Source of the DNA: Magnetococcales bacterium HCHbin5
GTDB taxonomy: Bacteria > Pseudomonadota > Magnetococcia > Magnetococcales > Magnetaquicoccaceae
Direction: 5' to 3'
Length of the DNA stretch: 36,635 nucleotides
NCBI GenBank assembly: GCA_002753505.1
Contig: PEAG01000035.1
Coordinates: 1 to 36,635, forward strand
The notes beneath the pieces are model-generated. The model was not told the DNA's origin. It searched no databases and worked only from the letters and a program-made list of their open reading frames with translations. Positions 1 through 36,635 of this stretch are shown one piece after another (position 1 is the stretch's first letter; every line of letters starts with the position of its first letter). The translations under genes were made by a program, and so were the position numbers.

Positions 1-205
1 CGCTGAGGCGAAGGCGGCGGAAGAGGCGAGGGTAGCGGCTGAGGCGAAGGCGGCGGCAGAGGCGAGGGTTGCGAAGGCGGCGGAAGAGGCGAGGGTTGCG
101 AAGGCGGCGGAAGAGGCGAAGGTAGCGGCGGAGGCGAAGGCGGCGGAAGAGGCGAGGGTTGCGCAGGCAGCGGCGGAGGCGAAAGCGGCAGAGGCGGTTC
201 AAAGT
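1..205 (+). repeat. coding minisatellite (GCGGCGGAAGAGGCG-type units)
   Basis: Imperfect direct repeats built from GCG GCG GAA/GAG GAG GCG codons fill the first 200 bases. They encode the Ala/Glu/Lys/Arg coiled-coil repeat of the partial SPOR protein. Blocks such as GAGGCGAGGGTTGCGAAG recur in tandem. The array continues off the left edge, so its full length is unknown. Units are multiples of three, so slippage would change stalk length and not the frame. Confidence 0.75.
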
Positions 206-1411
206 ATGAAGTTGGTTAAGGCTTCGGTGCCATCTGGAAGCCCGGATCTGGTGCAGGAGTTGGAGGCCACCTCCTCCGGTCAGGAGCGGGTTGAGGCAAC
301 CAAAACCAAGGCAGCGGATGTGGCAAAGCCGGTGGCATCCAAGCCGGAGGTTGTCAAGCCGGCGGCAGAGGCCCATCCTGTTGCAGCTGTTTTACCGCCA
401 AAGCCTGAGTTGGCTTCCATGTACCATGCGGGTAAAAAGCCGGAGCCGATTTCGTTGGATTTCAAGTTCACGATACAGATCGGGTCGTTTTTGCAGCAGG
501 AGGGGGCATTGAAGCGGGCCTCGGATCTGCGTCACAAAGGTTATGATGCCTATGTTCTGGAGACACGTGGCAAAAGGGAGCCGTATCGGTTGTGGCAGAC
601 GGTGCGCCTTGGTCGTTTTCAGGATCGCAAGACAGCCCAGGAGGGGTTGGCACTGTACCGGCGGATGGAGCATGATTCAGAGGCGTTTGTGGCGCAGAAT
701 GAGATTGTTGCGGAGGAGGGGGGGAGTGGTGTGCAGCCTAAACCTTCCGCGGCCGCCCCGCCTGCTGCCAATGGTGTGGAGCCGGTGGTCAAGGGGGAAG
801 CGGTTTCTCCTGAGCCTTCTCCAGCCGTAGCCGATGAAGTGGCTCCGGTTTCGGCCCCGGTTCAGCCCGTGGATTCGACTCCGGCGGCGAGTCCGGTGCA
901 GGAGCGGGGGGGAGAGGTGGCGGTTTCGGGGGAGTCGGCGGAGCATTTGTTCCAGCAGTCGCTGGCGTTTCGCAACAATCGGGATGTGGCACAGGAGGAG
1001 CTTCTGTTGCGGCAGGCTTTGCAGGTAGATGCTTCCCATGGTTTGGCTCGCAACCGGTTGGCCCGTATTCTGGTTGAGAGTCATCGGGGCAAGGAGGGTT
1101 TGCAGGTGTTGCAGGCGGCGGTGCAAGGGCGTTCGGCGGCGGTGGTGGCGGCGGAGGATCCCAATTTGGCGGCCTTTCTGGCGGCCTTGTACCAGCGGCA
1201 GGAGTCGCATGAGCAGGCAGTGGCGTATTACCAGAACCTGTTGCAGCAGCATCCGGACAAGGGTATCTGGCGCATGGGAATGGCCATCTCACTGGAAAAA
1301 TTGGGCAAGTCACAGCAGGCGTTGGAGGCCTATCAGGGGGCATTGGCGGATGAGAGTTTGAGTGCCAAATTGCGTGGTTTTGTGCAGACGCGGGTGGATC
1401 AGTTAAAATAA
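2..1411 (+). CDS. SPOR-domain protein with TolA-like Ala/Glu/Lys repeats and TPRs (5' end outside window)
   Basis: The reading frame is open from the first bases, so the gene starts upstream; an internal Met codon at 206 is not a convincing start because the same frame already codes a regular Ala-Glu-Lys-Arg repeat (AEAKAAEEARVA-type units) from base 2. This repeat is expected to form a long alpha helix or coiled coil, as in the TolA stalk. A Pro/Ala/Val-rich linker follows, then a SPOR-like domain at about residues 154-225 of the visible part (starting FTIQIGSF, with a matching second half around RLGRF). After a second Pro/Ala linker come two to three TPR-like helical pairs to the C terminus. 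SPOR domains bind denuded septal peptidoglycan, so a periplasm-spanning, peptidoglycan-binding role is likely. It precedes the first pilus ATPase on the same strand and could anchor the secretion or pilus machine to the wall; that is inference from position. Confidence 0.8.
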   Translation, partial: AEAKAAEEARVAAEAKAAAEARVAKAAEEARVAKAAEEAKVAAEAKAAEEARVAQAAAEAKAAEAVQSMKLVKASVPSGSPDLVQELEATSSGQERVEATKTKAADVAKPVASKPEVVKPAAEAHPVAAVLPPKPELASMYHAGKKPEPISLDFKFTIQIGSFLQQEGALKRASDLRHKGYDAYVLETRGKREPYRLWQTVRLGRFQDRKTAQEGLALYRRMEHDSEAFVAQNEIVAEEGGSGVQPKPSAAAPPAANGVEPVVKGEAVSPEPSPAVADEVAPVSAPVQPVDSTPAASPVQERGGEVAVSGESAEHLFQQSLAFRNNRDVAQEELLLRQALQVDASHGLARNRLARILVESHRGKEGLQVLQAAVQGRSAAVVAAEDPNLAAFLAALYQRQESHEQAVAYYQNLLQQHPDKGIWRMGMAISLEKLGKSQQALEAYQGALADESLSAKLRGFVQTRVDQLK

Positions 1412-1473
1412 AAGGTTGACCCGTTTGCTGTCGGCATGATGACGACATCCTTGCTTTTATTAATGTTTTAAAA

Positions 1474-1522
1474 CAATGGCGGGTGTTTGGGGTCTGTTAC
1501 GATCCCCAGACACCCGCCATTG
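1474..1522. repeat. intergenic inverted repeat (hairpin) before the first ATPase gene
   Basis: Arms 1474-1492 and 1504-1522 are 19 nt each and pair throughout, with a single G-T wobble, around an 11-nt loop. The right arm ends 5 nt before the ribosome binding site of the ATPase gene. There is no T-tract after it, so it is not a standard terminator. It has the same TTTGGG / CCCCAGAC core as the hairpin at 10886-10936 and resembles the ends of the large repeat family in this window, so I take it as a diverged short member. Confidence 0.7.
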
Positions 1523-1527
1523 CTTAC

Positions 1528-1534
1528 AGGAGGG
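1528..1534 (+). promoter_or_regulatory. ribosome binding site deciding the start at 1542
   Basis: AGGAGGG lies 7 nt before the ATG at 1542. A second ATG at 1538 is in another frame and only 3 nt from this site, so 1542 is the better start. Confidence 0.75.
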
Positions 1535-1541
1535 TTGATGG

Positions 1542-3242
1542 ATGACGCATGCCCGTCCCCGTCTGGGTGATCGGTTGGTGGAGCAGGGGGAGATCACCCC
1601 GCAGCAACTGCAGATTGCTCTGGCAACCCAGGCGCGTACGGGAGAGCCGTTGTCCCTTGTTTTGGTTCGTCTGGGCATGATGACGGAGTTGCAGTGGCTG
1701 GTCTTTTTTTCGCGTCTGTTGCAGCTGCCGCTGATTGATTTAAAGCAGTACCGCATTGATGGTGGCCTGGCCCGTTTGTTGCCGGAGGGGGTGGCTCGTC
1801 TGCATCAGGCCATTGTGTTGGCGCGGACGGCGCAGGGTCTGCTGGTGGGCATGGTGGACCCCACCGACATTTTTGCGTGTGATGAGCTGGCGCGCCGTTT
1901 GGGTGGGGTGCCTGATTTGGCGTTGGTGAGTGGTTCCCTGTTGTCGGCGGCGTTGGATGTGGTGTACCGGGGGGGAGAGCGGATCCAGGAGCAGGCGACT
2001 GCATTGGATGAGGAGGTGGGGCAGGCGGCTTTCAATCTGGAGGGGATGGCGCAGAGCGATCGGGCAGTGGATGCGCCGGTTGTGCATATTTTGCGTGCCC
2101 TGTTTGAGGATGCGGTGCGTTTGAACGCTTCGGACATCCACATTGAGCCGGATGCGGAGGTGTTGCGTCTGCGGCGGCGGGTGGATGGGTTGTTGCAGGA
2201 GCAGGTGGTGCAGGAGAAGCGTATCGCGCCTGCGCTGGTCTCCAAGCTCAAGCTGATGGCTGGTTTGGAGATCGCCGAGCGGCGTCTGCCGCAGGATGGG
2301 CGGTTTGACATGGAGGTCAAGGGGCGGGTCATCGATGTGCGGCTCTCCACTTTGCCGGTACAGGATGGGGAGTCGGTGGTGTTGCGGTTGTTGGACCGCA
2401 GCAAGGACCATACGGCGTTGCACACCATTCTGGAGCCGGAGCTGTTGCAGCGGTTCCAGAAAATTATTCAGCGGCTGCATGGTTTGGTGTTGGTGACCGG
2501 TCCCACGGGCAGTGGCAAGACGACAACCTTGTATGGGGCGTTGCATACGCTCAACACGCCGGACAAAAAAATAATCACCGTCGAAGATCCGGTGGAGTAT
2601 CGGTTGCCGCGCATCAGTCAGGTTCAAGTCAATCCCCGTATTGGTTTGACCTTTTCCGCTGTGTTGCGCACGGTGTTGCGGCAGGATCCGGACATTATTC
2701 TGGTCGGGGAGATGCGGGATCGGGAGACGGCGGAGATAGCCATTCGGGCGGCTTTGACGGGTCATCTGGTCTTTTCCACCCTGCATACCAACAGTGCGGT
2801 GGGGGCGGCGGTGCGGTTGTTGGAGATGGGGTTGGAGGGGTATGCGGTGGCGGCGGCGGTGCGATGTATTGTGGCGCAGCGGTTGGTGCGGCGGGTTTGT
2901 ACGGGATGTGCAGAGCCGTTCATTCCCACGGCGGCCGAGTTGATGTTGCTGCGTCATTGGGTTGGGGAGCGGGTGGTGCAGTGGGTACGGGGGCGGGGTT
3001 GTGCCGGTTGTCATTTCAGCGGCTTTGCCGGTCGGATGGCGGTGGTTGAGTTGTTGGAAATGCGGGGTGAAGTCGCAGATGCTTTGCGTCGGGGGGAGAT
3101 GGCGGGGTTGATCGGGGCGGCTGAGCGGCAGGAGGGTTATCGGCCGTTGTACCGTTCTGCGATCGAATATGCCGTGCAAGGGCGGACCACGTTGGAGGAG
3201 GTATTGCGGTTGGTTGAGGGGGAGGAGTCGGCTTACGGTTGA
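1542..3242 (+). CDS. GspE/PilB/MshE-family assembly ATPase (first of three)
   Basis: 566 aa, the usual length for a GspE-type hexameric ATPase that powers pilus or type II secretion fibre assembly from the cytoplasmic face of the inner membrane. The N terminus (residues about 1-150, RLGDRLVEQGEITPQQLQ) is a MshEN-type domain, which in MshE homologues can bind c-di-GMP. The catalytic part has Walker A GPTGSGKTTT near residue 320, an Asp box (VEDPVEYR), Walker B DPDIILVGEMRD, a His box with STLHTNSA, and a zinc tetracysteine pair CTGC / CAGC near the C terminus. All key residues are present, so it should be active. It is separated from the main operon by a repeat element and by the oppositely oriented mshM gene. 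Its codon usage is visibly richer in TTG/GTG than that of the second ATPase. Whether it works in extension, retraction or a parallel system cannot be told. Confidence 0.9.
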   Translation: MTHARPRLGDRLVEQGEITPQQLQIALATQARTGEPLSLVLVRLGMMTELQWLVFFSRLLQLPLIDLKQYRIDGGLARLLPEGVARLHQAIVLARTAQGLLVGMVDPTDIFACDELARRLGGVPDLALVSGSLLSAALDVVYRGGERIQEQATALDEEVGQAAFNLEGMAQSDRAVDAPVVHILRALFEDAVRLNASDIHIEPDAEVLRLRRRVDGLLQEQVVQEKRIAPALVSKLKLMAGLEIAERRLPQDGRFDMEVKGRVIDVRLSTLPVQDGESVVLRLLDRSKDHTALHTILEPELLQRFQKIIQRLHGLVLVTGPTGSGKTTTLYGALHTLNTPDKKIITVEDPVEYRLPRISQVQVNPRIGLTFSAVLRTVLRQDPDIILVGEMRDRETAEIAIRAALTGHLVFSTLHTNSAVGAAVRLLEMGLEGYAVAAAVRCIVAQRLVRRVCTGCAEPFIPTAAELMLLRHWVGERVVQWVRGRGCAGCHFSGFAGRMAVVELLEMRGEVADALRRGEMAGLIGAAERQEGYRPLYRSAIEYAVQGRTTLEEVLRLVEGEESAYG

Positions 3243-3260
3243 TTCAATCTTTCAAATCGA

Positions 3261-3702
3261 TTGCAGGGGTCCGGGGACCGTCACGGTCCCCGGTGGGGTG
3301 CAGGGGCAAAGCCCCTGCATGCAAGGGCGCGCTTTTACCGAAGCAAATTTCCGCAGGAAATTTGCGCAGCGCGCCCAAAACGCCCCGCAGGGGCACTCCT
3401 GGAGGGCGGCAGCCCGACCGAAAGCTGGCCAAGTTTGGGAGGGTTTGGAAAAAAAACATGCTTGGCCCCGTATCAAACAAAAAGCGTAATATCCGAACGT
3501 TCTACCTTCTTATCCAAACATTTTCCGTAACATAACCGTGTGAGTCGGGCTGCCGCCCTCCAGGAGTCTGCCCCTGCGGGGCAGGTTTTGTGCGCGTTGC
3601 GCAAATTTTCTGCGAAAATTTGCTTTGGGGAAACGCGCAACTCAGCAGGGGCTTTGCCCCTGCACCCCACCGGGGACCGTGACGGTCCCCGGACCCCTGC
3701 AA
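3261..3702. repeat. 442-bp long inverted-repeat element, copy A
   Basis: Ends are near-perfect inverted copies of a 58-59-bp GC-rich block (3261-3319 and 3645-3702), each containing the palindrome GGGGACCGTCACGGTCCCC and CAGGGGCAAAGCCCCTG. Further inside, 3343-3365 pairs with 3601-3623, and the GC-rich blocks near 3390-3420 pair with 3540-3590. The centre near 3480 is AT-rich and mostly unpaired. The same architecture and the same length occur at 28731-29172. Several short open frames cross it, but these are by-products of the repeat. It fills the gap between the first ATPase stop and the end of mshM, so it may terminate transcription from both sides. Confidence 0.85.
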
Positions 3703-3728
3703 TTGTTTAAAAGGATGAAGGAGCGCGT

Positions 3729-5243
3729 CTATGGTGCCTGCCACAATCCGCGCCGCGCAGAGCGTGCTTCCCGCCTGTCCGCCTGAAACCGCTCCGCCGT
3801 TGTCTCCACCAGACCCTGGCGGACAAGCGCGCGATTCAACAGACTGTTTTCTGCATCCAATATGTCTGCCAGCACATCCTGTCCACCCTCCGGTTCCGGC
3901 AACGCCGCAACCCTGACCTGCTGCTGCATCAATCGACCGATAACCTGATGCACCGCTCGGCCAGCCGGGGAGTCGGCTGCTGGACAATACACATCAGCCA
4001 ACTGAACCGAGTGAACACGGCCCGTGGTCTCCTTGACCGTCAGATGACACCCCTCTGTTACATCAACCAGCTGAGCCTCAAACACCTTGGCATAACGGGG
4101 GGCCACAACCGGTTGTGGCTGCGCCGTTGCCAGGGAGAGCGGAAGCGGCGGAAGCTCCCAATTCACCTCCGAAGCCTCCGGCTCAACCTCCGGCCCCTGC
4201 GAGGCTGTCCGCTGCGTAACCGATACAGCCGACGCCACCGCCCACTCCCCAACGGACCGTGCAACCCGTTGAATGGAGACCACCCAGGGGAGATCCATCA
4301 CCCGGGAAAGGGGGCGGGAGAGAGAGGGGGGGAGCTCCTGGAGCGGCAACCGTGTCGCCACTCCCAAGCCCAGCAGACAGACCAGGGTCAACACCACCCA
4401 CCGAACAGAACGACGATGCGGGCGGGCCCTCGCCCGCTCACTACCCAACACCTCCCGGATGGCCCGCCGGGCAACAACCATGCCGACGCGGGAACGACCG
4501 CCGATATAGGCCGCCAACAACGCCCGGTCACACATCTGATTGATCAAACGGGGAATTCCCTGGGCCGCCCGGTGGATCAACCAGAGGGCAGTCACACTGA
4601 ACAGCGGCTGCACACTGCCAGCCACCGCCAACCGGTGGCGCACAAAGGCCCGCGTCTCGGCCGCCGTCAACGGGGTCAAATGGTAGCGGGCGGTGATCCG
4701 TTGACTGAACGGTCGCAACTCCGACCGGTTGAGCAGAGTCGTCAACTCGGGTTGGCCAATGAGAACAATTTGTAACAGCTTGCGCTTGTCCGTCTCCAGA
4801 TTGCTGAGCAGGCGCACCTGCTCCAGCAGGGCCGGGGTCAAATTTTGTACCTCATCCACAATCAGCACGGTGGTCTTGTTGTGGGCATAATTGGCCAGCA
4901 ATCGCTGGTTCAGGGCATCAAAAAGATTTTTGAAACTGGCCGCCTCCGGGTAGGAGATCCCCAGATCGTCACAGATGGAGGCGATCAACTCCAGCGGAGA
5001 GAGGGTGGGATTCAGAATGAGAGCAACCTCAACCGAGTTGGGCAGTTGCTGCATCAGACAGCGGGAGATTGTCGTCTTGCCGGTGCCCACTTCGCCTGTC
5101 AACAAGATAAAACCGCTACTGCCCCGAATCCCGTAGAGCAGATGGGCCAGGGCAGCCTGATGCTGGCGTCCCAGGAACAAAAATCGCGGATCGGGGGTGA
5201 TCGCAAAAGGGGGTTCCTGGAGGTTGAAAAATTTTTGGTACAT
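3729..5243 (-). CDS. mshM: MshM/ExeA (GspA)-like AAA+ ATPase with C-terminal SNase-like domain
   Basis: 504 aa from the ATG at 5243, which opens the typical ExeA start MYQKFFNLQEPPFAITPDP; the frame extends further upstream but that part has no family likeness. The AAA domain has Walker A GEVGTGKTT (residues 50-58), Walker B VLIVDE (126-131) and a sensor-type region IGQPEL. A single membrane helix sits at about 281-297, so the ATPase is cytoplasmic and the tail periplasmic. ExeA/GspA proteins help secretins assemble across peptidoglycan and MshM is the pilus version. In place of the usual peptidoglycan-binding domain, residues about 384-502 resemble a staphylococcal-nuclease fold (ALVRQGLVE and ARSARRGLWQ motifs). 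The catalytic Arg/Asp/Glu positions appear lost, so this is probably a binding module. The gene is divergent from mshL, the secretin gene it would serve. Confidence 0.82.
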   Translation of the reverse strand: MYQKFFNLQEPPFAITPDPRFLFLGRQHQAALAHLLYGIRGSSGFILLTGEVGTGKTTISRCLMQQLPNSVEVALILNPTLSPLELIASICDDLGISYPEAASFKNLFDALNQRLLANYAHNKTTVLIVDEVQNLTPALLEQVRLLSNLETDKRKLLQIVLIGQPELTTLLNRSELRPFSQRITARYHLTPLTAAETRAFVRHRLAVAGSVQPLFSVTALWLIHRAAQGIPRLINQMCDRALLAAYIGGRSRVGMVVARRAIREVLGSERARARPHRRSVRWVVLTLVCLLGLGVATRLPLQELPPSLSRPLSRVMDLPWVVSIQRVARSVGEWAVASAVSVTQRTASQGPEVEPEASEVNWELPPLPLSLATAQPQPVVAPRYAKVFEAQLVDVTEGCHLTVKETTGRVHSVQLADVYCPAADSPAGRAVHQVIGRLMQQQVRVAALPEPEGGQDVLADILDAENSLLNRALVRQGLVETTAERFQADRREARSARRGLWQAP

Positions 5244-5508
5244 GCAATGCCCTGAACAAGGAGGCTGATGTGGACGAGAATCCATTGGCCGGAGTGAACG
5301 CAAATTGCATACCGGTTCTGTTGATCCTGTTGCCGCTTCAGGGGGAGTCCTGGTCAACAGAAACGGCAAAAGCGGTTTGGAATGTTTGACTGCAAAATTC
5401 GGTATAAACCTTGCGTTCTCCCCAGCGGGTCTTGTGATCTGCAACCTTGGGTGCAGAAAGACATCCTTTGCTCAAAAGGCGTCAAACTGCCATAGAGGGT
5501 AGTTTAAT
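5244..5508. promoter_or_regulatory. divergent intergenic region between mshM and mshL
   Basis: 265 bases without a convincing gene. It must carry promoters for mshM (leftward) and the long msh operon (rightward). A TATAAA box at about 5402 is preceded by TTGACT with only 11 nt between them, and by TTGGAA 20 nt upstream; neither gives a good sigma-70 spacing, so I do not assign a promoter. GAGGGT at 5495-5500 is a weak ribosome binding site for mshL. Confidence 0.4.
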
Positions 5509-7374
5509 ATGTTGAAGTCATATAAATTTTTGTTAAAGCGTGACCGGATCCTCCCGGTCAGCCTGCTGCTGGTCAGCCTGCTGCTGGTCGGCTGCGCCGG
5601 GGCGGTCAAGCCACCCGCGCCCGCAGGGGGCGACATCAACAGCGTCAATGGTCGGTCATTGGAAGCTGTGCCGGGGGTGGGTAACGACCCGGCCAACCCG
5701 CCGGCTGCCACGCCTGCCCCTCCCCGTGCAGCGGATCCGGTTGCCCAAACCATTCCGGAAGCCCCCATCCCCCCCATTGCTGGCAGTGCACCCTTTTTGC
5801 TGCCGGAGGGGGAGGCCAGACCCCCCCTGGCCACCTATACGGTCTCCATGATCGATGCCCCCCTGCGGGAGGTGCTCTTTTCGTTGGCCAGGGATGCGGA
5901 GCTGAATGTGGATATCTATCCCGGCATCGACGATAAAATTACCATCAATGCCGTCAACCAGACCCTGCCCGCCATTCTGGACCGTATTGCCGATCAGAGC
6001 CGCTTGCAGTATCAGATCAAGGAGGGTGTCCTGCTGATCACCCCGGACAAACCGTTTCGGCGCAGCTATCCGTTAAACTATCTGCAAACCAAACGGGAAT
6101 CCAAATCCGGCATGTCCGTTTCCACCCAGATGAGCTCCAGCGAAGGCCGGAACGATGGCAGCAACGGCTCCAACGTTACCCTGACCGCTTCCGACTCCGC
6201 CGCCGACTTTTGGGAAAATCTGGTGGCCAATATCACCCACATGGTGGACCCGGCTGAAAACAGGGAGGGCAAACAGCCCGAGGCCAACGCCGCCAGGGCG
6301 GCCGCCCGTGGCGAGGAGAGTGCGGCCACCAAAGACCCGGCGGCCAATCCCTACGTGGTTTTGAACCGTGCCACCGGCGTCGTCAATGTGTTGGCAACCC
6401 ATCGTCAACACAAACAGGTGCAAGCCTTCATCGACCGGGTGATGCGCATCGCCATGCGCCAGGTCTTTATTGAGGCAACGGTGGTTTCGGTGGAACTCTC
6501 CGACGCCTATCAGGCGGGCGTGGATTGGAGCCTGTTGGCCTCCACAGTGGGTACCGCGGATCCCAACAACAGCCAGTCCATGATCAATCAGCGCATGACC
6601 GATGGGCCGCACCTCTCCTTGAAGCTGAACCGGACCAAGGTGCCTTTTCTGAGCGGTGTGTTGGGGGAGCATGACCTGACGGCCACGCTGCGCCTGCTCT
6701 CCCAGTTTGGCAATGCCAAGGTGGTTTCAACCCCCAAGGTGACGGTACTCAACAATCAGACGGCCGTGCTGCGGGTGACCACCAATCAGGTCTATTTCGA
6801 GATCAAAGTGACACCGGCGACGGTGCAAACCTCGACGGGGGGAGCGCAAACCCTCATTCCAGGCACCACCCAAACCCTGGTGCGCACCGCACCCGTTGGC
6901 TTTATCATGCAGGTCACGCCGCAAATCGATGCCAACAACATGATCACCATGAACATACGGCCCACCCTGCAACGCATCTCGCAATGGGTGGACAATCCAG
7001 ACCCCAATATGCGCATCAACCAGACCACCGGAGCCTCTTTCACCCCGCCCCAGATACCGGTGATCCAGGTACAGGAGATGGACTCGGTGCTGCGGGTGAG
7101 CAGCGGACAGGTGGCGGTCATGGGTGGCCTGATGCAGGACGAGTCCAAGAACGGCATGGATGGGATTCCCTATCTGTCCAAGGTGCCCGTTCTCGGTTCC
7201 CTGTTCAGTTATCGCAGCGAAGGCAATATCAAGAAAGAGCTGGTTATTTTCCTGCGGCCTGTCATCCTCAATGAGACCGACGAACTGCGCACAATAGGTA
7301 CCCGGGAGCGGCATCTGTTCAACGATCGCCCCTTTGACAACTATTGGGGCCAAACCGGAGGGGTGATTCCGTGA
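5509..7374 (+). CDS. mshL: MshL-type secretin lipoprotein
   Basis: 621 aa. An N-terminal lipoprotein signal (basic start, hydrophobic stretch, lipobox ending LLVGC) targets it to the outer membrane. A Pro-rich stretch follows, then a short N-domain (about 100-185, PLREVLFSLARDAELNVDI) typical of secretin STN/N0 folds, a poorly conserved linker with Gly/Ser, and secretin_N-like and secretin domains to the end. The C-terminal secretin signature is clear: VAVMGGLMQDE, then GIPYLSKVPVLGSLFSYRSE and the strand KKELVIFLRPVIL. It forms the multimeric outer-membrane channel for the fibre. The signal peptide is coded by a duplicated 15-bp unit (CAGCCTGCTGCTGGT). It is the first gene of the operon and its stop overlaps the start of the next gene by GTGA. 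Confidence 0.93.
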   Translation: MLKSYKFLLKRDRILPVSLLLVSLLLVGCAGAVKPPAPAGGDINSVNGRSLEAVPGVGNDPANPPAATPAPPRAADPVAQTIPEAPIPPIAGSAPFLLPEGEARPPLATYTVSMIDAPLREVLFSLARDAELNVDIYPGIDDKITINAVNQTLPAILDRIADQSRLQYQIKEGVLLITPDKPFRRSYPLNYLQTKRESKSGMSVSTQMSSSEGRNDGSNGSNVTLTASDSAADFWENLVANITHMVDPAENREGKQPEANAARAAARGEESAATKDPAANPYVVLNRATGVVNVLATHRQHKQVQAFIDRVMRIAMRQVFIEATVVSVELSDAYQAGVDWSLLASTVGTADPNNSQSMINQRMTDGPHLSLKLNRTKVPFLSGVLGEHDLTATLRLLSQFGNAKVVSTPKVTVLNNQTAVLRVTTNQVYFEIKVTPATVQTSTGGAQTLIPGTTQTLVRTAPVGFIMQVTPQIDANNMITMNIRPTLQRISQWVDNPDPNMRINQTTGASFTPPQIPVIQVQEMDSVLRVSSGQVAVMGGLMQDESKNGMDGIPYLSKVPVLGSLFSYRSEGNIKKELVIFLRPVILNETDELRTIGTRERHLFNDRPFDNYWGQTGGVIP

Positions 7375-9134
7375 GTCAACTGCTGTCGTCTTTGCAATCC
7401 GCTGAAAAACACCGCCACGAACCCCGTTCAAGTTCGGATGAGGCGTGGGATTTTGCTTCCGACAGCCAGGGCAGCCAACCGCAAAAGAGCCAACCATCGC
7501 CGGTTGCAGCCGCCACAAGCCGCGAGCCAACCGTCAACAGCCTGTTTCAGGAGGATGCAGAGGAGGGGGAGCAGCAGAGTGGCATCGGTTCCACCGTGCG
7601 ACCACTGCCAACCGCTCCGGCCCCCCCTTCCCCCGCGACCACTGCTGCCACCGAGGGGATCGCCCCGCTGAAAAATTTATCGGCCCAATTGACGGCCAAT
7701 TCGGATAGACCGATGGCATGGCTGCCGGGGGGGGATGCCCGGCAGATGCCCATTGCCGCCGCCATCCGGCCACCACCGGTGGACCGCACCGGATCGCCAG
7801 GTCGCCACCGCCAGCCGGAGGATGAGGAGCGGTTCCAGGAGACCATCCGGCTGTTGATGCCTGTCAAAGGCGATGCAAGAGCGGCACGCCACTATTCGCC
7901 CGCAGCGATGGGTGGCGGGGTGCTGTTGTTGGTTGGGGTGGCCGCGGCAGGTTATCTGCTGCACGACTACGTGGATACTGCAGAGGAGGGGGTCAATACA
8001 GGCATTCCGACCGAACCGAGAAGCCAGCCGCCATTATCCCCCCCCGCAGCGACGCTCCACCATAAGCCTGTCCAGCCGGCGGTCGAGCGGCCTGCCGCCG
8101 CTGCGCCGGCTCTCCAACCCGTCTCTCCCGCAACGACAGCAGCGACTGAAATCCTGGTAGCCGCGCTGCCTGCCGCCCCCCCGGCACCGCCGCCGGCGGT
8201 TGTGGTTGCTCCATCGGCTCCGGCAGTCGTTCCGGCGGCTCCCGTCGTCGCCGTTCCGCCGCCGACCGCCTTGCCGGTCGCTGCTCCAACCGTGGCAGCC
8301 CTGCTGCCATCCGCTTCAGCCATGGCCGCACCGGCCTCTCCGGCGGCGGCCCAACCGCCGCCATCGCAACCATCCAGCCCCCAACCGTTGCCGGGGGAAG
8401 CAGAAAAGCCGCCTGCGCCGCCGCCCGCTGCGCACCGACAGGAGCGACCAGCCGAGCCGGGGCTCGAGCCGGGGGAGGGGGGTGCTGCCAAGGCGGTTGC
8501 GTCACCCCCGCCTCCCCGCAGAGTTGCTCCCCAAAGTCCCGCCAAGGGTTTGCTGGACAAGGCGTACCGGGCGTTTCGTCTCGGGTCGTTGGAGGAGGCC
8601 GCCGGGCTGTTTCATAAAGCCCTGAAGGTTGACCCCCACAACCATCAGGCGATGATTGGCGTTGCCTCCGTGAACATGCGGCGTGCCAACATGGAGGAGG
8701 CGCGTTTCTGGTATCGGCGGGTGTTGCGGGAAGATCCCAACAACACGCTTGCCCTGACTGCACTGCTGGGGTTGGAGGGTACCGGGGATGTGGCAGAGGC
8801 GGAGAGTCGGCTGAAAAATCTGCTGCATGACCATCCGGAGGCCAGCCATCTCCATTTTGCCCTGGGCAATGTGTATGCGGCACAGGGGCGTTGGAGCTTG
8901 GCCTATGGGGCCTATGCGGATGCCCACCATCTCGGCCAGGAGCGCAATCCCGAGGTGCTGCTTAATCTGGCGGCCAGTCTGGACCATCTGCAACGGTGGT
9001 CCGAAGCCCTGCTCTATTACAACATGGCCCTGGCCATTGCGGAGACGGATCTGGAGCTGCATGTCCATTTTGATGTAGAGGCGGTACGCCAGCGCATCCG
9101 GTCATTGTATGCCATCAGCAGGCAACCCCAATGA
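7371..9134 (+). CDS. mshN: MshN-like membrane-anchored TPR protein
   Basis: 587 aa from the GTG at 7371, which overlaps the mshL stop and has GGAGGGG 6 nt upstream; an in-frame TTG at 7344 is less likely. The first 180 residues are polar and low complexity, followed by one transmembrane helix (GVLLLVGVAAAGYLLHDYV), a long Pro/Ala/Val-rich linker in the periplasm, and four to five TPRs from about residue 390 (LLDKAYRAFRLGSLEEAAGLFHKAL). This bitopic plus TPR layout between the secretin and the MshE gene is that of MshN in MSHA loci, where it is thought to connect inner and outer membrane parts. The Pro/Ala linker is unusually long. The stop overlaps the next start (ATGA). Confidence 0.8.
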   Translation: MSQLLSSLQSAEKHRHEPRSSSDEAWDFASDSQGSQPQKSQPSPVAAATSREPTVNSLFQEDAEEGEQQSGIGSTVRPLPTAPAPPSPATTAATEGIAPLKNLSAQLTANSDRPMAWLPGGDARQMPIAAAIRPPPVDRTGSPGRHRQPEDEERFQETIRLLMPVKGDARAARHYSPAAMGGGVLLLVGVAAAGYLLHDYVDTAEEGVNTGIPTEPRSQPPLSPPAATLHHKPVQPAVERPAAAAPALQPVSPATTAATEILVAALPAAPPAPPPAVVVAPSAPAVVPAAPVVAVPPPTALPVAAPTVAALLPSASAMAAPASPAAAQPPPSQPSSPQPLPGEAEKPPAPPPAAHRQERPAEPGLEPGEGGAAKAVASPPPPRRVAPQSPAKGLLDKAYRAFRLGSLEEAAGLFHKALKVDPHNHQAMIGVASVNMRRANMEEARFWYRRVLREDPNNTLALTALLGLEGTGDVAEAESRLKNLLHDHPEASHLHFALGNVYAAQGRWSLAYGAYADAHHLGQERNPEVLLNLAASLDHLQRWSEALLYYNMALAIAETDLELHVHFDVEAVRQRIRSLYAISRQPQ

Positions 9135-10849
9135 CAGAGCCGGTTGCCGACAAATCCCGTTCCCGGCTGGGAGAGCTGTTGCTGAAGGGGGGGATCATCA
9201 CCGAAGATTATCTCGATATTGCCCTGCTGGAGCAAAAAAAGACCCAGGAGCGTCTGGGCCACATCTTTGTCAAGTTGGGATTGGTGCCGGAAGCCACCAT
9301 GCGGGATCTGCTGGGGTCGGTGTTGCAGGAGGAGAGCATCGACCTGGATGCGGAGGGCATCAATCCTGCGGTTGTCCAGTTGGTGCCCAAAAAGCTGGTG
9401 GATCGCTACTGTTTTATCCCGGTGGCGTGGGATGAGGCCAACAACACCCTGACCGTGGCCATGCCCGACAGCTCGGATATCGGGGTGCTGGACAAGATTC
9501 GGGCCAAGCTGAAACCGGGTGTGCAGATCAAAACCCTGTTGGCCGGCGAGAGCGAAATTGGCCGCGCCATCGATAAATATTATGGTTTTGAACTTTCGCT
9601 GGATGGCATCATGCGGGAGTTGGAGACCGGAACGGTGGATCTGGAAAGCCTCTCCGCCGTGGGGTCCGGGGAGTTCAGCCACCCCATGGTGCGGCTGGTG
9701 GATGCCCTGTTGGCCGATGCCGTCCGCCAGGAGGCTTCGGACATCCATGTGGAACCGGAGGCCGGTTTTGTGCGGGTTCGTTACCGGATCGATGGCGTGC
9801 TGACCGAGATACGCAGCATGCACAAGGATTATCTTTCCGGTCTGGTGGTGCGCATCAAAATTTTGAGCGGGATGAATATTGCGGAGACCAGGGCACCCCA
9901 GGATGGCCGCTTTTCCATCTCCATCTCCCGCCGTGTCATCGATTTCCGGGTCTCCTCCATGCCCACCACCCACGGGGAAAACATGGTGTTGCGGGTATTG
10001 GACCGCAACAAGGGCTTTTTGCCGCTGGAACAACTGGGACTGGCGGATGAGACCCTGCTGACCTTGCTGCAGGTGTTGGCGCGACCGGAAGGGATCGTGC
10101 TGGTGACCGGCCCGACCGGGAGTGGCAAAACCACCACCCTCTACTCCATGATTAATTTTTTGAATACCAAAGATGTCAACATCATGACCCTGGAGGATCC
10201 GGTCGAGTATCCGATGGGGATTGTCCGTCAGACTCCGGTCAATCCGGCGGCCAATTTGGGCTTTTCGGAGGGGATTCGTTCCATCCTGCGGCAGGATCCG
10301 GACATTATTCTGGTGGGGGAGATCCGCGATCAGGATACGGCGCAGATGGCGTTGCGGGCGGCGATGACCGGGCACAAGGTGTTCAGCACCTTGCACACCA
10401 ACTCGGCCCTGGGGGCCTTTCCCCGTCTGCTGGATATTGGCATCAATGCGGAAATTCTGGCTGGCAATGTCAGCGGGGTCGTGGCGCAGCGACTGGTGCG
10501 AAAATTATGCAAAGTGTGCAGGCGTCCCGGTCGGCCCACCGCCCCGGAGCGGCGTGTGCTGGAGCTGGAACCGGAGACGGAGTGTACCATTTATCGGCCT
10601 GTCGGTTGTGAGGCCTGTGCCGGCGTCGGTTACAAGGGGCGCACGGCGGTGATGGAGGTGGTGCGCGTGGATGATGACTTTGATGATTTGATTGCCCATC
10701 ATGCCACCAAAGGGGAATTTATCAAATTGGCCGCCCAGAAAGGGTTCCGGACCCTGGCCCAGGATGGCAAACGCCTTGTGTTGCAAGGGATTGTCAGTGT
10801 GGATGAAATTTCGCGCGTGCTGGACTTGTCCGACCATGTTGTTGTATAG
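9131..10849 (+). CDS. mshE: MshE-type pilus assembly ATPase (second of three)
   Basis: 572 aa, full length for the family. An N-terminal MshEN domain (about residues 10-150, LGELLLKGGIITEDYLDIALLE) precedes the GspE core with Walker A GPTGSGKTTT near residue 326, Asp box LEDPVEYP, Walker B DPDIILVGEIRD, His box STLHTNSA and a CKVC / CEAC zinc motif. All catalytic residues are intact. Its position directly after mshN and before mshG matches MSHA gene order, so this is the best candidate for the principal extension ATPase. It is clearly the closest relative of the ATPase half of the next gene, down to the stretch around YYGFELSLDGIMRELETG, which points to a tandem duplication. Confidence 0.92.
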   Translation: MTEPVADKSRSRLGELLLKGGIITEDYLDIALLEQKKTQERLGHIFVKLGLVPEATMRDLLGSVLQEESIDLDAEGINPAVVQLVPKKLVDRYCFIPVAWDEANNTLTVAMPDSSDIGVLDKIRAKLKPGVQIKTLLAGESEIGRAIDKYYGFELSLDGIMRELETGTVDLESLSAVGSGEFSHPMVRLVDALLADAVRQEASDIHVEPEAGFVRVRYRIDGVLTEIRSMHKDYLSGLVVRIKILSGMNIAETRAPQDGRFSISISRRVIDFRVSSMPTTHGENMVLRVLDRNKGFLPLEQLGLADETLLTLLQVLARPEGIVLVTGPTGSGKTTTLYSMINFLNTKDVNIMTLEDPVEYPMGIVRQTPVNPAANLGFSEGIRSILRQDPDIILVGEIRDQDTAQMALRAAMTGHKVFSTLHTNSALGAFPRLLDIGINAEILAGNVSGVVAQRLVRKLCKVCRRPGRPTAPERRVLELEPETECTIYRPVGCEACAGVGYKGRTAVMEVVRVDDDFDDLIAHHATKGEFIKLAAQKGFRTLAQDGKRLVLQGIVSVDEISRVLDLSDHVVV

Positions 10850-10885
10850 TGAACCGTCCAGTCGGGCTGTTTTTTTGTTTTTTTG

Positions 10886-10936
10886 ACAGTGGCAGGGGTT
10901 TGGGAAGCGTGCCACTCCCCAGACCCCTGCCACTGT
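10886..10936. repeat. intergenic inverted repeat between mshE and the fusion gene
   Basis: Arms of about 20 nt (10886-10905 and 10917-10936) pair with one G-T wobble and one mismatch. A run of T residues (10869-10884) lies before the hairpin and none follows it, so it is not a normal rightward terminator. The sequence GGCAGGGGTTTGGG / CCCCAGACCCCTGCC is like the ends of the large repeat elements, where the equivalent is GCAGGGGTCCGGGG. I take it as a minimal member of that family. It interrupts an otherwise overlapping operon and could lower or separate expression of the downstream genes. Confidence 0.7.
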
Positions 10937-11023
10937 TCTGTTGTTCCCCAGGCCCCTGACAATCCTGCAAACCATGGCAAGTGCGGCCATCCCGGAAACG
11001 CCCTTTTGCTCGGATACAGCCAT

Positions 11024-13852
11024 ATGAACGCTGCTGTTTTGAATGGGATTCTTCTGTGCAGCCCATGGTTGCCCCTCCAATGGATGGCGCAGTTGCAACG
11101 CCATAGCCGACTGCTCATTCTGCGGGACAAGGAGGTGACCACCCATCTTTGGCTCGGCAATCGCTTTGGTGCCGGCAGCCATTTTCCCCAAACCCCGGAG
11201 GGACGCGAGGCGTTCGACCATTTTCTGGCAGGACAACCCACGGCTGGCGCGGTCTACCTGCTGGTGGACATCAGCGAAGAGGAGTTGCGGGCTGAAACCA
11301 TCCCCCGCCTGCGCTGGCACAACCGGGGCGGACTCATCGCAGGACGGCTGGGCCGCATGTTTCGCCAGACCCCCTACCGGCGGGCCGATTTTCAAGGCTA
11401 TCAGGCGGGCCATGTGGAACGGGTGCTGTTTTCCGCCCTGACCGCCCCTGCACTGGTCGAGCCGTGGCTGGATCTGCTGCGGCAACGACGCCTGCCTGTC
11501 GCCGGTCTCTGGTCGGTGGCCCTGTTGAGCCGTGCCCTGCTGCGCCATGCCAGCCGCCATTCGGCCAATGCGCTCTGGATCTGGCTGACCCAGGCCGGAC
11601 AGCGACAAACCTATTTTCACCAGGGACGCACCCTGGTCAGTCGGCTGACCTCCCAGCCGGGAGTCTCCCCGGAACAGACAGCCGCCGCCATCCATGCCGA
11701 AACCCACCGGACCCGACGCTACCTGAACATGCTGCGGCTGTTGCGGCCGGAGATTCCTCTGGATGTCTATGTTGTCTGCGGTCCCGCATTGGCGGATGCC
11801 CTGCGCCGCCACCCCACGCCGACCCCCGCCTGTCCGATGCAGCCGGTGTTGCTGGAGGGGCTGGCGGTCCGGTTGGGGCTGACCGCCGCCCAGCAGCGGT
11901 TTGGGGCCGATTTTGCCCTCCCCGCCGGCGAGAGCCCGGATAACGCGGAGCTGCTGATTGCCGAGCATCTGCTGTTGAGTCCGCCTGCCAACCACTATGC
12001 CCCTCCGGAGCTGTTGCAAGAGCAGTGGTTGCCCTGGCTGCGCAGAGGGTGGCAGCGGCTCTTGCAGCCGGCTCCTGCCGTCGCTCCCGCCGCTGCACCG
12101 GATCGGGAGAGGCTGCCAGCGGAACAGGAGGCGCAACCCCTGCCGATGGCACAACCGGTGCGGCGTATCGGGGAGCTGCTGCTGGAAAAAAAGGCGATCA
12201 GTCGCCACCAGTTGGAAATCGCCATCGCCGAGCAGAAAAAACAGGGGCAACCCCTCGGCAAAGTATTGACCCACCTGGGATTTGTCTCCGAAGAGGCGAT
12301 GCGGGATCTGTTGGGCGAGGCGTTGGAACAGGAGACCGTCGACCTCAGCCTGCGGACGCCCGATGCCGAGGCGATCCGCCACGTGCCGAAAGGGTTTGCC
12401 CGCCGTTACAGCCTGCTGCCCCTGGCGTGGCAGCCGGAGAGTGCCCAGTTGACCGTGGCGATGAGCAACACCTTCAACATGGCGGTGCTGGACAAACTCC
12501 AGAGTCTGTTGCCGAAAGGGGTCGTCTTGCGCCCCTTGATGGCGAGCGAAAGCGAACTGTTGGCCGCCATCGACCGCTTTTACGGCTTTGATCTGTCGGT
12601 GGATGGTATTCTGCGGGAGATTGAAACCGGCGAGGTGGAGCTGGAGGCGCAGCCACAGGCGAATGAACGGTTGGACCATCCGATGGTGCGATTGGTCGAT
12701 GCCCTGTTGACCGATGCGATTCGTCGTGAAGCCTCGGACATGCATATCAACCCGATGGCAAGTTTTACCCAGATTCGCTATCGGATCGACGGTGTACTTC
12801 AAGATGCGCGCATTTTAAACCGGAGCTTTTTTTCCGGCCTGTGCGTGCGGATCAAGGTGATGGGGGGGCTGGACATTGCCGAAACCCGCACCCCCCAGGA
12901 TGGCCATTTCAGCCGCGTGTTGGCCAATGTCCCGGTTGATTTTCGCCTGTCCACCCAGCCCACCGTCCATGGGGAAAATATTGTGCTGCGCATCCTGAAC
13001 CGCAGCAAAGGGTTGCTGGGCCTGCACGAGCTGGGCCTGACAGAGGAGAACAGCCGCCTGGTGCAACAGGTGATGGGGCGACCCCATGGCATCATTCTGG
13101 TCAGCGGTCCCACCGGCTGCGGCAAGACCACCACCCTGTACTCCATGCTGAGTACCCTGAATGCCAAAAAAAGCAATGTGATGACCCTGGAAGATCCGGT
13201 GGAATATCTGCTGGATGCCATTCTGCAGACCTCTGTCAACAGGACGGTCGAGCTGGATTTTTCCTCCGGTGTCCGCTCCATTCTGCGCCAGGATCCCGAT
13301 ATTATTCTGGTGGGGGAGATCCGTGACCTGGAGACGGCACAGATGGCCTTGCGGGCCGCCATGACCGGCCATCAGGTCTACAGCACCCTGCACGCCAACT
13401 CTGCCGTCGCCGCCATCTCCCGCCTGCTCAACATTGGCCTGCGGGCCGATATGCTGGCGGGCAACATGATCGGGGTGTTGGCGCAACGCCTGATCCGTAA
13501 ACTGTGTCTGCACTGTCGGCAGCCCCGGCCACCCACCGCCGAGGAGCAGGCATGGCTTGGTCCGGCGACGACCGGGCCGATCTATGGAGCGGTAGGCTGC
13601 CCGGAATGCCATGGCACCGGTTACAAGGGGCGTCTCTGCGTCATGGAGGGGGTGATGATCGATGATGAGTTTGATGATCTGATCGCCAGCAATGCCCCAC
13701 AAAGCGCGTATCGCCGCCTGGTCCAACAAAAAGGTCTACTGACCCTGCAGGATTTTGCCCGCCGCCGGGTACTGGATGGGACAACGGCCCTGGAAGAGGT
13801 GGCCAGGGTGTTTGGCCTGCTGCCCGTACAGGAGTCCCATCCCCATGCCTAA
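11024..13852 (+). CDS. fusion of a MshI/PilM/GspL-like cytoplasmic domain with a MshE-type ATPase (third ATPase)
   Basis: 942 aa from the ATG at 11024; an alternative ATG at 11084 would give 922 aa and neither has a strong ribosome binding site. An in-frame TTG at 10883 lies inside the hairpin and is rejected. Residues about 20-360 are paralogous to the N-terminal half of the protein encoded at 15061: shared landmarks include YLLVDISEEEL/YLLVDMIEEEL, GRLGRMFRQTPY/GRSSRMFRNTPF, FHQGRTLVSR/FLHNGRMLVSR and PLDVYVVC/PLDLFVLC. After a Pro/Ala linker comes a complete MshEN plus GspE ATPase: Walker A GPTGCGKTTT (near 695, Ser replaced by Cys), Asp box, Walker B DPDIILVGEIRD, STLHANSA and a CLHC / CPEC zinc motif. 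In type II secretion, GspL's actin-like domain binds GspE, so this fusion joins the two partners. I do not know of this architecture; it may be lineage specific. Confidence 0.88.
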   Translation: MNAAVLNGILLCSPWLPLQWMAQLQRHSRLLILRDKEVTTHLWLGNRFGAGSHFPQTPEGREAFDHFLAGQPTAGAVYLLVDISEEELRAETIPRLRWHNRGGLIAGRLGRMFRQTPYRRADFQGYQAGHVERVLFSALTAPALVEPWLDLLRQRRLPVAGLWSVALLSRALLRHASRHSANALWIWLTQAGQRQTYFHQGRTLVSRLTSQPGVSPEQTAAAIHAETHRTRRYLNMLRLLRPEIPLDVYVVCGPALADALRRHPTPTPACPMQPVLLEGLAVRLGLTAAQQRFGADFALPAGESPDNAELLIAEHLLLSPPANHYAPPELLQEQWLPWLRRGWQRLLQPAPAVAPAAAPDRERLPAEQEAQPLPMAQPVRRIGELLLEKKAISRHQLEIAIAEQKKQGQPLGKVLTHLGFVSEEAMRDLLGEALEQETVDLSLRTPDAEAIRHVPKGFARRYSLLPLAWQPESAQLTVAMSNTFNMAVLDKLQSLLPKGVVLRPLMASESELLAAIDRFYGFDLSVDGILREIETGEVELEAQPQANERLDHPMVRLVDALLTDAIRREASDMHINPMASFTQIRYRIDGVLQDARILNRSFFSGLCVRIKVMGGLDIAETRTPQDGHFSRVLANVPVDFRLSTQPTVHGENIVLRILNRSKGLLGLHELGLTEENSRLVQQVMGRPHGIILVSGPTGCGKTTTLYSMLSTLNAKKSNVMTLEDPVEYLLDAILQTSVNRTVELDFSSGVRSILRQDPDIILVGEIRDLETAQMALRAAMTGHQVYSTLHANSAVAAISRLLNIGLRADMLAGNMIGVLAQRLIRKLCLHCRQPRPPTAEEQAWLGPATTGPIYGAVGCPECHGTGYKGRLCVMEGVMIDDEFDDLIASNAPQSAYRRLVQQKGLLTLQDFARRRVLDGTTALEEVARVFGLLPVQESHPHA

Positions 13853-15047
13853 ATACCGCTACAAGGCGACTGACCAGGAGGGGACTATTCATCACGGTGT
13901 GGTGGAGGTGGCCAACGTGGATGCGTTGGAGCTGCGCATGGATCGCATGGGGTTGATGCTGATCAGCCACAAATGCCTGCGTTCCGCCCCGCTGCTGCTG
14001 TTCAACAGCAGCCCGGTCACTCGGCAGGATCTGATTGTTTTCTGCTTTGATATGGAACAGATGGCCACGGCTGGCGTCCCCATGCTGGAGGGGTTGAAGG
14101 GGCTGCGGGACGGCTTGCGCAAACCCCGCTTTCGCGCCATGGTCTCCACCCTGATCGAGGATATCGAGGCCGGCAAACAGCTGTCCGAGGCCATGCAGGC
14201 CCAACCCAGGGTTTTTGATGAGGTTTTCACCCAGTTGGTACTGATGGGGGAGCGGACCGGCTCCCTCAGTCAGGTATTCCAGGATATGACCGAAAATTTA
14301 AAATGGGAGGATGAGTTGATCTCCCAGGTCAAGAAGGTGATGATGTACCCCATGGTTGTGGCTGTGGTGGTGACGGCACTGATCTTTTTCCTGATGATCT
14401 ATCTGGTGCCCAAGTTGGTGGGATTTATTGCGGAGCTGGGGGGAGAGCTGCCGCTGCACACCCGGGCCCTGATTGCAACCTCCGGTTTTATCGCCGAGTA
14501 TTGGTATCTGCTGCTGCTGGGGCCGCTGCTTGTCTGGGCCGGTATCCGGTTGGGTTGCCTCTGGCATCTGGGGTTTCACCGCCTGGTGGACCGTTTAAAA
14601 TTGCGCATCTGGCTGTTTGGTCCCCTTGCCCATAAAATTATTCTGGTCCGTTTTACCAACGCCTTCGCCTTGATGTATAAATCCGGGGTCTCCGTCCTGG
14701 AATGTCTCAAAATTTCCGAAGGGCTGTCCAATAATCTGGAGCTGCGGGACTCCTTTCAGCGGGCGCGGCAGCTGGTCTCCGAGGGCAGGGAGCTTTCCAG
14801 CAGTTTTCAGGAGATCAACCTGTTTCCGCCCCTGCTGTTGCGCATCTTCAAGGTGGGGGAGACCACCGGCAATCTGGATACCTCGTTGCGTAGCATCAGC
14901 TATTTTTTTAACCGTGAAATCAAGGAGACAGTGGGCAGGTTGGAAATTTTGATCGGCCCGGTCATGACCATTTTTCTGGGGAGCATGATCGGCTGGGTGA
15001 TTCTTTCGGTTCTGGGACCGATCTACGACCTGATCAGTACCCTCTGA
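13845..15047 (+). CDS. mshG: MshG/PilC/GspF-type inner-membrane platform protein
   Basis: 400 aa from the ATG at 13845 (MPKYRYKATDQEG, a typical GspF start), with AGGAG 10 nt upstream and an 8-nt overlap with the previous gene. Two T2SSF domains are visible: the first around residues 60-190 (LIVFCFDMEQMATAGVPMLEGL) and the second around 265-390 (RFTNAFALMYKSGVSVLECL). Each is followed by hydrophobic helices, giving three membrane segments (about 165-190, 215-240, 370-395), as in the family. It is the polytopic platform on which the ATPase acts to add pilin subunits from the inner membrane. It sits directly after the fused ATPase and before the MshI-like gene, so it should form the core complex with them. 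Confidence 0.92.
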   Translation: MPKYRYKATDQEGTIHHGVVEVANVDALELRMDRMGLMLISHKCLRSAPLLLFNSSPVTRQDLIVFCFDMEQMATAGVPMLEGLKGLRDGLRKPRFRAMVSTLIEDIEAGKQLSEAMQAQPRVFDEVFTQLVLMGERTGSLSQVFQDMTENLKWEDELISQVKKVMMYPMVVAVVVTALIFFLMIYLVPKLVGFIAELGGELPLHTRALIATSGFIAEYWYLLLLGPLLVWAGIRLGCLWHLGFHRLVDRLKLRIWLFGPLAHKIILVRFTNAFALMYKSGVSVLECLKISEGLSNNLELRDSFQRARQLVSEGRELSSSFQEINLFPPLLLRIFKVGETTGNLDTSLRSISYFFNREIKETVGRLEILIGPVMTIFLGSMIGWVILSVLGPIYDLISTL

Positions 15048-15060
15048 CCGCAGCAGAGCC

Positions 15061-16668
15061 ATGGCCACCGACTCCTCCCTGTTTATTTTTCTTTCCGACT
15101 ATATCGTCACAATTTATGCCTGGCGGGATGGCCAGTTCAGCCAGCAGAACCGTTTTGAAAACTCTCCGGCGGGACAGGAGGCCTTCGGCCATCACTGGCA
15201 ACAGACCACCCCTTCGGAGCCGGTCTATCTGCTGGTTGACATGATCGAGGAGGAGCTTCACAACGAAATGGTGCCCCGCCTGTTCGGCGGCAATCGCCAA
15301 AAAATGTTGACAGGCCGCAGCAGTCGCATGTTTCGCAACACGCCGTTTTGTTACAACCACTTGTATGGCAGGGTGAGCGGCGAGGAGCAGAAAGAGCAGG
15401 TGTTGTTCATCGGCCTGACCGAACCGGAAAAGTTGCTGGCCTGGTTGACCATTCTGCACGGTTGTCAGGCCCGGCTGGCGGGTGTGGTTTCGGTCCCTGT
15501 TTTATGTCAGGAGCTGTTCAAAAAAATGGCCCCGGGGAACCAGGAGGCCCTTTTGGTCAGCCCCAATGCCGGGGGATTGCGACAAATTTTTTTGCACAAC
15601 GGCCGCATGCTGGTGAGCCGCTTTTCCGCCGTCCATCTGGAGGGGGAGCGGGCGGTGCGGGAGACGATCCGGCAGGAGGTGGTACGGATGCGCGGCTATC
15701 TGGAGTCGCTGCATCTGCTTTCACTCCACACCCCGCTGGACCTTTTTGTGCTTTGCCCCAAGGCGTTGCATCAGCTGCTGAGCAGCGAAACGGAGCAGGT
15801 CGCCCACCTCAACATTCATCCGGTGGATGCCGAGGGGTTGGCCCGTCGCCTGGGCTTCGGGACCAACCTGGGACAGAACGAGCAGCTGGAGCCGTTTTTT
15901 TGCGGGTTTTTGCTCAAACAACGCCAGCGTAACCACTATGCCAGAGCCGCCGATACCCGCATTTACCGCGCCCTCCGGTTGCGGGCCCGGTTGGGAACGG
16001 CCAGCCTGAGCCTGTTCCTGGTGGGGGTGCTGGTGGCGGGCGGGCTTTTTTGGGAAGGGTGGCGTATCCAGGATAGCCGACCGGAGTTGCTGCGCCAGGT
16101 GGCGCAGGCGCAGCAGGCCTGGCAAGAGGTGGCGGTGGCATCTGGCACAGGGGAGAAGGGGGGCACCCCGTCGGTGGGGGAGGGCAATGTGGTCGCGGCG
16201 GTACGGACCCTGGACGCCTTGCGGCAAAATGCCGCCACGCCCCAGCCCCTGTTGATTGCCATCAGTCAGGTGTTGAACTGGCATTCGGATATCTGGCTGG
16301 TGGGTTTGCAGTGGTTTGCCGGCCTGCCTGACCGGGAGGGTGAGTGGCTTCAGACAACGGGGCTTCCTGCGGCGGAGGCCAGGGCACTGTTGCGTCGTGA
16401 AGGTCAGAAAGCGGGATTGCACTATGTGCGTTTGCAGGGGCAGTTTTATCCCTTCAGCGGCCAGATGATGGTGGCCAACAGGCGCATCCAGGATTTTGCC
16501 GATGCTCTGCGCGGGTTGCCCGGCGTGGCGGATGTCGCGGTACTCTCCAGGCCGGAGGATCCGACCCAGACGGCGGTTCTGGACAGCCACAGCACACTGG
16601 CTTCCCCAACGGAGGCACCGTTTGCGTTGTGGATGGCGGTAGAGGCGGGGAGATACCGCCATGAGTGA
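15061..16668 (+). CDS. MshI/GspL-like protein: cytoplasmic actin-like domain, one TM, PilN-like periplasmic part
   Basis: 535 aa. Residues 1-300 form a cytoplasmic domain that is paralogous to the N-terminal domain of the fused ATPase encoded two genes upstream, and by position corresponds to MshI/PilM or the actin-like half of GspL. A single transmembrane helix lies at about 310-332 (LSLFLVGVLVAGGLFWEG). A coiled stretch rich in Gln/Ala follows and then a ferredoxin-like PilN/GspL-type periplasmic domain. A bitopic protein combining PilM and PilN roles is the GspL layout. It would recruit the ATPase and link it to the PilO-like protein encoded next, whose start overlaps its stop by 8 nt (16661-16668). 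The start at 15061 is chosen because it is the first Met and matches the paralogue's N terminus; its ribosome binding site is weak. Confidence 0.75.
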   Translation: MATDSSLFIFLSDYIVTIYAWRDGQFSQQNRFENSPAGQEAFGHHWQQTTPSEPVYLLVDMIEEELHNEMVPRLFGGNRQKMLTGRSSRMFRNTPFCYNHLYGRVSGEEQKEQVLFIGLTEPEKLLAWLTILHGCQARLAGVVSVPVLCQELFKKMAPGNQEALLVSPNAGGLRQIFLHNGRMLVSRFSAVHLEGERAVRETIRQEVVRMRGYLESLHLLSLHTPLDLFVLCPKALHQLLSSETEQVAHLNIHPVDAEGLARRLGFGTNLGQNEQLEPFFCGFLLKQRQRNHYARAADTRIYRALRLRARLGTASLSLFLVGVLVAGGLFWEGWRIQDSRPELLRQVAQAQQAWQEVAVASGTGEKGGTPSVGEGNVVAAVRTLDALRQNAATPQPLLIAISQVLNWHSDIWLVGLQWFAGLPDREGEWLQTTGLPAAEARALLRREGQKAGLHYVRLQGQFYPFSGQMMVANRRIQDFADALRGLPGVADVAVLSRPEDPTQTAVLDSHSTLASPTEAPFALWMAVEAGRYRHE

Positions 16669-17293
16669 GAACACGTGGCCACTGTTGCGCAAACAGGTGA
16701 TTATATTCTGCATTGTATGGGTGCAGACCGCCGGTTTTGTCGGAGCCGCTCTCTATTACCGGGACGAGATGGCGCAGCAGGTGGCGCAGATGCGGCAGCA
16801 GTTGCAGTCGTTGGAAAACAAAAAGCGGCTCCAGCAGGAGGAAAATCAGCGACAAAAGCAGTACCACACCCGGGTGCGTTTTTACCAGGATGCCGGTCTG
16901 TTTGAGCCGGAAGAGCCCCGCTTGCGGTGGGTGGAACAGATCATGATGGTGGAGAAGGCGTTAAAACTGCCGGTTCCGATACGGTTCAAGCTGGAGGTGC
17001 ATAAGCCGTTCATCCCGACTCTACCGGCCGTGCGCCCCCTGGAGGGTCTGTTCAGCAGCCGCATGGAGCTGATCCTCGGCTTGCTGCATGAGGGGGATCT
17101 GCTGGATTTTTTTCAGCGGCTTGCAAAGAGTAACTATGCGCTTTACGATATAAAAACCTGTACACTGGAGCGGCGGGACACCCCGGTCGGCGGCCACCAC
17201 AAGCCGGAGGTGGATCACCATTTGACGGCCACCTGTCAGCTGGAGTGGTATTGGTATGGCCCGACCAGCAGAGCGGGCAAGGGGGGGATGTGA
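16661..17293 (+). CDS. PilO/MshJ/GspM-like alignment-complex protein
   Basis: 210 aa. It has a short cytoplasmic N terminus, one transmembrane helix (IIFCIVWVQTAGFVGAALYY, about residues 14-33), a coiled coil of about 45 residues rich in Gln/Arg/Glu, and a small periplasmic domain. This is the layout of PilO, GspM and MshJ, which dimerise with the PilN/GspL-type partner. Sequence similarity is weak, so the call rests on topology plus its place directly after the MshI/PilN-like gene, with overlapping ends. An LLHEGDLLDFFQRL stretch near the C-terminal third resembles the helix of PilO-type ferredoxin folds. Confidence 0.65.
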   Translation: MSENTWPLLRKQVIIFCIVWVQTAGFVGAALYYRDEMAQQVAQMRQQLQSLENKKRLQQEENQRQKQYHTRVRFYQDAGLFEPEEPRLRWVEQIMMVEKALKLPVPIRFKLEVHKPFIPTLPAVRPLEGLFSSRMELILGLLHEGDLLDFFQRLAKSNYALYDIKTCTLERRDTPVGGHHKPEVDHHLTATCQLEWYWYGPTSRAGKGGM

Positions 17294-17850
17294 ACAGATC
17301 AGCCGATCGGGCGTGGCGACCGACGCCGCAAACCCTGACCGCCCTGTTGCTGGGGCTGTTGGCACAGTTTGCATGGCCGATGGCTGCCTGGGCGGTGCCG
17401 GCCGAGGCGGCTTTGGGGCGGCTCTTTTTCAGCCCGGAGGAGCGTCAGCAGTTGGACGCTTTGCGGTTGGGTGGCTCGAACGAGTCGGCTCCGGTGTCGG
17501 TTGCCCCCCAGAGCGGGCCATCAGAGCCGCCCTTGACCGGGCCCCGCTATGTCTCCCTCTCCGGTCTGCTCTTCAACAGCAACAACCGGCGCGTGGTCTG
17601 GATCAATGGTCAGCCGGTTGAGACAGAGGAGCGGTTCATGGGGGAGGGGTTTTTTGCGTTACCCGGCCAGGTGGATGCGCGGGGTTTGCCGGTCGGCTCG
17701 ACCGATTCCGGTCGGCTGTTTTACCTGAAGCCCGGTCAAACGCTGGATCTGCAGGAGGGGCGGCTGTTGGACAGCTATCGGTTGGATCCCCAGAGCCTGA
17801 AGGCCCGCCGCCCGTTGTCAGCGGCCCCGGATGCAGCGGGTTCCCGATGA
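17290..17850 (+). CDS. MshK/PilP-like periplasmic linker protein
   Basis: 186 aa from the GTG at 17290, which overlaps the previous stop and has an AGGGGGG site just upstream; the open frame begins 45 nt earlier. A Sec signal peptide ends near WAVPAEA. The mature part starts with GRLFFSPEERQQLDALR, a motif common in small periplasmic proteins of MSHA and related loci, followed by a Ser/Pro linker and a compact beta domain (YVSLSGLLFNSNNRRVVWINGQPV ... LKPGQTLDLQEG). This 'VSLSGxLxxxxGxxxVWINGQ' type of domain is what PilP/GspC HR-like linkers look like. It probably connects the secretin to the inner-membrane complex. No exact family name can be proven by eye. Confidence 0.6.
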   Translation: MNRSADRAWRPTPQTLTALLLGLLAQFAWPMAAWAVPAEAALGRLFFSPEERQQLDALRLGGSNESAPVSVAPQSGPSEPPLTGPRYVSLSGLLFNSNNRRVVWINGQPVETEERFMGEGFFALPGQVDARGLPVGSTDSGRLFYLKPGQTLDLQEGRLLDSYRLDPQSLKARRPLSAAPDAAGSR

Positions 17851-18515
17851 GCGGGCTCCGGGTCGTCGGGCAGAGGCGGCGGCGCGAGCAGGGGGTGGCC
17901 CTGCTGTTGGCCATGATGGCCATTTTGTTGACCGGCTTTTCGTTGGCGGTCGATGCCCTGTTGGTGTATGGCAAGCGGGTGCGGGAGGAAAAGCGGGCGG
18001 CGACGGCCCTGGCGATGGCCAAAAAATCGCTGATTGCCTACGGGGTGGTTCAGGGCGGGGCGGCCAAGGCACTGCCCTGTCCGTTCCTGGGGTCGGTCAA
18101 TGACTATGGCCAGGCGGCAACGGCAACGGCCTGTGGCGGCTCGGATACGGCGGTGATCGGCCTGTTGCCCTGGACCACACTGCAACGACCGCCGCTGTGG
18201 GATGGGGAGCATGCCCCCATCTGGTACGCGGTATCCGGCAATTTCAAGCAGGGCAGCACGGCGGCGACGCCGGCGGTGTGCGGGGCCCAGGTCAATGGCC
18301 TGACCATCAACGGCGCGGGGGATTATGCGGCCATCCTGTTTGCGCCGGGCGGGGCGGTACCCGGTCAAAGCCGGGATCTGAGCCTGGCACCGCCGCTGCA
18401 AAGTGCCTACCTGGAGGAGGGGAATGAGATCGGCCCGCTTGACTTTGTCTTCAAGCAGGCGACCAGCAGCTTTAATGATCAGGTGTTGGGCATCACCTGT
18501 GGTGAAATACCGTGA
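17847..18515 (+). CDS. PilX/MshP/GspK-like minor prepilin
   Basis: 222 aa, starting with an ATGA overlap. The leader of 16 residues is Arg-rich and ends in Gly (RRREQG), followed by a hydrophobic helix VALLLAMMAILLTG. This fits a class III prepilin signal, but Glu at +5 is absent, as in GspK and PilX-type tip subunits. The globular part carries LPCP and GLLPWTTL motifs that recur in the next three prepilins, plus NGAGDYAAILFAPGG, so it is also related to them. It likely sits at or near the fibre tip and helps start assembly. Its stop overlaps the GTG of the next gene. Confidence 0.72.
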   Translation: MSGLRVVGQRRRREQGVALLLAMMAILLTGFSLAVDALLVYGKRVREEKRAATALAMAKKSLIAYGVVQGGAAKALPCPFLGSVNDYGQAATATACGGSDTAVIGLLPWTTLQRPPLWDGEHAPIWYAVSGNFKQGSTAATPAVCGAQVNGLTINGAGDYAAILFAPGGAVPGQSRDLSLAPPLQSAYLEEGNEIGPLDFVFKQATSSFNDQVLGITCGEIP

Positions 18516-19285
18516 GTCGGCAGCAGCCTGGGCCCCGGGAGCCTGTCACGCAGCCTGCGCAGGCGGTTATCGCAGGGCTCCCTGCGGCGGCGGGAGGGGA
18601 CAAGTCTCTGGGATTCACCCTGTTGGAGATTGCCCTGGTGTTGCTGATTGTCAGCCTGCTGCTTGTCAGCGGGATCGCCTCGCTCTCTTCCCAACGGGAA
18701 AACAGCCAGCGGGAAAAGGTTCAGCTCTATCTGGAGGGGATGCGGGAGGCGTTGATCGGGTATACCGTGCGCAACGGCAGGCTTCCCTGCCCCGATACCG
18801 ACTTTGACGGTTTTGGCAATGTGACGGCCGGGGTGTGTGATGCCCTGATCGGCACCCTGCCGTGGGGCGATTTTTTGAATGTGGACAAGAGCGGCAGCCG
18901 GGTCGGCCGACCGCTGACGGCGGGTCTGGACCCGTGGGGCAACCCTTTTACCTACGATATTGGCCGGGCCTATAACACAACCATCGCCTGGACCGATGCC
19001 GTTTGTGCCGATTGCCTGCTCACCGTGGAAGATGCGGCGGCCACCCTGTTGGCCAACGATGCCGCCGCCGTCATCGTCTCCCATGGCAAAAATGGCAGGG
19101 GACACTATCTGTCCAACACGGTCCCGCTGACACGAACCAACATGCCTGCTGTGGCCGACAGTGAGTATGAGAATGCGAATGATGACAAACTTTACCGGCA
19201 GGGCGCGGGTGATGATGCACTCATCTGGTTTGCCCCGGCTGAGGTTAAACTTCCGCTGCAACGCGCAGGCAGAATAGCTCCATGA
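18512..19285 (+). CDS. prepilin-like protein with RLPCPD...LPW domain
   Basis: 257 aa, GTG start overlapping the previous stop. An unusually long leader of about 34 residues precedes the prepilin peptidase site G|FTLLE; the Glu at +5 and the following hydrophobic helix (IALVLLIVSLLLVSG) are typical. The head domain contains NGRLPCPDTDFDGFGN, a Cys pair, GTLPWGDFL, DPWGNPFTYDI and, near the end, VSHGKNGRGHYL and GAGDDALIWF. These motifs are shared with the next protein nearly word for word, showing a tandem duplication. It is exported and retained in the inner membrane until assembled, as a minor pilin or pseudopilin. Confidence 0.8.
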   Translation: MSRQQPGPREPVTQPAQAVIAGLPAAAGGDKSLGFTLLEIALVLLIVSLLLVSGIASLSSQRENSQREKVQLYLEGMREALIGYTVRNGRLPCPDTDFDGFGNVTAGVCDALIGTLPWGDFLNVDKSGSRVGRPLTAGLDPWGNPFTYDIGRAYNTTIAWTDAVCADCLLTVEDAAATLLANDAAAVIVSHGKNGRGHYLSNTVPLTRTNMPAVADSEYENANDDKLYRQGAGDDALIWFAPAEVKLPLQRAGRIAP

Positions 19286-20631
19286 ACAGAGGGCTTTGCA
19301 CGTCGATACGACAGAGAGGCAGGGATGATCGCCGTCGGCAGGGTTTTTCCCTGCTGGAGATGGCGATTGTGCTGCTGGTTTTTGGGGGCGTCCTGGTGGG
19401 GGGGATCACCACCTTTTCTGCCTATCGCGCCAAAAGTCAACAGCAAAAACTGGAGGCCAGTCTGAACAAGGTTCGGGATGCCCTGCTCTGGTATGCAGCG
19501 GTCAATGGCCGTCTGCCCTGTCCCGACATCAACCTGGATGGGGTGGGGGACGACGATGGGGTGGATTGCAGCGCGCGGGTGGGGGTGTTGCCCTGGGTGG
19601 TGTTGAATGTGCCCCGTCTGGATCCTTTCGGCAACTATTTTACCTATTTTATCAGCCAAGCCTATCAATCGGTCATCACCCCCATCGATCAGGAGACGGG
19701 AACCGCTGCCCATTGTGCCACCCTGGCCCACCCGCCGCCGTGCAGCCATCGGCTGCAGGATGTCAGCGGAGCCACCCTGGCGGGCAGCACTCCGGCTGGC
19801 GTGGTCTCCCATGGCAAAAATGGCAAGGGGCGTTATCTGCCCAACACCGTGCCCCTGACCCGGACCGACCTGCCTGCCGTGGCCGAAAAAGAGTATGAAA
19901 ATGTCAACGAGGATGATCTGTACCTGCAAGGTGCAGGGGATGATGGCGTGATATGGCTTTCGGCCTTGTCATTGGCCGGCCAGTTGGTGGAGGTGGGGCA
20001 GTTGACCACGACCACCACCAATACATCTTCCTCTTCCTCTTCTTCCTCTTCCTCCTCTTCGTCGCTGTCGGCATCGGCGTCGGCGTCGTCATCGGCATCG
20101 TCATCGGCCTCCTTTTCAACCGTCTCTGCCTCTGCTTCCTCTTCCTCTTCTTCGGCTTCGTTTTCGGCCTCCACGGCCTCTGCCTCTTCTTCCTCTTCCT
20201 CTTCTTCGGCTTCGGCCTCGGCTTCGACGGCCTCGTTGTCGTTGTCCAGTTCGTCGTCCAGCTCCTCTTCCTCCTCGTCGGTTTCGGCCTCGATTTCGTT
20301 TTCGACCATCTCATCCTCGCTCTCCCGATCGGTCTCCTCTTCTTCCCGCTCCTCTTCCCGCTCGGAGTCCAGATCTTCGGAGACCTCTTCTTCCTCCTCT
20401 TCCTCCTCTTCCTCCTCCTCCTCCAAGTCGGCGTCCCGCTCTTCGGAGACCTCTTCCGACTCCTCCTCCTCCTCCTCCAAGTCGTCGTCCAAATCTTCCT
20501 CGCAATCGGCGACCTCCGCACCGCTCTGGCCGGGGCTGCTGTTTGAGGAGGCGACTGTTCCGGCAGAGGGGGAGCGGGCGGTGGTGGACTGTTTTGCTGA
20601 GAGGAGCTGCAGGGGAGATGGAGATGGCTGA
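19282..20631 (+). CDS. prepilin-like protein with a 164-residue Ser-rich C-terminal extension
   Basis: 449 aa, ATGA overlap with the previous gene. Prepilin leader of 21 residues ending in QG, cleavage before FSLLE, then a hydrophobic helix. The head domain (to about residue 245) parallels the preceding paralogue: NGRLPCPDINLDG, GVLPWVVL, VVSHGKNGKGRYL, GAGDDGVIWL. After a short Thr run the protein enters a tract of Ser with scattered Ala, and later Arg, Glu and Lys (residues 249-412), then a short tail with two Cys. Usual family members end where the tract begins. The tract is open for almost 500 nt, in frame, and continues into a coupled next gene, so it is a real coding extension. Ser-rich, disordered, surface-exposed regions are frequent O-glycosylation targets, which fits the glycosyltransferase genes downstream; that link is inference. 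Confidence 0.82.
   Translation: MNRGLCTSIRQRGRDDRRRQGFSLLEMAIVLLVFGGVLVGGITTFSAYRAKSQQQKLEASLNKVRDALLWYAAVNGRLPCPDINLDGVGDDDGVDCSARVGVLPWVVLNVPRLDPFGNYFTYFISQAYQSVITPIDQETGTAAHCATLAHPPPCSHRLQDVSGATLAGSTPAGVVSHGKNGKGRYLPNTVPLTRTDLPAVAEKEYENVNEDDLYLQGAGDDGVIWLSALSLAGQLVEVGQLTTTTTNTSSSSSSSSSSSSSLSASASASSSASSSASFSTVSASASSSSSSASFSASTASASSSSSSSSASASASTASLSLSSSSSSSSSSSSVSASISFSTISSSLSRSVSSSSRSSSRSESRSSETSSSSSSSSSSSSSKSASRSSETSSDSSSSSSKSSSKSSSQSATSAPLWPGLLFEEATVPAEGERAVVDCFAERSCRGDGDG
20026..20517 (+). repeat. pyrimidine-rich trinucleotide tract (TCC/TCT/TCG/GCC) coding Ser/Ala
   Basis: 492 nt of almost pure serine codons, mostly TCC, TCT and TCG, making the + strand strongly pyrimidine-biased. Because the unit is three bases, slippage alters protein length without a frame shift. 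Long homopurine/homopyrimidine tracts can form triplex DNA and stall replication. In the earlier part TCG/GCC/GCG mixes give Ser-Ala runs; in the later part AGA/CGC/GAG codons add charged residues (RSSETSS appears twice as SRSSETSS). Confidence 0.85.
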
Positions 20632-21223
20632 GCGGACGCGATGGCTCCCTTGCCCAGGGGGATTCACCCTGATTGAGATGGCACTGGTGTTGACGGTGTT
20701 CGGTCTGGTGCTGGTGGGTGGGTTCGAGGCTCTGCGGGTGCAGACCGCCAAGAGCAGAATGGAGCAGACCCGGAGCAGCATGGAGGAGATTGAGCAGGCC
20801 CTGCTGGGGTTTGTCACCGTCAACGGTCGTCTGCCCTGCGCGGCGGTCGATCCGCCGGACCCGGTCACCCCAGGGGAGGAGGATTGCGGCCTGGTGCCAT
20901 CGGCGGGGCTGTTGCCGTGGGCAACGTTGGGTCTCAAGCCGGTCGATGCCTGGGGCCACCGCTATGGCTATCGTGTCACCACCCAGTTTACGGTGGCGGC
21001 AACCTTTTCGGGGGCGGTGGGGGATCTGGTGGTTCGCAATGCGGATGATACCGGCGATATTGCGACCAATCTGGCGGTTCTGGTCCGCTCGCTCGGTCCC
21101 AATGGGGTTCTGGATGCGGCGATCAATCCCACAACCTTTCGTATCGGTTCCGACGATCTGTTGTGGTGGGTGCCTACCGACCTGTTGCAATTTCAACGGC
21201 TGCGTTCCTACGTCGGGCCATGA
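20624..21223 (+). CDS. prepilin-like protein, third member of the LPC...LPW group
   Basis: 199 aa from the ATG at 20624, which has AGGGGAG 6 nt upstream and overlaps the end of the Ser-tract gene by 8 nt; an ATG at 20618 and one at 20543 are also in frame. The leader of about 14 residues ends in GG before FTLIE, with the Glu at +5 and a hydrophobic helix (MALVLTVFGLVLVGG). The head domain has NGRLPCAAVDPPDP, a second Cys, GLLPWATLGL, DAWGHRYGYRV and GSDDLLWWVP. It belongs to the same paralogous group as the two preceding proteins but is shorter and lacks the SHGKNG segment. Confidence 0.8.
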   Translation: MAERTRWLPCPGGFTLIEMALVLTVFGLVLVGGFEALRVQTAKSRMEQTRSSMEEIEQALLGFVTVNGRLPCAAVDPPDPVTPGEEDCGLVPSAGLLPWATLGLKPVDAWGHRYGYRVTTQFTVAATFSGAVGDLVVRNADDTGDIATNLAVLVRSLGPNGVLDAAINPTTFRIGSDDLLWWVPTDLLQFQRLRSYVGP

Positions 21224-22017
21224 TCACCCCGTCCTCCTCACCGTTTCGGTGCGCCTGCCTGTTGACCATCGCCCGCTTGACCCTGCTGGAGACGTGGCGC
21301 AACCGTCTGCCCTGGGCGGTGCTTTGGCTGGTGGCACTGGGGTGGGGATTGGCCGCCTTTCTGAACGAGGCGGCGGTGACGGAGAGCGTGGAGATGCAGA
21401 GTGCCCTGCTGGGGGCACTCTTTCGGTTGGAGGCGGTCTTTCTGGTCAGCGTGACCGTCATTGCCGGTGCCGCCAGGGAGTTTCAGGACCGCCTGCTGGA
21501 GCTGCTGCTGGCGTTGCCGATGCCAAGGGTTGTCCATTTTCTGGGTCGGCTGGCGGGGTACAGCCTGGCGGCCGCGCTGGTGGCGACCGTTTTTGGGGCC
21601 GCCCTGCTCCCCTTTGTGCCCGTTGAGCAGGCGGTGTTGTGGACCCTTTCACTGCTGGGAGAGTTGATCCTGATGACGGCCCTGGGTCTGGTGCTGGTCT
21701 TGACCCTGAGCCAACTGCCGTTGGCATTGACGGTGGCCATGGCCTTTTATCTGCTGGCGCGTTCCATTGGGGCATTGATCTTGATGGCGGCGGGGCCACT
21801 GCCGGGGCATACCTCTCTGATTGGGCAATGGGAAGGGACTCTGTTGACCGTATTGTCCTGGCTGCTGCCCGATCTGGAACGGTTCACCCCCACCGCATGG
21901 CTGGTTTACCACACCGGTCATTGGCAGGAGCTGGGCTCCATTCTGCTGGAGACGGTCGTGTATCTTCTGTTTATCATGGGAGTGGGGCTGTTTGATCTCT
22001 ACCGCAAAAATTATTAG
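21220..22017 (+). CDS. ABC-2/heme-exporter-type ABC transporter permease
   Basis: 265 aa from the ATG at 21220 (ATGA overlap). About six membrane helices: around residues 28-47, 70-95, 105-130, 135-165, 170-195 and 235-258. The early motif FLVSVTVIAGAAREFQDRLLELLLALPMPR is typical of ABC-2 permeases, where a short cytoplasmic coupling helix precedes the 'LLLALP' stretch. Partner ATPase is encoded at 23669. An ABC transporter inside a pilus operon is uncommon but known from Myxococcus (PilGHI), where it is needed for pili. Substrate is unknown. Confidence 0.75.
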   Translation: MITPSSSPFRCACLLTIARLTLLETWRNRLPWAVLWLVALGWGLAAFLNEAAVTESVEMQSALLGALFRLEAVFLVSVTVIAGAAREFQDRLLELLLALPMPRVVHFLGRLAGYSLAAALVATVFGAALLPFVPVEQAVLWTLSLLGELILMTALGLVLVLTLSQLPLALTVAMAFYLLARSIGALILMAAGPLPGHTSLIGQWEGTLLTVLSWLLPDLERFTPTAWLVYHTGHWQELGSILLETVVYLLFIMGVGLFDLYRKNY

Positions 22018-22729
22018 CCAGCGGAAGCGGCAGTCTGCCCGCACGGTTCCGGGCTGGGTGGTGGTGTTGCTGCTGGTCGCCGGGGGGATGCAACTGGCGT
22101 GGGGCAGCAGTCGGCCGCCGCCGACGGCCAGGGCGACCGCCCTGGCTGCGCCCCCGCCGTCGGCTCTGCTGCGGTTGGCTGCTTTGGGTGATTCCATCGC
22201 CTTTGCCCGTGCCCTGATGCTGTGGGTGCAAAATTTTGATAACCAGCCGGGTTTGGCCATTCCGTTCCGAACCCTGGATTATGAGGCGTTGGCGCAATGG
22301 TTGCGGCAGGTGTTGGCCCTGGATCCCCGCAGTGAATATCCCCTCTATGCGGCGTTGAGTTTTTATGCCCCCATTGCCGACAAATCCCGTTCCTTGCGCA
22401 TGTTGGCCTTCATCCATGCCAGCTTTCAGGAAAATCCGGTCCTGCGCTGGCGATGGCTCGCCCTGGCGGCGGTGGAGGCCCGTCACCGCTGGGGGGAGAA
22501 GGAGTTGGCTCTCTCCTATCTGAATGAGATTCATGATCAGGCGGTACAGGGGCATCTGCCCCAGTGGGTGCGGGGCATGCAGCTGAGTCTCCTGCGGCAG
22601 GAGGAGGGGTTGCAGAGTGCGCGCCAGATTGTCGGCGGCCTGTTGCACAACGGGGTGATCACCGACCCGGGGGAGTTGAAATATTTGCAAGCCTGGCTGG
22701 AACGTTGGGAGGCCGAGGCGGCGAAATAG
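21992..22729 (+). CDS. conserved protein with N-terminal membrane anchor, function unknown
   Basis: 245 aa from a TTG at 21992 that overlaps the permease end by 26 nt and has GGAGTGGGG nearby. One hydrophobic segment near residues 21-40 (GWVVVLLLVAGGMQLAWG) acts as signal or anchor. The rest is helical and TPR-like, with RLAALGDSIAFARALMLWVQN, then a repeated helix pattern around DPRSEYPLYAALSFYAPIADKS and a C-terminal EELKY-type helix. I recognise a resemblance to a conserved alphaproteobacterial family with 'ALGD ... KIQN ... DY' motifs of unknown role, from memory only. Its place between the permease gene and the promoter of the next pilin gene suggests a role in the transporter or fibre. 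Confidence 0.6.
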   Translation: MISTAKIISQRKRQSARTVPGWVVVLLLVAGGMQLAWGSSRPPPTARATALAAPPPSALLRLAALGDSIAFARALMLWVQNFDNQPGLAIPFRTLDYEALAQWLRQVLALDPRSEYPLYAALSFYAPIADKSRSLRMLAFIHASFQENPVLRWRWLALAAVEARHRWGEKELALSYLNEIHDQAVQGHLPQWVRGMQLSLLRQEEGLQSARQIVGGLLHNGVITDPGELKYLQAWLERWEAEAAK

Positions 22730-22731
22730 AG

Positions 22732-22761
22732 TTGAAAAAGGGCGATGTTCTGCGGTATAGT
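22732..22761 (+). promoter_or_regulatory. sigma-70-like promoter for the pilin gene at 22836
   Basis: TTGAAA at 22732-22737 and TATAGT at 22756-22761 with an 18-nt spacer. It lies just after the stop of the preceding gene and about 70 nt before the pilin start, which has GGGAG at 22825-22829. A separate promoter fits a subunit needed in larger amounts than the rest of the operon. Confidence 0.55.
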
Positions 22762-22835
22762 GCAGGCGTTGGAGATTGGGTCCGACCGTGCATCATTATT
22801 TAACGGATGTTTTTTGGGAAAATTGGGAGTTGTCC

Positions 22836-23513
22836 ATGTACAAGCCGATGCGCCGTGCAGCACAAGCCGGTTTTACCTTGATTGAAATTTCCATCGTACT
22901 GATCATTATTGGCCTGCTTCTGGGCGGGGTTTTGAAGGGTCAGACCATGGTCAAAAATTCCAAAATCAAGCGTATCGCCGCCGATGGACAGGCTTTTGTC
23001 TCTGCCACCAACGCCTATCTGGACTCCTACTGGGCACTGCCTGGTGACGATGCCAGCACGGTGGCCCGTTGGGGGGTGGCGGCTGGTGATGGGGGTGGCA
23101 CCATCGGGCCGGGTGCAGCCAGCAATACCGCCATCTTCTATCCGGCCTTGGCCAATCTGGCCACGGCCGAAAACTCTCTGGCTGTTGGTCATCTCCGCTG
23201 TTCGGCACTGCTGAAAGGCAATTGCGCCATTCCCGCGGCCATCGCGGATCTGCCCAAAAATGCGGTCGGCGGTTATATCGGCATCGATGATGGCAATTCG
23301 CCCGAGGACACCATGTTGGGATTTGCCACCAAGGTGATCTGTCAGAACAATATCGAGTCGGACTATGCCATGGTCTATGACACCCAGTTTGATGACGGGT
23401 TGCCTGGCACGGGGGATATCCGGGGTTCGACAGCGACCACCTATGCCACGGCGGATGCCACGGCGGCCGCCTATACGGCCGGGAACACCTACTACGTTTG
23501 CGCAAGCTTCTAG
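22836..23513 (+). CDS. type IV prepilin, probable major subunit (MshA/PilA-like)
   Basis: 225 aa from the ATG at 22836, with GGGAG 6 nt upstream. Classic short leader of 12 residues ending in AQAG, then FTLIEISIVLIIIGLLLGG with Glu at +5: a textbook class III prepilin. The segment VLKGQTMVKNSKIKRI after the helix, then YLDSYWALPGDD, is typical of a pilin/pseudopilin group often annotated as prepilin-type N-terminal methylation protein. Two Cys pairs are possible (CSALLKGNC; Cys in VICQN and YYVCASF near the C terminus). It differs from the four upstream prepilins, which share other head motifs. Its own promoter suggests it is the main fibre subunit. Confidence 0.85.
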   Translation: MYKPMRRAAQAGFTLIEISIVLIIIGLLLGGVLKGQTMVKNSKIKRIAADGQAFVSATNAYLDSYWALPGDDASTVARWGVAAGDGGGTIGPGAASNTAIFYPALANLATAENSLAVGHLRCSALLKGNCAIPAAIADLPKNAVGGYIGIDDGNSPEDTMLGFATKVICQNNIESDYAMVYDTQFDDGLPGTGDIRGSTATTYATADATAAAYTAGNTYYVCASF

Positions 23514-23535
23514 TGGCCCGTTTGGCCAAGTATCG

Positions 23536-23715
23536 ATGATCCGCTTGCTTGAGGCGGCGCAACAGGAACTGGACGAGGCTGTGCTGTTGCATGAGACACG
23601 GACCTGCGCTCTTGGTCGCGTGTTCAATCCATCAACCCGGCGTTGTCGATCCCGCAGGTCTATCTCTCATGAACGATGCCGCCATCGCAGTGACAGGGGT
23701 TTGCAAGGCGTTTGA
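23536..23715 (+). CDS. possible small protein (59 aa) overlapping the ABC ATPase start
   Basis: An ATG at 23536 opens a short frame starting MIRLLEAAQQELDEAVLLHE, a plausible amphipathic helix, with a Cys-Arg-rich second half (RRCRSRRSISHERCRHR). It fills the otherwise empty gap after the pilin gene and overlaps the first 47 nt of the ATPase gene. No good ribosome binding site is seen and the basic second half could be a by-product of overlap. Low confidence. Confidence 0.25.
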   Translation: MIRLLEAAQQELDEAVLLHETRTCALGRVFNPSTRRCRSRRSISHERCRHRSDRGLQGV

Positions 23716-24394
23716 CAGCCAGATCGCCCTGGACGGAGTGGAGCTGGAGATCAGGCCGGGGGAGTTTTTTGGCCTGGTGGGTGGCAATGGGGCCGGCAAA
23801 ACCACCCTGATCAAATGCATCCTGGACTTTTGCCAACTGGACCGGGGAACAATCCACCTCTTTGGCCTGAACCACAGGTTGGTTCAGGCCCGGGCCCCTC
23901 TCTCCTATCTGCCCGAGCGATTCAATCCCCCCCACTTTTTGTCAGGACGGGAATTTTTGCGTACCATGGCCAAGTTTTATGGCAATCCCTGGCATGACAC
24001 CGCCGCCGAAGAGCTTGCCGTCGCCCTGGATATGGAACCCAGCGCATGGGATAAACCGATCCGTGCCCTCTCCAAAGGGATGACCCAAAAGCTGGGGCTG
24101 GCCGCCTCCCTGCTGAGCGGCAAGGCCCTGCTGTTGCTGGATGAACCCATGAGCGGACTGGACCCTCAGGCCCGGATTTTGCTCAAACGCCGCCTGCTGC
24201 ACCTGAAACAGAGCGCAGGCACCACCCTCTTTTTCAACACCCACCTGCTGGCCGATGTCGCAGAGATCTGCGACCGCATGGGCATTCTGCATCGGGGGCG
24301 ATTGCGTTTTGTCGGTACCCCGACCGCCTGCCTGACCCAGTATGGCGGCACCAGCCTGGAGGAGGCCTATCTGCGATGCATTCAGGCCGCCTGA
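23669..24394 (+). CDS. ABC transporter ATP-binding protein
   Basis: 241 aa from the ATG at 23669. It has Walker A GGNGAGKTT near residue 39, a Q-loop region, signature LSKGMTQKLGLA (a degenerate LSGGQ), Walker B LLLLDEPMSGLD and a His switch in FNTHLLADV. This set is typical of the ABC-2 exporter class (CcmA/DrrA/YhaQ-like). The matching permease is encoded at 21220, two genes upstream, with a pilin and an unknown gene between. The start overlaps the small frame upstream; the stop overlaps the next gene by 19 nt. Confidence 0.9.
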   Translation: MNDAAIAVTGVCKAFDSQIALDGVELEIRPGEFFGLVGGNGAGKTTLIKCILDFCQLDRGTIHLFGLNHRLVQARAPLSYLPERFNPPHFLSGREFLRTMAKFYGNPWHDTAAEELAVALDMEPSAWDKPIRALSKGMTQKLGLAASLLSGKALLLLDEPMSGLDPQARILLKRRLLHLKQSAGTTLFFNTHLLADVAEICDRMGILHRGRLRFVGTPTACLTQYGGTSLEEAYLRCIQAA

Positions 24395-25251
24395 TCCGGC
24401 AACTGCTCCTGCTGCTGCTCTGCTGGCTGCTGCCGATGGCCGCCTGGGGGGGGAGCATTCACTTTACCGCCAACGCCCAACTGACCGCCCAATCCCAACG
24501 GCTCACCGGCCAGGCCACCCTGACCCTGCATGGAGAAGAGAGCCTGGCGAATGTCCAGGTGTGGGTTTATGGTGCCGGTGAACCCCAACAACTGATCCAC
24601 TTCCCGGACTGGAAACCGCTGCAAAAGCAGAGCCTCCACTTTGACCTGCCGACCGATCACCCCTGGCCCGGTTGGTACCATCTGCTGATGGAAATTCGGT
24701 TCCAGGACAGGGAAGGGGCCTGGTTGAACGCTGCGTTGGGGGTGGAATACCCCTTTGGTGCCGCGGTCCGTTCGCAGGTCATGCCGGCTGTTTTGCTGCA
24801 CGACCATCAAGTGGCCTGGCCCGCCACTCCGGTGCCCCAGCTCTCCCTCAGAACCACCACCGGACCCTACTGGCGTCTGCACCACACCCCGCTGACCCCG
24901 GCAGACAACCGCCTGGAGTTGCTGCCACAGGCTGCCGATACACAGCCACTGCTGGGATGGTCCTATACCCAGGTGGCGGTCCTCGATTGGGTGGAGGCGG
25001 GCGTACACCAGAGCAGAATATTTGAATGGCGCATCCAGACCGATCGCTTCAGCCCGACCTGGCAGGCGGTACAGGAGGGGCCAGCCCTTGCCGGGCAGGT
25101 TGCTGGTCAAGAGGGGCTCTCCGGTTGGCCCGGTCTGGGTTCTCTGGGTGCGGTGCCGGCCTTTTTGCTCGGTGTCCTGTTTACGGTTTTGGTGGGCTTT
25201 TTTTTTTATCACTGTCCGTGCCGCAAAAGGTCGAATCATAACCGATCATAA
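24376..25251 (+). CDS. exported membrane-anchored protein of unknown function
   Basis: 291 aa. Signal peptide at residues 1-26 (LLLLLLCWLLPMAAWGG), a beta-rich extracytoplasmic domain (ITFTANAQL-like start with alternating TLTLHG, VQVWVYGAG, FDLPTDHPWPGWYHLLMEI), and a C-terminal transmembrane helix (VPAFLLGVLFTVLVGFFFYH) followed by a basic tail. No family recognised. The gene overlaps the ABC ATPase gene and is followed closely by the large GT-C-like gene, so it may act with the transporter or the glycosyltransferase. Confidence 0.65.
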   Translation: MHSGRLIRQLLLLLLCWLLPMAAWGGSIHFTANAQLTAQSQRLTGQATLTLHGEESLANVQVWVYGAGEPQQLIHFPDWKPLQKQSLHFDLPTDHPWPGWYHLLMEIRFQDREGAWLNAALGVEYPFGAAVRSQVMPAVLLHDHQVAWPATPVPQLSLRTTTGPYWRLHHTPLTPADNRLELLPQAADTQPLLGWSYTQVAVLDWVEAGVHQSRIFEWRIQTDRFSPTWQAVQEGPALAGQVAGQEGLSGWPGLGSLGAVPAFLLGVLFTVLVGFFFYHCPCRKRSNHNRS

Positions 25252-25288
25252 TCTGGGTTGGAGTACCGTATGGCTGCTGACCCTCTGG

Positions 25289-27763
25289 ATGGCCAGCCAT
25301 ACCCGCCCGGACTACTGGCTGGCTCCCCTGTGGCCCAACGGGGGTGATATGGCCTCTCACCTGCTCTATGTGGGTGTGTTTCAGGAGTGGTTTTTGCATC
25401 ATGCCAAAATAACGGGCTGGATGCCGGAGGTCTTTGCCGGCTTTCCCGCCTTTCTGCACTATTTTCCCTTTCCCTTTATTCTGATCGCTCTGCTCTCCCT
25501 GGTGGCCGGTTTGCCATTGGCCTTCAAGGCGGTCATTCTGTTGCCCATTCTTACGCTGCCGGCGGCCATCTGCTGGAGTACGGGCCGCCTGGGTTGGCCC
25601 TGGGCGGCGCGTCTGCTGGCCGCTGCGGCCGGCGTCGGATTTTTGCTCAACGAGGGCAGTACCATTTGGGGCGGCAACATATTGGCCCAAATGGGTGGCG
25701 AGTTTGCCTTTGGTTGGGGCATGTTGGCCGTCATCTTCTACGTGGGTTCACTGGCACAATTCCAGCGGCAGGGGGGGAGGGGGTGGTTGTTGGCCGCCCT
25801 GCTGGCAGAGATGGCCAGTGCCATGAGCCACGGTTTCGCCATCCTGGTGGTGGGGTTCGGTTCGCTGCTCTATCTGCTGTTGGCAGGCGGAGGGTGGCGG
25901 GCATGCTGGCTGTTGTTGCGCCTGCACCTGCTCGCCTTTTTGCTGCTGGGCTTTTGGCTGCTCCCGCTCCTGGCCAACCTGCCCTGGAGCATTCCCAACG
26001 ATACGGCCTACTTTATCAGCCAAAAAATGTGGTTGAACGAATTGTGGCCCGCCAGCTTCTGGTGGCTGGGCTGGGGGTTGCCCATCGGGTTGATCTGGTT
26101 GGTGCGGAGCGGGCCGTTCCGCTCCGCTGGCCTGCCCTTTCTCGGCATGGGTTTGATCGGGTTGATCGGCTTTTTTTGGGCTCCCCGGCTGGGGCTGGCG
26201 GATGTCCGCTTTTTGCCCTATGGGCAACTGGGGTTTTCCCTTCTGTTGGCCGGTGCCCTGGGATGGTGGCTGGCAGGGGGCTGCCGGTTGCAGTGCCGTC
26301 TGCCGGCCACCGCCGCCGTGCAACGCTTTGCGTTGGCTGCGGCCATCCTGCTGACCGCAGGTCTGGCCAGCTATTGGGATCTCTCCATCGTCAAAGTGCC
26401 CGAATGGTCCTGGAATCTGTTTGCCGGTTATCAGGGCAGACCCCAATGGTCTTTTTATCGGCAACTGGCCAATCAGGTGCGGGGCGGGATGGATGAGCCC
26501 CGGGTGCTGTTTGAACATGATCTGGCCAACAACGATCTGGGTTCCACCCGGACCTTGGAGGCGTTGCCTTTTTTTGGCTCGCGCCCGGTTCTGGAGGGGT
26601 TGTATATGGAGTCGGCCATCTCGGCCCCCTTTATCTACCAGTTGCAGGCGGAGGTGTCGGCCCACCCTTCCGGGCCGTTGTCCCGTTATCCGCCGCTGGA
26701 GGGTACGGTGACGGCTGCCGTGCAACATATGCGCGAACTGGGGGCGGATACCCTGGTACTCCGTTCTGCCGCCATGAAAGCGCGGTTTGGCAACGATGAT
26801 CGCTTTCAACGCGAGGCGGAGATTGGCCCGTTTCTGCTGTTGCGACTGCGACAGGAGACGCCATTGGTGGCACTGTTGGATGTACCCGTGCAGGCCGAGG
26901 GGCGGGTGGAGTGGTTGGATCTGGCCTATCGCCGCTTTTTGCTGGACTTTCCTTATGTCGAGCGCAAGGTGTTTTTGCAGGCGGGGGAGAGTCTGCCCCC
27001 GCTGCCGGCCCATTGTGCCGGGGGAACGGTTCGTTTGGAGCGGTTGCAACGGGAAGAGATACAGATTTACACCGACCGGCCAGGTTGTCCCCTGTTGGTG
27101 CGCATGAGTTATCATCCCAAATGGCGCGCATTGAGCGGCGAAACCATATATCTGGTGGAGCCGTTTTTTATGCTGCTTTTTCCCAGGGGGGAGCAGGTAA
27201 CGTTGGCCTATCTGCCCAATGGAGCCGACCAGATGGGGGTGTTGTTGACCGCTTTGGGTGGGGTCTGGCTGCTTGTGTTGCTGATGCGGTCGGTTGGGAG
27301 CCCCTGTCAAACCGTTTCGCCACCGGTTGCCGTGGCCGGTTATCCGTTGGGGATGGGGTTGGCTGCCGTGTTGTTGCTGGCTGGTTGGTGGTATGGCCCG
27401 GATCGGGGCTATCAGGCGGGTCATGCGTTGTTCAATCAGGGTCGTTTTACCGAGGCGGCGCAACTGCTGGATCAGGCGGTGGAGGAGCGGCGGGGTTGGT
27501 CCCGGCACGGTGAGGCCCTTTTCTGGGCGGGGATGGCCTGGGAACGGGGGGGGCATCTCCAGGAGGCGGCCTGGCGTTATCATCGGTTGATGGAACGCTA
27601 TCCGGCGGGCATGTTCACGGCGGAGGCCATCCATCGATTGATTGGGTGGTATCGGCAGCAGGGGGAGGTTGTGCAGGCGCGCAGGCTGCTGGATCATCTG
27701 AAGAGCCACTATCCGGCCTCCCGTTGGTTGCGTCGCACGCTGGCGGTGGTTTCTGCGCCGTGA
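25289..27763 (+). CDS. polytopic GT-C-like membrane protein with C-terminal TPRs
   Basis: About 824 aa from the ATG at 25289. The start is uncertain: a hydrophobic segment just upstream in frame (STVWLLTLWM) looks like the first membrane helix, but no ATG, GTG or TTG lies between the GTG at 25172 (80-nt overlap with the previous gene) and 25289. Roughly ten to twelve membrane helices fill the first half. The first loop carries WPNGGDMASHLLY and then PEVFAGFPAFLHYFPFPF, the pattern of GT-C-type glycosyltransferases and related large membrane proteins with an acidic residue in the first extracytoplasmic loop. A long soluble domain, one more helix near residue 690 and two or three TPRs (HALFNQGRFTEAAQLLDQAVEE) follow. 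Such enzymes transfer sugars from polyprenyl-phosphate donors. Together with the GT2 next door it could glycosylate the fibre. Confidence 0.65.
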   Translation: MASHTRPDYWLAPLWPNGGDMASHLLYVGVFQEWFLHHAKITGWMPEVFAGFPAFLHYFPFPFILIALLSLVAGLPLAFKAVILLPILTLPAAICWSTGRLGWPWAARLLAAAAGVGFLLNEGSTIWGGNILAQMGGEFAFGWGMLAVIFYVGSLAQFQRQGGRGWLLAALLAEMASAMSHGFAILVVGFGSLLYLLLAGGGWRACWLLLRLHLLAFLLLGFWLLPLLANLPWSIPNDTAYFISQKMWLNELWPASFWWLGWGLPIGLIWLVRSGPFRSAGLPFLGMGLIGLIGFFWAPRLGLADVRFLPYGQLGFSLLLAGALGWWLAGGCRLQCRLPATAAVQRFALAAAILLTAGLASYWDLSIVKVPEWSWNLFAGYQGRPQWSFYRQLANQVRGGMDEPRVLFEHDLANNDLGSTRTLEALPFFGSRPVLEGLYMESAISAPFIYQLQAEVSAHPSGPLSRYPPLEGTVTAAVQHMRELGADTLVLRSAAMKARFGNDDRFQREAEIGPFLLLRLRQETPLVALLDVPVQAEGRVEWLDLAYRRFLLDFPYVERKVFLQAGESLPPLPAHCAGGTVRLERLQREEIQIYTDRPGCPLLVRMSYHPKWRALSGETIYLVEPFFMLLFPRGEQVTLAYLPNGADQMGVLLTALGGVWLLVLLMRSVGSPCQTVSPPVAVAGYPLGMGLAAVLLLAGWWYGPDRGYQAGHALFNQGRFTEAAQLLDQAVEERRGWSRHGEALFWAGMAWERGGHLQEAAWRYHRLMERYPAGMFTAEAIHRLIGWYRQQGEVVQARRLLDHLKSHYPASRWLRRTLAVVSAP
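27615..27763. other. 149-bp antisense overlap of two coding 3' ends
   Basis: The GT-C gene ends at 27763 and the GT2 gene, on the other strand, reads on to 27615. The GT-C side codes recognisable TPR sequence, so the overlapping part of GT2 is probably a read-on extension created by loss of its original stop. No terminator separates the convergent genes. Confidence 0.7.
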
Positions 27764-28691
27764 GGCCCACCTTTTCCGCAATCAGATAGGGGGGGCGTTG
27801 TTGTAATTCCCGATAAATATTGGCCAGGTACAGGCCGATCACGGCCAGGCCCAGCAGGATGCAGCCGCTGCTGGAGAGTATGATCACGGTCAGGAAGGCG
27901 AGGGCGGCGGTGGGTTCGGTCGGCAAGTTGTCGGGGTTCATCTGGCCCAGCAGCAGGGCGGCCAGCCACAGGAGTATGGCCAGTATCGGGAGGAGGGTTA
28001 ACGGCAAAAAGCTGAAGGCGGTGATGGCCCGCAGGGCGTAGGTGGTGAGTTTCCAGTATCCCCAGCGGTTGTTGTGGTCGGGGCGGCGTTTGGGGACGGC
28101 AAAGGGGAGGGTGGTTTGTGGAAATCCCACCCAGCAGCTGAGTCCCCGCATGAAGCGGGTGCGTTCCGGCAGTTGTTCGGTCAGGATATGGACCACCTGT
28201 TGATCCAGCAGCTTGTAGTCGGAGGCCATGGTCAGGGGCAGGCCGGAGAGGTGGCTGAACAGGGTATTGAACAGCTGGGAGAGGCGGTTGTGCAGCCAAT
28301 TTTTGGGTTGTTTTGACACTTTGATGGCGTGGACGATGCGGGCTCCGGCGCGCCAGGCCTGATAGAGGTCGGGGATCAGGGCCGGGGGGTGTTGCAGGTC
28401 GGCATCCATGGTGATCACGGCCGGGCTGTGGGCGTGGCGCAGGCCGGCCAGCAGGGCGGCCTCTTTGCCAAAGTTGCGGGACAAGCGCAATCCTTTGATG
28501 CGGGGATCCTGTTGGTTGGCCTGTTTGATCTGGTCAAAGGTGTTGTCCCGGGAGCCGTCGTCCACCACGATGATTTCGTAGTGTTCGCTCACCTGTTGGA
28601 GGCTGCTGGAGAGGCTGGCCAGGGTTTCCCGCAGCAGCAGCCCTTCTTCAAAGGCGGGGATGACCACGCTGAGCATGTTGTCTGATTTCAC
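27615..28691 (-). CDS. GT2 glycosyltransferase, polyprenyl-phosphate (DPM/ArnC-like) type
   Basis: 358 aa from a GTG at 28691 with AGGAAG 5 nt upstream; an ATG is five codons inside. The GT-A core starts LSVVIPAFEEG, with VVDDGSRDNT and the metal-binding MDADLQHPP, the typical pattern of dolichol/undecaprenyl-phosphate sugar transferases. Two C-terminal membrane helices (FLPLTLLPILAILLWLAALLLG; AALAFLTVIILSSSGCILLGLAVIGLYL) match the GtrB/ArnC/DPM1 class, which loads a sugar onto the lipid carrier on the cytoplasmic side. The last 49 codons run antisense into the end of the GT-C gene and are Pro/Ala/Asp-rich without family likeness. The product could supply the sugar donor for the GT-C-like protein. 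Confidence 0.87.
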   Translation of the reverse strand: MKSDNMLSVVIPAFEEGLLLRETLASLSSSLQQVSEHYEIIVVDDGSRDNTFDQIKQANQQDPRIKGLRLSRNFGKEAALLAGLRHAHSPAVITMDADLQHPPALIPDLYQAWRAGARIVHAIKVSKQPKNWLHNRLSQLFNTLFSHLSGLPLTMASDYKLLDQQVVHILTEQLPERTRFMRGLSCWVGFPQTTLPFAVPKRRPDHNNRWGYWKLTTYALRAITAFSFLPLTLLPILAILLWLAALLLGQMNPDNLPTEPTAALAFLTVIILSSSGCILLGLAVIGLYLANIYRELQQRPPYLIAEKVGLTAQKPPPACDATNGRPDSGSSDDPAACAPAQPPPAADTTQSIDGWPPP

Positions 28692-28730
28692 CGGGTCTTC
28701 CTTTCAGCGTTGTTTTTGCTGTTAAAACTA

Positions 28731-29172
28731 TTGCAGGGGTCCGGGGACCGTCACGGTCCCCGGTGGGGTGCAGGGGCAAAGCCCCTGCATGTAACGGGCG
28801 CGCTTTCACAGAAGCCCATTTGCGCAGCAAATGGGCGCAGCGCGCCCAAAACGCCCCGCAGGGGCACTGCTGGAGGGCGGCAGCCCGACCGAACGCTGGC
28901 CAAGTTTGGGAGGGTTTGGAAAAAAAACATTCCTGGCCTTGTATCAGAAAAAAAACTGCATATCCGAAGCTTCTGGTTTCTCATCCAAGCATTTTCCATG
29001 ACATAACCGTGCGCGTCGGGCTGCCGCCCTCCCAAGGTCGCCCCTGCGGGGCGGTTTTGTGCGCGTTGCGCCCATTTTCTGCGAAAATGGGCTTTGGGAA
29101 AACGCGCCGTTCATGCAGGGGCTTTGCCCCTGCACCCCACTGGGGACCGTGACGGTCCCCAGGCCCCTGCAA
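28731..29172. repeat. 442-bp long inverted-repeat element, copy B
   Basis: Same size and layout as the copy at 3261-3702: outer arms 28731-28789 and 29114-29172, inner palindromes 28814-28836 and 29070-29092, GC-rich blocks, and an AT-rich centre near 28950. Relative to copy A, AA has become CC in one side of the inner palindromes and TT has become GG in the other, so pairing is kept. The right arm has CTGGGG...CCCCAG where copy A has CCGGGG...CCCCGG, again a matched change. It lies upstream of the GT2 gene. Confidence 0.85.
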
Positions 29173-29199
29173 TTGTATAAAAGAAGATCGCAATCACGT

Positions 29200-29264
29200 T
29201 AGCGCATATGGGGCTTTGCCCCTGCACCCCACTGGGGACCGTGACGGTCCCCAGACCCCTGCAA
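29200..29264. repeat. partial repeat unit (right arm only)
   Basis: A third, reverse-oriented copy of the outer arm, GCGCATATGGGGCTTTGCCC followed by the ACCGTGACGGTCCCC palindrome, separated from copy B by about 27 nt. It carries the same GCGCATATG edge that appears inverted in the tandem array at the right end of the window. Confidence 0.8.
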
Positions 29265-29301
29265 TCGTTCAAAGGAAGACCGCAATCCTGTTGGCGCATA
29301 T

Positions 29302-31155
29302 TTAGGGTGCCGACGCAGCCGGTTCTCCGGCAATCACATGAGCCGTCTCCAGAAAGGTGGCAAGTTTTTCTCCCAGCATGTGCGCGCCATGAATATTAAA
29401 ATGCACGTCATCATAATAGGTTGTGACATCCTTTGGCAACTGCTGATCGGTGTCAAAACAGGGTATCTGCGCGCTGCGGCAAAAAGAGAGGGTGACATCG
29501 TTATAACGGGCCAACAAACGGGCCATCACCCGGGCCGAATAATAGTGTGTCGCTGGCTGGGAACCAAAAAAATTGTGATCCACGGAACCAAACCAGAGCA
29601 ACGCCTCCTCTGCAGGCGACATTGCCGTTTTGTAAAGCGTGCCTTGTGTCATCAACACCAACGGCACCCCGGCCGTTTTGGCCATCTGTGCCATGCGGGC
29701 TAAATTGTCGCGGAAAGGCTCCAGGCACTGCCCAATATCGGGCTCGGTATCGACCAGGATCGCCTGCTGGCGTCGCTGACGTTGCTCCTGATAGAACAGA
29801 CCGGCCGCATCCTGCACCACATAGGGGCCTGCAGGGTTGCGCTGCACGGCCCTGTCTCCCATGGCCACCCGACGCCACAACCGTTGCCATTGCCAAAGCC
29901 CCAGATCAGACCAGTCAATCTGCGCAAAGACATGACGGCGATAGCTGGCCGGATAACCTGGCTCGGCGGCCAGACGGGCGTTATCCCGTATCGCGGCAAG
30001 GCCGCCGGAGATGCAGAGGTTCAGATCGTTGATCCCAGCCATGACCAGCAGCCAATGCGGCTTGATCTCCCGCAGGTGGGCCTCCACCTGGACCAGATGG
30101 CCAAAGCTGTTGAGACCGGATTTGCCGCTGTTGCCCACCCAAACCCGGCGACGACGGGAAAGTTGTGACTGTAGCTGTCGCGTCCAAACATCGGTATCAT
30201 CCAGAAAGAGACACTCCGTCGTGCTGCCCCCGATCGCCAACCCTTTCATCACCCCCGCCTCCCGGGGCAGGGGATCTCCTCGCAATCCTATATCATTGAT
30301 GCTGAAGTGAGATTCCCGATAGTCCACCCCCGGCATGATGCCCGCTGCGGGCACGAAGCGGCTGCTGCTGTTGGGTGCAAACAAAAAATGGCGCACCGGC
30401 ACCGAGCCGACTCCCCAGCGCAGCAGAGCCTCGCCGGCCAGTATGGCCAGGGTGAGGGAGAGCAGCAGCAGGCTGCCGTTGACAGGCCATCGCCAGAGCA
30501 AAGCCAATACCAGCAGGCCAGCGGTCACTCCCGGCAACCAGGCTGCATCGTTGCAGTGGCCGGGTGACAATTGAAACGGTTCAGCCCATGGTCGGACATG
30601 TTGATCATAGTGTGCCTGGGTATGGTGACAATAGGCTGCTGTGACCAACGCCTGGGCAGCTTCAGGCTGATCCGTATCCTGGTAGAGTCGGAGCAGTGAG
30701 CCGTCAAAACGCGCCTGTTGTTCCGGTTCCAGCGCGAGGTCACGGGCCTGCTGCAGGTAGGCCAGGGCCTGTTGGTTATTGCCTTGTTGTTGCCAGGCGT
30801 TGGCGATATAGGAGAGATAGTTGGCCGCATCCTGGAGGCGTCCCTCGGCCAGATGAAACCGCCTGTTCTCCTCAAGGTAGGGGATCGCTGCAGCAAAGTT
30901 GCCGGCCGCCAGCAGGGCAAAGCTGAGTTGATGGCGGGCGACCGCTGCCTGCATCGGTTGTCCAGCCCGCAAATACAGACCGATGGCCGTTTTGAAGGGG
31001 GGGATGGCGGCTTCGTAGTGGTGGTGGTCGTACAGAAGATTGCCCTGTGCGGTCAACGAGTCGGCCTCGCTGGCAGCGACAGAGGTCAGGGGGAGGAGCA
31101 GAAAAAACAGGGTGCAGAGTATGGGCAGCAACGGTCTGGTATCCGATGGCGTCAA
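29302..31155 (-). CDS. TPR and SGNH-hydrolase-type membrane protein
   Basis: 617 aa from a TTG at 31155; no better start is seen. A signal peptide (about 1-28) precedes three to four TPRs (30-175), two membrane helices (about 208-245) and a soluble SGNH/GDSL domain. The SGNH blocks are GGSTTE (309-314, catalytic Ser block), GNSGKSG, GIND (374-377, the Asn block) and DDVHFN near 590 (Asp/His). Such domains act as esterases, or as O-acyltransferases on glycans and peptidoglycan. Its closeness to the glycosyltransferases suggests trimming or acylation of a surface glycan; this is inference. An inverted repeat lies 77 nt upstream of its start. Confidence 0.75.
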   Translation of the reverse strand: MTPSDTRPLLPILCTLFFLLLPLTSVAASEADSLTAQGNLLYDHHHYEAAIPPFKTAIGLYLRAGQPMQAAVARHQLSFALLAAGNFAAAIPYLEENRRFHLAEGRLQDAANYLSYIANAWQQQGNNQQALAYLQQARDLALEPEQQARFDGSLLRLYQDTDQPEAAQALVTAAYCHHTQAHYDQHVRPWAEPFQLSPGHCNDAAWLPGVTAGLLVLALLWRWPVNGSLLLLSLTLAILAGEALLRWGVGSVPVRHFLFAPNSSSRFVPAAGIMPGVDYRESHFSINDIGLRGDPLPREAGVMKGLAIGGSTTECLFLDDTDVWTRQLQSQLSRRRRVWVGNSGKSGLNSFGHLVQVEAHLREIKPHWLLVMAGINDLNLCISGGLAAIRDNARLAAEPGYPASYRRHVFAQIDWSDLGLWQWQRLWRRVAMGDRAVQRNPAGPYVVQDAAGLFYQEQRQRRQQAILVDTEPDIGQCLEPFRDNLARMAQMAKTAGVPLVLMTQGTLYKTAMSPAEEALLWFGSVDHNFFGSQPATHYYSARVMARLLARYNDVTLSFCRSAQIPCFDTDQQLPKDVTTYYDDVHFNIHGAHMLGEKLATFLETAHVIAGEPAASAP

Positions 31156-31231
31156 TGATGTTTTTCTTTAGTGTCGCGACCGCGTTGATCGAGTATAACC
31201 GCTGGGGGGATTTGTAGGCAAACGCTTATGG

Positions 31232-31260
31232 AACCCGGGGAAGATAATCTTCCCCGGGTT
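31232..31260. terminator. perfect hairpin downstream of the DUF1353 gene
   Basis: AACCCGGGGAAGA and its exact complement are separated by TAA: 13-bp arms. It lies 27 nt beyond the stop of the leftward DUF1353 gene and before the start of the next leftward gene. No T-tract follows on either strand, so it may need other factors or serve as an mRNA 3' barrier. Confidence 0.5.
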
Positions 31261-31287
31261 GTTGAACAGTGAACAGTGCCAACCAGA

Positions 31288-31716
31288 TCAGGGCTGACAT
31301 CCCTCCGGTGCCACGGTGGGCGGTCGTCTGGAGGCGGGGTCGGCCGCGTGTTTGGCAAACAGCCGTACCCCCTGGTACACCCACCAGGCCCGCAACCGCC
31401 ACATGCCATCCTCTATGCAGATGCGTTGCAAAATCCGGTCTGCCTGATCTTTGGTTGTCTCAGGATCAAGCAACTTTTCCCGCATGAGTTGATACAGAGC
31501 ATCATGCACCAACGACCCACGCATGAAGGTCAGGGTGTCGATGGTTGGCCCGGACGGTCCATCCCAGGCATATCCTTCGAGAATGGTCAGATTTCCCGCC
31601 AAATCCAGCGTGATATACTCGGTGCTGACCGGGGCTGTCGGTATAATATCAATAACTTCTGTATAATCTTTTATCAGCTGGTATTTGTATCCGCCGTTGT
31701 ATGTAATGCATTTCAT
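31288..31716 (-). CDS. DUF1353-family protein
   Basis: 142 aa from the ATG at 31716, with GGGAG 10 nt upstream; an ATG 36 nt further upstream is in frame but has no ribosome binding site. The family core is clear: EYITLDLAGNLTILEGYAWDG, GPTIDTLTFMRGSLVHDALYQLMRE. DUF1353 proteins are small, often carried by phages and mobile elements, with unknown function. The local sequence upstream is much more AT-rich than the rest of the window, which hints that this gene was acquired. It has a separate promoter. Confidence 0.82.
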   Translation of the reverse strand: MKCITYNGGYKYQLIKDYTEVIDIIPTAPVSTEYITLDLAGNLTILEGYAWDGPSGPTIDTLTFMRGSLVHDALYQLMREKLLDPETTKDQADRILQRICIEDGMWRLRAWWVYQGVRLFAKHAADPASRRPPTVAPEGCQP

Positions 31717-31810
31717 CTGTTTTTTCTCCCGAGCAGCGTCTGCGTTGTTCATTCTATTTGTTGATTTATCCAACGGTATTGGACAATACAAGATTGGCAA
31801 AAAGATAAAA

Positions 31811-31839
31811 ATAATATTTTTTTGCGCTTTCAAAATCAA
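31811..31839 (-). promoter_or_regulatory. sigma-70-like promoter for the DUF1353 gene
   Basis: On the minus strand TTGATT (31839-31834) and TATTAT (31816-31811) are separated by exactly 17 nt, in an AT-rich stretch. The expected transcript start near 31804 leaves a leader of about 90 nt. Confidence 0.5.
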
Positions 31840-31883
31840 CAAAAATATGATCAAAACACCAAAACATCTGCAATGGATCCCAT

Positions 31884-31914
31884 GCAGGGGCTTTGCCTTG
31901 ACATGACCGTGTGG
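31884..31914. repeat. diverged fragment of the repeat family
   Basis: CATGCAGGGGCTTTGCC followed by TGACATGACCGTGTG joins two pieces that are separate in the large elements (the right outer arm and the ACATAACCGTG segment of the centre). It looks like a deletion remnant. Confidence 0.5.
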
Positions 31915-31918
31915 TTTG

Positions 31919-33448
31919 TCAGCCCTGGGCGAACAAGCCACCCACCCGGTACTGGATGGCCTCCGCCAGATGCAGCGGCAAAATCTGGTCCGCATCATCC
32001 AGATCCGCAATGGTACGAGCCACCTTCAGGATGCGGTTGTGACTGCGGGCGGAAAATCCCAACCGTTGACCAGCGGTCAATAACAGGATGCGACCCTCCT
32101 CCGTCAAGGCCGCACTATGCTCCAACGCCAACCCATCCAGGCGGGCATTGCAAATGCCTGCACCATTGCGCTGCAACTGTCGCCGTCGGGCCTGGACAAC
32201 CCGTTCGGCCACCGCCTCCGAACTTTCGCCGGTCGGCATTCCCACCAACACCTCCTGGGGAACCGCCGGTACCTCCACATGCAGATCAATCCGATCCAAC
32301 AAAGGCCCTGATAACCGGGAACGATACTGCTCAATGCGCATGGTCGAGCAACGACAGCTCCGATGGGTCGAACCCAGATAGCCGCAGGGGCAGGGATTTG
32401 AGGCGGCAACCAGTTGAAAAGAGGCGGGAAAACGGGTCGATAACGCCGCACGGGAAATGTGTACATCACCGGATTCCAACGGTTCACGCAACACCTCCAG
32501 AGCCGTGCGACCAAACTCTGGAATTTCATCCAAAAACAGCACCCCCCGATGGGCCAGACTGACCTCCCCGGGGCGTGGATGGCCGCCGCCACCGATCAGG
32601 GCCACCTGCGAGGCGGTATGGTGCGGGGCGCGAAAGGGGCGCGTCCCCACAAAAGGCCGCGCCGGATCCAACCGTCCCGCCACCGAATGGATTGTGGTCA
32701 CCTCCAACGCCTCATCCAGCGTCATGGGCGGCAAAATACCCGGCAGACACTGGGCCAACAAGGTCTTTCCCGAACCGGGTGGGCCGCTCATCAATAAATT
32801 GTGGCCTCCCGCCGCCACCACCTCCAGGGCCCGACGGGCATACTCCTGCCCCTTCACCTCCCGCAGGTTGCGTTGCGGTCGCTTCTCTTCCCGCACCCAC
32901 TGCTGCCAATCGGTGACCGGCAACGGTGTCAAGGGTTCAACTCCCAGCAGATGGCGAATCAATGCCAACAAAGTGGGGGCTGCCACCACCCGGACCCCCT
33001 CCACGAACGCCGCCTCCAGACCGTTGGTCTCCGGCACAACGATCTCCTCGATCCCCATCTGCCGGGCATGGATCGCCGCCGGCAGGGAGCCTGCAATGGG
33101 TTTCAACCGCCCATCCAATGCCAACTCCCCCAAAAAAAGCCGCCGATGCAGGGCCGCTACCGGCAACTGCTCCATGGCAGCCAGCAGCCCCAACGCCATG
33201 GGCAGATCATAGGCACTGCCCACCTTGGGCAGATGGGCCGGAGCCAGATTGATCGTAATATGCAGCGTTGGCAGCTTGAAACCGGAATTTTTCAAAGCAG
33301 CCCGAATGCGATCTTTGGCCTCCCGTACCGCTTCATCGGCCAACCCCACCACACTCAATGCCGGCAGACCCCGGCTCAGGTCCACCTCCACCTCTACCGG
33401 GACTGCCTTGACCCCCTCCATGGCAATCGTATTGACACATGCCAGCAT
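31919..33448 (-). CDS. yifB: YifB-type magnesium chelatase-like AAA ATPase (ComM family)
   Basis: 509 aa from the ATG at 33448 (MLACVNTIAMEGVKAVPVEVEVDLSRGLP), with GGAAGGGG 10 nt upstream. The N-terminal part is a Lon-type S5/S16-like fold (residues 1-160), followed by the Mg-chelatase AAA core with Walker A GPPGSGKTLLA near 212, FRAPHHTAS, Walker B GVLFLDEIPEF, and the C-terminal helical part. Length equals the family norm of about 505. In Vibrio and Haemophilus, ComM helps branch migration during natural transformation, a process that also needs type IV pili. Last gene of a leftward run with ubiV, ubiK and the aldehyde dehydrogenase gene. Confidence 0.93.
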   Translation of the reverse strand: MLACVNTIAMEGVKAVPVEVEVDLSRGLPALSVVGLADEAVREAKDRIRAALKNSGFKLPTLHITINLAPAHLPKVGSAYDLPMALGLLAAMEQLPVAALHRRLFLGELALDGRLKPIAGSLPAAIHARQMGIEEIVVPETNGLEAAFVEGVRVVAAPTLLALIRHLLGVEPLTPLPVTDWQQWVREEKRPQRNLREVKGQEYARRALEVVAAGGHNLLMSGPPGSGKTLLAQCLPGILPPMTLDEALEVTTIHSVAGRLDPARPFVGTRPFRAPHHTASQVALIGGGGHPRPGEVSLAHRGVLFLDEIPEFGRTALEVLREPLESGDVHISRAALSTRFPASFQLVAASNPCPCGYLGSTHRSCRCSTMRIEQYRSRLSGPLLDRIDLHVEVPAVPQEVLVGMPTGESSEAVAERVVQARRRQLQRNGAGICNARLDGLALEHSAALTEEGRILLLTAGQRLGFSARSHNRILKVARTIADLDDADQILPLHLAEAIQYRVGGLFAQG

Positions 33449-33536
33449 CCGATTTGCACCCCTTCCGCTTTTTTCGGGACATCGATCCACAGGCCCAAAA
33501 GACCATTTTGATGGCCGGAGTCTTCCAACACTCGCC

Positions 33537-34967
33537 TTATGTGCGCCGATAGACCAGCACCCGCTCCTCCAGCATGTCTTTCATGGCATATTTGACCCCC
33601 TCACGCCCCAGACCGGAGTCTTTTACCCCGCCATAAGGCATGCTGTCGACCCGGAAAGAGGGCACATCGTTGTGGATGACCCCACCCACCTCCAGGGTGT
33701 CAAACGCCTGCATCACCGTATCAAAATCGTTGGTGAACACGCCGCATTGCAAACCAAACCGGGAGTCATTGGCCCGCTGAAAGGCCTCCTCCATGCTTTC
33801 CACCGAACTGAGCGTCACCACCGGCCCGAACGCCTCATCGGCATTGACGCGACAGTTGGGGCTGACCTCCTCCAGAATGGTGGCCGCCATGCTGTTGCCC
33901 TGACCGATGGGAGCCACCGTATGACCGGTGATCAACTCGGCCCCCTGGTCCAACGCCTCCTGGATCCAACCCTGCAACCGCTCCCGATTGGAGCGGTCAA
34001 TGACCGGTCCCAAGGTGGTGTGGGCATCCAAGGGGTCTCCCGTGCGCAACGCCTCGGTGGCCTGTTTGAAGCGGGCGCGAAACTCGCCGATGATGGCCTG
34101 GTGCAAAAAGATACGCTGCACCGAGATGCAGACCTGACCGCATTGATAAAAGGCTCCCATCACAGCCCTGGCAATCAGCCAGTCCCAGTCCCGCACATCC
34201 TTGTCGACGATCAACCCCGCATTGCCGCCCAGTTCCAGCACCACCTTTTTTTTACCCGCCTCCCGTTTCATCTTCCAGCCCACTTCGGGGGAACCGGTGA
34301 AGGAGAGCAGTTTGATCCGTTCATCGGTGACCAGCATCTGCCCGGCCTGGCGGTCACAGGGCAGCACGGAAAATCCACCCGGCGGCCAGCCGGAGGCCTG
34401 AATCAGCTCTGCCAGCAGCAGTGCGGTCAGCGGTGTCTTGGAGGCCGGTTTCAACACCACCGGACAACCGCATGCCATGGCGGGGGCAATCTTGTGAATG
34501 GCCAGGTTCATGGGAAAGTTGAACGGCGCAATGGCGGAGACAACCCCGATGGGGTAGGGGCGCACCAACGCCTGCCGCCCCACCGCCATGGCATTGATCC
34601 CCAACTCATAGGCCTCGCCCTGGATGCGGGTCGCCTCTCCCACCGCAATGTCAAAGGTGGCGATGGAACGGGCCACCTCCAGGCGGGATTCGGCCAGGGT
34701 CTTGCCGTTTTCCTGGGAGAGGGTACGAACAAACAGTTCCTGTTTGGCGGCAATCCCATCCCGTACCGCTGCCAGGGCCGCTGCCCGTTGATAGGGTGCC
34801 ATGGCACGAATGGCCTTCTGGGACTCCACCGCCTTGCTGAGAGCCTGCTCAATCTCTGCCGGGCCGCAGAGGGCAACCTGATCCACCATCTCACCGCTGA
34901 AAGGGTTGATCACCGCCATCGATTGACCGGTCTCCACCCACTCCCCTGCCAGATACGCTTTTCTCAT
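33537..34967 (-). CDS. NAD(P)-dependent aldehyde dehydrogenase
   Basis: 476 aa, the usual length. Cofactor site AIAPFNFPMN and KPASKTPL; glycine motif FTGSPEVG; general base in LELGGNAG; catalytic Cys in QCGQVCISVQR; C-terminal FGPVVTL and YGGVKDSGLGREG. It oxidises an aldehyde to an acid. The exact substrate cannot be read, although the subgroup resembles lactaldehyde and glyceraldehyde-3-phosphate dehydrogenases (GapN side of the family). It starts 12 nt after the ubiK stop, with AGGGTG as ribosome binding site, so they are probably cotranscribed. Confidence 0.9.
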   Translation of the reverse strand: MRKAYLAGEWVETGQSMAVINPFSGEMVDQVALCGPAEIEQALSKAVESQKAIRAMAPYQRAAALAAVRDGIAAKQELFVRTLSQENGKTLAESRLEVARSIATFDIAVGEATRIQGEAYELGINAMAVGRQALVRPYPIGVVSAIAPFNFPMNLAIHKIAPAMACGCPVVLKPASKTPLTALLLAELIQASGWPPGGFSVLPCDRQAGQMLVTDERIKLLSFTGSPEVGWKMKREAGKKKVVLELGGNAGLIVDKDVRDWDWLIARAVMGAFYQCGQVCISVQRIFLHQAIIGEFRARFKQATEALRTGDPLDAHTTLGPVIDRSNRERLQGWIQEALDQGAELITGHTVAPIGQGNSMAATILEEVSPNCRVNADEAFGPVVTLSSVESMEEAFQRANDSRFGLQCGVFTNDFDTVMQAFDTLEVGGVIHNDVPSFRVDSMPYGGVKDSGLGREGVKYAMKDMLEERVLVYRRT

Positions 34968-34979
34968 CGTCTGGGCACC

Positions 34980-35237
34980 CTATTCGTTGCCTTTTGCCAG
35001 TGCCGCTTCCAGATCGGCAACCCGCTTTTCCAACTGCTCGACCCGAATGCGGGTATTGCTGAGCAGCTCCGTTGCGGCATCAAACTCATCCCGCATCACC
35101 AGATCAAACCGTTCTATCGCGTCCCGCAGCAGATCATTCACCTTGCGGGTGATCTCTTCCTGGGTCGCGCCCACCTTGTTGAAGACCCCCAAAATATTCT
35201 GGGTGATCTGGTCAAGCAGCATATTATCAATTTGCAC
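34980..35237 (-). CDS. ubiK: UbiK-like ubiquinone biosynthesis accessory factor (BMFP/YqiC)
   Basis: 85 aa from a GTG at 35237 with AGGAG 7 nt upstream. The pattern is that of YqiC/UbiK: an N-terminal amphipathic stretch (MLLDQITQNILGVFNK), the central LRDAIERFDLVMRDEFD motif (family: L..A..RLDLVTREEFD) and a C-terminal coiled coil RVEQLEKRVADLEAAL. UbiK binds lipids and UbiJ to support the Ubi complex in aerobic ubiquinone synthesis. It lies between ubiV and the aldehyde dehydrogenase gene. Confidence 0.82.
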   Translation of the reverse strand: MQIDNMLLDQITQNILGVFNKVGATQEEITRKVNDLLRDAIERFDLVMRDEFDAATELLSNTRIRVEQLEKRVADLEAALAKGNE

Positions 35238-35273
35238 AGTGTATCTCCTGAGTTTTTAAGGTTATACCGCGTT

Positions 35274-36185
35274 TTATCCCTTCGGAGTGACAAATTCCAA
35301 ACCGGGCCGTCCATGGAAATAGCCGTTGCAGAAAGGCTCCCCTTTATGGATCTCCTGCAAACGCGCCAGGGCCTCATCCCCGGCAATTTTATGGTCCAGA
35401 GCCTGTTTCCAGATTGTCACCACGGCTGCCATCTGTTGGCTTTGCGGTGACATGCGCAGCACATCCACCCCCATCTGGCGCAGTTGGGGCAGCTCCTGGA
35501 TCAGGTTGCAGACCCGTGCCGACATGGTTTCCGTGCCGTTTATATTTAAAAATTGTTCCTGTTCCTGGGTGTGGATGATCATCCCATCGGGAAAATCGCC
35601 GCATTTGTATTGGCAATTGCTTTTGGAGAGTTGGAAAGCCCGGGCGGTGTAACAGCGGGCGGAAAAGGTCAATGGCAGGTGGCCAAAGGCAAACAGCTCC
35701 ATTTCGGGCCGTTCCGCCCCGCAGCCTGCGATGATGGCGGCCAGGGCGGGTTGGGCCAACTCTACCGGCAGTACCACCCGTTTCACCCCCATACGGGCCA
35801 GAAAGGCAACGGTGGCGGAGTTGTAGGTGTTGATGTGCGGGCCGGCCACCAGTGATTGTCCTTCCCCGATTCCCATCCCTCCCATGTCGTTGACCTCCAG
35901 CCAGACCCCTTGTCTGTTGGCTTCGTCGGCCACCTGGCGCAGGGCACTCTCCTCCTCTGCATTCATCACCAGTCCCAGGGTGGAGAAGACCACCGTTTTG
36001 CCCGATGGTTTGAGCAATTCGGCCAGTTCGCCCAACTCCTGCGGGGTGAGGTGGTAGCGTTTGGAACAGACCACCTCTCCAATGTAGAGAATGTCAGCGT
36101 CGGTCTCGAAGGCCATGCGCTGGTAAAACTGTCGAATAGCCTTTTTTCCCCACTCAAACAGGCAGGGACCGATGGCAATTTTCAT
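35274..36185 (-). CDS. ubiV: UbiV, O2-independent ubiquinone hydroxylation protein (U32 peptidase family)
   Basis: 303 aa from the ATG at 36185 (MKIAIGPCLFEWGKK), with AGGAGAG 10 nt upstream. The four Cys that bind the 4Fe-4S cluster in UbiV are present at residues 40, 178, 191 and 195 (CSKRYH; ARCYTARAF; NCQYKC), matching the E. coli spacing (39, 180, 193, 197). UbiV forms a complex with UbiU for hydroxylation steps without oxygen; ubiU is not in the window and would normally lie just upstream, beyond the tandem array. Having ubiV and ubiK together suggests a host able to make ubiquinone with and without oxygen. Confidence 0.9.
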   Translation of the reverse strand: MKIAIGPCLFEWGKKAIRQFYQRMAFETDADILYIGEVVCSKRYHLTPQELGELAELLKPSGKTVVFSTLGLVMNAEEESALRQVADEANRQGVWLEVNDMGGMGIGEGQSLVAGPHINTYNSATVAFLARMGVKRVVLPVELAQPALAAIIAGCGAERPEMELFAFGHLPLTFSARCYTARAFQLSKSNCQYKCGDFPDGMIIHTQEQEQFLNINGTETMSARVCNLIQELPQLRQMGVDVLRMSPQSQQMAAVVTIWKQALDHKIAGDEALARLQEIHKGEPFCNGYFHGRPGLEFVTPKG

Positions 36186-36300
36186 AACAACCGACTCTCC
36201 TGGCGGATAACAAAACGACAAAAGACGAGTCTAGCCTAGCCAGGGGGATAAACGCAACGCACCTGACGCGGCAACAGAGCCATTCCATACTTCTCTTAAT

Positions 36301-36635
36301 CTTTTTAACGATTGCAGGGGTCCGGGGACCGTCACGGTCCCCGGTGGGGTGCAGGGGCAAAGCCCCACATATGCGCCAACATGATGACCACGCCCGTGCT
36401 TTTCCTAATCTTTTTAACGATTGCAGGGGTCCGGGGACCGTCACGGTCCCCGGTGGGGTGCAGGGGCAAAGCCCCACATATGCGCCAACATGATGACCAC
36501 GCCCGTGCTTTTCCTAATCTTTTTAACGATTGCAGGGGTCCGGGGACCGTCACGGTCCCCGGTGGGGTGCAGGGGCAAAGCCCCACATATGCGCCAACAT
36601 GATGACCACGCCCGTGCTTTTCCTAATCTTTTTAA
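36301..36635. repeat. 109-bp exact tandem array, running off the right edge
   Basis: Three complete units start at 36301, 36410 and 36519 and a fourth begins at 36628; I see no difference among them. Each unit holds the outer arm of the repeat family (TTGCAGGGGTCC to GGCAAAGCCCC), then ACATATGCGCCAACATGATG and a CTTTTCCTAATCTTTTTAACG joint. It lies upstream of ubiV. The frames that run through it are by-products of the repeats. Confidence 0.92.

Follow-up and report, generated by a model that had tools for sequence, protein, structure and literature searches.

Gene content of the locus

The window, by which we mean the whole stretch of DNA analysed (36,635 nucleotides, contig PEAG01000035.1 of assembly GCA_002753505.1), comes from Magnetococcales bacterium HCHbin5, whose draft genome totals 4.19 Mb in 200 contigs. 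The gene of interest is a single open reading frame that lies on the minus strand (the plus-strand reading of the same interval is interrupted by a stop) and encodes an ATPase with an atypical C-terminal tail next to a divergently transcribed secretin gene (Table 1).

Table 1 Features of the fused ATPase gene and of the surrounding pilus genes.
Feature	Position	Strand	Evidence or remark
SPOR and TPR protein	206-1411	(+)	SPOR domain 38.1 bits
PilB/GspE-type ATPase	1542-3242		
Fused ExeA/MshM-type ATPase and SNase-like C-terminal domain, 504 aa	3729..5243	(-)	ORF and translation; fusion shared with G005 contig C85
Predicted SNase-fold domain without the catalytic residues (residues 383-504)	3732..4097	(-)	AlphaFold2, fold comparison, Pfam, position counts
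Cys420, SNase position T41	3984..3986	(-)	Position counts
Cys399, SNase position D21	4047..4049	(-)	Position counts
Linker, residues 302-382, contains fusion junction	4098..4340	(-)	Homology limits versus unfused G001
Single predicted transmembrane segment, residues 283-301	4341..4397	(-)	Hydropathy, mean 2.07 over 19 residues
AAA+ core, residues 42-171	4731..5120	(-)	Pfam AAA_22 96.3 bits, cut-off 27
Walker A GEVGTGKTT, residues 50-58	inside 4731..5120	(-)	Motif position
MshL-type secretin, divergently transcribed, proposed client	5509..7374	(+)	TIGR02519 235.2 bits, just below cut-off 250.2
TPR protein	7344-9134		
Second PilB/MshE-type ATPase	9131-10849		
Third PilB/MshE-type ATPase, fused to MshI-like region	10883-13852	(+)	
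GspF/PilC	13755-15047		
ORF taken as MshI-like	15061-16668		
ORF taken as MshK-like	17245-17850	(+)	Unknown family
Prepilin-like ORF	19282-20631	(+)	

Architecturally, the protein follows GspA/ExeA in having an AAA+ ATPase domain and then one transmembrane segment. The MshM/ExeA-type assignment made in the first-pass annotation holds, with a strong AAA_22 match and 268.9 bits against TIGR03015 (below the cut-off of 324.5). One further 19-residue hydropathy window, of 1.67, lies within the AAA+ region, and the Arg and Lys residues around the transmembrane segment number six in the 15 residues before it versus two in the 15 after; by topology, the SNase-like part should face the oxidising periplasm. 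The peptidoglycan-binding end usual for such ATPases, already noted as missing, is indeed absent: the 25 top-ranking of the 33 Pfam families that match the window protein at E up to 1 include neither a C39-like nor a peptidoglycan-binding domain, and the protein has no Pfam match to T2SSB/HR.

Because the gene is surrounded by secretin, motor ATPase, GspF/PilC, MshI-like and prepilin-like genes, we regard the setting as an MSHA-type pilus locus, the MshI-like label of its ORF being our own presumption. The locus contains a second fusion, in which about 340 N-terminal residues of the third PilB/MshE-type ATPase share 34% identity with the MshI-like ORF, and the remainder shares 53% with the second ATPase of this type. 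All three PilB/MshE-type motor ATPases carry the c-di-GMP-binding MshE-type N-terminal motif (NCBIfam NF053729), and one of the prepilin-like ORFs (the last in Table 1) contains a stretch of well over 100 residues composed almost wholly of Ser and Ala. The protein with SPOR and TPR domains is a possible peptidoglycan anchor of the pilus system. Further downstream, a protein of unknown family that we presume to be MshK-like is conserved across 22 of the 48 class genomes; its structural model (mean pLDDT 75.7, core confident) has no significant PDB match, and its weak matches include PilP and the GspC HR domain (3oss_C, rank 13, probability 0.38). It might hold an HR domain. These two proteins could share wall or secretin binding.

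Predicted fold and active site of the tail

A degenerate staphylococcal nuclease (SNase)-like tail had been proposed together with the motifs VQLADVYCPA, QDVLADIL, ALVRQGLVE and ARSARRGLWQ, all of which are found in the translation. By sequence alone this likeness appears beyond chance yet weak, with Pfam SNase (PF00565) scoring 21.4 bits against the isolated tail and 17.6 bits against the full-length protein (cut-off 21), and a search of the tail sequence against PDB chains found no SNase. The best match of that search, to viral gp41 constructs (E 0.54), was discarded as chance. It is fold prediction that decides the question: an AlphaFold2 model of the tail, computed from an 11-row alignment, reached a pLDDT of 90.7 and a pTM of 0.84, and matched 166 solved chains in Foldseek at E<=0.001, the best 50 of which are staphylococcal nuclease variants and SND1/Tudor-SN chains. 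VIA-align gave a Z of 16.9 and an rmsd of 2.0 Å over 119 residues for 5kru, the best solved match, and Z of 16.2-16.7 for the SN domains of SND1 (Tudor-SN), and the 50 structural-alignment rows listed are all SNase or SND1/P100, with no SPOR or HR folds among them. The tail is thus predicted to be an SNase fold, and the structural comparison on which the first proposal had been staked bears it out rather than revealing an unrelated fold.

At the positions that we take to correspond to the SNase active site, the window protein has replaced D21 by Cys, R35 by Gln, D40 by Tyr, T41 by Cys, E43 by Ala and R87 by Asp, and so retains none of the catalytic set D21, R35, D40, E43 and R87. Across the family, D21 is kept in 0/12 rows with a letter there, D40 in 0/13 and R87 in 0/12; Arg persists at R35 in 4/13 relatives and Glu at E43 in 1/13. 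Among ordinary SNases from the genomes searched, 30/30 keep all five catalytic residues and 0/30 have Cys at T41. With its nuclease residues lost, the tail is, to judge from these positions, catalytically dead.

The two new cysteines are shared by the family: Cys stands at D21 in 12/12 rows with a letter there and at T41 in 13/13 (duplicate rows L005 and L006 dropped), counts that are partly circular because family rows were defined by Cys at either position. Grouping proteins by their GspB-type N-terminus instead gives a check independent of that definition, and all seven intact proteins of this group have exactly two cysteines each, both within the domain; the window protein likewise has exactly two downstream of its transmembrane segment, Cys399 and Cys420. 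Both D21 and T41 are among the residues around the Ca2+ site of staphylococcal nuclease. Since the two cysteines occupy Ca2+-site positions in a part expected to face the oxidising periplasm, and since they are the only ones in the seven intact GspB-type proteins, the dead active site probably contains a disulfide.

Origin of the tail in a GspB-like partner

Relatives have a longer version of this ATPase (578-823 aa in nine complete Magnetococcia cases). The three that were scanned all have a PG_binding_1-type end (28.7 bits in G005 contig C231, 26.7 in G002 and 22.8 in G042; cut-off 23); G042 and G005 C231 also show weak GspA_C39-like matches. Directly downstream of this ATPase, usually within about 20 bases, lies a separate GspB/ExeB-like gene, the product of which starts MSxxLxxL, crosses the membrane once near residue 40 and ends, after a linker, in the SNase-like domain. 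This N-terminus, the single transmembrane segment and adjacency to gspA occur together in six unfused relatives, and a seventh (G041), whose neighbouring gene is not seen, has the N-terminus and the transmembrane segment. The same start is matched by MSYILDALNK, the N-terminus of T2SSB-type GspB in three proteins from outside the class (L035, L036 and L037). At E up to 0.5, T2SSB gave no match to the GspB-like proteins of three relatives.

We studied 16 ATPase loci taken from the best ATPase matches, more than 100 weaker matches and locus L039 being left out. Among the 13 Magnetococcia loci (12 plus the window), an SNase-type gene follows the ATPase in seven, including one that is cut within the domain (G037 C145); two have the ATPase and the SNase-type domain fused (the window and G005 C85), two are cut by contig ends (G005 C231 and G025) and two have neither arrangement (G026 and G022). 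At the homologous loci outside the class, a T2SSB/HR GspB follows the ATPase in 4/4 cases (G051, G052, G057 and G058; Pfam 57-76 bits). Since relatives encode the tail on a separate GspB-like gene after a full-length ATPase, we read the window gene as a GspA-GspB fusion, and the tail, as gene order and homology point to it, is the domain of the operon partner. The first-pass annotation, right about the ATPase and its dead SNase fold, had missed both this origin and the conserved cysteine pair.

The limits of the fusion can be drawn against the unfused G001, the ATPase frame of which is broken by a run of N. Homology of the window ATPase to G001 extends to residue 378, and tail residues 304 to 504 align with the G001 GspB-like protein; the junction thus lies in the linker, with the C39-like and peptidoglycan-binding parts of GspA and the N-terminus of GspB missing. 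The MSxxLxxL start is accordingly absent from the fused window protein.

A search for the same fusion, as had been suggested, found it in one other assembly: in contig C85 of the genus mate G005, a single frame spans the ATPase, the transmembrane segment, the linker and the beginning of the domain, matching window residues 1-408 collinearly. Both the window and C85 thus encode a GspA ATPase and a periplasmic GspB part in one polypeptide, the GspB part being SNase-type and not HR. The C85 frame runs into a G-rich repeat and stops where the contig ends, and contig C134 opens with a similar repeat and carries the remaining domain. This G-rich tandem repeat within the SNase-like domain (the end of L025, which is C85, and the start of L026, which is C134) is where the assembly breaks, and would add a glycine-rich loop to the domain if read in frame.

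Evolutionarily, the two fused ATPases are sisters (100/99) in the ATPase tree, and the unfused G001, which has the divergent mshL at the same site, falls next to them (88/84); the divergent pair of mshL and ATPase is also present in G005 C85. The simplest history is a single fusion event within the genus.

Distribution of the SNase-like domain

The SNase-like domains form one clade of single origin, as in a tree of 42 domains computed without the six catalytic columns (and without the partial L033 row) the 12 family members fall on one side of a 95/91 branch. A profile search of 48 class genomes found 11 places at E<=4.1e-37 and a divergent member in G047 at 3.6e-23, with ordinary SNases of these genomes scoring 4.4e-20 and weaker, and two further pieces of the domain cut by contig ends. 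Members occur in 11 of the 48 genomes altogether and are missing from three genus mates (G003, G004 and G006). Outside the class, no member was recognised in 398 genomes of the phylum (class members included), in 78 of the class of G051 or in 274 of the class of G061, these samples overlapping and scoring being capped, in the 398- and 274-genome searches, at the first 10 or 15 candidates from each genome; the best non-class candidate in the phylum, at 4.1e-17, is an ordinary SNase. A search of genome contigs for further relatives gave two loci only (the G005 contig and a gammaproteobacterial ATPase at 33% identity), and a plasmid collection gave no match. Among the genomes searched, the domain thus appears confined to Magnetococcia.

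The canonical T2SSB domain occurs in 17 of the 48 class genomes at E<=0.001 and exceeds the cut-off in eight, and the genome of the window has none at E<=0.001. No genome shares the SNase-type domain (11/48) with an over-cut-off T2SSB (8/48), a separation that is not significant (P=0.10), and at the weaker threshold one genome (G025) has both.

Possible functions of the fused protein

According to the cited passages of PMC4098917, PMC6532946 and PMC9239104, GspA-GspB pairs assemble and anchor secretins, with ExeA binding peptidoglycan, ExeB binding the N0/N1 domains of ExeD and the HR domain of OutB binding the N0 domain of OutD. As a guess, the earlier suggestion of a new secretin- or wall-binding module is reasonable, given that the HR domain, which the SNase-like domain would replace, is what GspB proteins use to bind secretins (PMC9239104, PMC4098917).

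On balance, we favour a protein in which a GspA/ExeA (MshM)-type ATPase has been naturally fused to a Magnetococcia-specific GspB-like domain and which probably acts as an assembly and anchoring factor for the adjacent MshL-type secretin. The dead SNase-fold domain would stand where other GspB proteins carry the secretin-binding HR domain, and by its gene position and architecture it should do the job of GspB. Across the single transmembrane segment, the cytoplasmic AAA+ ATPase would act on the SNase-like domain in the periplasm, and this domain may dock on secretin N-domains or on another envelope partner; a disulfide between the two former active-site cysteines would rigidify the dead site, and the AAA+ domain would drive or time secretin assembly. 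Secretin docking, the disulfide and ATP-driven control are all steps that we infer, and the gene neighbourhood would support a secretin role for the fused protein. Several relatives (G002, G042, G035, G037 and G047) have prepilin genes after the GspB-like gene and no mshL seen nearby, which makes a different pilus secretin a possible client, and a second secretin dock would be redundant if the MshK-like protein at the locus does hold an HR domain. We also counted the presence of T2SSB elsewhere in the class, the genus mates without the domain and the marginal SNase sequence match against the secretin-factor model. More tentatively, a redox-locked pseudonuclease could have replaced the HR dock, with the D21/T41 disulfide in place and the dead face docking the MSHA-type secretin, and could then have been fused to the AAA+ ATPase, coupling ATP hydrolysis to secretin assembly without a peptidoglycan-binding domain.

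The main uncertainty is the partner of the domain: secretin, wall or DNA. We think it unlikely that the SNase-like domain serves to bind peptidoglycan, polysaccharide or DNA instead of docking on a secretin, taking over the wall anchoring of PG_binding_1 in the fusion or holding DNA during uptake, although the fused genes do lack the peptidoglycan-binding domain that relatives retain, and the passage cited from PMC9239104 has OutB as an example of a GspB protein that binds peptidoglycan. Unfused relatives have both PG_binding_1-type and SNase-like domains, which means that the latter did not originate as a substitute for wall binding, and the protein with SPOR and TPR domains could provide that function at this locus. 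SNase folds have an OB-type core capable of binding nucleic acid, which speaks for a hold on DNA, but the SNase residues that hold DNA and Ca2+ are lost.

Decay is a still less probable account, in which the fusion is a remnant and the domain functionless in the fused protein; the loss of several domains from this protein and the G-rich repeat inside the G005 domain would fit it, but the window keeps both cysteines and the core motifs, its domain is 52-54% identical to that of G005, and the frames are open in both. An unusual nuclease that has kept its activity is very improbable, as the SNase fold and the Arg and Glu kept at R35 and E43 in a few relatives are set against D21, D40 and R87 being lost from every family row with a letter there and all five catalytic residues from the window. 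We give equally little credence to an assembly artefact joining two genes: the window does come from a 200-contig draft and the G005 contigs do break inside the domain, but C85 independently has the fusion in one frame, the fused ATPases are sisters, and the window's genome holds no second copy of the domain.

Comparison with known systems

GspAB fusions as such are already known, in Vibrio vulnificus (EpsAB) and other gammaproteobacteria, as is a GspA without the periplasmic C39/peptidoglycan-binding region, in Alteromonas, and the periplasmic HR domain is described as common to GspB homologs, with E. coli K-12 and its close relatives as the exception (all from the cited part of PMC9239104). 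In the open-licence literature we found no description of an SNase-type GspB, nor an earlier one of a GspA-GspB fusion with a pseudonuclease GspB module, and the word 'nuclease' is absent from the main text of PMC9239104. An unrelated dead SNase fold at the position of GspB would demonstrate that the GspA-GspB secretin assembly pathway can exchange its docking module, a proposal that a small soluble domain with two cysteines makes directly testable, and the case is a warning against annotating such genes as nucleases.

Compared with the EpsAB-type fusion, the window protein has an SNase fold instead of HR as its GspB part, is without the C39-like and peptidoglycan-binding parts of GspA, and adjoins an MshL-type secretin gene. 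With the ExeA-ExeB pair of Aeromonas hydrophila, and GspA-GspB pairs generally, it shares the AAA+ ATPase and transmembrane segment, to which its relatives add a PG_binding_1-type domain and an adjacent GspB-like gene; the partner's HR domain is here replaced by an SNase-like one, and in the window the genes are fused. The Alteromonas-type GspA resembles the window protein in having no periplasmic C39/peptidoglycan-binding region, but its GspB is a separate, longer protein. MshM of MSHA loci is likewise an ExeA-like ATPase beside MshL-, MshE-, MshG- and MshI-type genes, whereas the window gene is divergently transcribed and has an SNase-like C-terminus. Finally, the tail shares its predicted fold with staphylococcal nuclease (SNase, PF00565) and the SN domains of SND1, and differs from both in having lost the catalytic residues, in carrying Cys at D21 and T41, and in being membrane-anchored in a secretion and pilus setting.

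Follow-up and report, generated by a model that had tools for sequence, protein, structure and literature searches.

In the type II secretion system (T2SS) the N1 domain of the ATPase GspE is the part that binds GspL (4PHT, 2BH1; reviewed in PMC11656802). In type IVa pili PilM is a cytosolic actin-like stator, and the motor PilB docks in PilM and interfaces with PilC (PMC11656802). Whether the motor stays on its PilM or GspL stator or lets go during the cycle, and how many stator subunits serve each hexamer, are matters of debate in type IV pilus and T2SS research; PMC9765406 and PMC11656802 take up the further question whether force is transmitted by the N1 domain via the stator. Flexibility of the N1 domain has made the stator-motor contact difficult to visualise.

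Magnetococcales are an order that includes magnetotactic cocci. The window, i.e. the whole stretch of DNA analysed here (36,635 nt; contig PEAG01000035.1 of Magnetococcales bacterium HCHbin5), carries a gene in which an MshI-type domain and an MshE-type ATPase form one chain. The GspL-GspE pair of T2SS (EpsL-EpsE, 4PHT) likewise combines an actin-like domain, the cytoplasmic part of GspL, with an N1-bearing ATPase, GspE, and models predict that the two halves of the fusion resemble both partners of this one solved complex. However, the T2SS partners are two chains and GspL is membrane-anchored, whereas the fusion is a single chain without the GspL transmembrane (TM) and periplasmic part and has no detectable T2SSL sequence match. 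The PilM-PilB pair is alike in its cytosolic actin-like stator, PilM proteins being the top structural matches of the fusion’s N-terminal domain (N-domain), yet PilM and PilB are separate, PilM has DxG-type nucleotide motifs that are absent in the fusion, and no PilM_2 sequence match is seen. The MSHA pilus of the Vibrio cholerae type shares the neighbourhood (secretin, TPR protein, MshE, MshG, MshI, MshJ), the MshEN c-di-GMP motif and the platform partner. Classic MSHA loci keep MshI and MshE separate, whereas the fusion joins them, adding to both in type-A loci and replacing both in some lineage-B genomes and in one deep-branching genome, G023.

The family of every part is known; the single-chain architecture and the replacement of both proteins in some genomes appear new, in that no earlier description was found in the literature searched. 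No earlier report of the fusion was found in open-access literature, most subscription papers being outside the reach of the search. A full-text search of open-access literature for the fused pair returned only a V. cholerae MshA/c-di-GMP paper, and literature on PilM-PilB and GspE-GspL gene fusion, type IV filament fusions and Magnetococcales pili (open-access, mainly titles and abstracts) did not describe the architecture.

The fusion gene and its neighbours

The fusion ORF, on the plus strand, encodes 942 aa and contains neither a stop nor a frameshift. The open frame spans 10883-13852, with a TTG at 10883 as a possible upstream start; the ATG at 11024 is the start used by homologues and gives the 942 aa product. 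Its surroundings in the window are as follows.

5509-7374, plus strand: MshL-like secretin (TIGR02519, E 7.8e-70, 235 bits, just under the cut-off of 250)
7344-9134, plus strand: TPR protein in the MshN position (profile search)
9131-10849, plus strand: separate MshE-type ATPase (Pfam, identity to the fusion, tree)
11024-13852, plus strand: fusion gene, MshI-type actin-like domain, linker and MshE-type ATPase (942 aa)
13845-15047, plus strand: MshG, a GspF/PilC-type platform protein (PF00482), its start overlapping the fusion stop by 8 nt
15061-16668, plus strand: separate MshI-like protein with actin-like domain, TM at residues 311-329 and periplasmic part (BLASTP, hydropathy)
16661-17293, plus strand: small protein in the MshJ position (gene order; conserved after MshI in type-A and classic loci)

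The fusion lies directly upstream of mshG in the window, and mshG follows it on the same strand in all 30 loci with both genes on the contig. Measured from the longest open frames, the spacing is -97 to +71 nt in 28 of these 30 loci and 222 and 294 nt in the other two.

Further elements were observed in the region. The frame at 1542-3242 (plus strand) encodes another GspE/PilB-type ATPase that also has an MshEN domain, bringing the number of MshEN ATPases within 12.5 kb to three. The gap from mshE to the fusion contains, at 10886-10936, an inverted repeat of 22 nt whose arms are 91% complementary and 7 nt apart; it might form an RNA hairpin or act as an attenuator. Among the pilin genes sits an ABC transporter (ATPase and permease-like protein), at 21163-24394 in the window and at 10748-14091 in the annotated type-B locus L046; such genes are thus found among pilins in type-A as well as type-B loci. 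An ABC transporter among pilin genes recalls PilGHI of Myxococcus.

Domains, predicted fold and motifs

The fusion consists of an actin-like MshI domain, a 56-residue linker and a complete MshE-type ATPase, with the following features.

11105-11992, plus strand: actin-like PilM/GspL/MshI-type domain, residues 28-323 (BLASTP, hhalign, AF2 model, Foldseek)
11993-12160, plus strand: fast-evolving linker, residues 324-379, replacing the MshI TM and periplasmic part (sequence comparison)
12020-12061, plus strand: possible amphipathic cationic helix EQWLPWLRRGWQRL in the linker, residues 333-346 (hydrophobic moment; hypothesis only)
12164-12319, plus strand: MshEN tandem c-di-GMP motif, residues 381-432 (NF053729)
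12332-12595, plus strand: MshEN domain, Pfam stretch, residues 437-524 (PF05157, E 6.9e-16)
12674-13807, plus strand: GspE/PilB-type N2D and catalytic domain, residues 551-928 (PF00437, T2SSE, E 8.3e-122)
13106-13129, plus strand: Walker A GPTGCGKT, residues 695-702 (motif reading)

By sequence, the N-domain is an MshI domain. Residues 28-326 align with residues 6-294 of the MshI-like protein at 15061-16668 at 34% identity (BLASTP, E 5e-41), and hhalign against an MshI-like profile covers 305 columns with a probability of 100% (E 1.1e-78). No credible sequence match to the N-domain exists in Pfam, NCBIfam or PDB. Neither PilM_2 nor T2SSL is matched in Pfam by any of 27 members of the N-domain family, and hhalign against PilM and GspL alignments gives a probability of only 0.1-0.2% (small profiles). 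The link to PilM and GspL rests on fold alone, without sequence-level support, and is a prediction of the model: the AlphaFold2 model of the N-domain, built from 15 sequences (pLDDT 83.9, pTM 0.80), retrieves PilM of Pseudomonas and Thermus first in Foldseek (E 2.6e-10 to 3.6e-10, probability 1.00), with FtsA and the cytoplasmic domain of GspL behind them (4pht_Y; TM-score normalised to target length 0.53). The PilM motif GLDIG has no counterpart in the fusion consensus; the N-domain therefore probably does not bind nucleotide, an inference from sequence alone.

The ATPase half (residues 374-932) is 53% identical to the separate MshE-like protein at 9131-10849 over 563 columns. Both Pfam matches listed above exceed their cut-offs. 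The Walker A, Asp box Glu, Walker B, catalytic Glu, His box, N2D arginines and CxxC zinc motif are all intact. Two tandem RLGxx... motifs define the MshEN c-di-GMP motif (PMC5013675), and NF053729, the NCBIfam model of that motif, scores 59.8 bits on the fusion, above its cut-off of 38. The Arg of motif I is retained. Because the first Arg of motif II is Pro, c-di-GMP binding by the fusion MshEN may be weakened, a possibility read from the residues only, without binding data.

The full-length model is weak (pLDDT 66.8, pTM 0.40) and too poor to show docking of the N-domain on MshEN; the structure it matches best is nonetheless the GspE chain of 4PHT.

No fusion has a TM-like stretch before MshEN (mean hydropathy at most 1.55), and the linker is 29-69 residues long across fusions. 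In stand-alone MshI-like proteins, by contrast, a TM stretch is present near residue 310 (one, L079, is incomplete). The fusion has neither the MshI transmembrane helix nor the periplasmic part, and for want of a TM helix it cannot anchor itself as GspL does.

As a separate observation, the linker helix of this fusion has a hydrophobic moment exceeding shuffled sequences (p=0.012), and the AF2 model shows a helix at residues 335-347. A universal amphipathic anchor helix was considered and rejected: a cationic amphipathic helix reaches p<0.05 in only 10 of 14 type-B and 5 of 20 type-A linkers, this fusion included. Where present, the helix could touch the membrane.

The original prediction of an N-terminal MshI-like domain and a complete MshEN-GspE ATPase in one chain is borne out by ORF, BLASTP and Pfam, as is its statement that separate MshE and MshI copies exist in the same operon. 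Its size for the paralogous part, about 340 residues, is corrected to about 300 aligned residues. It proposed comparing residues 1-370 with PilM, GspL and MshI profiles; MshI matched, PilM_2 and T2SSL did not. The expected structural match to an actin-like fold is found between the predicted N-domain model and both PilM and GspL. In the proposed comparison with the GspL-GspE complex, the halves match the 4PHT chains, without docking being shown by the full-length model.

Distribution and origin of the fusion

The N-domain is found in 31 of 48 genomes of the class (Magnetococcia), and both halves occur in one ORF in 26 of the 48, for a total of 34 ORFs. Four of these ORFs reach a contig end, yet each still includes the junction and some or all of the ATPase. 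One further genome (G012), additional to the 26, has a contig-truncated copy (L075) grouping with the fusions. All named records with the fusion are Magnetococcales MAGs. Recurrence in more than half of the order’s sequenced genomes is shown; that the fusion is a real machine part is inferred from it.

Outside the class no fusion was found in about 350 sampled Pseudomonadota, where MshI-like frames are only stand-alone. No T2SSL-containing frame longer than 731 aa occurs in 398 sampled genomes of the phylum, the fusion was not found in IMG/VR contigs or in plasmids, and a genome-contig scan with a single narrow motif gave matches only in Magnetococcales.

Pairwise dN/dS values are lowest in the ATPase (0.05-0.18), followed by the N-domain (0.11-0.32), and in the linker they span 0.16-0.75. 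The first two ranges place the N-domain and ATPase under constraint, and the pattern is that of two constrained domains joined by a fast-evolving tether.

An assembly or sequencing chimera of two neighbouring genes is an obvious alternative. In its favour, the source assembly is split into 200 contigs, and each half has a separate gene of its kind close by. Against it, the same junction is present in the 34 ORFs, from many assemblies and with N-domains diverged to about 30-60% identity, and purifying selection acts on both sides of the junction. An assembly join is rejected because this one-frame architecture is conserved across the 26 Magnetococcales genomes, and a chimera is all but ruled out.

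In trees the fusion ATPase halves group as a single clade next to MshE (support 93/81), with one extra row, E_L075, which is the fusion truncated by a contig end; fusions and MshE together are separated from three outgroup ATPases with support of 100/99. N-domain and ATPase trees show the same split into lineages A and B. N-domain trees set the G023 fusion apart, and the AU test does not reject a single clade (p=0.13); the fusion may have arisen twice, and a single origin remains unsettled for G023.

The idea that a duplicated MshE captured the MshI cytoplasmic domain is supported by the ATPase clade beside MshE and by the sequence and predicted fold of the N-domain. A stop or frameshift between the halves, named beforehand as refuting, is absent from the ORF and the one-frame architecture recurs; the same fusion, to be sought in other genomes, was found in the class and not outside it in the Pseudomonadota sampled. 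Beyond what had been predicted, the fusion is widespread in the order, replaces both proteins in some genomes, and has a second, type-B, counterpart in the source genome itself (contig C96).

Two locus types and the proposed role

Fusion loci can be grouped generally by lineage. Type A, the type of the window, includes the fusion, MshG, MshI, an MshJ-type protein and pilins; the secretin, TPR protein and separate MshE adjoin the locus or lie elsewhere. The type-A fusion often occupies the usual mshE slot before mshG, the other MshE being elsewhere. A separate MshE and MshI are retained in nearly all type-A genomes; most carry a pair of MshE-class ATPases, and each genome checked carries a single type-A MshG. 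One genome rated 97% complete (G018; contig C87, L065) has fusion A and MshI, and no separate MshE was found in it.

Type B includes the fusion and MshG, to which the annotated locus L046 adds pilin-like genes and the ABC transporter; MshI is absent from L046. In two lineage-B genomes, G024 (99% complete) and G002 (96%), the fusion is the only MshE-class and the only MshI-like gene. The same holds for the deep-branching G023 (93%), which keeps the arginines changed in type B. In type B the catalytic domain has L[LM]RQDPD changed to L[LM]WQDPD (R to W) and GEIRD to GE[IV]HD (R to H), both in 13 of 13 sequences covering the region (L044, L046, L050, L054, L055, L057-L059, L061, L063, L069, L070 and L161), with Walker A and the catalytic Glu kept. 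LRAAMTGH is also changed to LQAAMTGH in type B.

What is shown is a conserved protein in which an MshI-family actin-like domain, lacking the TM and periplasmic parts, is followed by a complete extension ATPase of the MshE type; its gene is linked to mshG. The fusion is likely a covalent, pre-docked pairing of stator and motor within a type IV filament assembly machine of the MSHA type, this function being inferred without experiment. Recurrence in the class, constraint on both domains, the predicted fold matches, the kept catalytic motifs, the linkage to mshG and the genomes with the fusion alone speak for this reading; the missing sequence link to PilM_2 and T2SSL, the weak full-length model, the absent TM anchor and the possibility of two fusion events weigh against it. 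The N-domain would dock on MshEN of its own or a neighbouring subunit, as GspL does on the GspE N-terminal domain, and tethering would make the stator-motor contact permanent or nearly so. The motor ring would carry its own stator collar and sit on MshG without recruiting a separate MshI. In lineage A the fusion and separate MshE may work on a single MshG, in mixed hexamers or by turns, with membrane-anchored MshI linking the ring to periplasmic parts; in lineage B and G023 the fusion would stand in for both MshE and MshI. Two motors and one platform in type A suggest such sharing, the data leaving mixed rings or turns undecided. The original prediction, itself hedged, had offered locking of the motor to the platform or mixed ATPase hexamers; the presence of a single MshG alongside two MshE-class ATPases is consistent with a shared machine, by inference only.

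Alternatively, the fusion could be a dedicated second motor (for another speed, another pilin or retraction) alternating with MshE on one MshG, like PilT and PilB. The single MshG for two ATPases and the frequent position in the mshE slot speak for this. However, the extension-type MshEN domain and zinc motif are kept, the protein groups with MshE, and PilT-sized ATPase frames are present elsewhere in the source genome, so this reading is thought improbable. Nor is it expected that the N-domain is a targeting or decoy module rather than a stator, recruiting a second, specialised MshE to the machine and displacing MshI from the ring, by which the fusion would tune or block assembly by ordinary MshE. 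The separate MshE and MshI of nearly all type-A genomes, which leave the fusion unneeded to supply either there, and the missing TM and periplasmic parts would fit a decoy, but G024, G002 and G023 hold no other MshE or MshI to compete with, and type-A catalytic motifs are intact.

Within the favoured stator-motor reading, a bolder version is possible as a whole, though less likely than not. Lineage B would be a reduced filament machine, with stator and motor in one chain, no MshI or MshJ/K-type protein in the locus, the hold on the membrane by MshG and the amphipathic linker helix replacing a transmembrane stator, and a catalytic ring altered by the R to W and R to H changes; the lineage-A fusion would be the same unit in mixed rings with ordinary MshE.

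That motor and stator can share one polypeptide, in some genomes with no other copy of either, suggests that a permanently attached motor can still function; where it is the sole copy, in lineage B, the fusion would fix the stator-to-motor ratio at 1:1. It offers a single-chain construct for structure work on the stator-motor contact, and may serve as a natural test of how pilus motors work.
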